From: Mesotoga sp. Brook.08.105.5.1
GTDB taxonomy: Bacteria; Thermotogota; Thermotogae; Petrotogales; Kosmotogaceae
Length of the DNA stretch: 64,000 nucleotides
Assembly: GCF_002752635.1 (NCBI RefSeq)
Contig: NZ_AYTW01000005.1
Span: forward strand, 186,001-250,000
Direction: 5' to 3'
The notes under the pieces are model-generated. The model saw only the letters and a program-made list of their open reading frames with translations, did not search any database and was not told the DNA's origin. Position 1 is the stretch's first letter; the number at the start of each line of letters is the position of its first letter. Shown piece after piece: positions 1 through 64,000 of the stretch. Both the position numbers and the translations under genes were made by a program.

Positions 1-504
1 CAGCACGGAGCCTCGACAAGAAAGCTTACTCAATACGGAATGCAATTAAGATCGAAACAGGTAGTCAAGAGGATTTATGGAGTCCTTGAGAGACAGTTCA
101 GAAGATATTTCGAAGCGGCTTTGAGAAAGAGTGAAGAGACAGGAAGCGCTCTGGTTAAGATCCTTGAATCAAGACTAGATAACATGGTCTTCAGGATGGG
201 ATTTGCATCCAGCAGGAGACAGGCAAGACAGCTGGTTAACCATGGACATGTCCTAGTCAATGGTAGAAGGGTCAATAAACCCTCCTTTAACCTTAGAGTC
301 GGTGATATCGTGGAGATCAGAGAGAAGAGCAGAGCGGTCGTACCGATCAAAGAAGCGGTAGAAGCATCGAAAGAAAGAACAGCCTATCCGTGGGTTGAGG
401 TAGATTACGAGACATTCAGAGGGACCTACCTGAGATACCCTGTAACCGAAGAAGTAGAGATTCCAGTTGATCTGCAGTCGATTATCGAGCTCTACTCCAA
501 GTAA
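1..504 (+). CDS. rpsD: 30S ribosomal protein S4 (5' end outside window)
   Basis: S4 is a primary 16S rRNA-binding protein of the small subunit and in many bacteria also controls its own operon. The reading frame is open from the first base of the window, so the gene starts upstream; 167 codons are present of about 209 usual. The first visible residues (RKLTQYG, then [14 protein letters not shown]) match the S4 body. The S4 RNA-binding domain follows ([20 protein letters not shown], then [13 protein letters not shown]). The internal Met at base 40 is not the start. rpoA and rplQ follow on the same strand, the usual end of the S13-S11-S4-alpha-L17 operon. Confidence 0.96.
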
Positions 505-558
505 ATCCGATTCTTACCTTCTTGGAAGGAGGTGTGTGCCCGAATTCTGGGCGAAATA

Positions 559-1578
559 ATGTTGACATCAATAATGCCCAAGAACTTGCGAATTGAAGAA
601 GAACGAGAGGATCAGAACAGCTATTTCACAAGGTTCATCCTTTCTCCAATGGAAAGAGGATACGCCACTACTATTGGGAACTCGCTAAGGAGGGTTCTAC
701 TCTCATCGATACCTAGTATGGCGATCACAAAGCTTAAAATACCTGGGAAGTATCACGAATACGATGTTATCGACGGAGTTAAAGAGGACATCCTTGAAAT
801 CATCCTCAATTTCAAGAAAGTCCAGCTGAAACCTGCTCTAGAGTTCTCTGACGCAGTAAAACTAACTCTTGAAAAGGTAGGACCTGGGGTTATCACTGCA
901 GGGGATATAAAGACTCCCACCGGTGTTGAAGTGGTAAACCCATCGCAATATGTGGCTACTCTCAACACGGATTCGGTTGTCTATATTGAGCTTTTCGCAG
1001 AGATAGGAAGAGGATTTGTCCCTGTTTCAGAGATGGAGATCGAGCACGACGTAGAAATGATATACATTGATGGAATCTTTAGTCCGGTATTGAAAGTCAA
1101 CTTCCAGACAGAGAACGTTCGTGTAGGAAAGAGGACCGACTATGATAAACTCGTTCTCGACGTCTGGACGAAGAAATCGATAACTCCTTCTGATGCTTTG
1201 ATGAGAGCAACTGATATCCTTATAAGGCATTTTGAGGTTGTTTCAAGCGGGCTTGGTCAACCGACCCAAGGACTAACCGGATCAACCATCGAGCCAGAGG
1301 AAGAAGAGACAATCACCGAAGAGAGTGAGATGAGTTCAGAAGTTTCTCAGGCGGATGAACAAGACTCAAACTCCGTCGCTGCGAAGAAGGTCGAAGAACT
1401 TGATCTTTCAGTGAGATCTCTTAACTGCCTTAAACGAGATAAGATAAACAGAATTGGCGATCTTCTTGACAAGAGTGAGGCCGATCTTCTGAAGATCAGA
1501 AATTTCGGTGAGAAGTCAATGCTTGAAGTCGTTAAGAAACTGAGAGAAAAGTTCAACATCGTGCTCAAGAAAGAATGA
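559..1578 (+). CDS. rpoA: RNA polymerase alpha subunit
   Basis: Alpha dimerises to nucleate RNA polymerase assembly, and its C-terminal domain contacts UP elements and activators. The N-terminal domain is clear (SPMERGYATTIGNSLRRVLL), and the C-terminal domain carries the helix-hairpin-helix (LDLSVRSLNCLKRDKINRIG ... KIRNFGEKSMLEV). The linker of about 35 residues between them is unusually acidic (EPEEEETITEESE). The start is uncertain. A strong AGGAGGTG lies at 527-534 and overlaps a GTG at 532. ATG 559 is used here and ATG 574 is also possible, because the Thermotoga protein begins close to the MPKNLRIEEERE segment. The gene follows rpsD by about 50 bp and precedes rplQ. Confidence 0.95.
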   Translation: MLTSIMPKNLRIEEEREDQNSYFTRFILSPMERGYATTIGNSLRRVLLSSIPSMAITKLKIPGKYHEYDVIDGVKEDILEIILNFKKVQLKPALEFSDAVKLTLEKVGPGVITAGDIKTPTGVEVVNPSQYVATLNTDSVVYIELFAEIGRGFVPVSEMEIEHDVEMIYIDGIFSPVLKVNFQTENVRVGKRTDYDKLVLDVWTKKSITPSDALMRATDILIRHFEVVSSGLGQPTQGLTGSTIEPEEEETITEESEMSSEVSQADEQDSNSVAAKKVEELDLSVRSLNCLKRDKINRIGDLLDKSEADLLKIRNFGEKSMLEVVKKLREKFNIVLKKE

Positions 1579-1599
1579 TTGTGAGGAGGCCTATAAGAG

Positions 1600-2082
1600 A
1601 TGCGTCATAGAGTTAGTGGAAGCAAACTGAATATGCCCCATAGCCAGAGAGTTGCTCTGATGCGAAACCTGGCTAGGGAGCTGTTTGAACACGGGACAAT
1701 AGTAACGACGGTAACTAGGGCTAAAGAGGTAAGGCCGTTCGTAGAAAGCATAATTACAAAAGCAAAGAAGGCTACAATACTGTCGGCGGAAATCGCCGCT
1801 AAGGATTCCGAGAGTAGCGAATCGCAGGAGCTCAAGTCTAGAAATCTTGCTTTGCGCCGCGAAATCAACAGAAATTTCAATGACAGGAAGCTAGTTAAGA
1901 AGATATGTGATGAGATAGCTGTCAAGTATCTCGAAAGGAACGGCGGATACACAAGGATTGTGAAACTGGGTATGCGAAGAGGAGACGCTAGTGAGATGGC
2001 CGTCCTCCAACTCATTGACAACGAAGAAAGACAGGAAAAGAAGCCCGAGAAGAAGACTGAAAAGAAACAGGACAAAAAATGA
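1600..2082 (+). CDS. rplQ: 50S ribosomal protein L17
   Basis: L17 lies near the peptide exit tunnel of the large subunit. The protein opens with the family signature (MRHRVSGSKLNMPHSQRVAL) and has the conserved block GGYTRIVKLGMRRGDASEMA. At 160 residues it is longer than the usual 115-130. The extra length comes from a loop rich in Ser and Glu (about residues 65-78) and a Lys/Glu tail of about 17 residues. ATG 1600 is preceded by GAGGAGG with good spacing. This is the last gene of the ribosomal operon, and its TGA stop is the first part of a hairpin before the transaldolase gene. Confidence 0.96.
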   Translation: MRHRVSGSKLNMPHSQRVALMRNLARELFEHGTIVTTVTRAKEVRPFVESIITKAKKATILSAEIAAKDSESSESQELKSRNLALRREINRNFNDRKLVKKICDEIAVKYLERNGGYTRIVKLGMRRGDASEMAVLQLIDNEERQEKKPEKKTEKKQDKK

Positions 2083-2103
2083 TGGCTACCGAAAGGTAGC
2101 CAT
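2082..2103 (+). other. GNRA-capped hairpin between rplQ and tal
   Basis: A perfect 9-bp inverted repeat (ATGGCTACC / GGTAGCCAT) closes on a GAAA tetraloop. It overlaps the rplQ stop codon and ends just before the tal Shine-Dalgarno. No T-run follows, so it is more likely a processing, stability or partial termination element than a full intrinsic terminator. Confidence 0.6.
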
Positions 2104-2120
2104 TCTTCGGAGGTACGAAA

Positions 2121-2777
2121 GTGAAGATATTCCTTGATACAGCTAACATTGACGAGATTCGAGAGGGTATGAAGCTTGGACTGGTTGATGGAGTCACGAC
2201 TAATCCAACGCTTGTCTCCAGAGAAAGCGTGAAGTTCGAACAACGTGTTGTGGAAATCTGCGAAACCGTTAGGGGTCCTGTGTCAGCCGAGGTTACGGCA
2301 ACGGATTTTGAGAATATGGTATCACAAGCGCGAGAGTTGGCTTCTCTTAGCGAGTATGTTGTTGTTAAAATCCCAATGACAAAAGACGGGATGCGAGCAG
2401 TGAAAACCCTTAGTGGTGAAGGGATTAGGACAAATGTAACGCTTATATTCAATTCGCTTCAGGCTACTCTAGCTGCGAAGGCAGGTGCTACATACGTAAG
2501 CCCATTTGTTGGAAGGCTGGACGATATTGCTAGTAAAGGGATGGGAATAGTTGAGGAGATCGTTGACATTTTTGCGAACTATGGCTATTGTACTGAGATC
2601 ATCGTTGCAAGCGTGAGGCATCCTATGCATGTACTAGAGGCCGCTTTGATGGGTGCGGATATTGTGACAATACCCTTTGATGTGCTTCTCAGACTATTCA
2701 ATCATCCGCTTACAGATATTGGGATAGAGAGGTTCACCGAAGACTGGAAGCGCTATGAGAAACAACAAGGTCAATAA
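2121..2777 (+). CDS. tal: Transaldolase / fructose-6-phosphate aldolase family (TalC-like)
   Basis: This class I aldolase of the small transaldolase family forms a Schiff base and moves dihydroxyacetone units in the non-oxidative pentose phosphate pathway. The 218-residue length is that of T. maritima transaldolase. Signatures are [26 protein letters not shown], the Schiff-base lysine region [17 protein letters not shown] and [11 protein letters not shown]. The start is GTG 2121, preceded by GGAGGT. Sequence alone does not decide between transaldolase and F6P aldolase activity; resemblance to the Thermotoga enzyme favours transaldolase. The gene sits between rplQ and rho with short spacers. 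Confidence 0.92.
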
Positions 2778-2780
2778 GCT

Positions 2781-2810
2781 TTGAATTTTGCTTCGTAAGT
2801 GGTATATTAT
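2781..2810 (+). promoter_or_regulatory. Predicted rho promoter
   Basis: TTGAAT (2781-2786), 16 bp, TATATT (2803-2808). It sits directly after the tal stop and would start a leader of about 140 nt before rho. Confidence 0.5.
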
Positions 2811-2814
2811 TCCT

Positions 2815-2954
2815 GAAAGAATTGGTACCTCGCCGGAGACAGGTCTCCTATGCTTTCTTACAAGTACGATTAGCTTCATAATCTTATCAATTTCAAGAAC
2901 ACGGAAGGAGGGTAGGTACATTCTTCCAGTGGTTGATAGAATGTACCGTCAAAT
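2815..2954 (+). promoter_or_regulatory. Structured leader and hairpin-bridged ribosome binding site of rho
   Basis: The leader first contains a small nested hairpin (GGAGA/TCTCC near 2834-2848, inside GAAAG/CTTTC). Then comes a strong Shine-Dalgarno GGAAGGAGG (2903-2911), which lies 42 nt from the only in-frame start (TTG 2955; an in-frame stop is at 2937). Between them is a perfect 10-bp inverted repeat, GGTACATTCT (2915-2924) and AGAATGTACC (2938-2947), with a 13-nt loop. Folding it leaves about 9 nt between the Shine-Dalgarno and TTG, which is normal spacing. That the hairpin forms and bridges the site is an inference. Confidence 0.65.
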
Positions 2955-4565
2955 TTGAGCCCAAGAAAAAAGAAAACAGAAGAAACACCTGGTGAACTTG
3001 AGGAAAAAGTGGTTGCTGAAAAAAAGGCAACAAGAAAGAGAACGATTAGAAAGAAGACTGAATCGAAAAAAACCGAAGAGAGTCATGAGCCCGTGAAGAC
3101 CGCTTCTAGAAAGATTGCTGAGGAAAAAGATGGAGTTGAAATTCTACGTAAAGAAGACCCCAATGACTCAAAAGCAGAGAATTCAGTGACCAAGGAGACT
3201 GGAAAGGAAAGCATCCCGAGCGATGTCAAAGAGATCCCAAGGAAGGAAAGAGAAAAGGACAAAGATAAAGACAAAGACAAGGATAACATCAGGGAAGTAG
3301 AAATCGATATTTCCCAGCTTCAGGCTATGCCTATCAGGGAGGTATATAAACTTGCCAGAAAGTATGACGTACAAGGCTATACGCAGATGGCAAAGAAGGA
3401 TTTGATCTTCGCTGTTCTAAAGGCTCAAACCGAATCCTACGGCTACTTCTTTGATCAAGGAGTTCTGGAGATAACTGATGGAGGATATGGCTTCTTAAGA
3501 ACTCTGGACAATAATCTCCTGCCGAGTTCCAACGATATTTACGTTAGTCAGTCACAGATAAGGAGATTCAACCTTACCAGCGGGGATACAGTTGCAGGTC
3601 AGGTCAGGCCGCCAAAGGAGGGGGAGAAGTACTTCGCTCTTCTGAGGATTGAAGCCATTAACCACAAAGCAATCAACTTCGCTGCTGAACGAATAACCTT
3701 TCAGAATCTTACTCCTATCCATCCCGAAGACATGCTTATTACGGAAACAGATCCCCATATAATGAGTACAAGAATGGTTGACCTTTTCTCACCAATAGGA
3801 AAAGGACAGAGAGGGCTAATTGTCTCGCCTCCTAAGGCGGGTAAGACGATACTTCTGAAGGAACTGGCGAATGGCATTGCTGAAAATCATCCCGATACGG
3901 TTAGGATTATCTTACTTATTGATGAGAGACCTGAAGAAGTCACCGATCTCAGAAGAAGCACAAATGCACACGTGATTGCGGCTCCGTTTGACATGCATCC
4001 AGAGAAGCAGATACGAGTCGCTGAGATGACAATCGAGATGGCCAAGAGATTAGTGGAATTCAATTACGATGTTGTTATCCTCCTTGACAGTATAACCAGG
4101 CTTGCAAGGGCTTACAATTTGTATGTTCCGCCTAGCGGAAAACTACTTTCCGGTGGCGTGGATCCTTCTGCCTTGTACAAACCCAAGTACTTCTTCGGAG
4201 CAGCCCGTAACATTGAAGAGGGTGGAAGCCTTACGATAATCGCTACTGCTCTTGTCGAAACCGGGAGCAAGATGGATGAGGTCATATTTGAGGAATTCAA
4301 AGGTACTGGAAACATGGAATTGATCCTGTCGAGGCAGCTTGCCAATAAGAGAATGTTTCCTTCGATCAACCTAACCCTCTCAGGAACAAGGAGAGAAGAG
4401 CTTCTTCTTCCTTCCGATATTCTTAGGAAGGTTTGGGTTCTTAGGAGAATGCTTTCATCAATGTCAGAGGAAGAGGGCCTGAGACTAATCATGGAAAAAC
4501 TACGTGGAACCGCCACAAATGAGGAGTTCTTGGACTTGATAGAGATGGAGAAAAAGTCGTATTAG
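2955..4565 (+). CDS. rho: Transcription termination factor Rho
   Basis: Rho is a hexameric RNA-dependent ATPase that ends transcription. Residues 1-115 are a charged, low-complexity extension rich in Lys and Glu, ending in a KDKDKDKDKD tract. The SAP-like Rho N-domain follows (MPIREVYKLARKYDV, about 127-160), then the cold-shock RNA-binding domain (GGYGFLRTLDNN) and the RecA-type motor with Walker A SPPKAGKT (Lys297), the Walker B region [16 protein letters not shown] and the Q/R-loop region FFGAARN. At 536 residues it is much longer than the 420 of E. coli, because of the extension. The TTG start has its Shine-Dalgarno displaced behind a hairpin. The ROK kinase gene begins 13 bp downstream. 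Confidence 0.97.
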   Translation: MSPRKKKTEETPGELEEKVVAEKKATRKRTIRKKTESKKTEESHEPVKTASRKIAEEKDGVEILRKEDPNDSKAENSVTKETGKESIPSDVKEIPRKEREKDKDKDKDKDNIREVEIDISQLQAMPIREVYKLARKYDVQGYTQMAKKDLIFAVLKAQTESYGYFFDQGVLEITDGGYGFLRTLDNNLLPSSNDIYVSQSQIRRFNLTSGDTVAGQVRPPKEGEKYFALLRIEAINHKAINFAAERITFQNLTPIHPEDMLITETDPHIMSTRMVDLFSPIGKGQRGLIVSPPKAGKTILLKELANGIAENHPDTVRIILLIDERPEEVTDLRRSTNAHVIAAPFDMHPEKQIRVAEMTIEMAKRLVEFNYDVVILLDSITRLARAYNLYVPPSGKLLSGGVDPSALYKPKYFFGAARNIEEGGSLTIIATALVETGSKMDEVIFEEFKGTGNMELILSRQLANKRMFPSINLTLSGTRREELLLPSDILRKVWVLRRMLSSMSEEEGLRLIMEKLRGTATNEEFLDLIEMEKKSY

Positions 4566-4578
4566 ACTGGAGATGCAA

Positions 4579-5529
4579 ATGGCTAAGTACGTTATAGGTA
4601 TTGATCTTGGCGGTACCGAAACAAAGATTGCAATAGTTGAAGAAGACGGCCGGATTATTGAGAAAAAGATGATTCCCACTAGAGTCTTCGATGGTAGGAT
4701 CACCGTTGTTACAAGAATTGGGGAAGCGATAAAGGAGCTTCTTCTCGAATCAACTGTTAGTTCCTCCGAAATACTTGGTATTGGGGTCGGTTCGCCCGGC
4801 TCGATAGATCATGACACAGGTACCGTGCTATTCTCGCCGAATCTCCCCGATTGGTCAGGATTCGGACTTGCATCGATGCTGGAAAAGATAACCGGAGTCC
4901 AGACGTTCGTGGAGAATGATGCAAACTCATTTATTCTTGGAGAATGGGCCTTTGGGGAGTTCAAAGGAAGCCAGCACATGATAGGACTTACCCTTGGCAC
5001 GGGGGTTGGAGGAGGCGTGATTACCCATGGAATACTGATGACGGGTAGCAGCGGTTATGGTGGAGAGCTCGGACATACAATTGTGGAACCCGAGGGTCCT
5101 CTATGTGGATGTGGTTCTCATGGATGTTTGGAGTCTCTTGCATCTGCCACCGCCATTGTCAAAATGGCCAGAGAGTATTCAAAGCGGTTTCCCAAATCCT
5201 CAATGTTTTCCGCACCGGAAATAACTGCCAAGGTCGTTTTCGATTCAGCGCGAGGGGGAGACCTAGCAGCCACAATGATAGTGGAGAGAGTGACAAAGGC
5301 TATGGCAATCGCAATTGGCAATTTCATCCATGTCTTCAATCCTGAGCATATCGTTATCGGGGGCGGGATAAGTAAAGCGGGAGATCTGCTTATTGACGGT
5401 ATTCTGAGAAAGATGCCTGCTTTTGTCATGCCTTCATTCATTGGAACTTATAGTATTACACTCAGCAGGCTGGTAGAAAACGCGGGTATAACCGGCGCGG
5501 CATCGATAGTTTTCTACAGGCTAAGTTGA
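4579..5529 (+). CDS. ROK-family sugar kinase, probable glucokinase
   Basis: ROK kinases phosphorylate glucose or related sugars with ATP; T. maritima has a glucokinase directly after rho, as here. The protein shows the phosphate-1 motif (YVIGIDLGGTETKIA), the catalytic segment VENDANSFILGEW with its Asp, the glycine-rich LTLGTGVGGGVI, and the ROK zinc site CGCGSHGCLE preceded by a conserved His (GGELGHTIV). There is no N-terminal helix-turn-helix, so it is a kinase and not a ROK repressor. ATG 4579 is preferred over ATG 4573 because GGAG (4569-4572) touches the earlier codon. The 3' end overlaps the convergent endonuclease V gene by 16 bp. Confidence 0.9.
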   Translation: MAKYVIGIDLGGTETKIAIVEEDGRIIEKKMIPTRVFDGRITVVTRIGEAIKELLLESTVSSSEILGIGVGSPGSIDHDTGTVLFSPNLPDWSGFGLASMLEKITGVQTFVENDANSFILGEWAFGEFKGSQHMIGLTLGTGVGGGVITHGILMTGSSGYGGELGHTIVEPEGPLCGCGSHGCLESLASATAIVKMAREYSKRFPKSSMFSAPEITAKVVFDSARGGDLAATMIVERVTKAMAIAIGNFIHVFNPEHIVIGGGISKAGDLLIDGILRKMPAFVMPSFIGTYSITLSRLVENAGITGAASIVFYRLS

Positions 5530-6191
5530 TCCTTAAGCTTCTGCGTCATTATGTGAGCCTGTCTGGTTGGTTCGGGAATTCTGTACTTGTCGGTAGTCTT
5601 CAAAACCATTTCAACAGAGAGTTCCGGAGTTATCCGATTGCCTGGAGAGACATATACCGGTTTCACTCCTTGTCTAGTACATAACGCGTACCCTAGCAGC
5701 CTACCATCCGGGGCGGTTATTGGGCTTTTCTTTCCCTTGTCCACAGGGGTGCTATGTAGCCGCCCGAAAAGAAGTCTCTTGGCTACTCCTATGGTTGGTG
5801 TTTCTAGGAAGAGACCAATATGGGAGGCTATACCAATCCCCCTTGGGTGGGCGATTCCATGGCCGTCGAAGAAAAGCAAATCGACTTCAGAAGATTTTGA
5901 TAGAGCGTTGAGAATTGTGGGGCCTTCTCTGAAGGAAAGAAGTCCGGGAATGTAAGGTGTATCAACCTTTCCGATTGCATGGAAGCAATCGACAACTTGT
6001 AAAGTGCTGAATTCCATTACTACTACAACTGCTAGGGCAGTAGCTCTTGATGGAAAAGAGACATCTACTCCGGCTATCAGGCGTGGTTTCGCGATCCGAG
6101 TGTGCAAGACGAGCTGATTGGCGAGCTTGTTTTGCAAAGCTATCGCTTGATTTGGTTCCATGCTCCACGAATGAATATGTCTTATGTTCAA
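5514..6191 (-). CDS. nfi: Endonuclease V (deoxyinosine 3'-endonuclease)
   Basis: EndoV nicks DNA or RNA one base 3' of deaminated adenine (inosine). Family motifs are present: AGVDVSFPSR with the first catalytic Asp, the wedge region YIPGLLSFREGP, LFFDGHGIAHPRGIGIASH with the metal-binding DGHG, PTIGVAKRLLFG, and the C-terminal PEPTRQAH. The TTG start is chosen because GGAG lies about 10 nt upstream and the resulting N-terminus (MNIRHIHSW) lines up with the Thermotoga enzyme; a longer frame to 6254 exists. The product is 225 residues, normal for the family. It is transcribed away from dnaN and converges on the ROK kinase gene. Confidence 0.93.
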   Translation of the reverse strand: MNIRHIHSWSMEPNQAIALQNKLANQLVLHTRIAKPRLIAGVDVSFPSRATALAVVVVMEFSTLQVVDCFHAIGKVDTPYIPGLLSFREGPTILNALSKSSEVDLLFFDGHGIAHPRGIGIASHIGLFLETPTIGVAKRLLFGRLHSTPVDKGKKSPITAPDGRLLGYALCTRQGVKPVYVSPGNRITPELSVEMVLKTTDKYRIPEPTRQAHIMTQKLKDQLSL

Positions 6192-6252
6192 CGCTCTCGC
6201 TCTCCAGTGGATAACAATCTGCCATTGCTGCTTATCATAATGATTATGCCAC

Positions 6253-6270
6253 ATAGATGTTATAATCTAT
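6253..6270 (+). promoter_or_regulatory. Extended -10 promoter of dnaN within an inverted repeat
   Basis: TGTTATAAT (6258-6266) is an extended -10 element 34 bp before dnaN; no good -35 is seen. The inverted repeat ATAGAT (6253-6258) / ATCTAT (6265-6270) brackets the -10 and could be an operator. Confidence 0.5.
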
Positions 6271-6299
6271 GAAAAGCTCATCAAGTGTGGAGGTGTATG

Positions 6300-7403
6300 A
6301 TGAAATTCGTCGTAGCTCGTTCCGAAATCCTCACTAGATTGGAGTCGGTTTCCGGTGCAGTAGCGTCAAAGAGCGTAAAACCGATTCTTTCAGGCATATA
6401 TTTCTCGATGAAGGATGAGTCAACCATCAAGCTTGTGGCAACTGATCTCGAAACAGCTATTACCACCGAGCTGAAGCCCAAGTACATTGATGGAAGTTGT
6501 GATTTCGTTATCGATGCCCGTCTGGTTCTAGAGATAGTAAGGAATCTCCCGGAAGGAGAAGTAATATTTGAGACCGAAGAGACTAATGTGGTTATTCGTT
6601 TGGGAAGTGCCCGATTCACTCTTCCTACTATGGATCCAGGGGATTTTCCTGATATAGAGGCTGCAGCGGGGGGGCTTGACTTCACTGTATCGGTCTCATC
6701 GGTTGAGTTGATGATAGACAGGGTGATATTTTGCGCTGCCAGAGATGAGTTCATGAGAAATCTGAACAGTGTATACTGGGAATTCGACGATGGTTATGTT
6801 CGCCTAGTTGCCGCAGATGGGTTCAGGATGGCCCTCTCTGAAGAGAGGATAGACCTCAGTATCGAAGATCATTTTTTGCTGACGTTGAAGAGCATGAGAG
6901 ATCTTCAGAATAGTCTGAAGGCTGCGATGTCCGACGTCATGAGAGTAGTTTACGACGGTTCTCGTGTCCAGTTTTTCTTTGACGGTACCGAAATAGTTAC
7001 CAAAGTCGTCGATGCGGAGTTTCCAGACTACAAGAAAGTTCTCCCAAAGTCATTTAAAGCTAGGGTTGTTCTTCCCGCAGTTACTTTTTCCGATGCGGTT
7101 AGAAGAGCTTCAATCGCTGCAAGACTGGGATCTGATTCCGTTAAGTTTGAGATAAACGATGAGGAGTTCAAGATAATTGCTCGTAGTCCAGATCACGGAG
7201 AATCGATCGAGGTTATTAAGACGAGCAAAGAGGGTGACAACATAATTATCGCTTTCAACCCTAGATTTCTGTCAGAGGCAGTGAAGAAGGTTGATTCCGA
7301 AATGGTAGAACTGAATTTCGTAGATTCGAATAGTCCCCTTCAGATGAATCCTGTGGATATTCAGGGGTATACCTATATTATTATGCCTATTAGGCTGATA
7401 TGA
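6300..7403 (+). CDS. dnaN: DNA polymerase III beta subunit (sliding clamp)
   Basis: The beta clamp is a ring-shaped dimer that tethers DNA polymerase III to DNA. The 367-residue product has the three clamp domains of about 120 residues. Recognisable blocks are ASKSVKPILSGIYFS, LVATDLETAI, CAARDEFMRNLNSVYWEF, VVDAEFPDYKKVLP and the C-terminus GYTYIIMPIRLI, which carries the clamp signature MPIRL. ATG 6300 is chosen because GGAGGTG (6289-6295) gives better spacing than for ATG 6297. The ispF start overlaps its stop (ATGA). Here dnaN is not next to dnaA or an origin. Confidence 0.97.
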   Translation: MKFVVARSEILTRLESVSGAVASKSVKPILSGIYFSMKDESTIKLVATDLETAITTELKPKYIDGSCDFVIDARLVLEIVRNLPEGEVIFETEETNVVIRLGSARFTLPTMDPGDFPDIEAAAGGLDFTVSVSSVELMIDRVIFCAARDEFMRNLNSVYWEFDDGYVRLVAADGFRMALSEERIDLSIEDHFLLTLKSMRDLQNSLKAAMSDVMRVVYDGSRVQFFFDGTEIVTKVVDAEFPDYKKVLPKSFKARVVLPAVTFSDAVRRASIAARLGSDSVKFEINDEEFKIIARSPDHGESIEVIKTSKEGDNIIIAFNPRFLSEAVKKVDSEMVELNFVDSNSPLQMNPVDIQGYTYIIMPIRLI

Positions 7404-7867
7404 ACACAAGGGTTGGAATAGGTCATGACGTTCATCCTATTGTCGCCGGAAGCAAAGGTTTGTTTCTGGGTGGCTTGAAAGTATCTGATTCACTGTACCT
7501 TTCCGGTCACTCAGATGGTGACGTTTTGAGTCATGCGATAGTAGATGCGATTCTTGGGGCTTGCTCTCTTGGAAACATCGGCCTCAGGTATCCGGAAAAC
7601 AGCTCTAACAAAGATCGCAGGAGTATTGAGTTTCTCAAGGAAACGGCAGACTTGATCAAAGGCAGCTGGGAAGTGACCAACGTTGATTCTGTGGTCGTTA
7701 TCGAAGAAATAAGGCTGGCCGGTTTTGTCCAGTCAATGATAGACAATGTTGCCAGTGCTCTTGGGATAGAGAGCGAGCTAGTGAACATCAAACCGAAATC
7801 GGGGAACGGCAGCAGTCCCGGTTTTGCTAAGGCCTACGCAGTCTGTCTCTTAAGGAGGGTGGAGTGA
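7400..7867 (+). CDS. ispF: 2-C-methyl-D-erythritol 2,4-cyclodiphosphate synthase
   Basis: IspF makes the cyclic diphosphate in the non-mevalonate (MEP) isoprenoid pathway and is a zinc-dependent trimer. At 155 residues it has normal length. The metal ligands Asp and His lie in RVGIGHDVHP, the third in HSDGDVLSHAIVDAILGA, and the conserved C-terminal KPKSGNG is present. The start overlaps the dnaN stop by four bases, so translation is probably coupled. The pilus operon starts 3 bp after its stop with a Shine-Dalgarno inside ispF (AAGGAGGGTGG), so ispF and the pilus genes are probably cotranscribed. Confidence 0.96.
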   Translation: MNTRVGIGHDVHPIVAGSKGLFLGGLKVSDSLYLSGHSDGDVLSHAIVDAILGACSLGNIGLRYPENSSNKDRRSIEFLKETADLIKGSWEVTNVDSVVVIEEIRLAGFVQSMIDNVASALGIESELVNIKPKSGNGSSPGFAKAYAVCLLRRVE

Positions 7868-7870
7868 AAG

Positions 7871-9070
7871 ATGCCCGATTTCCGCTATGAAGTCATCAAC
7901 ACCAAGGGAAAATCAGAAAAAGGCAAGCTTGCTGCGAACTCCAAACTAGAGGCGCTTCAGATCCTTTCAAGCAGAGGGTATATCGTAAGTTCAATCAAGC
8001 AGTCCGCTTCACATGCTTCCACAAGAGCTTCAATGTTCCCTGCCTCGCAAAAGGAAGTCAGCATCTTCTCAAGGCAATTGGCAACCATGGTTTCCTCAGG
8101 TGTGAGAATAAGAGACGCTCTTCAGGTTCTTTCAACTCAGGTTTTCTTTTCAAGAAGATTCAGAAAGATTGTGACTCGGGTGGTCCTGGATATAGAAGGT
8201 GGAATGAGCTTCAGCGAGTCTCTCGAAAAGACGGGTGTATTCGAGCCCCTCTTCACCAATCTGGTTAAGGCCGGAGAAGCGGGTGGAGTGCTAGACGAGT
8301 CACTAGAACGGGTTGCCGACTTCTACGAAGGGATGGTCGAGCTGCAGAATCAAGTGAAGTCAGCTATGTCATACCCTCTCTTCATGATGGTCTTTGCAGT
8401 TGGAATAGTTGGGATGATCTCGTTCTTCATTTTGCCGAACCTGATCGGCGCTTTTGGTGGAAACTTTCAGCCAGAAGGAGCGATGGCAATTCTCCTGAGT
8501 ATGAACAGCATTCTTGAGAATCACTGGCCTCTGTTGCTTGTCATGCTTGTCGGATTGTTGATCGGAGGCTACTTTTTCTTCAAGAGCAGATATGGAAACG
8601 TTGTCAAGGAAAACATTGGTAAGTTGATCCCTCCGATTAGGAATTTGAGAAACATGACGGCAATGGAGAGGTTCACTCGGACGACTGCTGTCCTAGTTGC
8701 CAGTGGAGTCGATCTGCCAACCGTTTTGGAACTGGCCGGAGAAGTCTCTCAGAGTCCAAGAGTTGTGAAAGCAGTGGGCAATGCAATAATAGGAATAAAG
8801 GGTGGGGAAAGCATCAATGCTGCTTTGGAGCGCCAGAAGGTCTTTCCGCCCATTGTCGTTAGTATGGTTGCTGTTGGTGAAGAGACCGGCAAGCTTGATG
8901 AAGTGATGTTAAAAGTTGCGGATTTCTATCATATGCAAGTTCAGAACGCACTCAAGAAACTTGTTTCGCTTGTGGAACCAATAATGATATTATTTATTGG
9001 TGGGTTCATTGGTTTCCTGGCAATAACGATATACGGTGCAGTCTTTGCTATGGAGCAAAGTATTGGATGA
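7871..9070 (+). CDS. pilC: Type IV pilus / type II secretion inner-membrane platform protein (PilC/GspF)
   Basis: PilC/GspF is the inner-membrane platform that couples the assembly ATPase to pilin polymerisation. The 399-residue protein has the two tandem T2SSF domains: one near residues 58-180 (SIFSRQLATMVSSGVRIRDA) and one near 255-380 (MERFTRTTAVLVASGVDLPT), the latter with the family block VSMVAVGEETGKLDEVM. Hydrophobic segments fall near 168-190, 215-235 and 365-390. The N-terminus keeps the usual soluble start (FRYEVINTKGKSEKGKL). It opens an operon with a pseudopilin-like protein, PilMNO-like proteins and the giant secretin. No PilB or PilT ATPase gene lies nearby. Confidence 0.93.
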   Translation: MPDFRYEVINTKGKSEKGKLAANSKLEALQILSSRGYIVSSIKQSASHASTRASMFPASQKEVSIFSRQLATMVSSGVRIRDALQVLSTQVFFSRRFRKIVTRVVLDIEGGMSFSESLEKTGVFEPLFTNLVKAGEAGGVLDESLERVADFYEGMVELQNQVKSAMSYPLFMMVFAVGIVGMISFFILPNLIGAFGGNFQPEGAMAILLSMNSILENHWPLLLVMLVGLLIGGYFFFKSRYGNVVKENIGKLIPPIRNLRNMTAMERFTRTTAVLVASGVDLPTVLELAGEVSQSPRVVKAVGNAIIGIKGGESINAALERQKVFPPIVVSMVAVGEETGKLDEVMLKVADFYHMQVQNALKKLVSLVEPIMILFIGGFIGFLAITIYGAVFAMEQSIG

Positions 9071-9447
9071 GTTTGACCGAGTTGTTGTGCTGTCTGGTCC
9101 TGGTCTCTCTGTGTATCAGCGGCGTCGTACTGGTTTCGTCTGAAATCATAGTTAAGCTAAAGATTGGCCTCAGCAAAACAGCTTTCGATTCTTTCATTGA
9201 AAGCCAACGACTTGAGGCAATTGTTCGTTCAAGACCAGTCGAGCTCTTCTATGATTTCAGAACTAGAAGGTTGTCTTCGACAACGGGTGATATTTTTGAG
9301 GATTGCTTGTGGGAGAATCCCGAAGGTTTCAGAATAAGATTCAACGGTGATGGGTCTATAGTAATTCTTAACGGTTCGACAACGCTGAATTTTGCTGATG
9401 GCAGTGTATTGACTATCCAGCCGGTTACGGGGAAGGTCACTTATTGA
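9067..9447 (+). CDS. Small pseudopilin-like (GspH/FimT-like) protein
   Basis: The 126-residue protein starts with MSLTELLCCLVLVSLCISGV, which resembles the mature N-terminus of a type IV pilin or pseudopilin: SLTELL in place of FTLIELL, followed by one long hydrophobic helix. The rest is a small globular domain with beta-rich character. A normal prepilin leader ending in Gly is missing. The ATG is coupled to the pilC stop (ATGA), and the codons upstream offer no obvious alternative leader. It may be a minor pseudopilin with an atypical leader or a simple membrane-anchored component. The assignment rests on position and the N-terminal pattern only. Confidence 0.6.
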   Translation: MSLTELLCCLVLVSLCISGVVLVSSEIIVKLKIGLSKTAFDSFIESQRLEAIVRSRPVELFYDFRTRRLSSTTGDIFEDCLWENPEGFRIRFNGDGSIVILNGSTTLNFADGSVLTIQPVTGKVTY

Positions 9448-9462
9448 GACTTGGGGGTAAAT

Positions 9463-10500
9463 ATGTTTCAAAGTATGATTACTGCCGTTAATTCCGATGA
9501 GGGTTACACTGAGATCGTAAGAGCAGTGGTCGAGGGTAGGAGCTTAATACCGGTCTTTTCTGTCCTTAGGATCGGTGAGAACTCGCTTGCCGAAGCGGCC
9601 AGGGTGTTTGGCGAGAATAATACTCTTCCCGTGGATGAAATATTTGTGACGGCCTTCCACCCAAAGGATGTTGTGTTTCAGCATCTAGAGGTTCCGAGGG
9701 TCAAGTCGATGAAGAACCTGCTTAGCGTTGCCAGTTTCAAGGCCGCCTCTCAGTTTTCTTTGCCGCCAGACGAAGTAAACGTTGCCTGTCTCAACTCAAT
9801 TGCTTCCCTGAAGACGGGGTTGGTTCCTGCCTTTATTATCACCAAGAGGAAGGCTGTTTTTGAATTCGTTGGAAGACTCACGGGCGAGAACTTCCCCGAG
9901 CCGAATATAGTAGATGTTAAGCCTTTCTCCATCTTCAAGACCGCTCATACCAGTGTCTTCGAGGGAAACAACATCGTCTTTGTGGTGGATAAGAATTATT
10001 CGATTCTCCTTACACTGAGAGGAGAAGAGATTGTTGGGCTGAACTACATAAGCGATGGTTTTGACGAGGTGGCAAGTGGTTTCAGTGAGGACAACTCTCT
10101 TTCTCCTAAAACAGATATCCAGAGAGAGTTCCTTGTCGGCTCCAAGGCATATTACGATTCATTGATAGAAGAGGCTTCCGAGAGACTTGAAGGGCTAATC
10201 TCCTATCAGCTTAGGATGTATCTTACGAACACTCTGTCGAACTCTCCGAATACTTCTGCGGCCGACGAGTCTCTCTTCACAAGGTTCTTTGTAGTGGGGC
10301 CCTCGAGTCTTTCTACAGCCGTTTACTCAAGGGCATTTCAGAGAATTCTTGGAGACGAGACAGAGGTGGTCAGCATGCCTCTTAGGATTAAGGAAACGAC
10401 TGGGATAACATATACTTCGGTGGGACTACTCATGAGAGGTGGTGAGATACTTGGTCGACGTAAACTTACATTCAAGGAAGAAACGGGTATCAAGGCTTAA
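9463..10500 (+). CDS. pilM: PilM-like pilus assembly protein
   Basis: PilM proteins are actin-like cytoplasmic proteins that bind the PilN tail and link the motor to the alignment complex. The 345-residue product is assigned by position (upstream of PilN- and PilO-like genes and a secretin), length and an actin-like outline: a phosphate-loop-like FVVDKNYSILLTLRG followed later by FFVVGPSSLSTAVYSR and TYTSVGLLMRGG. Sequence conservation is weak. Usual PilM has an N-terminal ATP-binding GIDIG, which I do not see clearly, so nucleotide binding may be lost. ATG 9463 follows GGGGGT. The 3' end overlaps the next gene by about 60 nt. Confidence 0.65.
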   Translation: MFQSMITAVNSDEGYTEIVRAVVEGRSLIPVFSVLRIGENSLAEAARVFGENNTLPVDEIFVTAFHPKDVVFQHLEVPRVKSMKNLLSVASFKAASQFSLPPDEVNVACLNSIASLKTGLVPAFIITKRKAVFEFVGRLTGENFPEPNIVDVKPFSIFKTAHTSVFEGNNIVFVVDKNYSILLTLRGEEIVGLNYISDGFDEVASGFSEDNSLSPKTDIQREFLVGSKAYYDSLIEEASERLEGLISYQLRMYLTNTLSNSPNTSAADESLFTRFFVVGPSSLSTAVYSRAFQRILGDETEVVSMPLRIKETTGITYTSVGLLMRGGEILGRRKLTFKEETGIKA

Positions 10501-11023
10501 GTATTCTCTAATAGTCCTGCTGATAATTGTCGTTCTGATTATGGGGTCTCGTTTTTTTGTGACCCAAGCCTTTGATATAAGATTTAGACAGGTTTCTAGA
10601 ATGAAAGGCTATCTGTTTGATAATACTGGAACATACCTTACAGGGAATCTGATTGCAGACATTGACATGATGTTCGACAAGAAGCAGGAGTACATTGCAA
10701 TCCGTAATAGACTTAGTAGACAGGTTAGCGATCTTCGCGCTCATGTAAGCTCGAAGTCGCTAGAGATGGATGTCTTCAGAACAATGGAAGCTTATCTCGA
10801 AGACGAGAACGCTCTGAAGACGATTGCTTCGAGAATTTCGTTTGAAAATGGTGTTGGTAACTCCTTCTACTATCTAATATTTGAAGGTGATAATACCTAT
10901 TTCCCGTCACCGCTTACTACACCAACCCTTCTTGCCAGGCCAAGCGTGAGGGGTAATTTGGACTTCGCAGAGCTTTACTCTCTTCAACTTGTCGACCTTA
11001 AGGTGGGTGACTTCGATGAATGA
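10439..11023 (+). CDS. pilN: PilN-like pilus alignment protein
   Basis: PilN is a bitopic inner-membrane protein whose short cytoplasmic tail binds PilM and whose periplasmic domain pairs with PilO. This 194-residue product has a short N-terminus (VDVNLHSRKKR, in place of the usual INLLP-type motif), one transmembrane helix near residues 20-42 (KYSLIVLLIIVVLIM), a coiled-coil-like stretch and a periplasmic domain. Start choices are GTG 10439, GTG 10442 or TTG 10451; AGAGGTGG at 10435-10442 fits TTG 10451 best by spacing. The overlap with pilM suggests translational coupling. The call rests mainly on topology and order. Confidence 0.65.
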   Translation: MVRYLVDVNLHSRKKRVSRLKYSLIVLLIIVVLIMGSRFFVTQAFDIRFRQVSRMKGYLFDNTGTYLTGNLIADIDMMFDKKQEYIAIRNRLSRQVSDLRAHVSSKSLEMDVFRTMEAYLEDENALKTIASRISFENGVGNSFYYLIFEGDNTYFPSPLTTPTLLARPSVRGNLDFAELYSLQLVDLKVGDFDE

Positions 11024-11612
11024 GAGAGACGAGTTTAACATCGAAGAAATTAATGCCTTTGTCGACTCGGGATCTTTTGAGAGCAACGATGGCTTTTTCA
11101 TTCACAGAGACTATGCAAATAAGCTGAAGAGAAGACTTGGTATTCTTGACAGAAAGGGAATAAACTCGAAGATTGCCTTCTGGTCGTTGATCGCTTTGAC
11201 AATCGTAGGTTTTTTGTTCCTGGTGGTACTTTACTCCTACAACACTTTCGAGAATACATCTCTGCTGGTCGAAGAGGTGAACGGTCTTGAAAGTGCATAC
11301 CTTGAGGTTCAGTTGCTCTCAAGAGTCCGAAACGAAGCGATAGGCGCAATGAGTACAAGAAGTTATCTTAAGGAGATAGAGGAGAGGATTCCGATAAGGT
11401 CTTCTCAAGGAGAGTACAAAGGAATCATTGTCTCAGGTAGTTCGAGAGATATTCTTGATCTTGTTGAGATGATTGTCAGTGAACCGAGAATTCTTGTTAG
11501 AAAGCTTGATCTGAGATCAAACCTTGGATTTCCGATTCTGCCGGAGTCTAATATTCCGTCCAATCTTTTGCTTGAGTTGAGGATGGACATTGCTGTAACA
11601 GGGACCTTCTAG
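11016..11612 (+). CDS. pilO: PilO-like pilus alignment protein
   Basis: A 198-residue bitopic membrane protein. About 50 cytoplasmic residues are followed by one transmembrane helix near residues 50-75 (IAFWSLIALTIVGFLFLVVL), a coiled-coil segment and a ferredoxin-like periplasmic domain (YKGIIVSGSSRDILDLVEMI), the fold expected for PilO/GspM. PilO pairs with PilN and contacts the secretin through PilP in known systems. ATG 11016 has AAGGTGGG just upstream and overlaps the previous gene by 8 nt. The cytoplasmic N-terminus is longer and more acidic than in typical PilO. Function is inferred from topology and gene order. Confidence 0.65.
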   Translation: MNERDEFNIEEINAFVDSGSFESNDGFFIHRDYANKLKRRLGILDRKGINSKIAFWSLIALTIVGFLFLVVLYSYNTFENTSLLVEEVNGLESAYLEVQLLSRVRNEAIGAMSTRSYLKEIEERIPIRSSQGEYKGIIVSGSSRDILDLVEMIVSEPRILVRKLDLRSNLGFPILPESNIPSNLLLELRMDIAVTGTF

Positions 11613-11626
11613 ACGGAGCTGATTTT

Positions 11627-12067
11627 ATGGAGAAGATCGTTTTGATAATAGTGGTCTCAATTACTCTGTTAGTAACGGGTGGTGTACTCTTGGTATTGCT
11701 CTTCGAACCGGTAGAGATTGCTGATGTTGCGGCAAGCAGAATAAGAATTGATCCCGTTGATACTTCTAGGGTGGTGAGCGTCTTCAGTATGGAGAATCAT
11801 TTCCTCCCACTCTATGCGAGTCCTTCGGAGGTCATAAGTTCAATGCTAGAAGTCGGCGAAGAGGCAGAGAATGTCAGGTATGTTGCCTATTACAGGTTGA
11901 ACAAGGTTGATTACGCAGTTCTACAGACGGGTGAGACGGAGATAACAGTAAGAGTGGGCGAGCAAGTTGCACCCTCCTATATAGTATATGGAATTACGGA
12001 ATTTGCTGTTCTGCTAAATGATACTAGTACGAACAGCTTCTTTGTTGTGAAGTATTTCAGGTCATAA
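11627..12067 (+). CDS. Small membrane-anchored protein of the pilus operon (PilP/GspC position)
   Basis: I do not recognise this 146-residue protein from its sequence. It has an N-terminal hydrophobic helix (residues 4-27, VLIIVVSITLLVTGGVLLVL) and a periplasmic part of about 115 residues with beta-strand character (ETEITVRVGEQVAPSYIVYG). There is no lipobox Cys, so it is not a PilP-type lipoprotein. Its place between the PilO-like gene and the secretin gene is where PilP, or GspC in type II secretion, would be. A role linking the inner-membrane complex to the secretin is a reasonable inference, not shown by homology. Confidence 0.5.
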   Translation: MEKIVLIIVVSITLLVTGGVLLVLLFEPVEIADVAASRIRIDPVDTSRVVSVFSMENHFLPLYASPSEVISSMLEVGEEAENVRYVAYYRLNKVDYAVLQTGETEITVRVGEQVAPSYIVYGITEFAVLLNDTSTNSFFVVKYFRS

Positions 12068-12086
12068 ACTCGAGGGTAAATATGGG

Positions 12087-15000
12087 GTGATTCGTGTGAG
12101 AAGAATAGCGGTCTTATTTCTAGTTCTGGGCATCTTCTGTATTGGTTTCTCTAATCAGCTGAATTCAGTCATTCCCACTATGGATGCAGAATCGGTAACA
12201 GTGACTCTGATCTTTAAGGACAAAGTCACAGATTACAATATACAATCGAATCCTTCAAGGACCATATATTCTCTGGCAATGAACGGTGTAAGCGGCAGAG
12301 ATATGAATTTGCCGCTTCGAATGGGTCCGGTTGAAGGTTTGTGGACCAGGCAAGATCCCAAGAGACTGTCGGTGAACGTCGCTTTGTTGATTCCAGCAAT
12401 CGATGATCCGGAAGTTACGATTATGGAGAATGTTGTCACACTTAGATTCTTTAGATCGAATATTAATGTGAATATCGAGAAATTTACTACATATGGTATG
12501 ACGGTATCTACTGCGATGACATATCTTTTTTCTGAAGAAATGCTAGATCTGTCGTATATCATCTCTCCAAGTGTTAGAAATGAGCAGGTTGTGGTTGGTT
12601 TCTCACTGGCCATGCCCGAAGATATTCTAAGAAATATCCTTACGTCTCTTGGAGATAGGGTCGCTTATTCCTATTTGACTGATGGAACCTTCTATCTGGG
12701 TTCGCCTGAAGAAGTTCAAGATCTTGTTAATGCCTTCTGGAAGACGTATATCGGTGTTGATTTCAATATTGAGGGGGAGACCGTTTCAGAACAGATTGAA
12801 AGGCTGAGAAAGACTCTTCCAGTAAATAGCTACATAGAGTATCTACCGAACGAGGCTTCTTTGATGGTGTTTGGCGATCTCCAGACCCACATGAGTCTTT
12901 CTGCAGCTCTTACGAAAAACACGGTCACCAAAGAATACTCTGTCCCGTGGGAGATAACTAACGTCGATGTTGAACCGCTTACAGCATACTACGAATTGGC
13001 AAGGAGTCTTAATTCGCTGCTCTTCTCAGAAAGCCTTACCATAGTAAGTATTCCTGAGTTCAACAAGCTGATATTCTCTGGAAACGATTCTCAAGTTACG
13101 GCCCTTTATGAGTATCTCGATCTCTACAGGTTGTATTTGACCTCAGAAGATCTTGATTCGAGCAGGACAAGGGTGACATTGACTCTCCCCGACAATTTCT
13201 TCTTGATTGAGGACGTTCTAAAACTTGCCAGGGCTTCAGGGTCGGGGCTTCCTGATGACGGGACCCTCGTGGGAGCGATCTTCGGGATTCTTCAAAGCTA
13301 TGCAGTTTATGAGGAGCTTTCCGTTGACAGAACCTTTGAGCCTATCGGAAAAGTCACATTCGAGTTGCCAAATTATCTAGTTCCTGTTCTGGAGAGAATC
13401 GCAGACTCTTTCTCCGCAATTTCTGAAGACGTTTCATACCTCATGGTGAACTATCACCATACAATAGAAGAGTCGATAGTAGCTCAGGTCGAACGAATTA
13501 CAGGTTCAATAATCGAGCCCTTAGGCGAGAGAAAGGGTTACATCGTGAAGGGTGCTAAGAGCTCTATAGAGACTGCCGAATACCTGCTGTCGTTATTTAC
13601 CGGGATTACATTTGATGACTATGATAGCACTTACCTGGAACTGAAGACCAACGATTCATATGAAGAAGTATCCAGTTTTCTTGGTACGTTCTTTGCTGCC
13701 CAAGGTCTCGTTGAGAGTGAGTACACAATTCAGCAGATTGCGGACAGACTGGTCTTCATGTATGGTCCTTCAGGAATCATGGGGAGGGCCATCAACGAAC
13801 TTGAACAACATGAAAGACAGATATACAGGGTGACAAGGGAATCGATTCTCGAGATCTCTCCCGAAATCTACTCTTCCGGTCTGGGGGATCTGCTCGAAAC
13901 GATTCTCGTAGAAAATGAGACGGCTGATTTCATCGCTTCTGCGGGCCTTCTGGTAATCAGAGCGTATCCGGAAAGGCTTTCTGAGATAGAAGGGATCATT
14001 GAAGAGAGAATTCCCAGAATCACTGAGATGGTTGAAAGCAAGATGGCAAGTCAGGAGACTCGCCTCTCCCTCCAGATAAGGGCTATTCCCGGCTGGGATA
14101 TCGAGAAGTTCAGAGCCTACCTCAGAGACTTTCTTGGACTTAGACTCTTCTCTGATATCACTCTCACAACTTCAGGGAATGGATACATAGTTATTGCAAC
14201 AGAATCTGTTCTTGAAGCGGTTTCCGCTGAAGCGGAAAAACTGAGAGAATTTGAGAACCCATCGTACAGACTGGAGACATCTATCCCCTCTCTTTCCCAG
14301 TTTGAAGTCCTATTGCAAAGACTGGGTATTGCTGCGACCATAGTTCCAGTCGAGAACCAGTTCATGATTATTGGCTCCAGGGAGAACGTTGAGGAAGCAT
14401 CAAGGCTTGTAAGACAGCTGAGTAGCGGGCTTCCTGTACAGGGGGACGTTTCTGAGGCTAAATTAGAATACAAGTATGAATTCATAAATCTGCCCTATTC
14501 CGAGATTCAAGGGATCAGCGAGCTTCTGAATAAACTCAGTTTGTCAGTAGAGTTTGTAAACACACCAACCGGCGTGGCTGTTGTGGCAACTGAGGACCGC
14601 CTTGAAGATGCAATGGCAGTTATTAGTTCGATTTTGTCGAGAATTGAGACGATTGAGACCGGTCCAAAAAGCTATAGCTTAATAGATGTTGAGTTGTCCT
14701 TGGTCGGTAGCCTGGAAGAGATTCTAACCCTTCTTGGTTACGAAATTGATCTTGTGGAAACACCAGTTGGGATAATCGGAATCGGTGTTGAAACACAACT
14801 AGCTAAAGCGAAGAAGATTGTCGATGAGATTCTAAAGAAAGAACCAACTTCACTTCTTCAAGAAGTAGATGCCGATAGTTCGTACCTGATAATCTCTTCT
14901 AAACCTGAGATTGCAATAGAATCTCTAAACTCAGTGATAAATGTCTTCGGTTTCGATCTCGTTATCACAGAGATCTACGACAAGATCGTTGTTGTTGGAA

Positions 15001-18000
15001 ACAGCTTCGACCTTCAGTTTTTCAGAGGGTTGTACGGAGAGATTCTCACCTCAGAGAGTGCGGAGGGGGCTTTTGCAAGCAAAGAGATTTTTGGGGTGCC
15101 CGGTTGGGACTCTGAACGACTATTGTCGTATCTGGGAGTAGTCCTGGGAGTTGACAAGACTGCCAGCATTTCTCTCGTTCAGACCGCCAAGGGATACATC
15201 ATCAACTGTCCCGAGTCAATCTTGGAAAGTGTTGAAAGGGAACTCGATAGGCTCAGGAAAATAGAAAGCCCCTTCTATTCTATAGAGCGAAGGATGCCCT
15301 CATTAAACGAACTGAATTCTCTTCTAGTGAGACTCGGAGTAATAGTCGATATTCTGAAGGTTGATGATTACTTCGTTATCATCGGTACTGAACCCAATGT
15401 TAAACAAACTATAGAGATAGTTGCCAAGCTTCTGGAGATAATCGGTGACGAGCCCGAAGTCGGTGAAACGGTATTTGAACTCTCTCAAATATCGGGCGAG
15501 GATTCTGCAGCATTTAGAGGAATATTCTCGAGCATCGGTATAGAAGTGGAGCTTCTCGACTCCCCGTCTGGTGTCTTGATTATCGGTGAACGCAAAGAAG
15601 TCGCAAAAGCAATGGAGACTTCAGAATCAATCCTTGAGAAGCGGCCGTCGACTATTGTGACGGAATCGGTGTTCGAGTTTGTTTCCGTTTCTTCTGACGA
15701 GATTGGCGATTACTCTTTGGTTTTGGAGAAAATGGGAATCAACGCTGAACTATTATCTTCCCCCTCAGGGGCCCTCTTGATTGGTTCGTCGGAAGAGGTT
15801 TCAAGGGCCAAAACTGTAGTGCAAACGATTGTTGATCAGAAGAAGGAGATAGGTCCCTCTGAAGATAGAAGGAACGTATCGACCTTCGTTAAGAAGGTGG
15901 CTGGTTGGAGCAACGAAATGCTTTCCAGCTACTTAAGAGACTATCTAGGCGAAGACCTCTATTCTCGAGTCTCGATTGCTCCTTCGGTGAGTGGATACAT
16001 AATCGTTGGCCCGGCTGAACTTCTAAAGACGATAGAGGAAGAGATCGCCAGACTTGAAGAGATTCAGGACCCGCACTTCATGGTACAGCGAGCTTTACCT
16101 CCTCTTGACCAGCTGGAGCTTTTAATAGATGCTCTCGGAATAAAGGTCGGAATCATTCCTGTTGAAGACAAGTACTTAATAGTTGGAAACCGTGACAGTG
16201 TTGACAGAACCGGAAAGCTCATCGATCAGCTTATAGATGCGATCTATCCGGAAGGTGAACCCGAGGAGCAGGCGCTAGAGTCAAAAACGTTCATTTTCTT
16301 GCCTGTAAGACCTGAAGATATTGCTCCTCTGGAGATAGTAATGGAAAAGCTTGGGGTCGTATCGGAGTTCATCCAGATCTCTACAGGAGTAGTTGCTGTG
16401 GGTTCTGGGGAAGAGCTTCTAAAGGCACTTGACATAGTTGAGTCGGTAATGGCTCACTCCGAAAGTGTTTCAGCAGAGCTCAGTTTGAGATTCAGATTTG
16501 TAGATGTTAGATCGGATTCGATAGCACAACTTCTCCCAATCATCGAACGGCTGAGTATTGATGTCGAACTGCTCAACACCCCTACAGGTGTTGTCGCCAT
16601 TGGAGCAGAGTCTGAGCTTGAACGTGCGGAGGAGTTGATCGAGGCGATCAACTCAAGAGAATCGCAAGATGTTCCACTTCAGGATAAGTATGAGAGTTTC
16701 CTTCTTCTTCCGTTATCGTCGGGAATTACCGTTCAGTCACTAGAACCTGCCCTTGAACTTCTTAACTACAGAGTATTTGCAGTCGCGGTGGCTGACAAGA
16801 TTGTCGCGATAGGTGAAGAAGAGGATCTCTTAAAGTTCAGATCTCTATATAAACAGCTTCAGGCTCAGGAAATTGAAAGGGAAGAAAGAGTGTCTCTTGA
16901 CATCAAGGCCATACCGGGTTGGGATCTTGCGAGGGTAAGCGAATACCTTAGACTATTCCTTGGAGTCGACGACTTTGAGAGAATCTCAATTGTGACATCC
17001 TCCAGCGGGTTTGTTGCCCTAACTCCAAGTGTCCTGGCAGAAGTAGTCAAGGCAGAGATCTCGAGACTCAGAGAATTTGAGAATCCAACTTTCGCAGTGT
17101 TTGACAGGATACCTCCCGTCGACAATCTTGAAGGGCTTCTGGCTAGATTGGGGGTTATGGTTGATCTCGCAAAAATGGGTAGTTCCACCATTGTAATCGG
17201 TTCAGGTGAAGATGTACGACGCACAAGCCAGATAATGGAGCAGCTCTTGAAATCAGTCTCACAAGATGTGACTGTGCCTGAAGCTGTAGAATACAGAGTC
17301 GTTGATATTTCCGTGGAAGACATCGGCAGCTTCAATGCGATTCTTGAGAGACTTGCAATTGAAGTATCCTTAATCACATCCCCATCCGGAGTTATCGTAA
17401 TCGGTTCTCAAGAGGCAGTTGAGAGAACGATCTTGGTAGTAGATGACATACTTAGTAGAAGAACTACAGCGCAGGTTTATGAACCCACGTACGCCTTCAC
17501 AGGTATACAAAGCAGAGAGATAGATAGTTATCAGGCAATTCTTGATAAGCTTGGCGCTGAAGTAGAGCTTCTTCCTTCTGCCACCGGGGTTTTAATGATC
17601 GGTGACAGAGAAAAGGTCGAGACAGCAATCAAGACCGTCAACGCTATTCTCGAAAGAGAAGCCCTAGTTGCTGAAACTGAAGGAGAGAAGGGGCGAGTTT
17701 CAAACGTAGCTGCAGTTGTGCCGGGCTGGAACGATGCAAAATATGCCAGCTACTTCATGGACTTCCTTGGCGAGGACGATTTCTCTAGGATCTCAATCAC
17801 TCCTTCGTCCAGTGGCTATATCGTTGTAGGTCCGCAAGAAGTTATCTCGAGATTGGTTTCAGAAGCCGATCGTCTGGCAGGGATCGAAGATCCGTTCTTT
17901 GTTATAGAAACCTCACTTCCTGCAATCGACCAGCTGGACACTCTTCTTGAACGGCTGGGACTTAAGGTGACGATACTACCGGTCGGAGACAAACACCTTG

Positions 18001-21000
18001 TCGTTGGCATGAAAGAAAGTGTTGAGAGGACAGTCGAATTGATCAAGATGCTGAGAAACGGTCTTGAGGCTCCACTGACCTCGAGAAAATACGACTACAT
18101 AATAATGCCTGCAAGCGAAGGCACATTCGAGACGATCAGACAAGTACTTTCGGAACTGAAGATAGACGCTACTGCTTTGAGCTTTGGAAGCAACGTGATA
18201 ATTGTCGGATACGGTGAAGACCTTGAAAATGCAGCGAGCGTCGTGAAATCGATAAATGAACGAACCGTCATACTTGAGACCGACAAGGAACTCAAGTACG
18301 CTTTCACTGATATTCCAAACGACAGGATCGGCGAGTTCACTGCCATACTTGGGAGTCTCGGACTAGATGTTGAGCTTCTCTCATCTCCTTCCGGCGTTAT
18401 TCTGGTTGGAACCGAAGAGGAGTCGACAAAGGCGATAGAAGTTATCCATTCGGTGCTTTCAAGGGCGGAAGAAGATGAGGCGGTCGAATCTAGATTCTTC
18501 AACAACCCTGCCGGCTGGGAAGATGGCAAGCTAGTTTCATACTTGAGGGGTTATTTGGGAGAAAAGGAGTGGGCAAAGGTAAGCGTAACACCGGTCCAGT
18601 CAGGTTATCTCATTGTGGGCCCCACGGCAATTCTTGACCGAATAAACACCGAAACAACCAGGCTTTCAGGTCTTGAGAGACCTCACTACGAGATAGTTGA
18701 GTCCGTTCCTTCAATTCAGAATCTGCAGAGTATGCTGGAGAAGATGGGACTTGCAGTTACAGTTGTTACCGTTGATGGAAGGTCGATGGTGATAGGTCCG
18801 GAAAGCGATGTTCGTTCTACCGTAAGAGTCTTCGGCGAACTTGCTGAAGGCATAGTGCTTCCCAAGGGCGATGAACCTGACATCTTTGCGTTTGTGGAAA
18901 TCCCAACTGAGGAGACCGACAGTTTCAGAGCGATCTTCTCTAGGCTGGGTATTCGTATTGATCTTCTGAATACGCCAACCGGAGTAATAGCGGTCGGCCA
19001 AAAGGAAAATGTCAAGAAGGCCGAAGAGACTATTAGCTCGATACTCTCGCGAAGAGAGGTTCAGGTTGTTGACGGCGAACAGAGTTATCTGGTTGTCGAG
19101 GTTCGTGACGGATTTGATCTTGCGGCCGCCCAATCAGTCAAATCGGCGTTCAACATAAACGTCTATCCTCTTTCTGTAGCCGGGAGACTTGTAGTGATCG
19201 GGGCAGAGAAGGAGATTGAAAGATTCGTACAGATAAGGAACGATATTATCAGCGAACACAAAGTCACAGTTATAGTTCCTCGTGAAGTTACCATCGAAGA
19301 ACTCGATGGGATAATTAACACACTTGGCCTGGAAATCTCCGTTCTCGAGATTCGGGGCAGCTTCGTCGTTTATGGAAAGGAAGGAGAGATTGAACAGGTA
19401 AGGGACATTCTTAACCGCCTAACTTCCGATAAACCGTCCGAGAAGTCTCAAGAAATGCGCATCTTCAATGGGATAGGCCATAGTACTGATTTCCTGAATC
19501 AGCTTCTGTCAAGTATGAACTCCTCTCTAATCGTTTTCGGAGAGGGAGACAGAATAGTGGTCGTTGGAAACGAAGAGGATATTGTTGTCTTTGAGAGTCT
19601 TCTCAAGGAGATGGGGTCGGCGCCGACGGCGGAGAGCCTTACGGCACAGTTCTTCCCGAAACTCGAAGGCTGGAGTGGCGAGACTCTCTCTGATTTCTTC
19701 ATGGCGATGAGCTTTGCCGTGAAGGTATTCCACGAGAGTAGTCAAGGCTACCTTCTAATAGGTCCCGAAGATCAGCTTGCGGAAATACCGGCTTTGATGG
19801 ACGGTCTCGAGTTGAAGACGAAGAAGCTGACCACCCTGTACACTATTCCATCCGGGATGACGTTTGAGGAGTTACGGGAGATACTAGTTTCCGCCGGTTT
19901 CAACCTCTCCTATACAAAGCTGGGGCAAAGCATGTCCGTATCGGGTCTCGAAGAGGATGTTAATATGGCTGTTGCTCTACTTGATGAAGTTATTCGAAGC
20001 GGGCTAGGAAAAGGAGTCTCTTATAGACTTGCGAAACTTCCTGCCGAACTGACTCTCGAAAAGTTTGAGAGGATTCTGAGCGACATGGCCCTCAGTATTT
20101 CAGCTGTTCAAGTTGACGGGGAAGTGATGTTAATTGGCCCTGATAGTGACTTAAGAACGGCCAAAGAGATAGTTGAATACCTAACTCCAGAGGATCCTGC
20201 GGTCGATGAGAAGAGAGTGTACTCAATAGTCCCGTTGGGTGATGGGCTTTCGCTAGCCGAAATGGCGGCCCTTGTTGAGAGTCTATCGCTCAATGTCCAG
20301 ATTCTTCCAGTCGGTAGAGACGTGGTTTCGATTGGTACCCAGAGTAATGTTGACCGCTTCAGAGAATTGGTGAGTTCGGTCTCTGCAACATTGGGAATAG
20401 GGAAATTTGAGAGCCCCGAATACGAAATCGTTGAGCTAGTAGAAGAGATTTCTTTGGGGCAGTTCAGAGAGCTTCTTTCCTCTCTCAATATACCTGTAAA
20501 GATCGTAGAAGTAGCGGATTACATTGTGTTCATTGGTTCAGGAGAAAACAACGCAAGAGCAGTTGAGCTCTTCTCAAAGTTTGAAAAAGAGGATCAAGAA
20601 CCCGAAACTGACGAGATCGAATTCGCTACGATCTCATTGCCGGAGGGTTTCGATCTCAGTTCACTGGAGGCTGTGTTAGATAAGCTAAGGTTCAGTGTGG
20701 ATCTGGATTCAGTAGGCAACGTTCTGCTTCTTATCGGAACCAGAGAATCGATAGAGAACGCTCTGGCACTTGTGGAAAGGCTCGTTCAGGTGTCTACCGG
20801 CGATTCGGGAGAGAAGAGTGAATTTGAAATTCTTGATCTTGAAGACGAAGTCTCATCGAACTTGCTTAATCAGCTCTTCAGGTTGATCGGCGTCAAAGTG
20901 GAGATTCTCGAAAGCGATACTGCGCTTGTGTTTGTCGGAACTAGAACGGATCTGGAGATGGCCGTCGATGTCTACAACTCACTTGGAAAAACTGTCGAGG

Positions 21001-23777
21001 CAGACGAAGGTCCGCTGTCTTACACAATTACTATCCTTCCAAGGAATCTGACGCCCGGGCAGCTTGAGATTGCCTTCGAGTCGATTCAGATACCGGTTGG
21101 TATTATTGAAGCAGGTGATTATGCGATAATCGTCGGAACCAAGCCCTCCCTTGCGAGAGCTCAAGAGTTGATTTCCTCTCTACGGATAGGGATAGATTCG
21201 AGCGGAACTTCTGCCGATGGATCTATCTCTTATAAGACTTTTGTACAGCCGGATGGAACTCAAATCGACCAATTTGAGACGATTGCGGGATTGATGGAAC
21301 TGAAGCTCAAATTTGAATCGGTCGGAGACAGGGTCTTCATGATAGGTACTGGTGAGGATATTGCTGAATTTGAGGAGATTCTAGGCGGTCTTACAAGCGA
21401 GAAAGCAGGGATTGTAAATGAATCAAGGTTCGCAAAGAGACTCTCCGGAATCGATGCAGAAACTCTTAATGCGTATCTTGAGGCAAAAGCGATTTCTCTT
21501 TCTGGAGTCTTCGATGTGAGCGGTGGTTATTTGCTAATTGGAACCCGCGAATCAGTCGACGAAGCACAGGCCGTGATAGACTACCTGGTTAACAACCAGC
21601 AGGTCCACTTCGCTTATATTGATTTACCTGCCAGTATGACTCCTGAGATTCTTCAAGCTATGGTTAGCGATCTTCTTCTGGAGGTATCCGTAGTTCAAAT
21701 CACACCATCTAGGTACATGATAGTCGGTAACTTTGATGATGTAACAGCACTGAAAGAGGTACTTATCGAAGCAGTAACGATAGAGGCTAAATTCCTGTCC
21801 TATTCCCTTATCACAGTGGGGCAGGCCTTCTTAGAGGATTTAGCGAGCGTCTATTCCGCTCAGGGGAGCCAAAGATCAGGAATGGATAGCCTTGAGGAGG
21901 CTCTTGAGAACATTGGTGTATCTGTCTTCATCGGTAGGTTCGATACTCGCCTCCTCTTGGTAGGAGAGAGTGACCACGTTGACTTCGCGAGAGAGCTTAT
22001 TTCAGAGCTGAATCAGAATGCGGGCAGCGAGGAAGCATCAGAGCAAATTAACATCGAAGACCTTCCTCCTGTTAGCGGCTGGAGCACAGAACAAGTCAGA
22101 CAGTTTCTGGAAGCCGCGGAAATTCAGCTGAAATCAATCATTGAATACTCAGGAAGACTCATTGGAATTGGGACTCAGGTCGGGCTTGAGAACGCTAGGG
22201 CAGCACTGAACATACTCGCTGTTGATTCTAAAAGAGAGTCGGTGAGGATCGAGAAGAACCTCGTCACACAGGCCCAGTTAGCGGAACTGATCTTCAAACT
22301 GGGTCTCGAAATCGAATTTGTCGACCTAGATCGGCAGTGGTTGCTTATAGGTGATCCTGAGTCTCTAATGGTAATTACCAGGACAGTCGAGGAGGCAGCT
22401 GCCGATAGGGAGATTTCGAGATACATAACCGATCTCACGGTGAATCCTGAGGAACTGGCCTCTCTCTTAAGAGAATCGATCGAGGGTATCACGGTTCAGA
22501 CATTCACCGAACTTCAGATGCTGCTGATAAAATCGAAGAGTTCAGCTCTCCTTGATATGGCCGAAAGGATGATCAAAGAGGTCCAGGAGTCGAGAAAGGC
22601 AGTAGATCCGCTGGAAAGGGGAGTAGTGGTTGAGGGAAAGCTTGTCCAGATAAATGTCGCCAATCAGGATCTGGAAGAGTTGTTGAGACTAGTGGCCGGC
22701 AAGCTTCAAATCTCGCTCCTTTTCATTGACGACATAAATGAGAGGATCACCATGTCTGTCAAGGATCTCACATGGGAAGCTCTTACCAAAGTAATAAATG
22801 CCACGAAGCCGGTTGAGATAAGCAGAATCGATGATATCTATGCGGTGACAAAGAAGGAACAGAAGGCCGGTGAAGAACCGACCGATGTTGAACTAGTCTA
22901 TCGTGTTTACCACAATGTTGAAGAAGTAACAAGGCTTATCGAGTTCTATGGAGGTGAAGTTCTCTCAGATCCGGTGAACGGATATATAGTAGTCAGAGGC
23001 CTGGCCAAATCAAGAGTTGATAATATCTTTGACGAAATTGGATCCGATCTCTCGCGTCCTAAAAAGCAGGTACGAATCGAAACAAGGCTCGTGGATAAAT
23101 CGCTTGTTGATGATATTCAGAGGGAGTTCAAGACGGCAATAGGGATTAACACTCCTGAGATTCTCATTGAAAGCGGTTCGATAGATCTCGACTTCAAAAT
23201 CATCGACTATCTTGATTTTACGAAACTGATTGATGATATCGTAAATACGGCAGTCGTGAAGATCGGGGCAGACCTGAGCAATAGGGACACTGATTCCGAC
23301 CTTATCTCCAGTCCTTCGATAGTCTCAATGAGTGGTCAGGAAGCGAAGATTCATATCGGGGACACCATTCCCTACCTGGTTCGAACAATCGAGTACGTAG
23401 ATGGTAATCCCGTAGAAATCGAGACTATCGAGTATCTGAACACAGGAGTCGAATTAAGAATTACTCCAACTGTCAATGATGACGGCAAGATACTTCTCGA
23501 TCTCTTTATAAAAGTCAGCGAGCCCGAGAAGTATCAGGACGGAACACGAACGCTATATGGTGAGAAGACGAGAGAAGCAAACAGCAGACTGATTATTTCG
23601 AACGGCAATACATTGACGATCGGTGGACTTGTTGCAAACAAGGATACTGTAACCGTTAATAAGATGCCTTTCTTGAGCGATTTGCCGTTTATCGGTAAGT
23701 TGTTTACTACCGAAAACAGAACGTCTGATAAGAGAGAACTGGTTATCTTTATCACAGCGGAGGTGGTAGAGCCGTGA
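12087..23777 (+). CDS. pilQ: Giant secretin (PilQ/GspD family) with about 48 tandem periplasmic modules
   Basis: Secretins form the outer-membrane channel of type IV pili and type II secretion. This 3,896-residue protein is four to six times the usual size. It has a signal peptide (RRIAVLFLVLGIFCIGFS), a possible AMIN-like domain (residues 33-125), then from about 190 to 3510 some 48 related modules of about 70 residues. Each ends in a strand-turn-helix signature such as YIIVGPAELL or MIIGSRENVEEA. The C-terminus is a standard secretin: an STN/N0-like domain (about 3513-3572), an N1-like domain (3603-3655, GYIVVRGLAKSRVDN) and the secretin domain (about 3661-3896; LISSPSIVSMSGQEAKIHIG, then LPFIGKLF). 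GTG 12087 is used; GTG 12096 is possible. It ends the PilCMNO-like operon, and amrB overlaps its stop. Confidence 0.93.
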   Translation: MIRVRRIAVLFLVLGIFCIGFSNQLNSVIPTMDAESVTVTLIFKDKVTDYNIQSNPSRTIYSLAMNGVSGRDMNLPLRMGPVEGLWTRQDPKRLSVNVALLIPAIDDPEVTIMENVVTLRFFRSNINVNIEKFTTYGMTVSTAMTYLFSEEMLDLSYIISPSVRNEQVVVGFSLAMPEDILRNILTSLGDRVAYSYLTDGTFYLGSPEEVQDLVNAFWKTYIGVDFNIEGETVSEQIERLRKTLPVNSYIEYLPNEASLMVFGDLQTHMSLSAALTKNTVTKEYSVPWEITNVDVEPLTAYYELARSLNSLLFSESLTIVSIPEFNKLIFSGNDSQVTALYEYLDLYRLYLTSEDLDSSRTRVTLTLPDNFFLIEDVLKLARASGSGLPDDGTLVGAIFGILQSYAVYEELSVDRTFEPIGKVTFELPNYLVPVLERIADSFSAISEDVSYLMVNYHHTIEESIVAQVERITGSIIEPLGERKGYIVKGAKSSIETAEYLLSLFTGITFDDYDSTYLELKTNDSYEEVSSFLGTFFAAQGLVESEYTIQQIADRLVFMYGPSGIMGRAINELEQHERQIYRVTRESILEISPEIYSSGLGDLLETILVENETADFIASAGLLVIRAYPERLSEIEGIIEERIPRITEMVESKMASQETRLSLQIRAIPGWDIEKFRAYLRDFLGLRLFSDITLTTSGNGYIVIATESVLEAVSAEAEKLREFENPSYRLETSIPSLSQFEVLLQRLGIAATIVPVENQFMIIGSRENVEEASRLVRQLSSGLPVQGDVSEAKLEYKYEFINLPYSEIQGISELLNKLSLSVEFVNTPTGVAVVATEDRLEDAMAVISSILSRIETIETGPKSYSLIDVELSLVGSLEEILTLLGYEIDLVETPVGIIGIGVETQLAKAKKIVDEILKKEPTSLLQEVDADSSYLIISSKPEIAIESLNSVINVFGFDLVITEIYDKIVVVGNSFDLQFFRGLYGEILTSESAEGAFASKEIFGVPGWDSERLLSYLGVVLGVDKTASISLVQTAKGYIINCPESILESVERELDRLRKIESPFYSIERRMPSLNELNSLLVRLGVIVDILKVDDYFVIIGTEPNVKQTIEIVAKLLEIIGDEPEVGETVFELSQISGEDSAAFRGIFSSIGIEVELLDSPSGVLIIGERKEVAKAMETSESILEKRPSTIVTESVFEFVSVSSDEIGDYSLVLEKMGINAELLSSPSGALLIGSSEEVSRAKTVVQTIVDQKKEIGPSEDRRNVSTFVKKVAGWSNEMLSSYLRDYLGEDLYSRVSIAPSVSGYIIVGPAELLKTIEEEIARLEEIQDPHFMVQRALPPLDQLELLIDALGIKVGIIPVEDKYLIVGNRDSVDRTGKLIDQLIDAIYPEGEPEEQALESKTFIFLPVRPEDIAPLEIVMEKLGVVSEFIQISTGVVAVGSGEELLKALDIVESVMAHSESVSAELSLRFRFVDVRSDSIAQLLPIIERLSIDVELLNTPTGVVAIGAESELERAEELIEAINSRESQDVPLQDKYESFLLLPLSSGITVQSLEPALELLNYRVFAVAVADKIVAIGEEEDLLKFRSLYKQLQAQEIEREERVSLDIKAIPGWDLARVSEYLRLFLGVDDFERISIVTSSSGFVALTPSVLAEVVKAEISRLREFENPTFAVFDRIPPVDNLEGLLARLGVMVDLAKMGSSTIVIGSGEDVRRTSQIMEQLLKSVSQDVTVPEAVEYRVVDISVEDIGSFNAILERLAIEVSLITSPSGVIVIGSQEAVERTILVVDDILSRRTTAQVYEPTYAFTGIQSREIDSYQAILDKLGAEVELLPSATGVLMIGDREKVETAIKTVNAILEREALVAETEGEKGRVSNVAAVVPGWNDAKYASYFMDFLGEDDFSRISITPSSSGYIVVGPQEVISRLVSEADRLAGIEDPFFVIETSLPAIDQLDTLLERLGLKVTILPVGDKHLVVGMKESVERTVELIKMLRNGLEAPLTSRKYDYIIMPASEGTFETIRQVLSELKIDATALSFGSNVIIVGYGEDLENAASVVKSINERTVILETDKELKYAFTDIPNDRIGEFTAILGSLGLDVELLSSPSGVILVGTEEESTKAIEVIHSVLSRAEEDEAVESRFFNNPAGWEDGKLVSYLRGYLGEKEWAKVSVTPVQSGYLIVGPTAILDRINTETTRLSGLERPHYEIVESVPSIQNLQSMLEKMGLAVTVVTVDGRSMVIGPESDVRSTVRVFGELAEGIVLPKGDEPDIFAFVEIPTEETDSFRAIFSRLGIRIDLLNTPTGVIAVGQKENVKKAEETISSILSRREVQVVDGEQSYLVVEVRDGFDLAAAQSVKSAFNINVYPLSVAGRLVVIGAEKEIERFVQIRNDIISEHKVTVIVPREVTIEELDGIINTLGLEISVLEIRGSFVVYGKEGEIEQVRDILNRLTSDKPSEKSQEMRIFNGIGHSTDFLNQLLSSMNSSLIVFGEGDRIVVVGNEEDIVVFESLLKEMGSAPTAESLTAQFFPKLEGWSGETLSDFFMAMSFAVKVFHESSQGYLLIGPEDQLAEIPALMDGLELKTKKLTTLYTIPSGMTFEELREILVSAGFNLSYTKLGQSMSVSGLEEDVNMAVALLDEVIRSGLGKGVSYRLAKLPAELTLEKFERILSDMALSISAVQVDGEVMLIGPDSDLRTAKEIVEYLTPEDPAVDEKRVYSIVPLGDGLSLAEMAALVESLSLNVQILPVGRDVVSIGTQSNVDRFRELVSSVSATLGIGKFESPEYEIVELVEEISLGQFRELLSSLNIPVKIVEVADYIVFIGSGENNARAVELFSKFEKEDQEPETDEIEFATISLPEGFDLSSLEAVLDKLRFSVDLDSVGNVLLLIGTRESIENALALVERLVQVSTGDSGEKSEFEILDLEDEVSSNLLNQLFRLIGVKVEILESDTALVFVGTRTDLEMAVDVYNSLGKTVEADEGPLSYTITILPRNLTPGQLEIAFESIQIPVGIIEAGDYAIIVGTKPSLARAQELISSLRIGIDSSGTSADGSISYKTFVQPDGTQIDQFETIAGLMELKLKFESVGDRVFMIGTGEDIAEFEEILGGLTSEKAGIVNESRFAKRLSGIDAETLNAYLEAKAISLSGVFDVSGGYLLIGTRESVDEAQAVIDYLVNNQQVHFAYIDLPASMTPEILQAMVSDLLLEVSVVQITPSRYMIVGNFDDVTALKEVLIEAVTIEAKFLSYSLITVGQAFLEDLASVYSAQGSQRSGMDSLEEALENIGVSVFIGRFDTRLLLVGESDHVDFARELISELNQNAGSEEASEQINIEDLPPVSGWSTEQVRQFLEAAEIQLKSIIEYSGRLIGIGTQVGLENARAALNILAVDSKRESVRIEKNLVTQAQLAELIFKLGLEIEFVDLDRQWLLIGDPESLMVITRTVEEAAADREISRYITDLTVNPEELASLLRESIEGITVQTFTELQMLLIKSKSSALLDMAERMIKEVQESRKAVDPLERGVVVEGKLVQINVANQDLEELLRLVAGKLQISLLFIDDINERITMSVKDLTWEALTKVINATKPVEISRIDDIYAVTKKEQKAGEEPTDVELVYRVYHNVEEVTRLIEFYGGEVLSDPVNGYIVVRGLAKSRVDNIFDEIGSDLSRPKKQVRIETRLVDKSLVDDIQREFKTAIGINTPEILIESGSIDLDFKIIDYLDFTKLIDDIVNTAVVKIGADLSNRDTDSDLISSPSIVSMSGQEAKIHIGDTIPYLVRTIEYVDGNPVEIETIEYLNTGVELRITPTVNDDGKILLDLFIKVSEPEKYQDGTRTLYGEKTREANSRLIISNGNTLTIGGLVANKDTVTVNKMPFLSDLPFIGKLFTTENRTSDKRELVIFITAEVVEP
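14085..18516 (+). repeat. Higher-order protein-coding repeat blocks inside the giant secretin gene
   Basis: A GW-containing module (PGWD...YL..FLG...GYIVVGP) recurs with its Trp at residues 670, 1007, 1274, 1612, 1881 and 2144. The intervals are 337, 267, 338, 269 and 263 residues, four or five 67-residue modules each. The order is GW module, P..QLE..L.RLG module, two SPSGVIVIG-type modules and, in the longer blocks, an extra module. The five-plus-four pattern repeats with a period of about 605 residues (1.8 kb). Further, more diverged GW-type modules occur near residues 2529, 3122 and 3332. Confidence 0.8.
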
Positions 23778-24601
23778 AAAGGAGCCCCGTTGTCAGCGGC
23801 AAGTTCTACGCAGATGACGGTGAGGACCTCAAGAGCCAGATCAAGAATTGCTTCTTTCATCCGATAGGGCCAGGGAGTCTCCCTAAGAATCCTGGAAGAT
23901 CTGAAAGCTCAGTTGGTTTGGTAGTGCCGCATGCGGGGTACATGGCAAGCGGTCCAGTTGCTGCCTGGAGCTATTGGAAGTCGTATTCTCTAATTACCCC
24001 TTCAACGGTGATAATTATCGGTCCCAATCATACCGGCCTTGGGACCAGACTATCTCTATGGAATGAAGATTCTTGGGGCACACCTCTGGGTGAAGTAGAG
24101 ATAGATAAAGAGCTTGGGAAGTCAATTATGACTATGTCTAGCGGACTTGTGGTATCTGATACGGCCGCCCACCTGTACGAACACTCTATAGAAGTCCAGC
24201 TACCGTTCCTGCAGTTTATATACAGTGACTTCAAAATCGTGCCGATAATTATGAGTGATCAAAGACTGGAAGTGGCATTAATGGTTTCCGGGCTGCTAAG
24301 GAAGATCCTGAGTGAGAAGAGTAACCTACTGATAATCGCTTCCTCGGATCTGAATCACTACGAGTCTCACGAAACAACTATCGAGAAAGACAGGAGACTA
24401 GTGAATCTTGTCAAGGAGAGGAAGTACGCAGAGGCATACGATATATCCAGAAGCGAGCGAATCACTGCCTGTGGTCTAGGACCTATGGTGGCTGTTAGAG
24501 AAACCTTTGAATCGATGGATATACTATGCAACACGACGAGCGGCGAAGTCATCGGAGACAGGTACAGAACTGTCGGTTATCTTGCTGCCTTGCTTAAGTG
24601 A
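23774..24601 (+). CDS. amrB: Memo-family protein (AmmeMemoRadiSam system protein B-like)
   Basis: The Memo family is structurally related to class III extradiol dioxygenases; the bacterial role is unsettled. The 275-residue protein starts with the family motif VVSGKFYADDGEDL. It has the conserved VVPHAGYMASGPVAAWSYW, IIGPNHTGLG, EHSIEVQLPFLQ with a metal-site His, IIASSDLNHYESH and the C-terminal CGLGPMVAV. GTG 23774 overlaps the secretin stop, so it is translationally coupled to the pilus operon. The partner AMMECR1 and radical SAM genes of the usual trio are not adjacent, so any link to pilus function is only positional. Confidence 0.9.
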   Translation: MKRSPVVSGKFYADDGEDLKSQIKNCFFHPIGPGSLPKNPGRSESSVGLVVPHAGYMASGPVAAWSYWKSYSLITPSTVIIIGPNHTGLGTRLSLWNEDSWGTPLGEVEIDKELGKSIMTMSSGLVVSDTAAHLYEHSIEVQLPFLQFIYSDFKIVPIIMSDQRLEVALMVSGLLRKILSEKSNLLIIASSDLNHYESHETTIEKDRRLVNLVKERKYAEAYDISRSERITACGLGPMVAVRETFESMDILCNTTSGEVIGDRYRTVGYLAALLK

Positions 24602-24658
24602 GTTCCAAAATCAAAGAGCTCCATATTTGTTTGGCCTTCGGTACGTCATAAAAACACA

Positions 24659-24667
24659 TGCTATAAT
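24659..24667 (+). promoter_or_regulatory. Extended -10 promoter upstream of the small exported-protein gene
   Basis: TGCTATAAT (24659-24667) is an extended -10 element; no convincing -35 is present. It lies 22 bp before the GTG start at 24690, which has GGAGGTG in between. Confidence 0.5.
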
Positions 24668-24689
24668 CTCGATAAACTGGAGGTGTCGT

Positions 24690-25193
24690 GTGAAAGCGAT
24701 AGTTGTGTTCCTGATGGTAATCGTATTGGGTTCCTTGGGTTTTTCTTCGTTGATTATAGATGGTATTCACTACTCTGGTATAGAGTCGGAAAGTGATATG
24801 CTGATCTATGACGGAATAAACGCAGCATATGTCATTAGCCGAATAGGGAAGAACTCATTTGAAATTGGAGGAAACTTCTCCTTCATTTCTCCCTCTTCCT
24901 CGGAGCTATTCTATAAGAGCGGCCATTTTAACTCGATCCTAAAAGCCTTTGCTGGCCATGCATACGATCTTACAGAGGAATCGGCCGCCGGGCTAAGAGT
25001 TGTCTCTCGGGTTGGCCTTATGACTGCAAACTTTGAAAAATTCGGAATCTTCTTCTCGATTACTCCCGTCGTTTACGTTAGAGTTGGCTTTCTTTCCTTC
25101 GGAGTTTTGGCGGGCCTTGAGTTAGAGCAGTTCTTCGGAATGAAAACACTTCCAGTTGTTCATGCAGGCGGTGAGATTACTTACCGTTTCTAG
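24690..25193 (+). CDS. Small exported protein, possible outer-membrane beta-barrel
   Basis: I do not recognise a family. The 167-residue product has a clear signal peptide (VKAIVVFLMVIVLGSLGFSS) followed by alternating hydrophobic strands (FEIGGNFSFISP, FGIFFSITPVVYVRVG, FLSFGVLAGLELEQF) and ends in GGEITYRF. A terminal aromatic residue and amphipathic strands are typical of small outer-membrane barrels. GTG 24690 is chosen because TGGAGGTG precedes it and the signal peptide then begins at residue 1; the longer frame upstream overlaps amrB and has no ribosome site. It has its own extended -10 promoter. Confidence 0.65.
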   Translation: MKAIVVFLMVIVLGSLGFSSLIIDGIHYSGIESESDMLIYDGINAAYVISRIGKNSFEIGGNFSFISPSSSELFYKSGHFNSILKAFAGHAYDLTEESAAGLRVVSRVGLMTANFEKFGIFFSITPVVYVRVGFLSFGVLAGLELEQFFGMKTLPVVHAGGEITYRF

Positions 25194-25207
25194 CGGAGGT
25201 TGTCGAT

Positions 25208-25642
25208 ATGAGAGAGTTGGCCGTTGTTAAGGAGCTGGAAGGAGATACGGTGCTCCTGGAAAAGGCGCGAACCGAAGCCTGTTCTACGTGCGGTTCTAAG
25301 AATAACTGCGTTGTTTCTTTGGGCGATAAGAAAGTTACCTTAAAGGCCTTAAGGAATGGTGTAGAAGTCGATCCAGGGGATACTGTGGAAATAGAGACAG
25401 GGAAGCTAAACGCAACTAGGGTCTCGATGATTGTTTATGGAATACCCTTAGCCGTTTTCCTGGTTACTTTGATTGTGACGAACATCATTCTCAATTCTGA
25501 AGGATTGGCCCTAGGGGCAGCTTTTGCTTCAATTGTGGTTGTGTACGCGCTGATTGCAGTTTACGACAGAAGAAACAGGGAGAAGCTTATGCCAAAGATA
25601 ATTAGAAGGGTGGAGTTACCGGATGGATTCCTTGTTCGATGA
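25208..25642 (+). CDS. RseC/MucC-family (SoxR-reducing system) membrane protein
   Basis: RseC-type proteins are small inner-membrane proteins linked to Rnf/SoxR-reducing systems and envelope-stress control. The 144-residue product shows the family plan: an N-terminal domain with the cysteine cluster CSTCGSKNNC (about residues 23-32), a beta-rich stretch (VTLKALRNGVEVDPGDTVEI), then two transmembrane helices (about 75-96 and 100-118) and a charged tail. ATG 25208 is preceded by GCGGAGGTTG. The 3' end overlaps mutS2 by 20 bp. No rnf genes lie in the window, so its redox partner is unknown here. Confidence 0.85.
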   Translation: MRELAVVKELEGDTVLLEKARTEACSTCGSKNNCVVSLGDKKVTLKALRNGVEVDPGDTVEIETGKLNATRVSMIVYGIPLAVFLVTLIVTNIILNSEGLALGAAFASIVVVYALIAVYDRRNREKLMPKIIRRVELPDGFLVR

Positions 25643-27932
25643 AGATGCGCTGCGACTTCTGGAGTTTGATTGCGTTCTGGAAGATATTTCTAAGAAGGCG
25701 ATATCAAGGTACGGTAGAGAGAGAATCAAATCTCTAAGGCCATTGGTAGATGACACAGACTTACTCTACAGAAGAGCGAGCGAGTTCAGTATTATTCTTC
25801 AAAATGAGGGGGAGCCACCTTTTTCAGTCTTTCACGATCTAAGTGATTATATCAACAGGGTGAAACGAGGTTTCAGCCTTGGCTGTGAAGAGCTTTACAG
25901 AAGTGCCGTTACCATGGAGAACATCTGTCGGCTCAAGGAATTCTTTGAACGAGTCTCTTCGGAGTTTACTGCTGTGGGCGAAGTTGTTGCTCTTCTTGGA
26001 TGTGAACGTGGGTTTATAAACGAAGTCAAGAAGAAGATCTCGGAAGAAGGGCAGATAAAGGACAGTGCCTCTCCAGCCTTGAAGGAAATCAGAAACGAAC
26101 TCAAGTCACTTACCAGAAACCTGAGAGGAAAGCTTGATTCTATAATGAACAGGTATAAAGACGGGCTCACAGACAGTCTAGTGCTGAGTAGAGAGGGTCG
26201 TTATGTCTTGCCGTTGTCTGCGAGCAAGAAGAATGAGTATCAGGGAGTGATTCATGGCTCTTCTGGAAGTGGGGCGACCGTCTATTTCGAGCCACAAGAG
26301 CTGATTGCTCTTAATGATTCGATGAGGATTCTGCAATCGAGAGAAGAAGAGGAGATAAGAAGGATACTTAGAGAACTGACGACTTACTTCTTCAATACCT
26401 TTGAAAGGCTTGAACCTTCACTGGAAGCGCTTGGAATCCTTGATGCTCTTTTCGCAACGTGCAGATATGCCAAGAAGAGGAATGGAGTTTTCATTGGGCC
26501 TTCGTCATCGGGTCGCTTCTTCCTGAAGGACGTCAGACATCCTATGATCGATGACGAGAAGGTAGTTCCAATAACATTTACGATGGAAGAGGGAATCAAT
26601 GGAGTCTTCATTACCGGACCCAACACCGGCGGGAAAACAGTAGCGATGAAGACAATAGGTCTCTCTGTAATACTTATGCTCTGTGGTCTTCCCGTTCTTG
26701 CTGATCAGACATCAGAGATCCCGCTTTTCAAGAAGCTTTTTGCAGACATTGGAGATGAGCAATCGATAGAGCAGAGTCTAAGCACGTTCTCATCTCATGT
26801 ATCCAGGATAATCCGAATTATTGAGAATGCCGACGGTGACTCTTTAGTTTTGCTTGATGAATTGGGGGCGGGAACTGATCCGGTAGAGGGATCGGCACTT
26901 TCGATTGCGATAGTTGAGAAACTTTTGGAAAAGTCGAAATTGATCCTCACAACACATCTGACACCAATTAAGCTCTTTGCTATGGAGCGTTCCGACATTC
27001 TTAATGCGAGCGTAGAATTTGATGTTGCCAGCCTTAGACCAACGTATAGGCTCTTGATGGGAATTCCCGGTTCCTCAAATGCGATAGAGGTTTCAAAGAG
27101 ACTTGGACTCGCACCGGATATTATCGAAAGAGCTCGATCATATATTGATAGTGATGCAAGAAATCTCGAGGCAGTAATAGGGAAGCTTCATATAGAGAGG
27201 TCGACTCTAGAAGAGGAACGAAGAGAACTTCAGAGGACGAAAAAGAATCTTGAATCCAAGAGCAGCGAATTTGAAGACAAGCTTTCAATGATTAAGGAAA
27301 AGCGGTATGGAGAGATCAGCAGAGAGATCGCCGATCTTGAGGAAAGACTAGGATCTGTAATAAAGGAAATTGAACGGGCTATTAGCATGTCAAGATCTTC
27401 AAATGAAAGAGACAAGGTTACCGCGGTCAAGAGACTTAATGAGCTTAGAAGTGAATTAAAGCGTTTCGGAAGTTCTTCATGTGATGACGGCGATTTTGAG
27501 ATACCCGAAATCGGCGATACCGTTACGCTTATAGATAGTGGAGCAGAAGGAATCGTCAGTGCAGTCGATGGAGATAGAGTTGTAATTGACTCAGGTAAGA
27601 TTACGCTGAAGGTCCCGTTTTCAAAAGTGAAAATCATCGGAAGATTGAAGTCGGAATCAGATGCCTCTTCTCTCGAGTATGTCAGTGAGAGTATGACTCA
27701 GGAGATCGATATAAGGGGAAGTGTTACTGAAGACGTTCCTATTATCATTGACAATTTTCTCCAGACTCTCAAGATAAGTGGAACAAAGCAGGGTTGCATA
27801 ATTCATGGAAAAGGCACTGGAAAACTGGCCGAAGGAGTATGGAGTTACTTGAGACGCTCAAAGAAAGTTAAGAGCTTCAGGATTGGTGCGCCTTCAGAAG
27901 GCGGTAGCGGAGTCACGGTTGTGGAGGTATAA
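25623..27932 (+). CDS. mutS2: MutS2 endonuclease / ribosome-rescue ATPase
   Basis: MutS2 lacks the mismatch-recognition domains of MutS. It has been linked to suppression of recombination and, in Bacillus, to sensing collided ribosomes. The 769-residue protein has the core/clamp region, an ABC-type ATPase (Walker A TGPNTGGKT near residue 330, Walker B LVLLDELGAGTDP, then LTTHLTPIK), a long coiled coil (about residues 515-605), a KOW-like segment (GDTVTLIDSGAEGIVSAVDG) and a C-terminal Smr nuclease domain (EIDIRG, IIHGKGTGKL). All expected parts are present and the length is normal. It overlaps the RseC-like gene and is followed 6 bp later by acpS. Confidence 0.97.
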   Translation: MDSLFDEDALRLLEFDCVLEDISKKAISRYGRERIKSLRPLVDDTDLLYRRASEFSIILQNEGEPPFSVFHDLSDYINRVKRGFSLGCEELYRSAVTMENICRLKEFFERVSSEFTAVGEVVALLGCERGFINEVKKKISEEGQIKDSASPALKEIRNELKSLTRNLRGKLDSIMNRYKDGLTDSLVLSREGRYVLPLSASKKNEYQGVIHGSSGSGATVYFEPQELIALNDSMRILQSREEEEIRRILRELTTYFFNTFERLEPSLEALGILDALFATCRYAKKRNGVFIGPSSSGRFFLKDVRHPMIDDEKVVPITFTMEEGINGVFITGPNTGGKTVAMKTIGLSVILMLCGLPVLADQTSEIPLFKKLFADIGDEQSIEQSLSTFSSHVSRIIRIIENADGDSLVLLDELGAGTDPVEGSALSIAIVEKLLEKSKLILTTHLTPIKLFAMERSDILNASVEFDVASLRPTYRLLMGIPGSSNAIEVSKRLGLAPDIIERARSYIDSDARNLEAVIGKLHIERSTLEEERRELQRTKKNLESKSSEFEDKLSMIKEKRYGEISREIADLEERLGSVIKEIERAISMSRSSNERDKVTAVKRLNELRSELKRFGSSSCDDGDFEIPEIGDTVTLIDSGAEGIVSAVDGDRVVIDSGKITLKVPFSKVKIIGRLKSESDASSLEYVSESMTQEIDIRGSVTEDVPIIIDNFLQTLKISGTKQGCIIHGKGTGKLAEGVWSYLRRSKKVKSFRIGAPSEGGSGVTVVEV

Positions 27933-27938
27933 GCAAGA

Positions 27939-31403
<3,465 letters not shown>

Positions 31404-31414
31404 CCACAAACGGT

Positions 31415-31420
31415 TATAAT
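31415..31420 (+). promoter_or_regulatory. Predicted -10 element for the yicC-rpoZ operon
   Basis: TATAAT sits in the 56-bp gap between the cysteine desulfurase gene and yicC, 40 bp before the TTG start. No good -35 element was found, so confidence is limited. Confidence 0.4.
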
Positions 31421-31459
31421 TGACTGTAGTTAGATTTAATTGCCTTTGAGGTGATATAG

Positions 31460-32332
31460 TTGCTCAGGAGCATGACCGGATATGCGAGGGTCGAAAAGGC
31501 TCTTCGCGGCGTAAACGCATTCGTGGAACTGAAAACAGTCAATTCGAAGTATTTGAATGTCGATATAAACATAGGAGATGCTTTCTCTGAGCTAGAAATG
31601 AGAGCAAGTAGGTTTATAAAGGAAAACCTCAAAAGAGGGACGGTTAGAGCAAAGATCGACATATCTCTTGAGGACAGCGATGATCTTCTCCAGCCTGACT
31701 ATGGTATAGCCTCCTCGATTTTCAACTCTCTGAAAACGATTAAGGACCGTTTTGAACTAGCCGGTGAGGTTTCTGTCGATTCGATGGCCAGGTTCAAGGA
31801 GATTTTCAGGAGCAGACCTTCTGAAGACCTCGCAGACAAAATTTGGAGTGTTATTGAAGAACTGCTTATTGAAGCTTTGGATCAGCTCAACGCAGACAGA
31901 GAAAGGGAGGGGCAGAACCTTGCTCTAGCGATGAGCGAGTATCTTAATAGACTTGAAGCTATTGCTAATGAGCTTCTTACTAGTTCTGAGGACATGGTTC
32001 TGTACTATCGCGACTTCCTGAAGAAGAGAATCGAGACGATTTTTGAAGGTCAGTTTGACGAGAACAGATTGGAGCAGGAGGTAGCGCTTCTAGCTGAAAG
32101 GGCCGATATATCGGAGGAAATCGTAAGGTTGCACTCTCATCTGAAGTCGTTCAGGGGAGTTATGCGAACTGACAAAGAGAGTGGAGTGCAGATGGACTTC
32201 ATTTGCCAGGAGATGCATCGAGAGCTTTCAACCATTGCATCGAAATCGAAGAAGCTTGCGATAACAAATCTTTCCATCGAAGGTAGAACACTGGTCAATA
32301 AGCTTAGAGAACAAGTTCAGAACATAGAGTAG
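31460..32332 (+). CDS. yicC: YicC-family endoribonuclease
   Basis: YicC proteins are endoribonucleases; the E. coli member acts on small RNAs. The 290-residue product begins with the hallmark RSMTGYARVE and carries the N-terminal motif ELKTVNSKYLNVDI. It ends with the DUF1732 domain (EVALLAERADISEEIVRLHSHL, QEMHRELSTIASKS). TTG 31460 is chosen because GAGGTGA precedes it and family proteins start just before SMTGY. The order yicC-remA-gmk-rpoZ is widely conserved in bacteria and supports all four calls. Confidence 0.92.
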   Translation: MLRSMTGYARVEKALRGVNAFVELKTVNSKYLNVDINIGDAFSELEMRASRFIKENLKRGTVRAKIDISLEDSDDLLQPDYGIASSIFNSLKTIKDRFELAGEVSVDSMARFKEIFRSRPSEDLADKIWSVIEELLIEALDQLNADREREGQNLALAMSEYLNRLEAIANELLTSSEDMVLYYRDFLKKRIETIFEGQFDENRLEQEVALLAERADISEEIVRLHSHLKSFRGVMRTDKESGVQMDFICQEMHRELSTIASKSKKLAITNLSIEGRTLVNKLREQVQNIE

Positions 32333-32344
32333 GAGGTGTTTCAC

Positions 32345-32644
32345 TTGTACGGACTCATTAATGTTGGGTTCGGAAACGTAATCATAGGTGACAGAGTTAT
32401 CGCGATAGTCAATCCCGAATCCGCGCCGCTGAAAAGGCTCAAGGAAGTTGCAAAAGACGAAGGAAAGCTTATCGATGCCACTTATGGAAGAAAGACCAGG
32501 GCAATCGTCATCACCGATAGTAACCACATAATTCTTTCAGCTATTCAACCCGAGACGATCGCTTCCAGATTCATGCAGACTTTCAGCGATATTGAGAAGC
32601 TTCTGGAAGACATAAGGGTTTCTGGACAGAGCTTTGAAGAATGA
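32345..32644 (+). CDS. remA: RemA/DUF370 family regulator
   Basis: RemA in Bacillus is a DNA-binding activator of matrix and osmoprotection genes; most homologues are uncharacterised. The 99-residue product has the family start [20 protein letters not shown] and the conserved [23 protein letters not shown] 32345 is preferred because AGGAGGTG (32331-32338) precedes it and family members begin just before this point. The last four bases overlap the gmk ATG, so translation is coupled. What it regulates in this organism cannot be told from the window. Confidence 0.88.
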
Positions 32645-33258
32645 AAGGCATAGTTTTTGTGATTAGCGGCCCTTCAGGGGCGGGAAAGACCTCAATACTG
32701 AAGGTAGTGCTTGAGGCCAACAGCGATCTTGATTTTTCGGTTTCTTATGCTACAAGAAAGAGACGCCCGACAGAAGTCGATGGGAAAGACTACATATTCG
32801 TGACGCAAGATGAATTCAGAAGACTTATAGAAGAAGAGGAGTTTCTGGAGTGGGCCAAGGTTCATGGGAATCACTATGGAACATCCAGAACACAAGTTAG
32901 AAAGAGTGTTGATTCGGGTAGAGATATTTTGCTGGATGTAGATATTCAGGGAGCGATGTCAGTAATGAGGGAGCTTACAGACGCAGTCTATATATTTGTG
33001 GCTCCACCCTCTTATGGTGAGCTGGTCAAGCGTCTCGAAGCGAGGGGAACCGAGAACACCGAATCGCTCAAGGTTAGGCTGGAAGATGCGAAGTGGGAAC
33101 TAGAACAGGTAAAACACTTTCAGTATCTTGTTGTTAACGATAACTTAAACCACTCGGTAAATCAACTTGAGGCTATCATCACCGCAGCAAGGCTCCGTGT
33201 TGATAGAATCGTGAAAGAAAAGGGAGAAAGATTCCTGTTTGAGGAGAAAACCACATGA
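32641..33258 (+). CDS. gmk: Guanylate kinase
   Basis: Gmk phosphorylates GMP to GDP with ATP. The 205-residue product has the P-loop [10 protein letters not shown], the GMP-binding blocks [19 protein letters not shown] and [15 protein letters not shown], and the LDVDIQGA motif. The length is normal. It is nested in the conserved yicC-remA-gmk-rpoZ run and overlaps both neighbours by four bases (ATGA at each junction). Confidence 0.97.
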
Positions 33259-33488
33259 TAATCAATTATGATTTGCTTTTGAAGAGAATAAGGCACAAGT
33301 ATGCAATTCCTGTGGCTGCTGCTAAGAGAGCGGAAGACCTTGAGGACTTTGGCCGCCCAAAGCTTGATGCAGCAACGGTAAGGGCTGCAGGCGATAAGAT
33401 CACCGTAGCGTTGAAGGAGCTAGAAGAAGGATACATCAGGATAAGAAATGAGGAAATGCTGATGATCCTTGTACCGAAAGTTAAGTAA
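33255..33488 (+). CDS. rpoZ: RNA polymerase omega subunit
   Basis: Omega is a small chaperone-like subunit that stabilises beta prime. The 77-residue product has the family pattern YAIPVAAAKRAEDLEDFG followed by KITVALKELEEGYIRI. It directly follows gmk, its usual partner. A weak inverted repeat (GGCAAA/TTTGCC, 33508-33535) after the stop could partly end this transcript before the tRNA promoter. Confidence 0.92.
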   Translation: MIINYDLLLKRIRHKYAIPVAAAKRAEDLEDFGRPKLDAATVRAAGDKITVALKELEEGYIRIRNEEMLMILVPKVK

Positions 33489-33538
33489 CCGGATCACTTC
33501 ATGTTCGGGCAAACGCAGAAAATACTTTATTTGCCTTG

Positions 33539-33567
33539 TTGACAGGGATAAGGTCATTAGATATAAT
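33539..33567 (+). promoter_or_regulatory. Consensus sigma-70-type promoter for tRNA-rpmG-secE-nusG
   Basis: TTGACA (33539-33544), exactly 17 bp, TATAAT (33562-33567): a perfect housekeeping promoter. It lies 16 bp before tRNA-Thr and probably drives the tRNAs, rpmG, secE and nusG, with possible read-through into the ribosomal protein genes. Confidence 0.88.
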
Positions 33568-33583
33568 AAGTATCGTGCGTCGG

Positions 33584-33659
33584 GCCAACGTAGCTCAATC
33601 GGAAGAGCGGCTGATTTGTAATCAGCAGGTTGGGGGTTCAAGTCCCTTCGTTGGCTCCA
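33584..33659 (+). tRNA. tRNA-Thr (anticodon TGT)
   Basis: The acceptor stem GCCAACG/CGTTGGC, D-arm with TAGCTCAATCGG, anticodon stem GCTGA/TCAGC around the loop TTTGTAA (anticodon TGT, reads ACA) and T-arm GGGTTCAAGTCCC are all present. CCA is encoded at the 3' end. Confidence 0.97.
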
Positions 33660-33675
33660 TAGGTTAACTATCGGT

Positions 33676-33762
33676 GGTAAGGTGCCCGAGTGGTCAAAGG
33701 GGGCGGACTGTAAATCCGCTGGCGGAATGCCTTCGGTGGTTCAAACCCACCCCTTACCACCA
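33676..33762 (+). tRNA. tRNA-Tyr (anticodon GTA)
   Basis: The acceptor stem GGTAAGG/CCTTACC, anticodon stem GCGGA/TCCGC around the loop CTGTAAA (anticodon GTA), a long variable arm typical of tRNA-Tyr, T-arm GGTTCAAACCC, discriminator A and encoded CCA are present; 87 nt in total. Confidence 0.97.
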
Positions 33763-33791
33763 TTAATTTTGCTACTGTTGAGGTGCAAGCA

Positions 33792-33959
33792 ATGGCAAAG
33801 AAAACTAAGGGAAATAAGGTTCTTGTAACGTTGAAATGTTCTGAGTGCGGTACTAGAAACTATTACAGGTTCAAGAACCGCCAGAAGAAGTATAAGCTGG
33901 ACACGAGCAAGTACTGTCCAAAGTGCAGAAAGCATACCGAGCACAAAGAATCGAAGTAA
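33792..33959 (+). CDS. rpmG: 50S ribosomal protein L33
   Basis: This 55-residue protein translates as MAKKTKGNKVLVTLKCSECG and continues TRNYYRFKNRQKKYKLDTSKYCPKCRKHTEH. The four cysteines in CSEC and CPKC form a zinc ribbon, so this is the zinc-binding (C+) form of L33. The ATG is preceded by GAGGTG. The position between tRNA genes and secE-nusG is the standard one for rpmG. Confidence 0.95.
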   Translation: MAKKTKGNKVLVTLKCSECGTRNYYRFKNRQKKYKLDTSKYCPKCRKHTEHKESK

Positions 33960-33994
33960 GGTTGAGTCGTTTCAACTGAGTCAGGAGGAATCCC

Positions 33995-34201
33995 ATGGCC
34001 AAGGCAAAGTTTTGGAAGTTCCTTTCCGAAGTAAAGAGCGAAGTTAAGAAGGTGACATGGCCTAACAGGGAGCAGATGATTTCGTCTACAGGTGCCGTGC
34101 TCGTCATTCTGGTAGTGGCGGGAGCTTTTCTTGCTCTTCTAGATATTCTCTTTACTAATGTAATCGGGTCGCTTCTCAATTTCTTGACAGGCGCCGTTTA
34201 A
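33995..34201 (+). CDS. secE: Preprotein translocase subunit SecE
   Basis: SecE clamps the SecY channel in the cytoplasmic membrane. The 68-residue short form has the amphipathic helix with the signature EVKSEVKKVTWPNREQM and one transmembrane helix (about residues 30-60). A strong Shine-Dalgarno (CAGGAGGAA) precedes the ATG. It lies between rpmG and nusG, as in most bacteria. Confidence 0.95.
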   Translation: MAKAKFWKFLSEVKSEVKKVTWPNREQMISSTGAVLVILVVAGAFLALLDILFTNVIGSLLNFLTGAV

Positions 34202-34226
34202 TGCTGTTCTACGTTGGTGATTGACT

Positions 34227-35294
34227 GTGCGAAAGAGATGGTTCATAATTCAGACTTACTCTGGTCTCGAAAACTCTATCAGAGAGGCAATTCAGATTAA
34301 GATAGAGTCTTTCGGTGTTTCGCACATGTTTGGCAAGATCCTTGTGCCGGAAGAGACGAAACTTGATAGAACCAATGTCGCTGCCGAGAAGTATATTGTC
34401 CCCGCCAACGCCAGGCTTCTTGTTAAGGACAATCAGGATGTAGCAAAAGGTGACCCTGTCGCTGAAGAAGTAGAAATAAAGGTGAAAAACGACGGTACGG
34501 TGGCGGAAGTAAAGAACTACCGAGTTATCTTTATTGAAACTGCCGATAGGCGATATACGAAGACTTACTACATTCCCGAAAGCGCAAAAATTGAGACCGG
34601 AATAAAAATGGGTGCGAGGATAAGGCAGGGAATGCCTCTTGCAAAGCAAGGTGAGTACTTCTGTGAGCTGGATGGAAAGATAGTATATACACAGAAGATG
34701 AAGCGCATCGTTGTTGAAAAAGAGAACGGCGAAGAAGATGTCTATCTTGTTCACCCCGATTGTTATGACGCCAAGGTAGCTAAGAAGGGTAATCTTGTGA
34801 AGCGCGGACAGTTGTTTGGAGATACAAGGAAGATCTTTTCCAAGACTGAGGGAAGGATCGAGATTTCCGATCTCCCTGGACGGAAAGAGATAAAGATCTT
34901 CAAAATCATCCGGACAAGATTGTATCCTGGATATGTATTCATTGAGATGATAATGAACGAAGAGACGTGGAATCTCGTCAAGAATACTCCGAACGTCGTG
35001 AACTTCGTTTCTGTAGGTGGACAGCCTGTGCAGCTTAAGGAAAAGGAAATAAAGGCTCTGCTCAGATTAGTCGGTATTGAAGAGTATGAAGAGCACTCAG
35101 GTGGTCCTGTCAAGATTGAAGTTGAGTTTGATATCGGAGAGGTCGTCAGAATTAATACAGGTCCGTTTGAGGACTTTGTTGGAAAAGTGACGGGTCTCGA
35201 TCCTGAAAGACAGGAACTGAAAGTCGTTGTGAGCATTTTCGGAAGAGAAACACCGGTTATCCTCAGCTTATCTGAGGTTGAAAGAATCGTCTAG
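34227..35294 (+). CDS. nusG: Transcription antitermination/termination factor NusG with Thermotogota-type insertion
   Basis: NusG binds RNA polymerase and couples it to Rho or ribosomes. At 355 residues it is about twice the usual 180. The NGN domain starts normally (RKRWFIIQTYSGLENSIREA) but is split by an insertion of about 170 residues (roughly 45-215), which includes a lipoyl/hammerhead-like section (NARLLVKDNQDVAKGDPVAE, ESAKIETGIKMGARIRQG). The NGN end (RLYPGYVFIEMIMNEETWNLV) and KOW domain (GPFEDFVGKVTGLDPERQEL) then follow. T. maritima NusG has the same kind of insertion. GTG 34227 is preferred over TTG 34221 by spacing from GGTGA. Confidence 0.95.
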   Translation: MRKRWFIIQTYSGLENSIREAIQIKIESFGVSHMFGKILVPEETKLDRTNVAAEKYIVPANARLLVKDNQDVAKGDPVAEEVEIKVKNDGTVAEVKNYRVIFIETADRRYTKTYYIPESAKIETGIKMGARIRQGMPLAKQGEYFCELDGKIVYTQKMKRIVVEKENGEEDVYLVHPDCYDAKVAKKGNLVKRGQLFGDTRKIFSKTEGRIEISDLPGRKEIKIFKIIRTRLYPGYVFIEMIMNEETWNLVKNTPNVVNFVSVGGQPVQLKEKEIKALLRLVGIEEYEEHSGGPVKIEVEFDIGEVVRINTGPFEDFVGKVTGLDPERQELKVVVSIFGRETPVILSLSEVERIV

Positions 35295-35307
35295 TCTACT
35301 AGAAAGA

Positions 35308-35333
35308 GTGGGAGGGCATAGCCCGTTAACCAC
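35308..35333 (+). promoter_or_regulatory. L1-binding leader of the rplK-rplA operon
   Basis: A GTGG/CCAC stem encloses the internal loops GA and GTTAA and an inner GGGC-ATA-GCCC hairpin, immediately before the rplK Shine-Dalgarno (AAGGAGG). This resembles the L1 target that mimics its 23S rRNA site and allows L1 to repress translation of its own operon. The assignment follows from the motif and its position. Confidence 0.75.
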
Positions 35334-35349
35334 AAGGAGGTAAGTAAAT

Positions 35350-35775
35350 ATGTCTAAGAAGGTCATTGCCCAAATCAAGCTTCAGCTTGAAGCGGGGAAG
35401 GCAACGCCAGCGCCTCCAGTTGGACCGGCTCTCGGTCAACATGGAGTGAATATTATGGGGTTCTGCAAGCAGTTCAATGCAGAGACTTCTGACAGAGCCG
35501 GTATGGTGTTACCGGTTGTTATTTCGGTATATGCCGACAGATCCTTCAGCTTCATCCTCAAGACTCCACCTGCTAGTTTCTTGCTGCTTAGGGCAGCCGG
35601 AATACAAAAGGGTTCAGGAGTGCCCAATAGAGACAAAGTTGGGAAGGTTACCAGAGCACAGCTTGAGGAGATTGCGAAGATCAAGATGCCTGATCTCAAC
35701 GCCAGAACAGTAGATGCCGCTGCGAAAATTATCGCTGGAACAGCTCGCAATATGGGCATCGAAATCGTAGGTTGA
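35350..35775 (+). CDS. rplK: 50S ribosomal protein L11
   Basis: L11 forms the GTPase-associated stalk base and is needed for RelA activation. The 141-residue protein has the signature [20 protein letters not shown], followed by [20 protein letters not shown] with the conserved N-terminal prolines. The C-terminal RNA-binding domain includes [19 protein letters not shown] and [13 protein letters not shown]. It sits in the rplK-rplA-rplJ-rplL order behind a probable L1 leader. Confidence 0.98.
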
Positions 35776-35787
35776 GGAGGGGTTTAA

Positions 35788-36486
35788 ATGCCGGTTAGAT
35801 CAAAGAGATATATTCAGGCGAGGAAATCCGTTGACAGAAATAAGGTTTACTCTGTGGAGGATTCAATCGAGCTTTTGAAGAGTTTTCCGCCGACAAAGTT
35901 TGACGAAACGGTTGAGATGCACATAAAGCTCGGGATAGATCCAGCCAAATCAGATCAACAGGTCAGAGGTACTATCTCTCTTCCTAACGGAACTGGAAAG
36001 GATGTTAGGGTTCTAGTGTTTGCGAAGGGGGAGCAGGCAGAAGTTGCCAAGCAGGCTGGCGCGGATTTCGTTGGATCCGACGATTTGGTTCAGCAGATTC
36101 AGGGTGGCTGGACCGATTTCGATGTCGCGATAGCTACTCCAGACATGATGAGAGACATAGGTAGATTGGGGAAAGTCCTGGGACCCCGGGGTCTGATGCC
36201 GTCCCCGAAAGCAGGAACTGTGACAACAGACGTTGAAGATGCCGTGAAGGGTTTTAAGGCAGGCAGGATCGAAGTCAAGAACGACAAGACCGGTAATCTA
36301 CATCTGCCCGTTGGAAAGAAGTCGTTTGACAAGGAGAAGCTTCGCGAAAACTTCGTTTCAGCTCTCGATCAAATAATGAAGATGAAGCCATCCGGTTCAA
36401 AAGGAAGGTTTGTTCAAAAGGTATTCCTCACTACAACCATGGGTGCAGGAATAAAGGTCTACTTTGTTAAAGAAACCGAGAAATAG
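35788..36486 (+). CDS. rplA: 50S ribosomal protein L1
   Basis: L1 forms the mobile stalk at the E site and represses its own operon. The 232-residue product has the expected two-domain pattern with [56 protein letters not shown] and the C-terminal [12 protein letters not shown]. Length and order are normal. Confidence 0.98.
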
Positions 36487-36510
36487 CTTAAGATACCCAA
36501 GCATATATGT

Positions 36511-36575
36511 ACTCACTGCCAAAGACAGTAGGTTATTAAGAGCGTAAGCCACCTACCGAGGTAAGTAGAAGTGAA
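36511..36575 (+). ncRNA. L10 leader RNA
   Basis: The segment CTGCCAAAGACAGTAGG, a GTAGGT/ACCTAC stem with the loop TTATTAAGAGCGTAAGCC, and the following CCGAGGT match the conserved L10(L12)4-binding leader (compare the Bacillus CUGCCGAAGACAG ... CCGAGGU form). It precedes a terminator hairpin and rplJ, as expected for L10 autoregulation. Confidence 0.88.
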
Positions 36576-36581
36576 TGCCTT

Positions 36582-36610
36582 CTGCGGCCTCGATTTGGGG
36601 CCGCTTTTTT
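36582..36610 (+). terminator. Attenuator terminator before rplJ
   Basis: GCGGCC/GGCCGC (36584-36589 with 36599-36604, extendable by TC/GG inside the loop) followed by six T residues is a classical intrinsic terminator. It lies between the L10 leader and the rplJ ribosome site, so read-through control of rplJL by the leader is likely. Confidence 0.85.
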
Positions 36611-36627
36611 GAAAGGAGGTGCAAGAA

Positions 36628-37170
36628 GTGCTAACCAGAGAAAGAAAGGAAGAGATCGTTGAGAGCCTAACAGAAGCCTACAAAAAGTCTTCATTGATTC
36701 TGTTCGCCGACTACAAGGGTATGAAGGTTGACGGTATCACTGCTTTCAGGGACAAGCTCTACGAAAAGTACGACGATAGAGCTCAGTTCACAATAAAGAA
36801 GAATACATTGGTCAGGCTTGCTCTGAACAAGGCCGGGTTCGACGAGAGTGAATGGAAAGAGTCAATCATCGGAACTACGGCGGTACTGACTGTCGAGGAC
36901 GAAGACCCGGTCTCGGCGCTAAAGATAATCACTGAGTTTAACAAGAATAACAAGACCCTTCCGTTGATAAAATCAGGGTATCTTGAAGGCAGATACTTTG
37001 CCGGCAGCCAGGCTTCTGAGTTGGCGAAGCTTCCGTCTAGAGATCAGTTGATCGCAATGGTCGTTGGAGGATTCGCCGCCCCGATAACCGGTCTTGTATA
37101 TACTCTGAACGGAATATTGACAAAGTTCCTGTATGCTCTAAATGCAATTAAGGATAAAAAAGCTGAATGA
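36628..37170 (+). CDS. rplJ: 50S ribosomal protein L10
   Basis: L10 anchors L7/L12 dimers to the ribosome. The 180-residue product begins MLTRERKEEIVESLTEAYKK like the Thermotoga protein. It contains SLILFADYKGMKV, FTIKKNTLVRLALNKAGF, IIGTTAVLTVEDEDPVSALK and LPSRDQLIAMVVGGFAAPIT, and ends in the L12-binding helix. GTG 36628 is chosen because GGAGG at 36615-36619 overlaps the GTG at 36619. Expression is probably under the L10 leader and attenuator just upstream. Confidence 0.97.
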   Translation: MLTRERKEEIVESLTEAYKKSSLILFADYKGMKVDGITAFRDKLYEKYDDRAQFTIKKNTLVRLALNKAGFDESEWKESIIGTTAVLTVEDEDPVSALKIITEFNKNNKTLPLIKSGYLEGRYFAGSQASELAKLPSRDQLIAMVVGGFAAPITGLVYTLNGILTKFLYALNAIKDKKAE

Positions 37171-37191
37171 TTCAGGTGGAGGTGTGGTAAG

Positions 37192-37578
37192 ATGACTAAG
37201 GAAGAACTTATAAGCGCAATAAAAGAAATGACAGTTTCAGAACTTTCGGAACTGGTGAAAGCACTTGAAGATGAATTTGGAGTCAGTGCAGCAGCACCTA
37301 TGGCAGTTGCAGCAGGGCCTGTAGCGGGCGGAGCAGCGGTCGAGGAAGAAGAGGAGCAGTCTGAATTCAAGGTTGTTTTGAAGTCTTTTGGGGCTAAGAA
37401 AATCGATGTCATTAAAGTCGTTAGAACAATTACCGGACTCGGACTCAAGGAAGCAAAGGATCTTGTTGAAAAGGCCGGCAGTCCAGAGGGTGTTGTGAAG
37501 GAGAACCTTCCGAAAGCGGAGGCAGAAGAACTGAAGAAGCAGCTCGAAGAGGCTGGCGCCGAAGTCGAACTGAAGTAA
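37192..37578 (+). CDS. rplL: 50S ribosomal protein L7/L12
   Basis: L7/L12 is the multicopy stalk protein that recruits translation GTPases. The 128-residue protein has the N-terminal dimerisation helices ([20 protein letters not shown]), an Ala/Gly-rich hinge ([20 protein letters not shown]) and the conserved C-terminal domain ([35 protein letters not shown]). It follows rplJ by 21 bp with GGAGGTG before the ATG. Confidence 0.98.
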
Positions 37579-37586
37579 TTGGGCAA

Positions 37587-37614
37587 TTGTCTGGTTACAT
37601 ATTGTCTGTATAAT
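37587..37614 (+). promoter_or_regulatory. Predicted internal promoter for rpoBC
   Basis: TTGTCT (37587-37592), 16 bp, TATAAT (37609-37614). The expected start point, about 7 nt downstream, falls at or next to the first base of the hairpin at 37621. Confidence 0.65.
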
Positions 37615-37620
37615 AAATAC

Positions 37621-37652
37621 ACCCACATCAGGGATGATGCTCTGATGTGGGT
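37621..37652 (+). other. Hairpin between rplL and rpoB
   Basis: A perfect 11-bp inverted repeat, ACCCACATCAG (37621-37631) and CTGATGTGGGT (37642-37652), has a 10-nt loop. Only TTT then GG follows, so it is a poor terminator. It could act as an attenuator or RNase III site as in other rplL-rpoB gaps, or as a 5'-end stabiliser of the rpoBC transcript. Confidence 0.75.
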
Positions 37653-37684
37653 TTGGTGTGCTCAAACATACGAGAGGTGATCTG

Positions 37685-40600
37685 ATGAGAAAGGCCAATT
37701 TTGGCAAACGAGAGCGGTGGGTCTTTGGAAGAGTGTATGAACCTCTTGAAATTCCGAATCTCATTGAGATCCAGACTCGTTCCTTTCAATGGTTCATCGA
37801 TGAAGGTCTTCTGAGTGTTCTGAAGAAGTATTCTCCAATTAAATCGCAAATTCAGCGTTCGGATCTTAAGAAGGGCGAGAAAGGTTTCTCTCTGGATTTT
37901 GTTTCAACTAGAATCGGCGAGGCAAAGCATTCCATCCAGGAGTGCAAAGACAAGGGGCTAACTTATTCCGTTTCGCTTTATGTGACCGTAAGAATCACCG
38001 ACCTCTATACAGGAGAGATCAAGGAGGAAGAGGCTTTCTTCGGATACTTGCCTTTCATGACTGATAACGCCTCTTTCATAATTAACGGAGCGGAGAGAGT
38101 AATAGTCAATCAGCTTGTAAGGTCGCCGGGTGTCTACTTTGTTGACGAACCCACAAAGGCAGTGTCTGGTTCTCTGCCGATTTATGTTGCCCATTTTCTG
38201 CCTGTAAAGGGAGCTTGGTTTGAGATACTTCTTAACCCTAACAAGCAGATAATGCAGGCGAGGATCGACCGAAGAAGGAAACTGAACTTCTTCGTCTTCT
38301 TGAAGGCATTGGGTTACGAGAATGATCTTGATCTACTGAGACTTTTCGAACATGAATATGACGGGTCGGATGAAGACGAATTGCTCGCAAGTGTCGGAAG
38401 CATGATTCTTGAAGATGTCAAGACTCCCGGAGGAGATTTGATAGCTCAGAAAGGAACACTTCTTACAGAGGATATTATTGCAAGGGCAATTGAAGCCGAT
38501 GTGAAGACCATCAAGATGCCGCTTCCTATAGCTATGAAGACCTTCAGCGCTTTGCAGAAGACATACGGTGAAGGTATGACTGAGGACGACGCTTACATAG
38601 AGCTTTTCAGGAAGCTTAGGCCGGGCGAAATTCCGAGGATAAATGCTGCAAAGAGTTATATTACTAACCTTTATTTCAGTCCGGACCGCTTTGACTTCTC
38701 AAACGTTGGAAGGTACAAGGTCAACAGCAGACTTAAGAAAGTCTATCAAGACTATCTAAAGGAGATCGAAGGAAAGAAGGTTTCGAAAGACACCGACTAT
38801 GCCGAAGAGTCGAGTGTTCTCACTGTTCTAGATGTTGTACTTGCTGCCAGGCACTTGACAGAGATAGAAAGCCGGCCCGAACTTCTCGATACCAAAGACC
38901 ATTTGGGAAACAAGCGAGTAAGAACAGTGGGCGAGCTTATGGAAACTGAGTTTGAGAAGGCTTTTATGAAGATCCATAAGCTTCTCGAAGAGAAGCTTAC
39001 GATATACACTTCCTTCGACAAGATTTCGGTGCAGAGCCTGGTTAACGTAAGAACTCTCATGACCACGCTGCATCAATTCTTTGCAACAAGTCAGCTTTCG
39101 CAGTTCATGGACCAGGTAAATCCTCTGGCTGAATTGACGAACAAGAGAAGATTGTCTGCAATCGGGCCGGGAGGTTTGAAGAGGGAACACGCGAGGTTTG
39201 AGGTGCGTGACGTCCATCACTCTCATTATGGGAGGATGTGTCCTATAGAGACGCCTGAAGGCGCAAATATTGGTCTTATGACCTCAATGGCAACTTTTGC
39301 GAAGATAGACAAGTATGGTTTCATTCTCACACCTTACAGGAAGGTGCAGAAGGGGTTCGTTACTGAAGATATCGTTTATCTCGCAGCAGATGAAGAGGAA
39401 AATTACAATATCGCTCACTCCACAGTTAAAATGGACGACAACGGGCGTATTGCCGATGAAAACGTAGAGATTCGTTACGCCGGTGAAGTGAGATATGTTA
39501 TAAGGGAGGAAGTGGACTTCATGTCAGTCTCCCCCAAGCAGATTGTCTCAATCTCGACTTCTTTGATCCCGTTCCTCGAAAATGATGACGCAAACAGAGC
39601 ACTGATGGGATCTAACATGCAGAGACAGGCGGTTCCTGTTGTCAAGTCTGAAGCTCCTATAGTCGGCACCGGTGTCGAAGGAGTAGCTGCAAGAGACTCC
39701 GGATATGTAGTTCTTGCGAAGCATCGGGGTAAAGTTGTTAACGTCGACGGAAGAAGAATCATTGTGCAAAGAATAGACGAAAAGGGGAAGCCGGAACTTG
39801 ACGATAAAGGAAGAGCAATTGAAGATGTCTATACGTTGTATAAGTTTGTTCGAACCAATCAGGATACCGCGGTAAACCAGCGTCCAATTGTCTCGGTTGG
39901 TGAAGTCGTGGAGAAGGGCACTCCTATCGCCGACGGTCCATCGACCGAGATGGGAGAGCTTGCACTGGGTAAGAACGTTCTTGTAGCTTTTATGCCCTGG
40001 GAGGGGTACAACTTCGAAGACGCCATTCTCGTCAACCAGGAGCTTCTCGAAGACGACATTTTCACAACTATTCATGTTGAGATGTATGAAACAATCGCCA
40101 GGGATACTCAACTTGGTCCCGAAGAGATAACTGCTGATATTCCAAATGTCTCGAAAGAGTCTCTTAAGAATCTTGATGAGAGCGGTATAGTGAGAGTAGG
40201 AGCTTATGTCACGTCTCAGGATATTCTTGTTGGAAAGGTGACTCCAAAGGGCGAATCCGAGACCACCCCCGAAGAGAAGATTATCAGGTCGGTTTTTGGA
40301 GATAGGGGACGAGATGTCAAGGATTCATCGTTGAAACTCCCTCATGGTGTTGAAGGTAGAGTCATCGACGTCAAGGTTTTCGAGAAGGAAGAGGTTTCTG
40401 AACTCGGTTCGGGCATAAACAAGCTTGTTAAAGTCTTCGTTGGTATTAGAAAGCCGCTGGATGTAGGAGACAAGCTTGCGGGTAGACACGGCAACAAGGG
40501 TGTCGTTTCGAATATCATCCCAAAAGAGGATATGCCCTTCCTTCCTGACGGAACTCCTATACAGCTTGTTCTTTCACCTCTTGGCGTTCCGTCGAGGATG

Positions 40601-41209
40601 AATGTCGGGCAGGTGCTCGAGACACATCTCGGCTGGCTTGGGAAACTTACGAATCGTTACTTTGCGACACCAATCTTTGATGGGGCTACAGAAGAAGAGA
40701 TCATGAATGAGCTTTACGAGGCTAGAAAAGAGTTTGGACTTGAAGCCGGTGACAGCGAAGAGCTGAAGACAGGTAAAGTTACCCTAAGAGACGGTAGGAC
40801 TGGCGTACCTTTTGACTACCCGATAGTGGTAGGAATAATGTACATGCTCAAGCTAGTTCATATAGCAAAGGACAAGATTCACGCAAGATCTACAGGTCCC
40901 TATTCACTCATACATCAGCAGCCTCTAGGTGGAAAGGCTCACTTTGGAGGTCAGAGATTTGGTGAGATGGAAGTCTGGGCGCTTGAGGCATATGGAGCGG
41001 CCCACACTCTGAACGAAATGCTCACAATTAAATCTGACGACATCAAAGGAAGAAATGATGTCTATAAGGCAATACTCAAGGGAGTTAACATCCCCGAGCC
41101 AGGAATACCTGAGAGTTTCAAGGTTCTTATAAAGGAACTTCAGGGGCTTTCTCTCGACGTCAAAGTTTTTGACCAGAACAATGTCGAGCTGGATGTGGAT
41201 AAATTATGA
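37685..41209 (+). CDS. rpoB: RNA polymerase beta subunit
   Basis: Beta forms one pincer and much of the active centre of RNA polymerase. The 1,174-residue product contains the protrusion and lobes, the rifampicin-pocket segment [20 protein letters not shown] and the adjoining [66 protein letters not shown] and the C-terminal [19 protein letters not shown]. At the position of E. coli His526 it has Asn (residue 486). ATG 37685 with GAGAGGTGA is preferred over GTG 37658. It is about 90 residues shorter than T. maritima beta. rpoC follows after 40 bp. Confidence 0.97.
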
Positions 41210-41249
41210 GGATCAATAGAAGGGAGCTACCCCTCAAGGAGGGAAGCAG

Positions 41250-44200
41250 ATGCCAGTAAGCGCGTATAAGAGAAAAGTCAATAAGCTGGAAATTGATATC
41301 GCGTCGCCGGACAGAATCAAGGGCTGGTCAAGCGGGGAAGTCAAGAAGCCCGAGACGATTAACTATCGCACATTCAAACCGGAGAGAGACGGACTCTTCT
41401 GTGAGAAGATCTTTGGTCCGACAAAAGACTACGAATGTACATGCGGAAAGTACAAGGGTAAAAAGTACGAGGGCACAGTATGTGAACGTTGTGGTGTGAG
41501 AGTCGAATCTAAAGAGGCTCGCAGGAGAAGAATGGGTCACATTGAGCTCGCCGCTCCTGTTACTCATGTTTGGTACTTGAAGAGTGCGCCTAGTGTTCTT
41601 TCTTCACTTTTGAACATTCCTGCGAAGGATCTCGAGAACATCATCTATTACGGATCTAAGAGGGTTATAGAGAGACTTTATGTCGTGACAGACCCTAAGG
41701 AGACGGACTTCTTCCCTGGAATGACGATGTACCAGACCGAATACGAAATATACACGAAGAAACTCAGCTTCGAAGTAGAGCAAGGTTACAAGGTAAAAAA
41801 CCCTCACGGACCGGTTACAACGGACATTGACGGTAAAGTCACTATCGAGAGGATCGACAGCAGTACCGAGAGAGAACTGAACTGGATAATCGTCAAGGAT
41901 GAGACGGGAATTGAGAAAAAATACCCGGTTTTCGAAGGTGCTCTCATTTATGTTCAGAATGAGGATGAAGTTCATAAGGGAGATACCCTTGCCGACAGAT
42001 TCCTTTTTGAAGATGAAGTTCTTTCGGCGACTGAGTATAAGATCTTCGACGAGTATTATCCCGGCAAGTTCGAAGTTGAAACAGATACCGAGAGCGATAG
42101 ACCTATAGTCATAATCACCGAGATCGACCCTGCAGTCTCGGAGGAGACAGGAAGAACGATCGGTGAAGTCTTGATAGAGAACGAATATGAGGCATACAAA
42201 GAGCTTTACCCGGGCAAAGTAACCTGTGATTACGGTGCGGCAGCAATTAAGAAACTATTGCAGGGCATGGATCTCGAAGAGCTACAGGTAGCGATAGAAC
42301 ATGAATTGAAGACTATTCCCAAAAGCAGTGCCAGGGCTCTCAAGCTTCTCAGAAGACTCAAGTATGTCAAGGACTTCATAGCGTCTAGCAATAGGCCGGA
42401 ATGGATGGTAATGGATGTTGTTCCGGTAATTCCTCCGGACCTGCGACCCATGATTCAGATTGAAGGCGGAAGGTTTGCCACGACGGATCTCAACGACCTA
42501 TACAGGAGAGTCATTAATAGAAACAACAGGCTTGCAAAATTACTGCAGATCGGGGCTCCCGACATAATAATCAGAAACGAGAAGAGGATGCTTCAGGAGG
42601 CAGTTGACTCCCTAATCTACAACGGTAGAGTGGGAAAAGCAGTATCCGACAAATCGGGAAGGCCTTTGAAGTCTCTCACCGACCTGGTGAAGGGCAAGAA
42701 GGGGAGATTCCGAAGGAATCTGCTTGGAAAGCGGGTAGATTACTCCGGTCGAGCGGTCATCGTCGTTGGGCCGGACCTGAAGATTCATGAATGTGGAATC
42801 CCCAAGAGGGTTGCAATGGAGTTGTTCAAACCGTTCGTTCTATCAAAGCTGCTTCACGGAAGTGAATCGAGCAAGACGGCGAGAAAACTTAAGAAAACAA
42901 TCATAGAAAAGGAAATGCCCGAAGCGTGGGAAGTTCTCGAAGATGTGATCAAGGGACACCCCGTTCTCCTCAACAGGGCACCGACGCTTCACAGGATATC
43001 CATACAGGCTTTCATACCCAAATTGGTCGAAGGAAACGCGATTCAGCTTCATCCGCTTGTCTGCGCACCATTCAACGCAGACTTTGACGGAGACCAGATG
43101 GCCGTTCACGTGCCTTTATCCGCAGCTGCGCAGGCAGAGGCGAAGTTCCTTATGCTGAGCAGATACAACGTGATTTCCCCCGCAAGCGGGAAACCCATTT
43201 CGATGCCAGGCAAGGACATAATCGTCGGTGTTTACTATCTCACGACCGTTGACCGCGATCATGAGAAGAAAGAGAAAGAGGTAATGGATTACTACTCAGC
43301 CCTCCTCAAAGATGAAAAGATTTCCGATGTTGAAGCGAGGAGGATGGTTAGGCAGAAGGCCCTTGAATGGGTTGACTGGAAGTTCTCTTCTCCGGGAGAA
43401 GCGCTTCTTGCTTACGACATGGAATATATATCACTTCACGATCCTATTCTTGTTCAGCTAGATCCCTCATCCGGAGAGCTCACGCTAACGACGGTAGGAA
43501 GGATAATCTTCAACACCATAGTTCCTGAAAAGCTTAGGGACTACATGAAGAAGTTCAACAAGAAAGCGATAAAAAAGCTAATCTATGACTGTTTCCACGA
43601 ATATGGAATAGACAGAACCGCAGACCTTCTGGATGACATGATGTCTCTTGGATTCCATTACGCGACTGCTTCCGGGCTCACAATATCCATAAACGACATT
43701 GTTGTGTATCCGCAAAAGGACAAGGTTATAGAGGCCGCGCAGGAGAGGGTAGATCAGATCGAGAATCTGTACAAGTCGGGATTCTTGACTGAAGACGGAA
43801 GAACTCAGGAGATAATCAGAATCTGGTCAGATACCACTCAGGAGATAATGGAGAAGACATACACAGAGTTTGAGAAGTATCCCTTCAATCCTATCTACAT
43901 GATGGTTGACTCCGGAGCCAGAGGAAATATCGACCAGCTTAAGCAACTTGCAGGTATGCGAGGTCTGATGGCAGATCCATCGGGAAAGACGATCGAAGTA
44001 CCGATAAAGTCAAACTTTAGAGATGGACTTACGGAGCTCGAATTCTTCACATCTACTCATGGAGCTAGAAAGGGTTCTGCCGATACGGCACTAAGAACGT
44101 CGTTTGCAGGTTATCTCACCAGAAGACTTGTAGACGTTTCCCAGACTATAACCGTAACGACTCCGAACTGTGGAACTCACGAGGGCATTGAAGCGATAGA

Positions 44201-45944
44201 GCTCATGGCAGACGGAGTAACGATAGAGAAGCTCGAAGAATTTCTCTTTGGAAGAGTTCTTACGTCAGATATTATCAACCCGCTGACTGGAAGAGCTCTT
44301 AAGAATGGGAAGACGGGAAAGGAATACTTGCGCGATACAATGATCAGAGATGAAGATGCGGCTTTCCTTTCGAACTACAGGACCGAAGTCGAAGTTGCGC
44401 GAGAAGAAGTGCTTAGTATTCCGAAAGTGACCCGGTTAATCAACTATACAGAGCTGGCAGAAACCATCACTATAAACGATAAGGAATACAAAGCGGGAAC
44501 CCATATCGGCAGCGATATTTTGCATCAGCTAAAGAACTCGGATATCGAAGAAGTGAAAGTTGTTATCTTCCCCTGCGTCGGTCAGGTATTTGCAGGTGAT
44601 CCGATAAAGAACAGTAACAAGGAAATGCTTGTCAAGTATCAGGAGAAGATAGACGAACTCACTGCCAAGAAGCTACAGAAGAACGAGATCGACAAGGTCT
44701 TAGTCCGACCGACGATAAAGGTCAGGTCTGTTCTTACTTGTGAATCCGACAGTGGTGTTTGTGCTATGTGCTATGGAATGGATCTTTCAAACCATGAAAT
44801 AGTGAATGTTGGAGAATCCGTAGGTGTAGTTGCTGCCCAGTCAATTGGAGAGCCGGGTACACAGCTCACGATGAGAACATTCCACACTGGCGGTATAGCG
44901 ACTGGACAGGATATCACCAGAGGTCTTCCCAGGGCAGAGGAATTGTTCGAAGCTCGAAAGAAGCTGAAGGATCCCGAAGCTCTGTTCATTGAGAAGGGTG
45001 ACGGAGGCTTCGTGAAGGATCTCGTCCCTGACGACAAGGGTAGGAGAAAGGTCTACATCGAAACGAAGACCGGAGGCATCAGCGAATACGATCTCTCCTC
45101 GAGCATAAAGCCAAAAATCGAGATTGGCGACAAAGTCCTAGAAGGAGAGACCATAACAACTGGAACGGTGAGGCCAAGGAAACTTATGGAAAAGCTAGGC
45201 CTCGTTCAGACGGCGCTTTACCTCCTGACTGAGATCAAGAGGGTTTATGCCGAACAGGGAGTCGAAATTCACGACAAGCACTTTGAACTTATCATCAGAC
45301 AGATGCTTTCAAAGGTCGAGATAACCGATCCGGGAGATACCGACTTTTTACCCGGGGATCTTCTCGACATAGTAGAAATTAGGAAGATTAACAAGTCTAT
45401 AGAGGAAGCCAACAGTAGAGTTGGCGAAAACAGGGAATACGTAATCGACAAGCGGTTGGCGAGGAGAGTCCTAGGCGAAGATGAAGATGGAAAGATACAT
45501 AAGATTGCAGCCGAGGCCGAGCCGATTACGGAAGAGCTCCTGAATCAGATATTGAAGGGCGGAATCAAGCAGATATTGATCTATGATGTGGATGAGGATC
45601 AGTATCAGAAGCTGGTCGATGACTTCAACCCCGATACGGTAATTCCCGAGAAGAAGATCCAGATAATGCCGAAAGATCCCATTAAGTTCAAGCGAAAGCT
45701 TCTAAGGATCACAAAGGCATCTCTTGAGAGTGAAGGGTGGCTGTCGGCCGCATCGTTCCAGCAAACGCCTCAAATTCTCACCGAGGCATCTGTTGCGGGT
45801 AAGTCAGACTTCCTTCAGGGGCTGAAGGAAAATGTAATTGTTGGTCAGCTTATACCTGCTGGAACGGGTCTTGACATGTATGCAAATCTGCAGGTGGAAG
45901 AAGCTTCAATCCCTTCTCGTTTACAGGAAGAGGAGTTGGCTTGA
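41250..45944 (+). CDS. rpoC: RNA polymerase beta prime subunit
   Basis: Beta prime carries the catalytic Mg-binding loop and clamp. The 1,564-residue product has the N-terminal zinc site ([20 protein letters not shown]), the rudder and zipper regions, the catalytic [12 protein letters not shown], the bridge helix region ([15 protein letters not shown]), the second zinc site (CGTHEG, then [13 protein letters not shown]) and the trigger-loop end [21 protein letters not shown]. An insertion of about 200 residues follows the first zinc finger (roughly 140-350), as in other Thermotogota. ATG 41250 has AAGGAGGG in front. A strong terminator follows the stop. Confidence 0.97.
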
Positions 45945-45961
45945 GTAGGTACTTCTAATAG

Positions 45962-45998
45962 AAGCGGAAAGCTTAAAATAGCTTTCCGCTTTTCTTTT
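45962..45998 (+). terminator. Intrinsic terminator after rpoC
   Basis: A 12-bp perfect stem, AAGCGGAAAGCT (45962-45973) and AGCTTTCCGCTT (45980-45991), with loop TAAAAT is followed by TTCTTTT. It lies 17 bp after the rpoC stop and closes the rpoBC transcript. Confidence 0.93.
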
Positions 45999-46043
45999 GT
46001 GATGGTAACATTGTAGAGGGAAAATCACTACTTGGGGGCTGAG

Positions 46044-47558
46044 TTGTCTAAGCCGATTTTGGAAGTATCGGATCTTAAGAAAACTTATGAGATGAGCGGA
46101 ACAAAAGCTTTAAATGGAGTGACGCTTTCCTTTTTCCCGGGCGAGTTAATCTCGCTTCTGGGAGAGAATGCTGCGGGAAAGTCAACACTCATGAAGGCAA
46201 TTGTTGGAATAGAAAAACCAGACAGTGGCTCAATGCTTCTCAAAGGAGAGCCTTACTCTCCGTCGAACCCTTCACAGGCTTTAAAAATGGGCATCGGGAT
46301 GGTTCCGCAAAATCTGAGAGTAATCGACAGGCTTACTGTTCTTGAAAATCTTCTGATCGCACGTAAAGCGAATAGGTTGAAAAGAACGGCGAAAAGCTAC
46401 AGAGAATACATTGAGACGTTGATAGGACGATATCAGTTACAGCTGCCCCTGGATAGAGAGGTTGGAACTCTTTCCTTGGCAGAGAGACAGAGAGTGGAAA
46501 TCCTGAGGCTGCTTCAGAACTCGCCAGATATCTTAATATTCGACGAACCGACCGCTCTGATTTCCGAAAAAGAGAAGGCAGAGTTGTTCGAAACCTTCAA
46601 CAAACTTAAGGGTGAAGGTAAGAGCGTTGTGTTCATTACTCATAAGCTGCGGGAAGCTTATTCTGTGTCCGACAGGATTTACCTGATTCGATCCGGGGTT
46701 ATAGTAGGCAGTTTCAGGAAAGATGAGATCTCGGTCGAAGGACTGTACGATTTGATGGCCGGAGAAGAATCTCCCGGGTCTTCTGTCCGGAGTTCGTTGT
46801 CGGAAGAGGTCGTTCTAAAAGTTGAGAAGATCTGTGTAGAGTCTTCTGTAGAAGGGTCAGATGCAGTCAGGGATGTGTCTTTCGAGGCTAGAAAGGGTGA
46901 GCTTATCGCTATAACGGGAGTGGCCGGCAATGGCCAGGAGGAGCTTCAAGAAGGACTATTCGGAGTTAGAAAGGTGATTTCTGGAAGAATCCTGCTCGGC
47001 GGAATTGACGTTACAAATCTACCGCCGCATAGACTCAGAAGACTCGGAGTGGCTTCGCTGCCTTCAGACAGAGATAAGTTGGCGAGTTGTAGAGGTTCAT
47101 CGATAAGGGACAATCTAGTTATTCAGAGAGTCCTCAGTGGAGGCTGGGTTGTTTCGGGCAGAGAAATGGATAATTATGCAAGGGAACTGCTTTCTAAGTA
47201 TGGTGTTGTGTTTGGCAGTATCGGCGATCCGGTTTTCACTTTGTCTGGTGGAAATCTGCAAAAGTTGCTGCTAGCTAGAGAGATCAGCTCGGAGCCAAAG
47301 CTTCTTCTCCTGGGAGAGCCTTTTAGAGGGCTCGATGTCAAACATCTGGAGAAGCTGCGCAGCACTCTAGAGAGTATTAAAGAGAAGATGGCCATTGTGA
47401 TATTCACTTCTGATCTCGACGAAGCTCTAATTGTGGCGGATAGAGTTGCTGTGATGTCAGAGGGAAGGATAGTCTTTTCCGGAGCGAACGGACCAGCACT
47501 CAGCAAGAGGGCAATAGGAAAGCATTTTGCTGGAACGTTGAGGGAAGATCAAAGATGA
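46044..47558 (+). CDS. ABC transporter ATPase, nucleoside/simple-sugar type (two NBDs)
   Basis: This is the ATPase of an importer of the BMP (purine nucleoside) or simple-sugar class. Two fused nucleotide-binding domains are present. The first has Walker A GENAAGKST, signature LSLAERQRVEIL and Walker B ILIFDEPTA. The second has the degenerate Walker A GVAGNGQEE typical of this family and signature LSGGNLQKLLLAREI. TTG 46044 is preferred because GGGGG precedes it at good spacing. Two permease genes follow in overlapping frames. No substrate-binding protein gene is next to them, so the substrate is not set by context. Confidence 0.9.
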   Translation: MSKPILEVSDLKKTYEMSGTKALNGVTLSFFPGELISLLGENAAGKSTLMKAIVGIEKPDSGSMLLKGEPYSPSNPSQALKMGIGMVPQNLRVIDRLTVLENLLIARKANRLKRTAKSYREYIETLIGRYQLQLPLDREVGTLSLAERQRVEILRLLQNSPDILIFDEPTALISEKEKAELFETFNKLKGEGKSVVFITHKLREAYSVSDRIYLIRSGVIVGSFRKDEISVEGLYDLMAGEESPGSSVRSSLSEEVVLKVEKICVESSVEGSDAVRDVSFEARKGELIAITGVAGNGQEELQEGLFGVRKVISGRILLGGIDVTNLPPHRLRRLGVASLPSDRDKLASCRGSSIRDNLVIQRVLSGGWVVSGREMDNYARELLSKYGVVFGSIGDPVFTLSGGNLQKLLLAREISSEPKLLLLGEPFRGLDVKHLEKLRSTLESIKEKMAIVIFTSDLDEALIVADRVAVMSEGRIVFSGANGPALSKRAIGKHFAGTLREDQR

Positions 47559-48586
47559 CAAGTTTTCAAGATTTGAGAAGATCACTCCTTGTTATAGGTA
47601 TTGCACTGATTGCCGGGCTATTACTCGTAGTTTTCATGAGTGAAGAGCCCATCAATTCGGCCCGATCATTCTTCCTTTCCGTCTTTTCAGACAGGTTTTA
47701 CTTTGGCAATCTTATTTCAAATGCAATTCCACTTATCCTAACCGGGCTTGCAGCCTCAATAGCCTTCAGTTCGTCTTCCTTCAATCTTGGCATTGAAGGG
47801 CAGGTATATCTCGGGGCATTTGTCGGGACTGCGACAGGTATACTTCTATCGGGTAATTTGTCTGGTACTATAGGGATTACGGCAATGATCCTGGTGAGTT
47901 TCTTGTTTGGGGCTGGGGCGGCAAGTTTGTCAGCCGTCCTCAAAATCCGTATGGGTGTCAGTGAGCTAATCACTTCTCTATTGCTCAGCAATGGGCTAAT
48001 TCTTGTCGTAGACTATTTCGTTGAGGGACCTTTCAACGACAGACAGTCGGGACTTGCGGCATCCTTAAGTTTGCCCGCGAATCTCAGGTTTTCAAGACTC
48101 ATGCAACCTTCAAGTCTGCATACTGGGATCTTTTTCTCGCTGATAGTCGCTTTTCTTCTTTGGTTTCTCATGTTCAGGACTAGAGAAGGCTTCAAATTAA
48201 GAATTTCGGGCAAGAACAGGATGTTTGCTCATTATTCAGGTGTGAATACCAGCAAAGTCATTTTTTGGTCTCTCTTTCTGAGTGGGGGACTTGCTTCCAC
48301 CGCAGGGATAATCGATGTAATAGGCGCACACGGTAGAGTTATGAGGGGTTTCTCGGCCGGATACGGATGGAATGGAATAGCGGTTGCCCTTATCGCAAGA
48401 AATCACCCGTTGTTTGTTATTCCTGCAGCTCTGTTCTTTGCATACCTGGAAAGCGGAGCACAGATATCATCTATTGAAGCGAGTGTCACGCCTGAACTGG
48501 CTAAGATAGTCCAGGCAGTAGTCTTCTTTCTAGTCACTGCAGAGGCACTTGCTCCCGTAAGCTTCAGGAGAAGAAGATATGTTTGA
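47555..48586 (+). CDS. ABC transporter permease, nucleoside type (first subunit)
   Basis: A polytopic inner-membrane protein of 343 residues with about nine hydrophobic segments. It carries the family block FNLGIEGQVYLGAFVGTATG and the EAA-like region SGVNTSKVIFWSLFLSGGLA, and resembles YufP/NupP-type permeases of BMP-family nucleoside importers. The ATG overlaps the ATPase stop and the 3' end overlaps the second permease, so the three subunits are probably translated as a unit. Confidence 0.88.
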   Translation: MTSFQDLRRSLLVIGIALIAGLLLVVFMSEEPINSARSFFLSVFSDRFYFGNLISNAIPLILTGLAASIAFSSSSFNLGIEGQVYLGAFVGTATGILLSGNLSGTIGITAMILVSFLFGAGAASLSAVLKIRMGVSELITSLLLSNGLILVVDYFVEGPFNDRQSGLAASLSLPANLRFSRLMQPSSLHTGIFFSLIVAFLLWFLMFRTREGFKLRISGKNRMFAHYSGVNTSKVIFWSLFLSGGLASTAGIIDVIGAHGRVMRGFSAGYGWNGIAVALIARNHPLFVIPAALFFAYLESGAQISSIEASVTPELAKIVQAVVFFLVTAEALAPVSFRRRRYV

Positions 48587-49463
48587 AGCCATAGTACGTG
48601 ACACAATAAGGAATTCGACGCCTATCGTTCTTGCAGCAAGCGGAGGATTGCTGACAGAGGTTTCGGGATGGCTCAATATTGGACTTGAGGGTACAATTCT
48701 CTCAGGAGCGTTTTTTGCAGTAGTAATATCATCGACCACGGGTAGCATCCTTCTCGGAACTCTTGCTTCTATTATTGTGTCGATCATTCTTTCATCGCTT
48801 ATCTACTTTGCAGTGAGATTTCTGAAGGCGAATCTCTTTGTTGTCGGAATTGCGGTCAACCTTCTATCCGTCGGATTGACTGTAGTGTTGACGGACGTTT
48901 GGTTCAGTAGTAAAGGCACAATTGTCTTCGGAGGTTCCCCCAGGCCTGCCGCTCTTTCTATTGATGTCTTAGGCGGTACTGTATTTGGTTGGTTGAATGG
49001 ACTCGGTTTTTTTGATCTAATCGCCTTTGCCACTCCATTTGCTCTCTTCTATCTTTTCAAGAAGACGGTGGTTGGGGTGAAATTGCGGGCCTGTGGGTAT
49101 GACGATGAAAGCGCCTTTTACAGCGGTGTTAGAGTAGATCAAATGAGATTCATAGCGTACATTGGCAGTGGAGTGTTCACGGGTTTGGCCGGTTCAGCAC
49201 TTTCCATACCGTTAGGAGCCTTTGTATCCAATATGTCTGGGGGGCGCGGATGGCTGGCTCTTGTTGCCGTAATAATGGGGAGAAAGAACCCGCTTCTTGT
49301 AGTTGTTTCGGCTGTCATGTTGGGCTTTGTTACAGAACTCTCCATCTTCCTGCAAGTTTCCACAGAAATATCTCCTAAGTTACTATTGTCTTTACCTTAC
49401 TTCGCTTCTCTTGCTATCCTTGCTATCTCATACGGCGGAAGAAAGGCGAAGCAGCTTTCGTGA
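48579..49463 (+). CDS. ABC transporter permease, nucleoside type (second subunit)
   Basis: The second permease of the importer has 294 residues and about eight transmembrane helices. The blocks TEVSGWLNIGLEGTILSGAF and LRACGYDDESAFYSGVRVDQ are typical of YufQ/NupQ-type proteins, and GGRGWLALVAVIMGRKNPLL is also characteristic. It overlaps the first permease by 8 bp. The next gene starts after a gap with its own promoter. Confidence 0.88.
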   Translation: MFEAIVRDTIRNSTPIVLAASGGLLTEVSGWLNIGLEGTILSGAFFAVVISSTTGSILLGTLASIIVSIILSSLIYFAVRFLKANLFVVGIAVNLLSVGLTVVLTDVWFSSKGTIVFGGSPRPAALSIDVLGGTVFGWLNGLGFFDLIAFATPFALFYLFKKTVVGVKLRACGYDDESAFYSGVRVDQMRFIAYIGSGVFTGLAGSALSIPLGAFVSNMSGGRGWLALVAVIMGRKNPLLVVVSAVMLGFVTELSIFLQVSTEISPKLLLSLPYFASLAILAISYGGRKAKQLS

Positions 49464-49483
49464 TTCGTAATGGTTGAGGATAC

Positions 49484-49498
49484 TTAAGAGGCTCTTAA
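49484..49498 (+). promoter_or_regulatory. Palindrome upstream of the carboxypeptidase gene
   Basis: TTAAGAG-G-CTCTTAA is a near-perfect 15-bp palindrome with a one-base centre. It lies about 20 bp upstream of an extended -10, where an activator or repressor could bind. No T-run follows, so it is not a terminator. Confidence 0.4.
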
Positions 49499-49516
49499 AC
49501 TAGCCGAGTTGGACCA

Positions 49517-49525
49517 TGATATAAT
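49517..49525 (+). promoter_or_regulatory. Extended -10 promoter of the M32 carboxypeptidase gene
   Basis: TGATATAAT (49517-49525) is an extended -10 element 22 bp before the TTG start; the -35 region is poor. Confidence 0.5.
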
Positions 49526-49547
49526 TCATCGAATTGGAGGTGCAGTT

Positions 49548-51050
49548 TTGGAATTAATAGATCAGCTTAAATCAGAATACTCCGAGATCTCCTATCTTCA
49601 GAATGCAGCGGCCCTGATGGTCTGGGATTTGAGGACTTACATTCCCCCTAAAGGGGCCGAGAATAGGGCGGAGGCTCTAGGTTATGTATCAACTCTTGCA
49701 TTCAAGAAGGCGGTCTCAGATGAATTTGGAGCATTGTTAAGGCAATTGAACGAAAGAGCAACCCAAGAAGGATTAACAGATGATGAAAAAGCAATGGTCA
49801 GGGTTGCTACGAAAGCATACAAAAGGGCCAGGTCAATTCCACCTGAGCTTCATCATAGGTTTTCCGTCCTAACGTCTAAGAGTGAAAGGGTATGGGAGAG
49901 AGCGCGAAAAGAAAACAGCTTTAGCAGCTTGGAGCCATATCTGGAAGAGATTGTCGCTCTTTCGAGAGAAATGGCAGAACTGTATGGTTATGAAGAAAAC
50001 CCCTATGATGCGCTACTCGAAGGCTACGAAGAAGGGATGACGGCAAGAAAGCTACGGAAGGTCATCGAACCACTGAAATCAGAACTAATACCCTTCGTAA
50101 AAAAGATATTGGATAAAGGCACACATCCTGACACGTCAATCCTTCAAGGGATGTTCAGCAAGAGGGCACAGGAGAAGCTCAGCAGAAGGGCTCTGAAATT
50201 CATTGGCTATGACTTCGATGCAGGTAGGCTGGATGAGACTGTCCATCCATTCACGATTGGCATTGGAGTGAATGACGTTAGAGTGACTACCAAGTACGAG
50301 ATCAAAGAGTTCACACCTTCATTGTTTGGATCTATCCATGAGGGGGGTCACGCAATTTATGAGCAGGGGCTGCCGATTTCTCTGAAAGATACACCTATAT
50401 ATGGTGCATGTTCATTAGGAATCCACGAATCGCAGTCAAGAATGATGGAAAACATAGTGGGAAGAAGCAAGGAGTTTCTATCGTTTTTCTATCCTCAGAT
50501 TCAGAAGGCTTTCCCGTCAAACTTCAGGAGTGTTTCGCTTGGTGACTTCTATAGAGCTGTAAACAATGTCAAACCTTCGTTGATTAGAATAGAAGCCGAC
50601 GAAGTGACATACAACTTTCATATCATGGTAAGGTTTGAGCTTGAAGAAGCGTTGATGAAAGGCGATTTGAAAGTGTCTGAGCTTCCGGCTGCCTGGAATG
50701 CAAAGATGAGAGAATACCTGGGAATTGAACCTGAGAGCAACCGGGACGGTGTGCTGCAGGACATTCATTGGCCATCGGGAATGATTGGATACTTCCCCTC
50801 GTATATGCTTGGAAACCTTTACGCCGCTCAAATGTACGCGAAAGCAAGACAGGATATCCCAAATCTCGAAAAGAGGATTGAGAAGGGAGACGTTCTGGCT
50901 CTTGTAGACTGGTTGCGAAAGAATATTCATGCTGTAGGCAGAAAGCATGAACCGGAGAGGCTTCTCAAAGTAGCGACGGGAAAGGAGCTAGATTCTTCTT
51001 ATTTCTTGAAGTATGTCATCGATAAGTATTCCGAAATCTACTTCATTTAG
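49548..51050 (+). CDS. M32-family metallocarboxypeptidase
   Basis: M32 carboxypeptidases (Taq type) remove C-terminal residues from peptides and occur in thermophiles and protists. The 500-residue product has the family marker MVWDLRTYIPPKGAENRAE, the zinc site HEGGH (His264-His268), ACSLGIHESQSRMMENIVGR, RIEADEVTYNFHIMVRFELE and the C-terminal block SGMIGYFPSYMLGNLYAAQM. TTG 49548 is chosen because TTGGAGGTG precedes it. It has its own extended -10 promoter and ends in a 4-bp convergent overlap with the HhH gene. A soluble cytoplasmic enzyme is likely, since no signal peptide is seen. Confidence 0.95.
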   Translation: MELIDQLKSEYSEISYLQNAAALMVWDLRTYIPPKGAENRAEALGYVSTLAFKKAVSDEFGALLRQLNERATQEGLTDDEKAMVRVATKAYKRARSIPPELHHRFSVLTSKSERVWERARKENSFSSLEPYLEEIVALSREMAELYGYEENPYDALLEGYEEGMTARKLRKVIEPLKSELIPFVKKILDKGTHPDTSILQGMFSKRAQEKLSRRALKFIGYDFDAGRLDETVHPFTIGIGVNDVRVTTKYEIKEFTPSLFGSIHEGGHAIYEQGLPISLKDTPIYGACSLGIHESQSRMMENIVGRSKEFLSFFYPQIQKAFPSNFRSVSLGDFYRAVNNVKPSLIRIEADEVTYNFHIMVRFELEEALMKGDLKVSELPAAWNAKMREYLGIEPESNRDGVLQDIHWPSGMIGYFPSYMLGNLYAAQMYAKARQDIPNLEKRIEKGDVLALVDWLRKNIHAVGRKHEPERLLKVATGKELDSSYFLKYVIDKYSEIYFI

Positions 51051-51508
51051 TTCTCAGAGGCCTTTAGACCTTTAAGTAAGGCCTCAATTTCGGAGAGTCT
51101 GTCGGATGAAAGCTTCAGACTCTCCTTTCTACTAGTAAGAAAGGAGATTATTTCCTGTGGCTCAACGATCGCCATATCTTTCCACATGAAAGAAATTACT
51201 TCAGTGTCTACAAGGTTATGTGAGGTGAGAAGGTATATTGGCGAGGGCATTTCATCACTTATCTCACATACCTTGCTGATCTCACCCTTCTGTAGGTACT
51301 CGAGAGATTTGTCCACTACGGCCTTTCCAATGCCTCTTATTTCCAAGAGCTTTGTTATGTCACCATCTGAGAGACGGCCTTCCGGCAAATTAGATCTGAT
51401 TATTCTTGCGGCGAATTCGTAAGTCCTTATCTTGAACGGGTTGTCTCTTATGACCTTGAGAAGTCTCGAGAGCAAGTCAAATTGCATTGCAAGTTCCTCT
51501 TTTCTCAC
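51047..51508 (-). CDS. Helix-hairpin-helix protein related to the N-terminal domain of family X DNA polymerases
   Basis: This 153-residue protein has the 8-kDa-like helical start of PolX proteins (LLKVIRDNPFKIRTYEFAAR) and a helix-hairpin-helix (ITKLLEIRGIGKAVVDKSLE). A C-terminal part of about 75 residues (SPIYLLTSHNLVDTEVISF onwards) has no nucleotidyltransferase motif. It may bind DNA or regulate a repair process, but the polymerase and PHP domains of true PolX are absent. GTG 51508 (after GAGAGGTGA) is used; ATG 51487 is also possible. It converges on the carboxypeptidase gene. Confidence 0.6.
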   Translation of the reverse strand: MRKEELAMQFDLLSRLLKVIRDNPFKIRTYEFAARIIRSNLPEGRLSDGDITKLLEIRGIGKAVVDKSLEYLQKGEISKVCEISDEMPSPIYLLTSHNLVDTEVISFMWKDMAIVEPQEIISFLTSRKESLKLSSDRLSEIEALLKGLKASEN

Positions 51509-51603
51509 CGGTATCACCTCTCAGTGTATTTTACACCGCTGAACACCGGCAAAGAAATCAGATGCTCGGAATTCTCTTGCGCTCCATTTGAAATGAATCT
51601 ATT

Positions 51604-51624
51604 TGCCTAGACACAATTTAGGCA
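51604..51624 (-). terminator. Weak hairpin after the MinD/NifX operon
   Basis: TGCCTA/TAGGCA with a 9-nt loop lies downstream of the last minus-strand gene of the cluster. The stem is short and the following minus-strand sequence is A/T-rich without a clean U-run. Confidence 0.25.
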
Positions 51625-51684
51625 GACAAAAAGCTTCAATTATTGACACAGGGATCGGGATATCAGGGGATAGGCCCGTCGGAT

Positions 51685-52005
51685 CTATTTTTTCCTTCTG
51701 CTAATAACAGCTTCAATGTTCTCCTTTGCCGTGCCAACAAAAGCTTCATAGAAAGCTATACCTGCTGCTTCTATAGCTTGAATGGCGTTGCCTCCAAGAT
51801 GGAAAGCTATTATTGTGTCTATCCCTTGCTTTGTGAGCATATTTACGGCCATAGGTCCGGCACCGTGCGCCACACTGTTGTCTGGTTCTACATATTCTTC
51901 GCTTCCCGTTTCCGGGTCATACAGCAGAAAGAACTTAGCTCTGGCAAATCTATCGTCTGGGATGCTGTTGATACTCTTTTCTTTCACTGGGATAGCTATT
52001 TTCAT
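51685..52005 (-). CDS. NifX/dinitrogenase-cofactor-domain protein
   Basis: The 106-residue protein is a single domain of the NifX/NifB-C-terminal (dinitrogenase iron-molybdenum cofactor) family: MKIAIPVKE, a beta-strand region FFLLYDPETG, AHGAGPMAVNMLTKQGIDTI and IAFHLGGNAIQAIEAAGIAF. Family members bind Fe-S or Mo-containing clusters. Its ATG overlaps the stop of the neighbouring MinD-like gene by one base. Together with two MinD/ferredoxin ATPases this resembles the Orp (orange protein) arrangement of Desulfovibrio. No nitrogenase genes are present, so nitrogen fixation is not implied. Confidence 0.88.
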   Translation of the reverse strand: MKIAIPVKEKSINSIPDDRFARAKFFLLYDPETGSEEYVEPDNSVAHGAGPMAVNMLTKQGIDTIIAFHLGGNAIQAIEAAGIAFYEAFVGTAKENIEAVISRRKK

Positions 52006-52886
52006 TATTCTTCTACACCTCCGGAAATTTTCCGTTTCAACCTCAAGGCAATTCGCTTTATTGCTTGCGCTGCCGTAGAGTCTTCAATTGCAACAACCGG
52101 TTTTCCCATAATCGTCGCTTTCTCTACCTGCTCGTCAAAGGGAATCTTGCCAAGCAGTTCTATTCCGTTGGCTCCACACCAGGACTCTATGAAAGCGCTC
52201 TTGGATGTATTCAAATCCCATTTGTTTATAACTATTCCAAAGTCTCTCTTGAAATGTTTTATTGTCTCCACTATCCTTGCAAGATCGTGGTTTCCAGAAA
52301 CAGTCGGTTCGGCAACTGCAAGAACGTAAGTTGCCCCGGTAATCGATGAAGTTGCGGGGCACCCTATTCCCGGGGCACCATCGATCACAATTACTTCTCT
52401 TTTTTCTCTCTCTGCGACATTAATTGCCAGCTTTCTGACCTCGGCCACCAACCCTCCAGAAGTCTCTTCCCCTGGAGTCAATAAAGCGTGGACAAGAGGG
52501 ATTTCATTCGATTGAGACAAGAAGTACTCGCCCGACTTATTGTCTTTGAGTGAAATCGCATCTGCCGGGCAGACAGCCACACACATGCCGCATCCCTCAC
52601 ATGCGTAGGGATCGATTGAGTAAGGACCTCCCCTGATAATCGCATCGAACCTGCAGAATTTCTCGCAGAGTCCGCATGATATGCATTGATCAGAAATTTC
52701 GGCCTTTTTGCCACCATAGTATTCAAATTTCTCGATCTGCTTATTCTCAAGAATGAGGTGAAGGTTTGGTGCGTCTACGTCACAATCGGCCATCACTATT
52801 GAGTCAAAAAGAGAGGAAAGCGATCCTGCAAGTGTTGTCTTACCAGTTCCGCCCTTTCCACTTACTATGGCAAGTTGGAACATCAT
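52005..52886 (-). CDS. MinD-superfamily ATPase with inserted ferredoxin domain (second copy)
   Basis: A 293-residue P-loop ATPase. The deviant Walker A is SGKGGTGKTT near the N-terminus, the switch region DCDVDAPNLHL follows, then a two-cluster ferredoxin insert CISCGLCEKFC and CEGCGMCVAVC (about residues 65-110), and later VIDGAPGIGCPATSSI. The family (COG1149) is found with Fe-S biogenesis and Orp-type loci, and probably moves or loads metal clusters. The ATG at 52886 overlaps the stop of the upstream copy (ATGA); ATG 52883 is an alternative with better Shine-Dalgarno spacing. Confidence 0.92.
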   Translation of the reverse strand: MMFQLAIVSGKGGTGKTTLAGSLSSLFDSIVMADCDVDAPNLHLILENKQIEKFEYYGGKKAEISDQCISCGLCEKFCRFDAIIRGGPYSIDPYACEGCGMCVAVCPADAISLKDNKSGEYFLSQSNEIPLVHALLTPGEETSGGLVAEVRKLAINVAEREKREVIVIDGAPGIGCPATSSITGATYVLAVAEPTVSGNHDLARIVETIKHFKRDFGIVINKWDLNTSKSAFIESWCGANGIELLGKIPFDEQVEKATIMGKPVVAIEDSTAAQAIKRIALRLKRKISGGVEE

Positions 52887-53734
52887 GACACCCCCGATGA
52901 AGAGATGATCTTTTCCGCCAGTTTTTTGAACCGTATCTTCCATGGTGGCGAAGTCTCAGTAAATAGCTTGCCTTCTGAATAGGCTTCCGCTATGCTGCGG
53001 TCAAAGGGTATTCTTTCGAGGAGAACGAGGTTTTCTTCACCAGCATACTCATCTATCATTGTGTAAGAATTCGTATCTCTGTTGATTACGACACCGAAAG
53101 GAATTTCCATCTCTCTTACAATTTGAACTGCAAGTTTCAAATCATGAAGACCAAATGGAGTGGGTTCGGTTACCAGTATCGCGAAATCTACTTTTCTTAG
53201 TGTCTCTACCACGGAACAGGACGTTCCCGGGGGAGAATCAATGATGACGAGCTTATTTCGATCGATATTCTCTTTAAGCTTTCTGATAACCCTTACAGGG
53301 GATGGTTCCCCAATTTCCAGTATTCCCATTCCAAAATCGATTTTGTTGTTGATCTTACCCGTCATGACTTTTCCAATGGTTTTTGGCCTCTCGCTGATTG
53401 CCTTCTCGGGACAGACAAAAGTGCACAAACCGCAGCCATGACACAAAGATTCAAAGACCATGACACCCGTGTCAAAAACAGAAAGTGCTCCAAACTGGCA
53501 GGCTTCAGCGCATTTGCGGCAACGAGTGCACTTTTCCTTGTCTATTACGGGAAGCATCAGCTCAATTTCCTCTTCATGCTCAATCTTTGGGTTAAAAAAC
53601 AGATGTACATCGGGTTCTTCTGCGTCTGCGTCCAGAAGTTGAACATCAAACTCTTCAGATATTGCGTATGCGAGGTTTGTGGCAAGGGTTGTCTTTCCTG
53701 TGCCTCCCTTGCCACTTAGTACGGCAATAACCAA
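52883..53734 (-). CDS. MinD-superfamily ATPase with inserted ferredoxin domain (first copy)
   Basis: A 283-residue paralogue of the next gene. Walker A is SGKGGTGKTT at residues 7-16, followed by LLDADAEEPDVHLFF. The ferredoxin insert has the cysteines CTRCRKCAEAC and CHGCGLCTFVC, enough for two 4Fe-4S clusters, and the later motif is IIDSPPGTSCSVVETL. Tandem copies of this family commonly work as a heterodimer (inference). The start is TTG 53734. It lies 3 bp downstream of the DUF5320-like genes and is probably transcribed from the promoter at 54310-54338. Confidence 0.92.
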   Translation of the reverse strand: MVIAVLSGKGGTGKTTLATNLAYAISEEFDVQLLDADAEEPDVHLFFNPKIEHEEEIELMLPVIDKEKCTRCRKCAEACQFGALSVFDTGVMVFESLCHGCGLCTFVCPEKAISERPKTIGKVMTGKINNKIDFGMGILEIGEPSPVRVIRKLKENIDRNKLVIIDSPPGTSCSVVETLRKVDFAILVTEPTPFGLHDLKLAVQIVREMEIPFGVVINRDTNSYTMIDEYAGEENLVLLERIPFDRSIAEAYSEGKLFTETSPPWKIRFKKLAEKIISSSGVS

Positions 53735-53737
53735 GGC

Positions 53738-53959
53738 CTACCACCATCTCCTGAAGCGATAGCCCATGCCTCTTCCGGCTCCAAAACCTCCCCCAAAACC
53801 CATCCTTCTTCCGAGAAAAAGTCTTCTCCTCGGATATGGTCGGTAGTAGTTCCTTGCGGGTGTCGGCCTCGACACTTGATCAACGGGAGCACAGTTTCCC
53901 ATGCCCCAGCCGGTCATCGGCCCATAACCTTCGGGTCCAGTTCCATCTCTCCACGGCAT
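53738..53959 (-). CDS. DUF5320-like small protein, Gly/Arg/Tyr-rich
   Basis: A 73-residue protein beginning MPWRDGTGPEGYGPMTGWGM, the DUF5320 start pattern (GTGPxGxGPMTG), followed by a Cys (GNCAP) and a basic aromatic, glycine-rich tail (YYRPYPRRR ... GGGFGAGRGMGYRFRRWW). Function is unknown; the family is frequent next to MinD/ferredoxin and NifX genes in anaerobes. The ATG has GGAGGAG in front, whereas the longer frame upstream runs into the preceding gene. Confidence 0.85.
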   Translation of the reverse strand: MPWRDGTGPEGYGPMTGWGMGNCAPVDQVSRPTPARNYYRPYPRRRLFLGRRMGFGGGFGAGRGMGYRFRRWW

Positions 53960-53963
53960 ATTC

Positions 53964-54275
53964 TCACTCCTCCTCTTCAGTACTGTTTGTGTTTTCAAGC
54001 GTTTCCAATCTCTTCTCTATTTCCTTGAGCTCTTCGCCGATCATCTCAAGCTCTCTCTTAAGCATCGCTTGATACTCCTTCAGTTCCTGACTCTCCATCT
54101 CAGCTGAAATCTCCTGATCGTAGGCGTATGGTCCATAATAACCGAAACCTCTTCCGGGCCCAAATCCCCTACCGTATCCCATTCCTCTTCCGTATCCTGC
54201 TCCATATCCAGGGCCGTACCCGTAGTATCTGCAGGAACCGTCTCTAAACCTCATAGGACCAGATCCAAATGGCAT
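53964..54275 (-). CDS. DUF5320-like protein with Gly/Tyr-rich region and coiled coil
   Basis: A 103-residue protein with two parts. The N-terminal 55 residues are low complexity (GYGPGYGAGYGRGMGYGRG, then FGPGRGFGYYGPYAY); the C-terminal 45 residues form a charged coiled coil (LKRELEMIGEELKEIEKRLE). It resembles DUF5320 proteins that pair with MinD-type ATPases. The ATG follows GGAGGTGACAAT. It is the first gene after a consensus promoter and so probably leads the five-gene operon. Function is not known. Confidence 0.8.
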   Translation of the reverse strand: MPFGSGPMRFRDGSCRYYGYGPGYGAGYGRGMGYGRGFGPGRGFGYYGPYAYDQEISAEMESQELKEYQAMLKRELEMIGEELKEIEKRLETLENTNSTEEEE

Positions 54276-54309
54276 ATTGTCACCTCCTATATATGCACTA
54301 ATCATATAT

Positions 54310-54338
54310 ATTATACTGGTTGCAGCTAGCAATGTCAA
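54310..54338 (-). promoter_or_regulatory. Consensus promoter for the DUF5320/MinD/NifX operon
   Basis: On the minus strand TTGACA (54338-54333) and TATAAT (54315-54310) are separated by exactly 17 bp, a perfect match to the housekeeping consensus. The first gene begins 35 bp downstream of the -10. Confidence 0.88.
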
Positions 54339-54374
54339 CAACAGATCTAGCTTTGCCGAATTCTGTAGAATTTC

Positions 54375-54383
54375 TGATATTAT
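54375..54383 (+). promoter_or_regulatory. Possible extended -10 for the methyltransferase gene
   Basis: TGATATTAT (54375-54383) lies 17 bp before the ATG. A TTGCCG upstream at 54353-54358 is 19 bp away, so the -35 is weak. It would form a divergent pair with the promoter of the MinD cluster. Confidence 0.4.
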
Positions 54384-54400
54384 CTAAGTGAGGAGGATAG

Positions 54401-54997
54401 ATGGGAAACAAAGCGCATGTCTTGCTGTTTTCACTAATAGCTCCATTTTATAACGTTGCTTTCAAGTCGCAGCTTAAAAGTTATCGAAGCCTTTTGAAAG
54501 AACACCGTTCTCTACTTGGCGACGACATCAAGAGCGTTCTCGATATCGGTTGCGGAACAGGTGCTCTTGCCAAAGCATTCGATGAACTGGGATACCGAGT
54601 AACGGCTGTAGATGCTTCGACTCCCATGGTAGTAATAGCAAGGCATAATCTTAAGGAAAGCGGGGTCAAAGTCGTTCAAGGCGACTTTTTTGAGAAGCTT
54701 CCCTTTGAAGACAATAGTTTTGATCTTCTCGTTGCATCTTATGTTGTACACGGTCATAAGATTGACGGCAGGGAGAAGTTTTATAGAGAGAGTCGCAGAA
54801 TATGCAGGAAAGAGGTTCTGATTCATGAGTTCTTTCCGAATAGAAATCTCTTGGTCTATGTTGTCGAGTTCTTCGAAAGAAGCGATTACAGAAACTTCGT
54901 TCCGAAAGCCTTCGAAGAGCTCAAAGAGAATTTTCCCATTGTAAAAGACGTTAGGCTTTCATCTACGACAGGGTGGTATTTATGTCGGTGCGACTAG
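54401..54997 (+). CDS. Class I SAM-dependent methyltransferase
   Basis: A 198-residue methyltransferase of the Methyltransf_11/UbiE-like type. SAM-binding motif I is VLDIGCGTGALAKAF, motif II is VTAVDASTPMV, followed by VVQGDFFEKLPFEDNSFDLL. The N-terminal helix and the C-terminal HEFFPNRNLLVYVVEFFE are less specific. The substrate cannot be told from sequence or context; it stands alone between the divergent MinD cluster and an ABC sugar operon. GAGGAGG precedes the ATG. Confidence 0.88.
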   Translation: MGNKAHVLLFSLIAPFYNVAFKSQLKSYRSLLKEHRSLLGDDIKSVLDIGCGTGALAKAFDELGYRVTAVDASTPMVVIARHNLKESGVKVVQGDFFEKLPFEDNSFDLLVASYVVHGHKIDGREKFYRESRRICRKEVLIHEFFPNRNLLVYVVEFFERSDYRNFVPKAFEELKENFPIVKDVRLSSTTGWYLCRCD

Positions 54998-55098
54998 ACT
55001 CTCAGGTTAGTTGAGTCTTCAGGATTTTGAAATTTGTGGGCGTTCAAGGAAGGGCTGGTATTTCAGTATTTGAACAATAGCATTATGGAGGTCTACAG

Positions 55099-56031
55099 GT
55101 GAAGAAAGCTACTCCTTATATATTTATTGCACCTGCAGGTGCAATAATTGGTTTCTTTCTCTTATATCCTTTGATATACTCATTTGCCATTAGCTTTTTT
55201 GAGTGGGACCTGTCTCCGACAATGACTTTCGTTGGTTTGGGGAACTACTCACAGATTCTCTCATCGAGCGAATTCTGGGACTCAATGTTATACACCGCTT
55301 ATTACATTCTCGGCGTTCTCCCTTTTTCGCTCCTTATCGGTTTTCTCTTTGCCAATCTTCTGAACGATTCGACGATGAAGGGGATAGGGTTCTTTCGAAT
55401 GATTTACTTCCTTCCGGTAGTTACATCACCCATTGCTGCCGGTATGGGCTTCAGCTTTCTGTTCAGTACGGAACTCGGTTATGTGAATCATATCATCTCC
55501 TTGTTTGGCGGGGATTACATCAACTGGTTAACTAATCCTCAGGGCGTAATTCAAATTCTTTTCAACTGGACAGGCATTCAGCTTCCCAGAATTCTGCAGG
55601 GGCCGAGCGTAGCGCTTTTCGTGATAATTCTAATGGGAATATGGCAGAATATCGGATATGCCATGGTTGTCTATCTGGCCGGTCTTCAGAATATCCCGAC
55701 CACATACTATGAAGCGGCGGCGTTGAGTGGAGCTAACAGGTTCCAGATGTTGAGAAAGATCACCGTTCCGCTTCTTTCACCGACAACGTTCTTCCTTCTC
55801 ATAATGTTCAGCATAAGCTCCTTCCAGGTCTTTGGACCGATTATGGTTATGACTCCAGACGGCGGACCGCTTAACACAACCTCCGTTGTCGTGTTTCGGC
55901 TTTATCGAGAGGCCTTCTCCTATTACAGGTTTGGCTATGCGTCCGCAATGGCCTTTGTTCTCTTCCTTTTTGTGATATTTTTGACTGCATTCCAAGTAAA
56001 GACAATTGAAAGGACCGTTCATTATGAGTAA
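55099..56031 (+). CDS. ABC sugar transporter permease (MalF/UgpA type)
   Basis: A 310-residue polytopic permease of the carbohydrate uptake-1 class. The N-terminal helix is TPYIFIAPAGAIIGFFLLYP, there are about six transmembrane segments, and the cytoplasmic EAA loop reads TYYEAAALSGANRFQMLRKI. GTG 55099 follows GGAGGTC. It forms an operon with a second permease and a binding protein. No ATPase gene lies in the operon, so a shared MsmK/UgpC-type ATPase encoded elsewhere is expected. Confidence 0.93.
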   Translation: MKKATPYIFIAPAGAIIGFFLLYPLIYSFAISFFEWDLSPTMTFVGLGNYSQILSSSEFWDSMLYTAYYILGVLPFSLLIGFLFANLLNDSTMKGIGFFRMIYFLPVVTSPIAAGMGFSFLFSTELGYVNHIISLFGGDYINWLTNPQGVIQILFNWTGIQLPRILQGPSVALFVIILMGIWQNIGYAMVVYLAGLQNIPTTYYEAAALSGANRFQMLRKITVPLLSPTTFFLLIMFSISSFQVFGPIMVMTPDGGPLNTTSVVVFRLYREAFSYYRFGYASAMAFVLFLFVIFLTAFQVKTIERTVHYE

Positions 56032-56845
56032 GAGGATTGGAAGGATTCTGAAGTACTTCGTGTTGATATCCGGTGCAGTTGTGATGATTTTCCCGTTTTT
56101 CTGGTCTTTCATGACCTCCTTTAAGGATTTGCGAGAGATTCTCATGGATCCCTTTTCTCTTATCCCGAAGGAGTTCACTCTGAAGAATTATGTTAGTGTT
56201 TTCACGAAAGTTCCATTCGCAAGATACCTTCTAAATAGCACTATCGTAGCGCTGGGAACCACTTTCTTGCAACTTGTGACGGCCTCTCTGGCGGCCTTTG
56301 CATTTGCGAGAATGAGATTTAGGGGCAGAGAAGTGATATTCTACATCTTTCTGGCAACTATGATGATCCCTCAGCAAGTCGTAATGATTCCGCAGTATCT
56401 CGTTGTAATGAGACTCAATCTGGACAACTCATACCTTGGCCTCATTATTCCTCACGCAGCTACTGCGATCTCGATCTTTTTTCTGAGGCAGTTCTTTCTC
56501 ACGATTCCAAGGGATCTAGAGGATGCTGCGATAATCGATGGTTGCGGTCCTTTAAGAACTCTGCTAAATGTTTTTTTACCTCTCACAAAACCCGCGATAG
56601 CAACAATCGCAGTCTTTTCTTTCATGTGGTCATGGAACAACTACTTCTGGCCCCTCTTGATTATTAGCGAACCTGAGATGAGAACTGTTCAGTTGGGACT
56701 AGCAATGTTCAAGTCTGAAGGGGGAATACAGTGGGGAGAGTTTATGGCCGCAACTGTAGTGGCTACGCTTCCGATCATGATAGCCTATTTCATCGCTCAG
56801 AAGCAATTCGTGAAGGGAATAACCCTTACGGGACTAAAAGGATAG
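56024..56845 (+). CDS. ABC sugar transporter permease (MalG/UgpE type)
   Basis: The second permease of the sugar importer, 273 residues. It starts with a membrane helix (LISGAVVMIFPFFWSFMTSF), has MIPQQVVMIPQYLVVMRL and the EAA loop IPRDLEDAAIIDGCGPLRTL, and ends in the usual KQFVKGITLTGLKG. ATG 56024 overlaps the previous stop by 8 bp with AAGGA upstream; the longer frame has no ribosome site. Confidence 0.93.
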   Translation: MSKRIGRILKYFVLISGAVVMIFPFFWSFMTSFKDLREILMDPFSLIPKEFTLKNYVSVFTKVPFARYLLNSTIVALGTTFLQLVTASLAAFAFARMRFRGREVIFYIFLATMMIPQQVVMIPQYLVVMRLNLDNSYLGLIIPHAATAISIFFLRQFFLTIPRDLEDAAIIDGCGPLRTLLNVFLPLTKPAIATIAVFSFMWSWNNYFWPLLIISEPEMRTVQLGLAMFKSEGGIQWGEFMAATVVATLPIMIAYFIAQKQFVKGITLTGLKG

Positions 56846-56861
56846 CGATAAGGAGGAAGAG

Positions 56862-58106
56862 ATGAAAAGAGTGACCATGGTAGTTATCTTGATGATCTTT
56901 GCACTAACGGGAATGGGAGCTGTCACGCTCACATTCTGGCACTCGATGTCTGATTATCAGAAGCCGATTATCGACAAACTCGTATCTGATTTCAACAAGG
57001 CACACAAGGACATCACTGTAAGGGCAATCTTTCAAGGCTCGTACGATGAGACCGTTACGAAACTAAAGGCGGCTTTGCTGGCAGGAAAAGGGCCGGATGT
57101 AGCGCAGGTGAACATCGAGCACATCCAGATATTTTCAAAAGACCATTCTCTCCAGGATCTCACAGATCTTCTGGCCGGCGATCCTACGCTTGACCCCGAT
57201 GACTTTGTCCAGAGCTTCTGGCAGACAATAGTTCGTGACGAAAAGCCATATGCGCTTCCTTTCAACATCAGTGCGCTTATGCTTTTTTACAACAAGGATC
57301 ATTTCAGAGCAGCGGGACTTGATCCAGACAGACCTCCTCAGAACTGGGAGGAACTCGAGGAATACGCCAGAAGACTCACAATAAGAAAATCTCTGGATTC
57401 CAGACCCTCTCAGTATGGTCTCTTATGGGGTGTAGACACCATGTTCTATCAGTTTGAACCTCTTGTCTGGCAGAACGGAGGAGAGATTTTCAATGAAGAT
57501 ATGACCGAGTGTGTAATCAACTCTCCTGAGGGAGTCGAGGCTCTGGAAACGTGGAGGCGTTGGTTCGTCGAGGGTTTGTCTCCGGTGGACTTGACCATCG
57601 ATGAAGGAATACAGTCCTTCACAATGGGGAGAATCTCGATGGGCCCCATGACGAGCGGAGGAATTCGGTACGCTCTCGAGAACATACCCTGGAGTCTGGG
57701 AGTAGCCCCTCTTCCTGAAGGTAAGCAGAAAACCACAACGCTTGGAGGAGGTTCTCTTGCCATAATGGCCGGACTCTCAGAAGAGAAGCTTCAGGCCGCC
57801 TGGACCTTCATCAAATGGATGGTTTCAGAGAAGAACACATTGTTCTGGTATGAGGGAACGGGATACATGCCGGTTCTGAAGTCTGCAATGAGTTCTCTTG
57901 AGATACAGCTTATCTGGCAGCGCTTCCCGCAGTTGAAGGCTCCAATAGACTCGATAGAGTTTGCCAGACCCAGACCGGTTCACACAAATATTATTGAGAT
58001 CAGGAATATTCTTTACGACGCTGTTGAGCAGGTAAGAAAAGGTGTTTCAGAGCCAAAATCGGCTTTCGATAGTGCTGTTACGAAAGTCAACGCGTTGCTT
58101 GAGTGA
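56862..58106 (+). CDS. ABC sugar transporter substrate-binding protein
   Basis: A 414-residue periplasmic solute-binding protein of family 1. A signal peptide (MVVILMIFALTGMGA) without a lipobox Cys is followed by VTLTFWHSMSDYQKPIIDKL, VAQVNIEHIQIFSKDH, a hinge region ALPFNISALMLFYNKDHFRA and GGGSLAIMAGLSEEKLQAAW. Lack of a lipid anchor means a soluble periplasmic protein, as often found in Thermotogota. Glycerol-3-phosphate, a disaccharide or another sugar are all possible ligands; the sequence does not decide. The Omp85-like gene begins 9 bp after its stop. Confidence 0.93.
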   Translation: MKRVTMVVILMIFALTGMGAVTLTFWHSMSDYQKPIIDKLVSDFNKAHKDITVRAIFQGSYDETVTKLKAALLAGKGPDVAQVNIEHIQIFSKDHSLQDLTDLLAGDPTLDPDDFVQSFWQTIVRDEKPYALPFNISALMLFYNKDHFRAAGLDPDRPPQNWEELEEYARRLTIRKSLDSRPSQYGLLWGVDTMFYQFEPLVWQNGGEIFNEDMTECVINSPEGVEALETWRRWFVEGLSPVDLTIDEGIQSFTMGRISMGPMTSGGIRYALENIPWSLGVAPLPEGKQKTTTLGGGSLAIMAGLSEEKLQAAWTFIKWMVSEKNTLFWYEGTGYMPVLKSAMSSLEIQLIWQRFPQLKAPIDSIEFARPRPVHTNIIEIRNILYDAVEQVRKGVSEPKSAFDSAVTKVNALLE

Positions 58107-58115
58107 GGTGATGAT

Positions 58116-59303
58116 ATGAAGCGAATACTTCTGTCGGTAATATTCATTTTCTTTTCTCTAACGGTTTTTGCCAACAAAATCGTTGAAATTGAAGTAACAG
58201 GTGTTGATAAGACACTTCCACAAGTGGTAATCAATATTTCCGGGCTCAAGATCGGTGAAGATTTGGATATCGAGAGAGTCTACAGGGCAAAGAGAAATCT
58301 GGAAGAATGCGGTCTCTTTACAGACGTATATTTTCAGCTTAGAGACTCAAATGGCGACTATAAGCTGGTGATTACGGTTCAGGAGAGTTCGACAATCTAT
58401 CCCTATTTCGGCGAGTACATGTCGATGGGTTTGGGGGAGAGAAATCTCCTCGGTACCGGTGTTAATCTCTATGGTGGGGTTCGGTTTCTCAGATTGACCG
58501 ACAAGAAAATCCTCGGTTTCCTTCCCCAACCCGAGTTCTTCTGGGGGGGATTGAGATTTGGCGCAAGCACCCTTAGCGTCTTTGGAACAGGAATCAATCC
58601 CTTCATTGAAGTGACTCTGTTTAAAGATGTTCCGTGGCAGGCAGATACTATTCTTTCTCTTAGTTCTGTAGATCTGGGTGCGACATATCCCATTGGAGAC
58701 TACGTTGCTGGACTCTCTTACACCTTTGAAAGTGCAACATTTGAGGCTACGGATTCAAACGACTACTCTGTATCAATACTAACAGGAGCCTTTGCCTTTG
58801 GGGATGAAGACAATTATCAGGAGAAGAGAGGTAATCTCTACGGGCAGACAAATCTTTCCTTTGGATTTGGGGAAGGAATATGCTATCTCCAGCAGAAGGC
58901 GTCTGTAAATTACTGGTACAGGATCATTGGAAGAATTTATATCGAGAGTGAGACAAGAGCAGGTGTGACTTATTTCGGAGATGCGCCGGTCACCAGGAGC
59001 TTCTACCTGGGAGGAAGCACCGATCTCAAGGGCTGGAACCCCAATGCATTTAATCCTAGATTCTATGCGCTGGAGATACTTCAGGCAGGAGTCCCTCTCA
59101 CTGAGAGCTTCGGCATTGCTCCTTCCGATGATATGAGCGTCTTCATTCCCAAGCTCTACTTGATGGCGGCCGCGGGTGACAACGCCACTCTCGGTCTGTC
59201 GATAGGAATAGGTTTCGAGTGGAGAACACCACTGGGAGTTGGAGTGGAGCCTCAAGTATTCTTCGGAGGAGACGGTTTCAAATTCTACTTCGAACTCAGG
59301 TAA
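58116..59303 (+). CDS. Omp85/BamA-family outer-membrane protein with a single POTRA domain
   Basis: Omp85 proteins insert outer-membrane proteins or secrete proteins. The 395-residue product has a signal peptide (LLSVIFIFFSLTVFA), one POTRA domain (about residues 21-93, KIVEIEVTGVDKTLPQVVIN, YRAKRNLEECGLFTDVYF) and a beta-barrel of about 300 residues ending in FKFYFELR. The loop-6 signature of the family appears as GGSTDLKGWNPN, a variant of the usual RGY/RGF. BamA has five POTRA domains, so this is a short relative. It follows the sugar-binding protein gene in the same transcript. Confidence 0.88.
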   Translation: MKRILLSVIFIFFSLTVFANKIVEIEVTGVDKTLPQVVINISGLKIGEDLDIERVYRAKRNLEECGLFTDVYFQLRDSNGDYKLVITVQESSTIYPYFGEYMSMGLGERNLLGTGVNLYGGVRFLRLTDKKILGFLPQPEFFWGGLRFGASTLSVFGTGINPFIEVTLFKDVPWQADTILSLSSVDLGATYPIGDYVAGLSYTFESATFEATDSNDYSVSILTGAFAFGDEDNYQEKRGNLYGQTNLSFGFGEGICYLQQKASVNYWYRIIGRIYIESETRAGVTYFGDAPVTRSFYLGGSTDLKGWNPNAFNPRFYALEILQAGVPLTESFGIAPSDDMSVFIPKLYLMAAAGDNATLGLSIGIGFEWRTPLGVGVEPQVFFGGDGFKFYFELR

Positions 59304-59359
59304 CTTCTTGGCTAGCTTCACAAGAAGGTCATTTGCTTTTCTTTGCAAGCACAAAACGA

Positions 59360-59390
59360 AAGAACCGGCCACGAAAAAAGGCCGGTTCTT
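59360..59390 (-). terminator. Terminator hairpin between the convergent Omp85 and nrdG genes
   Basis: An 11-bp perfect stem, AAGAACCGGCC/GGCCGGTTCTT, has a 9-nt loop. Read on the minus strand it is followed by TCGTTTTG, so it fits best as the terminator of nrdDG. On the plus strand no T-run follows, though the stem could still slow transcription from the Omp85 side. Confidence 0.75.
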
Positions 59391-59412
59391 CTGCCACCCC
59401 ATGTCCTTCAGC

Positions 59413-60075
59413 TTACTTCCTAACGAAAACGTTTTTCACATATTCAGAGAGCGAGTCGGCGAATTCGCTTAACACTGAATCCGGATAAGGTGGCGATTCG
59501 CAAAACCCGGATACCGGTCTATACTGCTGAACTGAAACCAACGACGCCCCGCTGCACATTCTCGCGAGCTCTTCGAAATCCTTTTCAGGAACGTAAGGTG
59601 GAAACATTGTGATCCTTATCTCATGAGTGGAGAAAGTCTTTGCCAATTCAATACTCTTCTGGATTTGCTTCAGATTTACAGTAGAAAAAGGCTCATAGTT
59701 CAGAGACTTGAGATCAACTGCGACATAGTCGATGACATTCAGGAACTCCCTGAGAATGTCTGAATTCCAGCCATTGGTATCGAGCTTAACCAACACAGTC
59801 GGAAATTGGGCCTTCAGTCTTTCGACAAATGGAATCAGATCATCTGCCCTGAGTGTAGGCTCCCCCCCGGTAATAACAACCGCATCAATGAGAGCCGCTC
59901 TTCTGTCAAGGTACTTGAAGACCTCTGATTCACCAACTTTCTCCTCTACCGATTTCTTCAGTTCAGGATTGTGGCAATAAGCACAGTCGAAATTACAGCT
60001 TGAGGTAAACAGTGTCAGGGCTACTTTGCCCGGATAGTCCACTAGACTGACCCTCTCCATTCCTGCGAAATTCAT
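59413..60075 (-). CDS. nrdG: Anaerobic ribonucleotide reductase activating protein (radical SAM)
   Basis: NrdG uses a 4Fe-4S cluster and SAM to make the glycyl radical on NrdD. The 220-residue product starts MNFAGMERVSLVDYPGKVAL, has the radical SAM cluster CNFDCAYCHNPEL (CxxxCxxC), the GGEPTL motif (VVITGGEPTLRADDLI) and VKLDTNGWN. It overlaps the 3' end of nrdD by 83 bp, which is long. A later start at MERVSLVDYPGK (60060) would shorten the overlap only slightly. It is cotranscribed with nrdD. Confidence 0.94.
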   Translation of the reverse strand: MNFAGMERVSLVDYPGKVALTLFTSSCNFDCAYCHNPELKKSVEEKVGESEVFKYLDRRAALIDAVVITGGEPTLRADDLIPFVERLKAQFPTVLVKLDTNGWNSDILREFLNVIDYVAVDLKSLNYEPFSTVNLKQIQKSIELAKTFSTHEIRITMFPPYVPEKDFEELARMCSGASLVSVQQYRPVSGFCESPPYPDSVLSEFADSLSEYVKNVFVRK

Positions 60076-62146
60076 CTATTCTCTCTCCCCTGATTATGTA
60101 GGTCTCTCTCGTCTTAAATTCTTCCTGTTTTCCAGTGTTCCAGTTCTGTACTGGTCTGTAGTAGCCTGTAATCCTTGAATACACTTCGGTTGGCTTTCCG
60201 CATTCGGGACATGTGAACTGTTCACCTCTTATATATCCGTGGTTCTGACAGACTGAATAGGTTGGTGAAATCGTGAAGTACGGAATTCTATAATTCTCTG
60301 CGATCTTCCTCACAAGTTGCCTGGTCGTTTCCCAGTCAGATATCCTCTCTCCAAGGAAGGCGTGAAACACTGTGCCGCCTGTATATTTCTTCTGTAGTTC
60401 CTCCTGAAGGTCTAGCGCGCTGAAAATATCCTTCGTGTAGTCCACAGGCAAATGGGATGAGTTTGTGTAATACGGGTTGTCCTTTCCCGCAGTAAGTATT
60501 TGAGGAAATTTCTCTTTGTCCATCTTGGCGAGCCTGTAAGCCGTTGATTCGGCCGGTGTCGCCTCAAGGTTGTAGAGATGGTCGGTTGTCTCCTGATAGC
60601 CGATCATCTTGTTTCTCATGAAGTCCAGCACTCTCAATGCAAACTGATAGCCCTCTTCTTCGGCTATAGTCTTTCTGATCCATCGGGCATTCATACTTGC
60701 TTCATTCATTCCTATCAAGCCAATCGTAGAAAAATGGTTATCGAAGTTCTTCAGATATCTCTTTGTGTATGGATAAAGGCCTTCACTGTTCAGTTTCTCA
60801 ACTACCGATCTCTTTATTTCAAGGCTTCTGCTCGACAAATCCATCATTTTAGAAAGACGTGCAAAGAACTCTTCTTCGCTCTTACTGAGGTATGCAATTC
60901 TCGGCAAGTTTATCGTAACGACGCCGATAGACCCAGTGAACTCATCCGAGCCGAAGAGCCCTCCCCCTCTTCTCTTCAGTTCTCGTTTATCGAGCTGAAG
61001 CCTGCAGCACATACTTCTGACATCATCCGGGTCCAGATCAGAGTTTATGAAGTTCTGGAAGTATGGAGTACCGTATTTGCTGGTTATCTCAAATAGAAGC
61101 TGGGCGTCTTCGTTGTCCCAATCGAAATCCTTTGTAATATTATATGTGGGTATCGGATACTGGAAACCGCGTCCGTTGGCATCACCCTCGTCGAGAATTT
61201 CCAGAAAGGCTCGGTTGATCATCTTCATCTCTTCCTGACAATCACCATATGTGAAGTCCATAGCTTTGCCGCCGACAATAGCAGCTTCGCTCTTTAGCTT
61301 GGATGGAACCACCCAGTCAAGAGTAACATTCGTGAAGGGGGCCTGTGTTCCCCATCGAGAAGGTGTGTTTACTCCGAAAACGAAAGACTGAATGTTCTGT
61401 TTCACTTCCTTCAAAGAGAGGTTATCTACTTTTACAAATGGGGCCAAATAGGTGTCGAATGAAGAGAACGCCTGGGCGCCTGCCCATTCATTCTGAAGTA
61501 TTCCGAGGAAATTGACCATCTGGTTAACGAGCGTTGATAGATGCTTTGCAGGTGAGGAGGATACCTTTCCACGCACACCACCAAGTCCTTCTTCTATGAG
61601 CTGTCTCAGGCTCCAACCCGCGCAGTAGCCCGAGAGCATCGATAGATCATGGATGTGAATGTCCCCCTCGCGGTGGGCATTCCCAATTTGGGGATCGTAT
61701 ACCTCCCTCAGCCAGTAATTGGCGGTCACAGTTCCACTGTTGTGCAGAATCAGACCGCCGATAGAGTAGGTTACTGTGGAGTTCTCGTGAACTCTCCAGT
61801 CGAGCATGTCAAGATAACTGTTGACTGTCTTAGAGAAATCGAGCATGGAAGAATCGAGTTCTCTTAGCTTTTCTCGATGCCTTCTGTATAGAATATAGGC
61901 TTTGGCAACGTCAGCGAATCCTAGACTCTCCAAAGTTCTTTCAACGGAATCCTGGATATCCTCTATGTCCACCAGATTATCGGTGGCCTTCGACTGAAAA
62001 TCGGCTACTACCCTTAGCGCAACCCTCTCAAGAATATCCTCGTTAAAATGTGTTTCAGTTGCCTCAAATGCTTTCTTCATGGCGCTGATTATCTTCTCCA
62101 GGTCGAATTCGACTATGGCTCCATTCCTTTTTCTTACATTCAACAT
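59993..62146 (-). CDS. nrdD: Anaerobic (class III) ribonucleoside-triphosphate reductase
   Basis: NrdD reduces ribonucleotides to deoxyribonucleotides without oxygen through a glycyl radical. The 717-residue product has an N-terminal ATP-cone (RKRNGAIVEFDLEKIISAMK), the core with INLPRIAYLSKSEEEFFARL and IGLIGMNEASMNARW, the C-terminal zinc site (CQNHGYIRGEQFTCPECGKP) and the glycyl radical site RITGYYRPVQNWNTGKQEEF. About 25 residues after the usual end (GEGQSSGLSGQSS) come from the overlap with nrdG. GGAGGT precedes the ATG. Two NrdR-like boxes lie in the promoter. Confidence 0.96.
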   Translation of the reverse strand: MLNVRKRNGAIVEFDLEKIISAMKKAFEATETHFNEDILERVALRVVADFQSKATDNLVDIEDIQDSVERTLESLGFADVAKAYILYRRHREKLRELDSSMLDFSKTVNSYLDMLDWRVHENSTVTYSIGGLILHNSGTVTANYWLREVYDPQIGNAHREGDIHIHDLSMLSGYCAGWSLRQLIEEGLGGVRGKVSSSPAKHLSTLVNQMVNFLGILQNEWAGAQAFSSFDTYLAPFVKVDNLSLKEVKQNIQSFVFGVNTPSRWGTQAPFTNVTLDWVVPSKLKSEAAIVGGKAMDFTYGDCQEEMKMINRAFLEILDEGDANGRGFQYPIPTYNITKDFDWDNEDAQLLFEITSKYGTPYFQNFINSDLDPDDVRSMCCRLQLDKRELKRRGGGLFGSDEFTGSIGVVTINLPRIAYLSKSEEEFFARLSKMMDLSSRSLEIKRSVVEKLNSEGLYPYTKRYLKNFDNHFSTIGLIGMNEASMNARWIRKTIAEEEGYQFALRVLDFMRNKMIGYQETTDHLYNLEATPAESTAYRLAKMDKEKFPQILTAGKDNPYYTNSSHLPVDYTKDIFSALDLQEELQKKYTGGTVFHAFLGERISDWETTRQLVRKIAENYRIPYFTISPTYSVCQNHGYIRGEQFTCPECGKPTEVYSRITGYYRPVQNWNTGKQEEFKTRETYIIRGERIDEFRRNGEGQSSGLSGQSSPDTVYLKL

Positions 62147-62180
62147 CTCAATACCTCCATGAATCGGCTAATGATGTAGG

Positions 62181-62196
62181 ACTCTATAAATTGTGT
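62181..62196 (-). promoter_or_regulatory. NrdR box 2 (nrdDG promoter)
   Basis: Minus-strand ACACAATTTATAGAGT matches the NrdR consensus acaCwAtATaTwGtgt at 14 of 16 positions. It lies downstream of the -10 and 31 bp centre to centre from box 1, the known tandem spacing of three helix turns. Confidence 0.75.
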
Positions 62197-62205
62197 CCAA
62201 GAATG

Positions 62206-62233
62206 ATTTTACCACAATATATGGGTAATTCAA
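62206..62233 (-). promoter_or_regulatory. Predicted nrdDG promoter
   Basis: On the minus strand TTGAAT (62233-62228) and TAAAAT (62211-62206) are 16 bp apart. The spacer between them is exactly the first NrdR-like box. The transcript would have a leader of about 50 nt before nrdD. Confidence 0.65.
62212..62227 (-). promoter_or_regulatory. NrdR box 1 (nrdDG promoter)
   Basis: Minus-strand TACCCATATATTGTGG keeps the conserved core C-n-ATATATTGTG of the NrdR box. It fills the -35/-10 spacer, so binding would block RNA polymerase. With box 2 it forms the tandem arrangement typical of NrdR-controlled ribonucleotide reductase genes. Confidence 0.75.
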
Positions 62234-62372
62234 AAAAAGAAAAGAGCATAATTTGGGCTAAGAAACCGGTTCTTCCGGTAAGAAAAATCTGCGATTTGTC
62301 GTGAAAGACTTTCCAGCAGTGGTCCACAGAATTACCGGGAAAAGGCGATCAAATATTCAAAGATTGCAATCG

Positions 62373-62921
62373 TTACTTGTGAGAGTTCCGTATGAAACGA
62401 GTTACGTTGTTTTTACCAATTCTAGTTAACATCGCGATAAAAGCGTCTGCTGTCGCGAGAGCATCTCCAAGCGCCCTGTGTCGCGATTCGGGAATTATGC
62501 CCAGTCTAGCAAGCAAAATATCCAGATTGTTTCTGCCATATCTGAAAACGGTCTTGGACATTTCTACCGTGTCGATATACGAATTGTCCAGTTTGCCAAG
62601 CCCGGATTTGATGCCGAAGTGATTTATAAACGAGAGATCAAAGAGAGCGTTATGGATAACAAGGGTCGAATCGCCCACGAAGGAATAGAAATCCTTTAAT
62701 ACGTCTGCCACCGAAGGTTTCCCTTTAACTGTGAGATTGCTGATTCCCGTCAGGGCAGTTATTGTAATCGGGATTATGCACCCGGGGTCTATTAGTGATT
62801 CAAAAGTGTCGTTTCTGTAGACCTTCCAGTCTCTCACTCGCACCCCAGCCACTTCTATGAGCCTTGCACCTCGCTCTACGCTTAGCCCGGTAGTTTCAGT
62901 ATCAAGGACAACAAACTCCAA
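62373..62921 (-). CDS. DnaQ-family 3'-5' exonuclease (Pol III epsilon-like)
   Basis: A 182-residue DEDDh exonuclease. Exo I is VVLDTETTGLS, Exo II VIHNALFDLSFINHF, and Exo III HRALGDALATADAF with the catalytic His and Asp. It is a stand-alone domain, as used for proofreading with polymerases that lack an internal exonuclease, or for RNA or DNA trimming; sequence does not decide. TTG 62921 has GGGGAGGGAAG in front. It lies upstream of nrdD on the same strand, separated by about 230 bp that hold the nrdD promoter and NrdR boxes. Confidence 0.9.
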   Translation of the reverse strand: MEFVVLDTETTGLSVERGARLIEVAGVRVRDWKVYRNDTFESLIDPGCIIPITITALTGISNLTVKGKPSVADVLKDFYSFVGDSTLVIHNALFDLSFINHFGIKSGLGKLDNSYIDTVEMSKTVFRYGRNNLDILLARLGIIPESRHRALGDALATADAFIAMLTRIGKNNVTRFIRNSHK

Positions 62922-63045
62922 TAGACTTCCCTCCCCTTAGATTTTATAATGAAGTGAGTGTTTTCAGAATAAGGTCAAAAAGAAACTTGTGAAGAATTAT
63001 ACAGATCATGGGAGCTCTTTTCCAAACCAAGGGCAACGTATAGAG

Positions 63046-63051
63046 TATAAT
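63046..63051 (+). promoter_or_regulatory. Possible -10 element for the 63,071 gene
   Basis: TATAAT lies 19 bp before the ATG with GAGGTGA between. No good -35 is seen, and the leader would be very short. Confidence 0.35.
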
Positions 63052-63070
63052 TTTTATGAGGTGATCCACT

Positions 63071-63388
63071 ATGGATGACAAGGTAAATCATTCCGAAGAG
63101 GAAATCAGGGAACGGTATAGAAAGGCTCTTGAATCAGCAGTTCAAAAAGCTCCGATAAGATCTGGAGAGAGACTGTATCTCACAGATCTCTGGGCCATCA
63201 CCTCAATTCCTGAAGAGGTCATTGTGGAGACTCTTGCTTCTTCCGAGCTGAAGCTGCCCGAAGGGGTGTCCAGCATAGTCGATGATAGAAGGAAAAAGAA
63301 GAGGATCATTTATGGAAAACGAGAATCTAATGAAAAGGGTGGCGGTCCTAAGCAGCCCAGAATACGCAAGGTGCAGGAAGAAGATTAG
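63071..63388 (+). CDS. Small charged protein of unknown function
   Basis: I do not recognise this 105-residue protein. It is highly charged, with an acidic/helical N-terminus (SEEEIRERYRKALESAVQKA), a middle that looks like a small winged-helix-like segment (LYLTDLWAITSIPEEVIVET), and a basic tail (DDRRKKKRIIYGKRESNEKG). ATG follows GAGGTGATCC. Its last 77 bp overlap the start of the DUF362 gene in another frame, so its tail may have grown by read-through or the two genes may be translationally coupled. Confidence 0.65.
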   Translation: MDDKVNHSEEEIRERYRKALESAVQKAPIRSGERLYLTDLWAITSIPEEVIVETLASSELKLPEGVSSIVDDRRKKKRIIYGKRESNEKGGGPKQPRIRKVQEED

Positions 63389-64000
63389 CGAAGGGCTGGA
63401 CCTGATCGAGTTCAACGAAACTCTGCAGGGAAAGAAAGTTCTTCTGAAAGTGAATCTTCTATCGGCAAGATCTCCGGAAAACTGTGTAACCACGAATCCT
63501 GCTTTTGTGCGCGCGGTTGCAGAGATCTTCATGGAGAGGGGAGCCAATGTGAGCATCGGGGATTCTCCGGCAAGCGTGAGCACTGCAGTCGCTGCCCATG
63601 CATCCGGGATCGCCTCTGTCTGCGAAGACCTGGGCGTTCCACTTGTCGATTTCGATGATCCCGTTCCTGTAGTCCTGGAGCATGGTACGTACAGAAGCTT
63701 CGAAATTGCCAGGCCGGTTCTTGAAACCGATCTTCTGGTGAATCTTCCGAAGCTCAAGACACATTCACTCACTCAGGTCACATTCGGGGTAAAGAATCTT
63801 TTTGGCTGTGTTCCGGGTGTTAAGAAGCAGGGTTGGCATTTCAGAGTAAGAAACATGAAGGAGTTCTCGGTTATGCTTCTTGATCTGGCTGGCTATTTGA
63901 AGCCGTCCCTGACAATAATCGACGGCGTAGAAGGCATGGATGGCAACGGTCCGTCGAACGGGAGGATTATAAGGCCAGGAATAATTGGCATTTCAGAAGA
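63312..64000 (+). CDS. DUF362-domain protein (3' end outside window)
   Basis: About 229 codons are present. The protein reads MENENLMKRVAVLSSPEYAR and contains the DUF362 signatures VLLKVNLLSARSPENCVTTN, VSIGDSPA, NLPKLKTHSLTQVTFGVKNL, FGCVPGVKK and ITIIDGVEGMDGNGP-like TIIDGVEGMDGNGP. DUF362 proteins often carry a C-terminal ferredoxin domain, which would lie beyond the window. ATG 63312 follows GAGGA; ATG 63330 (MKRVAVL) is an alternative. Function is unsettled for the family. Confidence 0.9.
   Translation, partial: MENENLMKRVAVLSSPEYARCRKKISEGLDLIEFNETLQGKKVLLKVNLLSARSPENCVTTNPAFVRAVAEIFMERGANVSIGDSPASVSTAVAAHASGIASVCEDLGVPLVDFDDPVPVVLEHGTYRSFEIARPVLETDLLVNLPKLKTHSLTQVTFGVKNLFGCVPGVKKQGWHFRVRNMKEFSVMLLDLAGYLKPSLTIIDGVEGMDGNGPSNGRIIRPGIIGISE

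Follow-up and report, generated by a model that had tools for sequence, protein, structure and literature searches.

The secretin PilQ of Thermus thermophilus has 13 subunits that form six stacked N-rings plus the channel, with a length of 35 nm (PMC5745081). In T. maritima, TM0094 is pilC and TM0088 is pilQ, and another gene, TM1117, is also given as pilQ (PMC5637354). The outer membrane of Thermotogota is held off the cell body by Omp-alpha, which consists of an SLH domain, a coiled coil (316 aa, ~50 nm in T. maritima) and a C-terminal membrane segment (PMC3387000). How secretion and pilus machines are fitted to the width of the envelope is an open question. Here we describe a secretin of ~5 times the usual size, encoded in a 64,000-nucleotide stretch of Mesotoga DNA (the window). 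Secretins with solved structures that matched it by sequence were no longer than 901 aa, and a literature search found no paper on a secretin of comparable size.

The gene is a single unbroken open reading frame (12087-23777, GTG start, 3,896 codons), exactly the coordinates and length given in the initial annotation; a further in-frame GTG at 12096 could serve as the start instead. It is the last gene of an operon containing pilC, a prepilin-like gene, four genes tentatively read as pilM/N/O/P-like and the secretin. Downstream, a Memo/AmmeMemoRadiSam-B gene (23774-24601) has a 4-base overlap with the secretin gene at its stop codon. Domains and neighbouring genes are listed in Table 1.

Table 1. 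Coordinates of the giant secretin domains and of the upstream operon genes in the window.
Feature	Position	Strand	Basis
PilC/GspF platform protein	7871..9070	+	PF00482 E 1.7e-58; NCBIfam PilC/GspF
Prepilin-like protein	9067..9447	+	Weak ComGD / prepilin N-terminal domain matches
PilM-like cytoplasmic protein (tentative)	9451..10500	+	Position, size, without TM segment; no family or PDB match
PilN-like protein (tentative)	10439..11023	+	Position, size; one TM segment after a 'VNLHS' start
PilO-like protein (tentative)	10989..11612	+	Position, size, one TM segment
PilP-like protein (tentative)	11627..12067	+	N-terminal TM segment, directly upstream of secretin
Signal peptide, aa 1-22	12087..12152	+	Basic n-region then hydrophobic stretch in translation; GTG 12087 or 12096
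AMIN-like beta-sandwich, aa 23-122	12153..12452	+	AlphaFold model; Foldseek to PilQ B2 domain 4aqz
N-terminal N0/STN-like domain, aa ~123-215	12453..12731	+	Model; Foldseek to N0-N1 of XcpQ, GspD, InvG/MxiD
Six diverged N1-like modules, aa ~216-655	12732..14051	+	Beta-alpha-beta-beta-alpha x6 in AlphaFold model
Array of 42 N1-like modules including GW-type, aa 656-3440	14052..22406	+	Iterated HMM, GW spacing, AlphaFold/Foldseek of aa 1859-2199
Last N1-like module, aa 3441-3510	22407..22616	+	Weak Secretin_N match in aa 3430-3671
Second N0/STN-like domain, aa ~3511-3602	22617..22892	+	N. meningitidis PilQ phmmer match begins at aa 3517
Last N domain ahead of channel, aa ~3603-3690	22893..23156	+	Unbroken PilQ alignment across it
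Secretin channel domain, aa 3691-3896	23157..23774	+	PF00263 E 5.9e-41; PDB PilQ/GspD matches

The Pfam Secretin domain was matched at aa 3733-3895 with 140.3 bits, against a cut-off of 27.5, and N. meningitidis PilQ was aligned with aa 3517-3893 (phmmer, E 2e-22). Scores for the curated families were 132.5 bits for PilQ (TIGR02515, cut-off 284.35) and 137.2 bits for GspD (TIGR02517, cut-off 351.35). An N-terminal AMIN domain followed by N0, a PilQ trait, was seen in the giant secretin by fold search only; a Pfam search of aa 1-230 returned neither AMIN nor STN. The STN/N1/secretin C-terminus of the initial annotation was borne out by the Pfam match and the PilQ alignment, with the correction that there are two N0/STN-like domains, the other lying at the N-terminus after the AMIN-like domain. 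The protein is real, conserved and PilQ-like in architecture, and because its scores fall below both curated cut-offs it is filed as a secretin working like PilQ rather than as a certified PilQ.

It is the only secretin in the genome, which also encodes two PF00437 ATPases (565 and 353 aa). No gsp gene cluster was found among the neighbouring genes examined. Gene order is pil-type, with pilC, five genes and the secretin arranged as in the syntenic T. maritima TM0094-TM0088, and we read the locus as one for type IV pili/DNA uptake. The pilM/N/O/P-like identities are tentative, being assigned from gene order, size and TM segments rather than from sequence families; PDB searches with the PilM-, PilO- and PilP-like proteins gave no match. 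The inner-membrane partners measure ~130-216 aa irrespective of whether the secretin has 1,284 or 3,896 aa, so it is the secretin that would have to span the gap.

Modules were counted with an HMM (56-column core) iterated from the giant secretin alone. It detected 41 stretches, 40 of them with i-Evalue <1e-3; adding two long-form modules that had been skipped (~aa 1000 and ~1600) and removing one weak fragment gave the 42 modules of aa 656-3440. When this region was shuffled, no module was found in 49 of 50 runs and one module in the remaining run. With six modules from the N-terminal model and one before the second N0 the total is ~49, in agreement with the 'about 48' proposed initially. The 67-72-residue repeat proposed alongside that number was recovered as a repeat; the pitch is mostly 61-72 aa, and the array is not uniform, every fourth or fifth module being a longer variant with a GW motif. 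Over aa 669-2143 these variants recur at intervals of 263-269 or 337-339 aa and so mark out a super-repeat; GW-type modules are anchored at ~aa 669, 1006, 1273, 1611, 1880, 2143, 2528 and 3331. A module HMM built from a MAFFT alignment of all relatives fused each GW module with the one that follows, and the 56-column HMM was used for the counts.

A five-module block (aa 1859-2199) was modelled with AlphaFold from an alignment of paralogous and orthologous blocks taken from the window and other loci. The model (mean pLDDT 80.9, pTM 0.45) has the order beta-alpha-beta-beta-alpha five times, and in a Foldseek search of the PDB all nine matches at E <= 1e-3 were secretins (GspD, PulD, EpsD, XcpQ and the D. 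radiodurans piliation secretin). The structure prediction suggested by the initial annotation as a check on its KH-like, N1 ring-building modules thus returned N1/KH-like domains. For the N-terminal model (aa 23-655, pTM 0.52) 25 of 26 matches at the same threshold were secretins, and its first domain was matched to the B2 (AMIN) domain of PilQ 4aqz with a TM-score of 0.58, an rmsd of 3.0 Å and an E-value of 0.011. Whole-chain TM-scores were low because the inter-domain geometry is unsure in both models. By sequence profile the modules are weakly similar to Secretin_N, and a module-alignment profile run against PDB sequences gave nothing convincing. The fold of the single module as a secretin N-domain is supported by these predictions, which leave the packing between modules uncertain. 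Isolated Pfam matches to KH, LAGLIDADG and EPSP_synthase were also obtained; a reading as RNA-binding KH domains was rejected because secretin N-domains came first in the fold search and a signal peptide is present.

A secretin was present in 96 of the 103 Thermotogota genomes examined, and the N-terminal N0/STN-like domain, which follows the AMIN-like domain, is kept across the phylum. A genome-contig scan with the giant protein as query gave two loci; the nearest named record was from Mesotoga, at 94% identity, in agreement with the placement in Thermotogota and Kosmotogales by the initial annotation. Full-length Mesotoga genes encode 3,896 (window), 3,900, 3,900, 3,921 and 4,575 aa, the last in a one-contig genome; all five are intact, and in four of them the length is conserved. 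The initial annotation had named a split into separate genes in close relatives as an outcome that would refute it; the close relatives have the same single long frame. In the same family, a related genus has a secretin of 2,635 aa, and the secretins of other families have 630-1,620 aa; estimated by length, the number of modules is ~10 in the T. maritima type, ~48 in the window and 58 in another Mesotoga genome (G023). Many Thermotogota outside Mesotoga have an additional secretin of ~400 aa, and Mesotoga genomes with a full-length giant gene have the giant only. Between the two closest species dN/dS of the giant secretin was 0.10, and amino acid identity was 74-91% where synonymous sites were saturated (74-80% within modules). 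Purifying selection acts strongly through the whole module array. One further orthologue (G021, L038:5280-6751) is broken: ~1 kb of it, encoding five modules, runs on the other strand and is flanked by identical 245-bp direct repeats, which reflects misassembly at the repeat or a true inversion.

Arrays grow through duplication of super-units of 4-5 modules. In G023 a stretch of 329 bp is identical between two adjacent super-units that lie 804 bp apart, and a further pair shares 240 bp at 98%. In a tree of segments comprising a GW module and the next module, most positions were orthologous among Mesotoga species, and one clade held an additional G023 copy. In the Kosmotoga-like gene (G019), GW modules are limited to one near each end; super-unit amplification therefore belongs to the Mesotoga line.

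Secretin length was compared with that of the Omp-alpha spacer, a test picked after the repeat was known and before spacer lengths were seen. SLH proteins were gathered from the same Thermotogota genomes and measured stop-to-stop, those >600 aa being left out. Genus means from 62 genomes in 27 genera gave a Spearman coefficient of 0.89 (0.87 without family f1). With family means removed and f1 excluded, r was 0.92 over 24 genera (within-family permutation p = 5e-5). Neither control was related to spacer length (genome size, r = -0.14; short secretin paralogue, r = 0.06 in 14 genera). Secretin length thus co-varies with Omp-alpha spacer length across Thermotogota. The slope of 2.1 secretin residues per spacer residue amounts to ~4.8 nm of coil for each 68-aa module, a figure whose true value is probably smaller, as noise in spacer length flattens the slope; it is near the ~4 nm that T. 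thermophilus PilQ suggests for one ring when rings and channel are divided by our own estimate. Kosmotogaceae lie off the line: Mesotoga spacer tails have ~500 aa, a coil of ~75 nm if each residue adds 0.1485 nm, and 49 modules at 2.5-4 nm per ring would give 120-200 nm, an overshoot of ~1.6-2.7 fold. The stalk of more than 100 nm put forward in the initial annotation would thus be reached if each module formed such a ring. The Petrotogales-like family f2 has secretins of 630-910 aa although its spacers match those of other families in length. In D. radiodurans the SlpA coil measures 28 nm and the periplasm 121 nm (PMC9388160); its secretin has 740 aa (PDB match), and a wide periplasm alone therefore needs no giant secretin. 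Two other kinds of SLH protein were noted. One (L083, G000:C23:25781-28706), conserved in Mesotoga, joins an SLH domain to a 5'-nucleotidase-like enzyme (690 aa) and is not an Omp-alpha spacer. The other, of ~980-1,050 aa, occurs in one genus of family f9 (G066-G071), may be a far longer type of spacer and was left out of the correlation.

We consider it rather likely that the giant protein serves the type IV pilus/DNA-uptake machine of Mesotoga as its PilQ-type outer-membrane secretin, and that its N-domains would be stacked as a long periplasmic tube whose length follows the width of the envelope. The N-terminal AMIN-N0 end would sit at the peptidoglycan and the inner-membrane platform of PilM/N/O/P-like proteins, and the C-terminal N0-N-secretin end would make the outer-membrane channel. 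Between them ~49 N-domains may stack as rings from 12-15 subunits, giving a very long tube of roughly 5-6 MDa that would guide the pilus through the wide toga periplasm. Its length would be tuned in evolution through the duplicated blocks, tracking envelope width. This proposal draws on predicted domain folds and on the observed frame, conservation, purifying selection, super-repeat duplication and Omp-alpha co-variation. More broadly, the Thermotogota secretin could be a tube of tunable length matched to the Omp-alpha spacer, with Mesotoga as the extreme (~50 ring levels and far more than 100 nm, which would make it much the longest secretin, grown through the copying of blocks of 4-5 rings), a generalization that we hold tentatively.

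Because the packing between modules is uncertain in the model (pTM 0.45), linear stacking and ring formation are hypotheses, and the arrangement of the N-fold modules may be read in other ways. If rings formed near the channel only, the rest could be a flexible chain of beads tethering the channel to the peptidoglycan, slack when the toga balloons. The low pTM, the many inter-module linkers rich in charged residues and the overshoot of the Omp-alpha coil are consistent with such a tether; we regard it as unlikely, as every super-unit keeps a tight, conserved junction between the GW module and the next, purifying selection is strong along the array, and length co-varies with the spacer as expected of a rigid structure. 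The overshoot would also be accommodated if several modules of one chain shared a ring level (two, for example, or a super-unit of 4-5), in a wider or thicker-walled tube that would match the ~75 nm spacer, and the unit of duplication is indeed 4-5 modules, not one. Yet at the channel end each chain contributes a single module to each level, and the Kosmotoga-like genus overshoots without super-units. We know of no secretin built in this way, and judge the arrangement quite improbable.

The array might instead have expanded neutrally, repeats slipping or recombining to add modules that serve no length function. Recent copies in G023 and module counts that vary among Mesotoga species are what such a process would leave behind, but the length has held at 3,896-3,921 aa while synonymous sites became saturated, GW modules at corresponding positions in different species are orthologues, and secretin length follows Omp-alpha, all of which makes neutral growth a poor explanation. 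That the long frame is an artefact of assembly or gene calling is barely credible. The broken G021 copy, with its inverted block and flanking direct repeat, indicates that such genes can misassemble. The window gene, however, has no self-repeat at the DNA level at E <= 1e-5, so there is nothing for assembly to collapse, and the same frame occurs in other genomes, one of them a single contig. An assembly artefact was rejected for Mesotoga on the strength of the intact orthologues and the lack of DNA self-similarity.

The co-variation of secretin length with the Omp-alpha spacer and growth by super-units of 4-5 modules are new here. Some 60 genomes form a natural series in which the number of ring domains, about one or two at the low end, rises to almost 60 alongside an independent molecular spacer, and with this Thermotogota series the idea that ring number acts as a ruler can be tested directly. 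If the rings stack, the array offers a ~50-ring tube for cryo-EM/ET.

Among described systems, the type II secretion secretins GspD, PulD and XcpQ have ring-forming N-domains and gave the best Foldseek matches of the giant-secretin modules; they differ in having four N-domains and a T2SS context, and the giant secretin scores below the GspD family cut-off. N. meningitidis PilQ (PDB 4av2, 4aqz) shares AMIN (B2), N0, N1 and secretin domains and is matched by the C-terminal 380 aa, but its AMIN domains lie directly ahead of N0-N1, with no array. The T. maritima TM0088 type (~1,284 aa) and the PilQ proteins of other Thermotogota share the orthologous locus, with pilC upstream, and the order of AMIN-like domain, N0, N-array and channel, whereas TM0088 has ~10 modules by length and no GW super-units, and its genome also encodes a ~400-aa secretin. 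T. thermophilus PilQ (757 aa, PMC5745081) has N1-N5 against ~49 modules, one N0 against two, and no super-repeat; like the giant secretin it is a pilus/DNA-uptake secretin of a wide periplasm with extra beta-alpha-beta-beta-alpha N-domains, which are seen as rings in Thermus and which we infer to form rings in Mesotoga.
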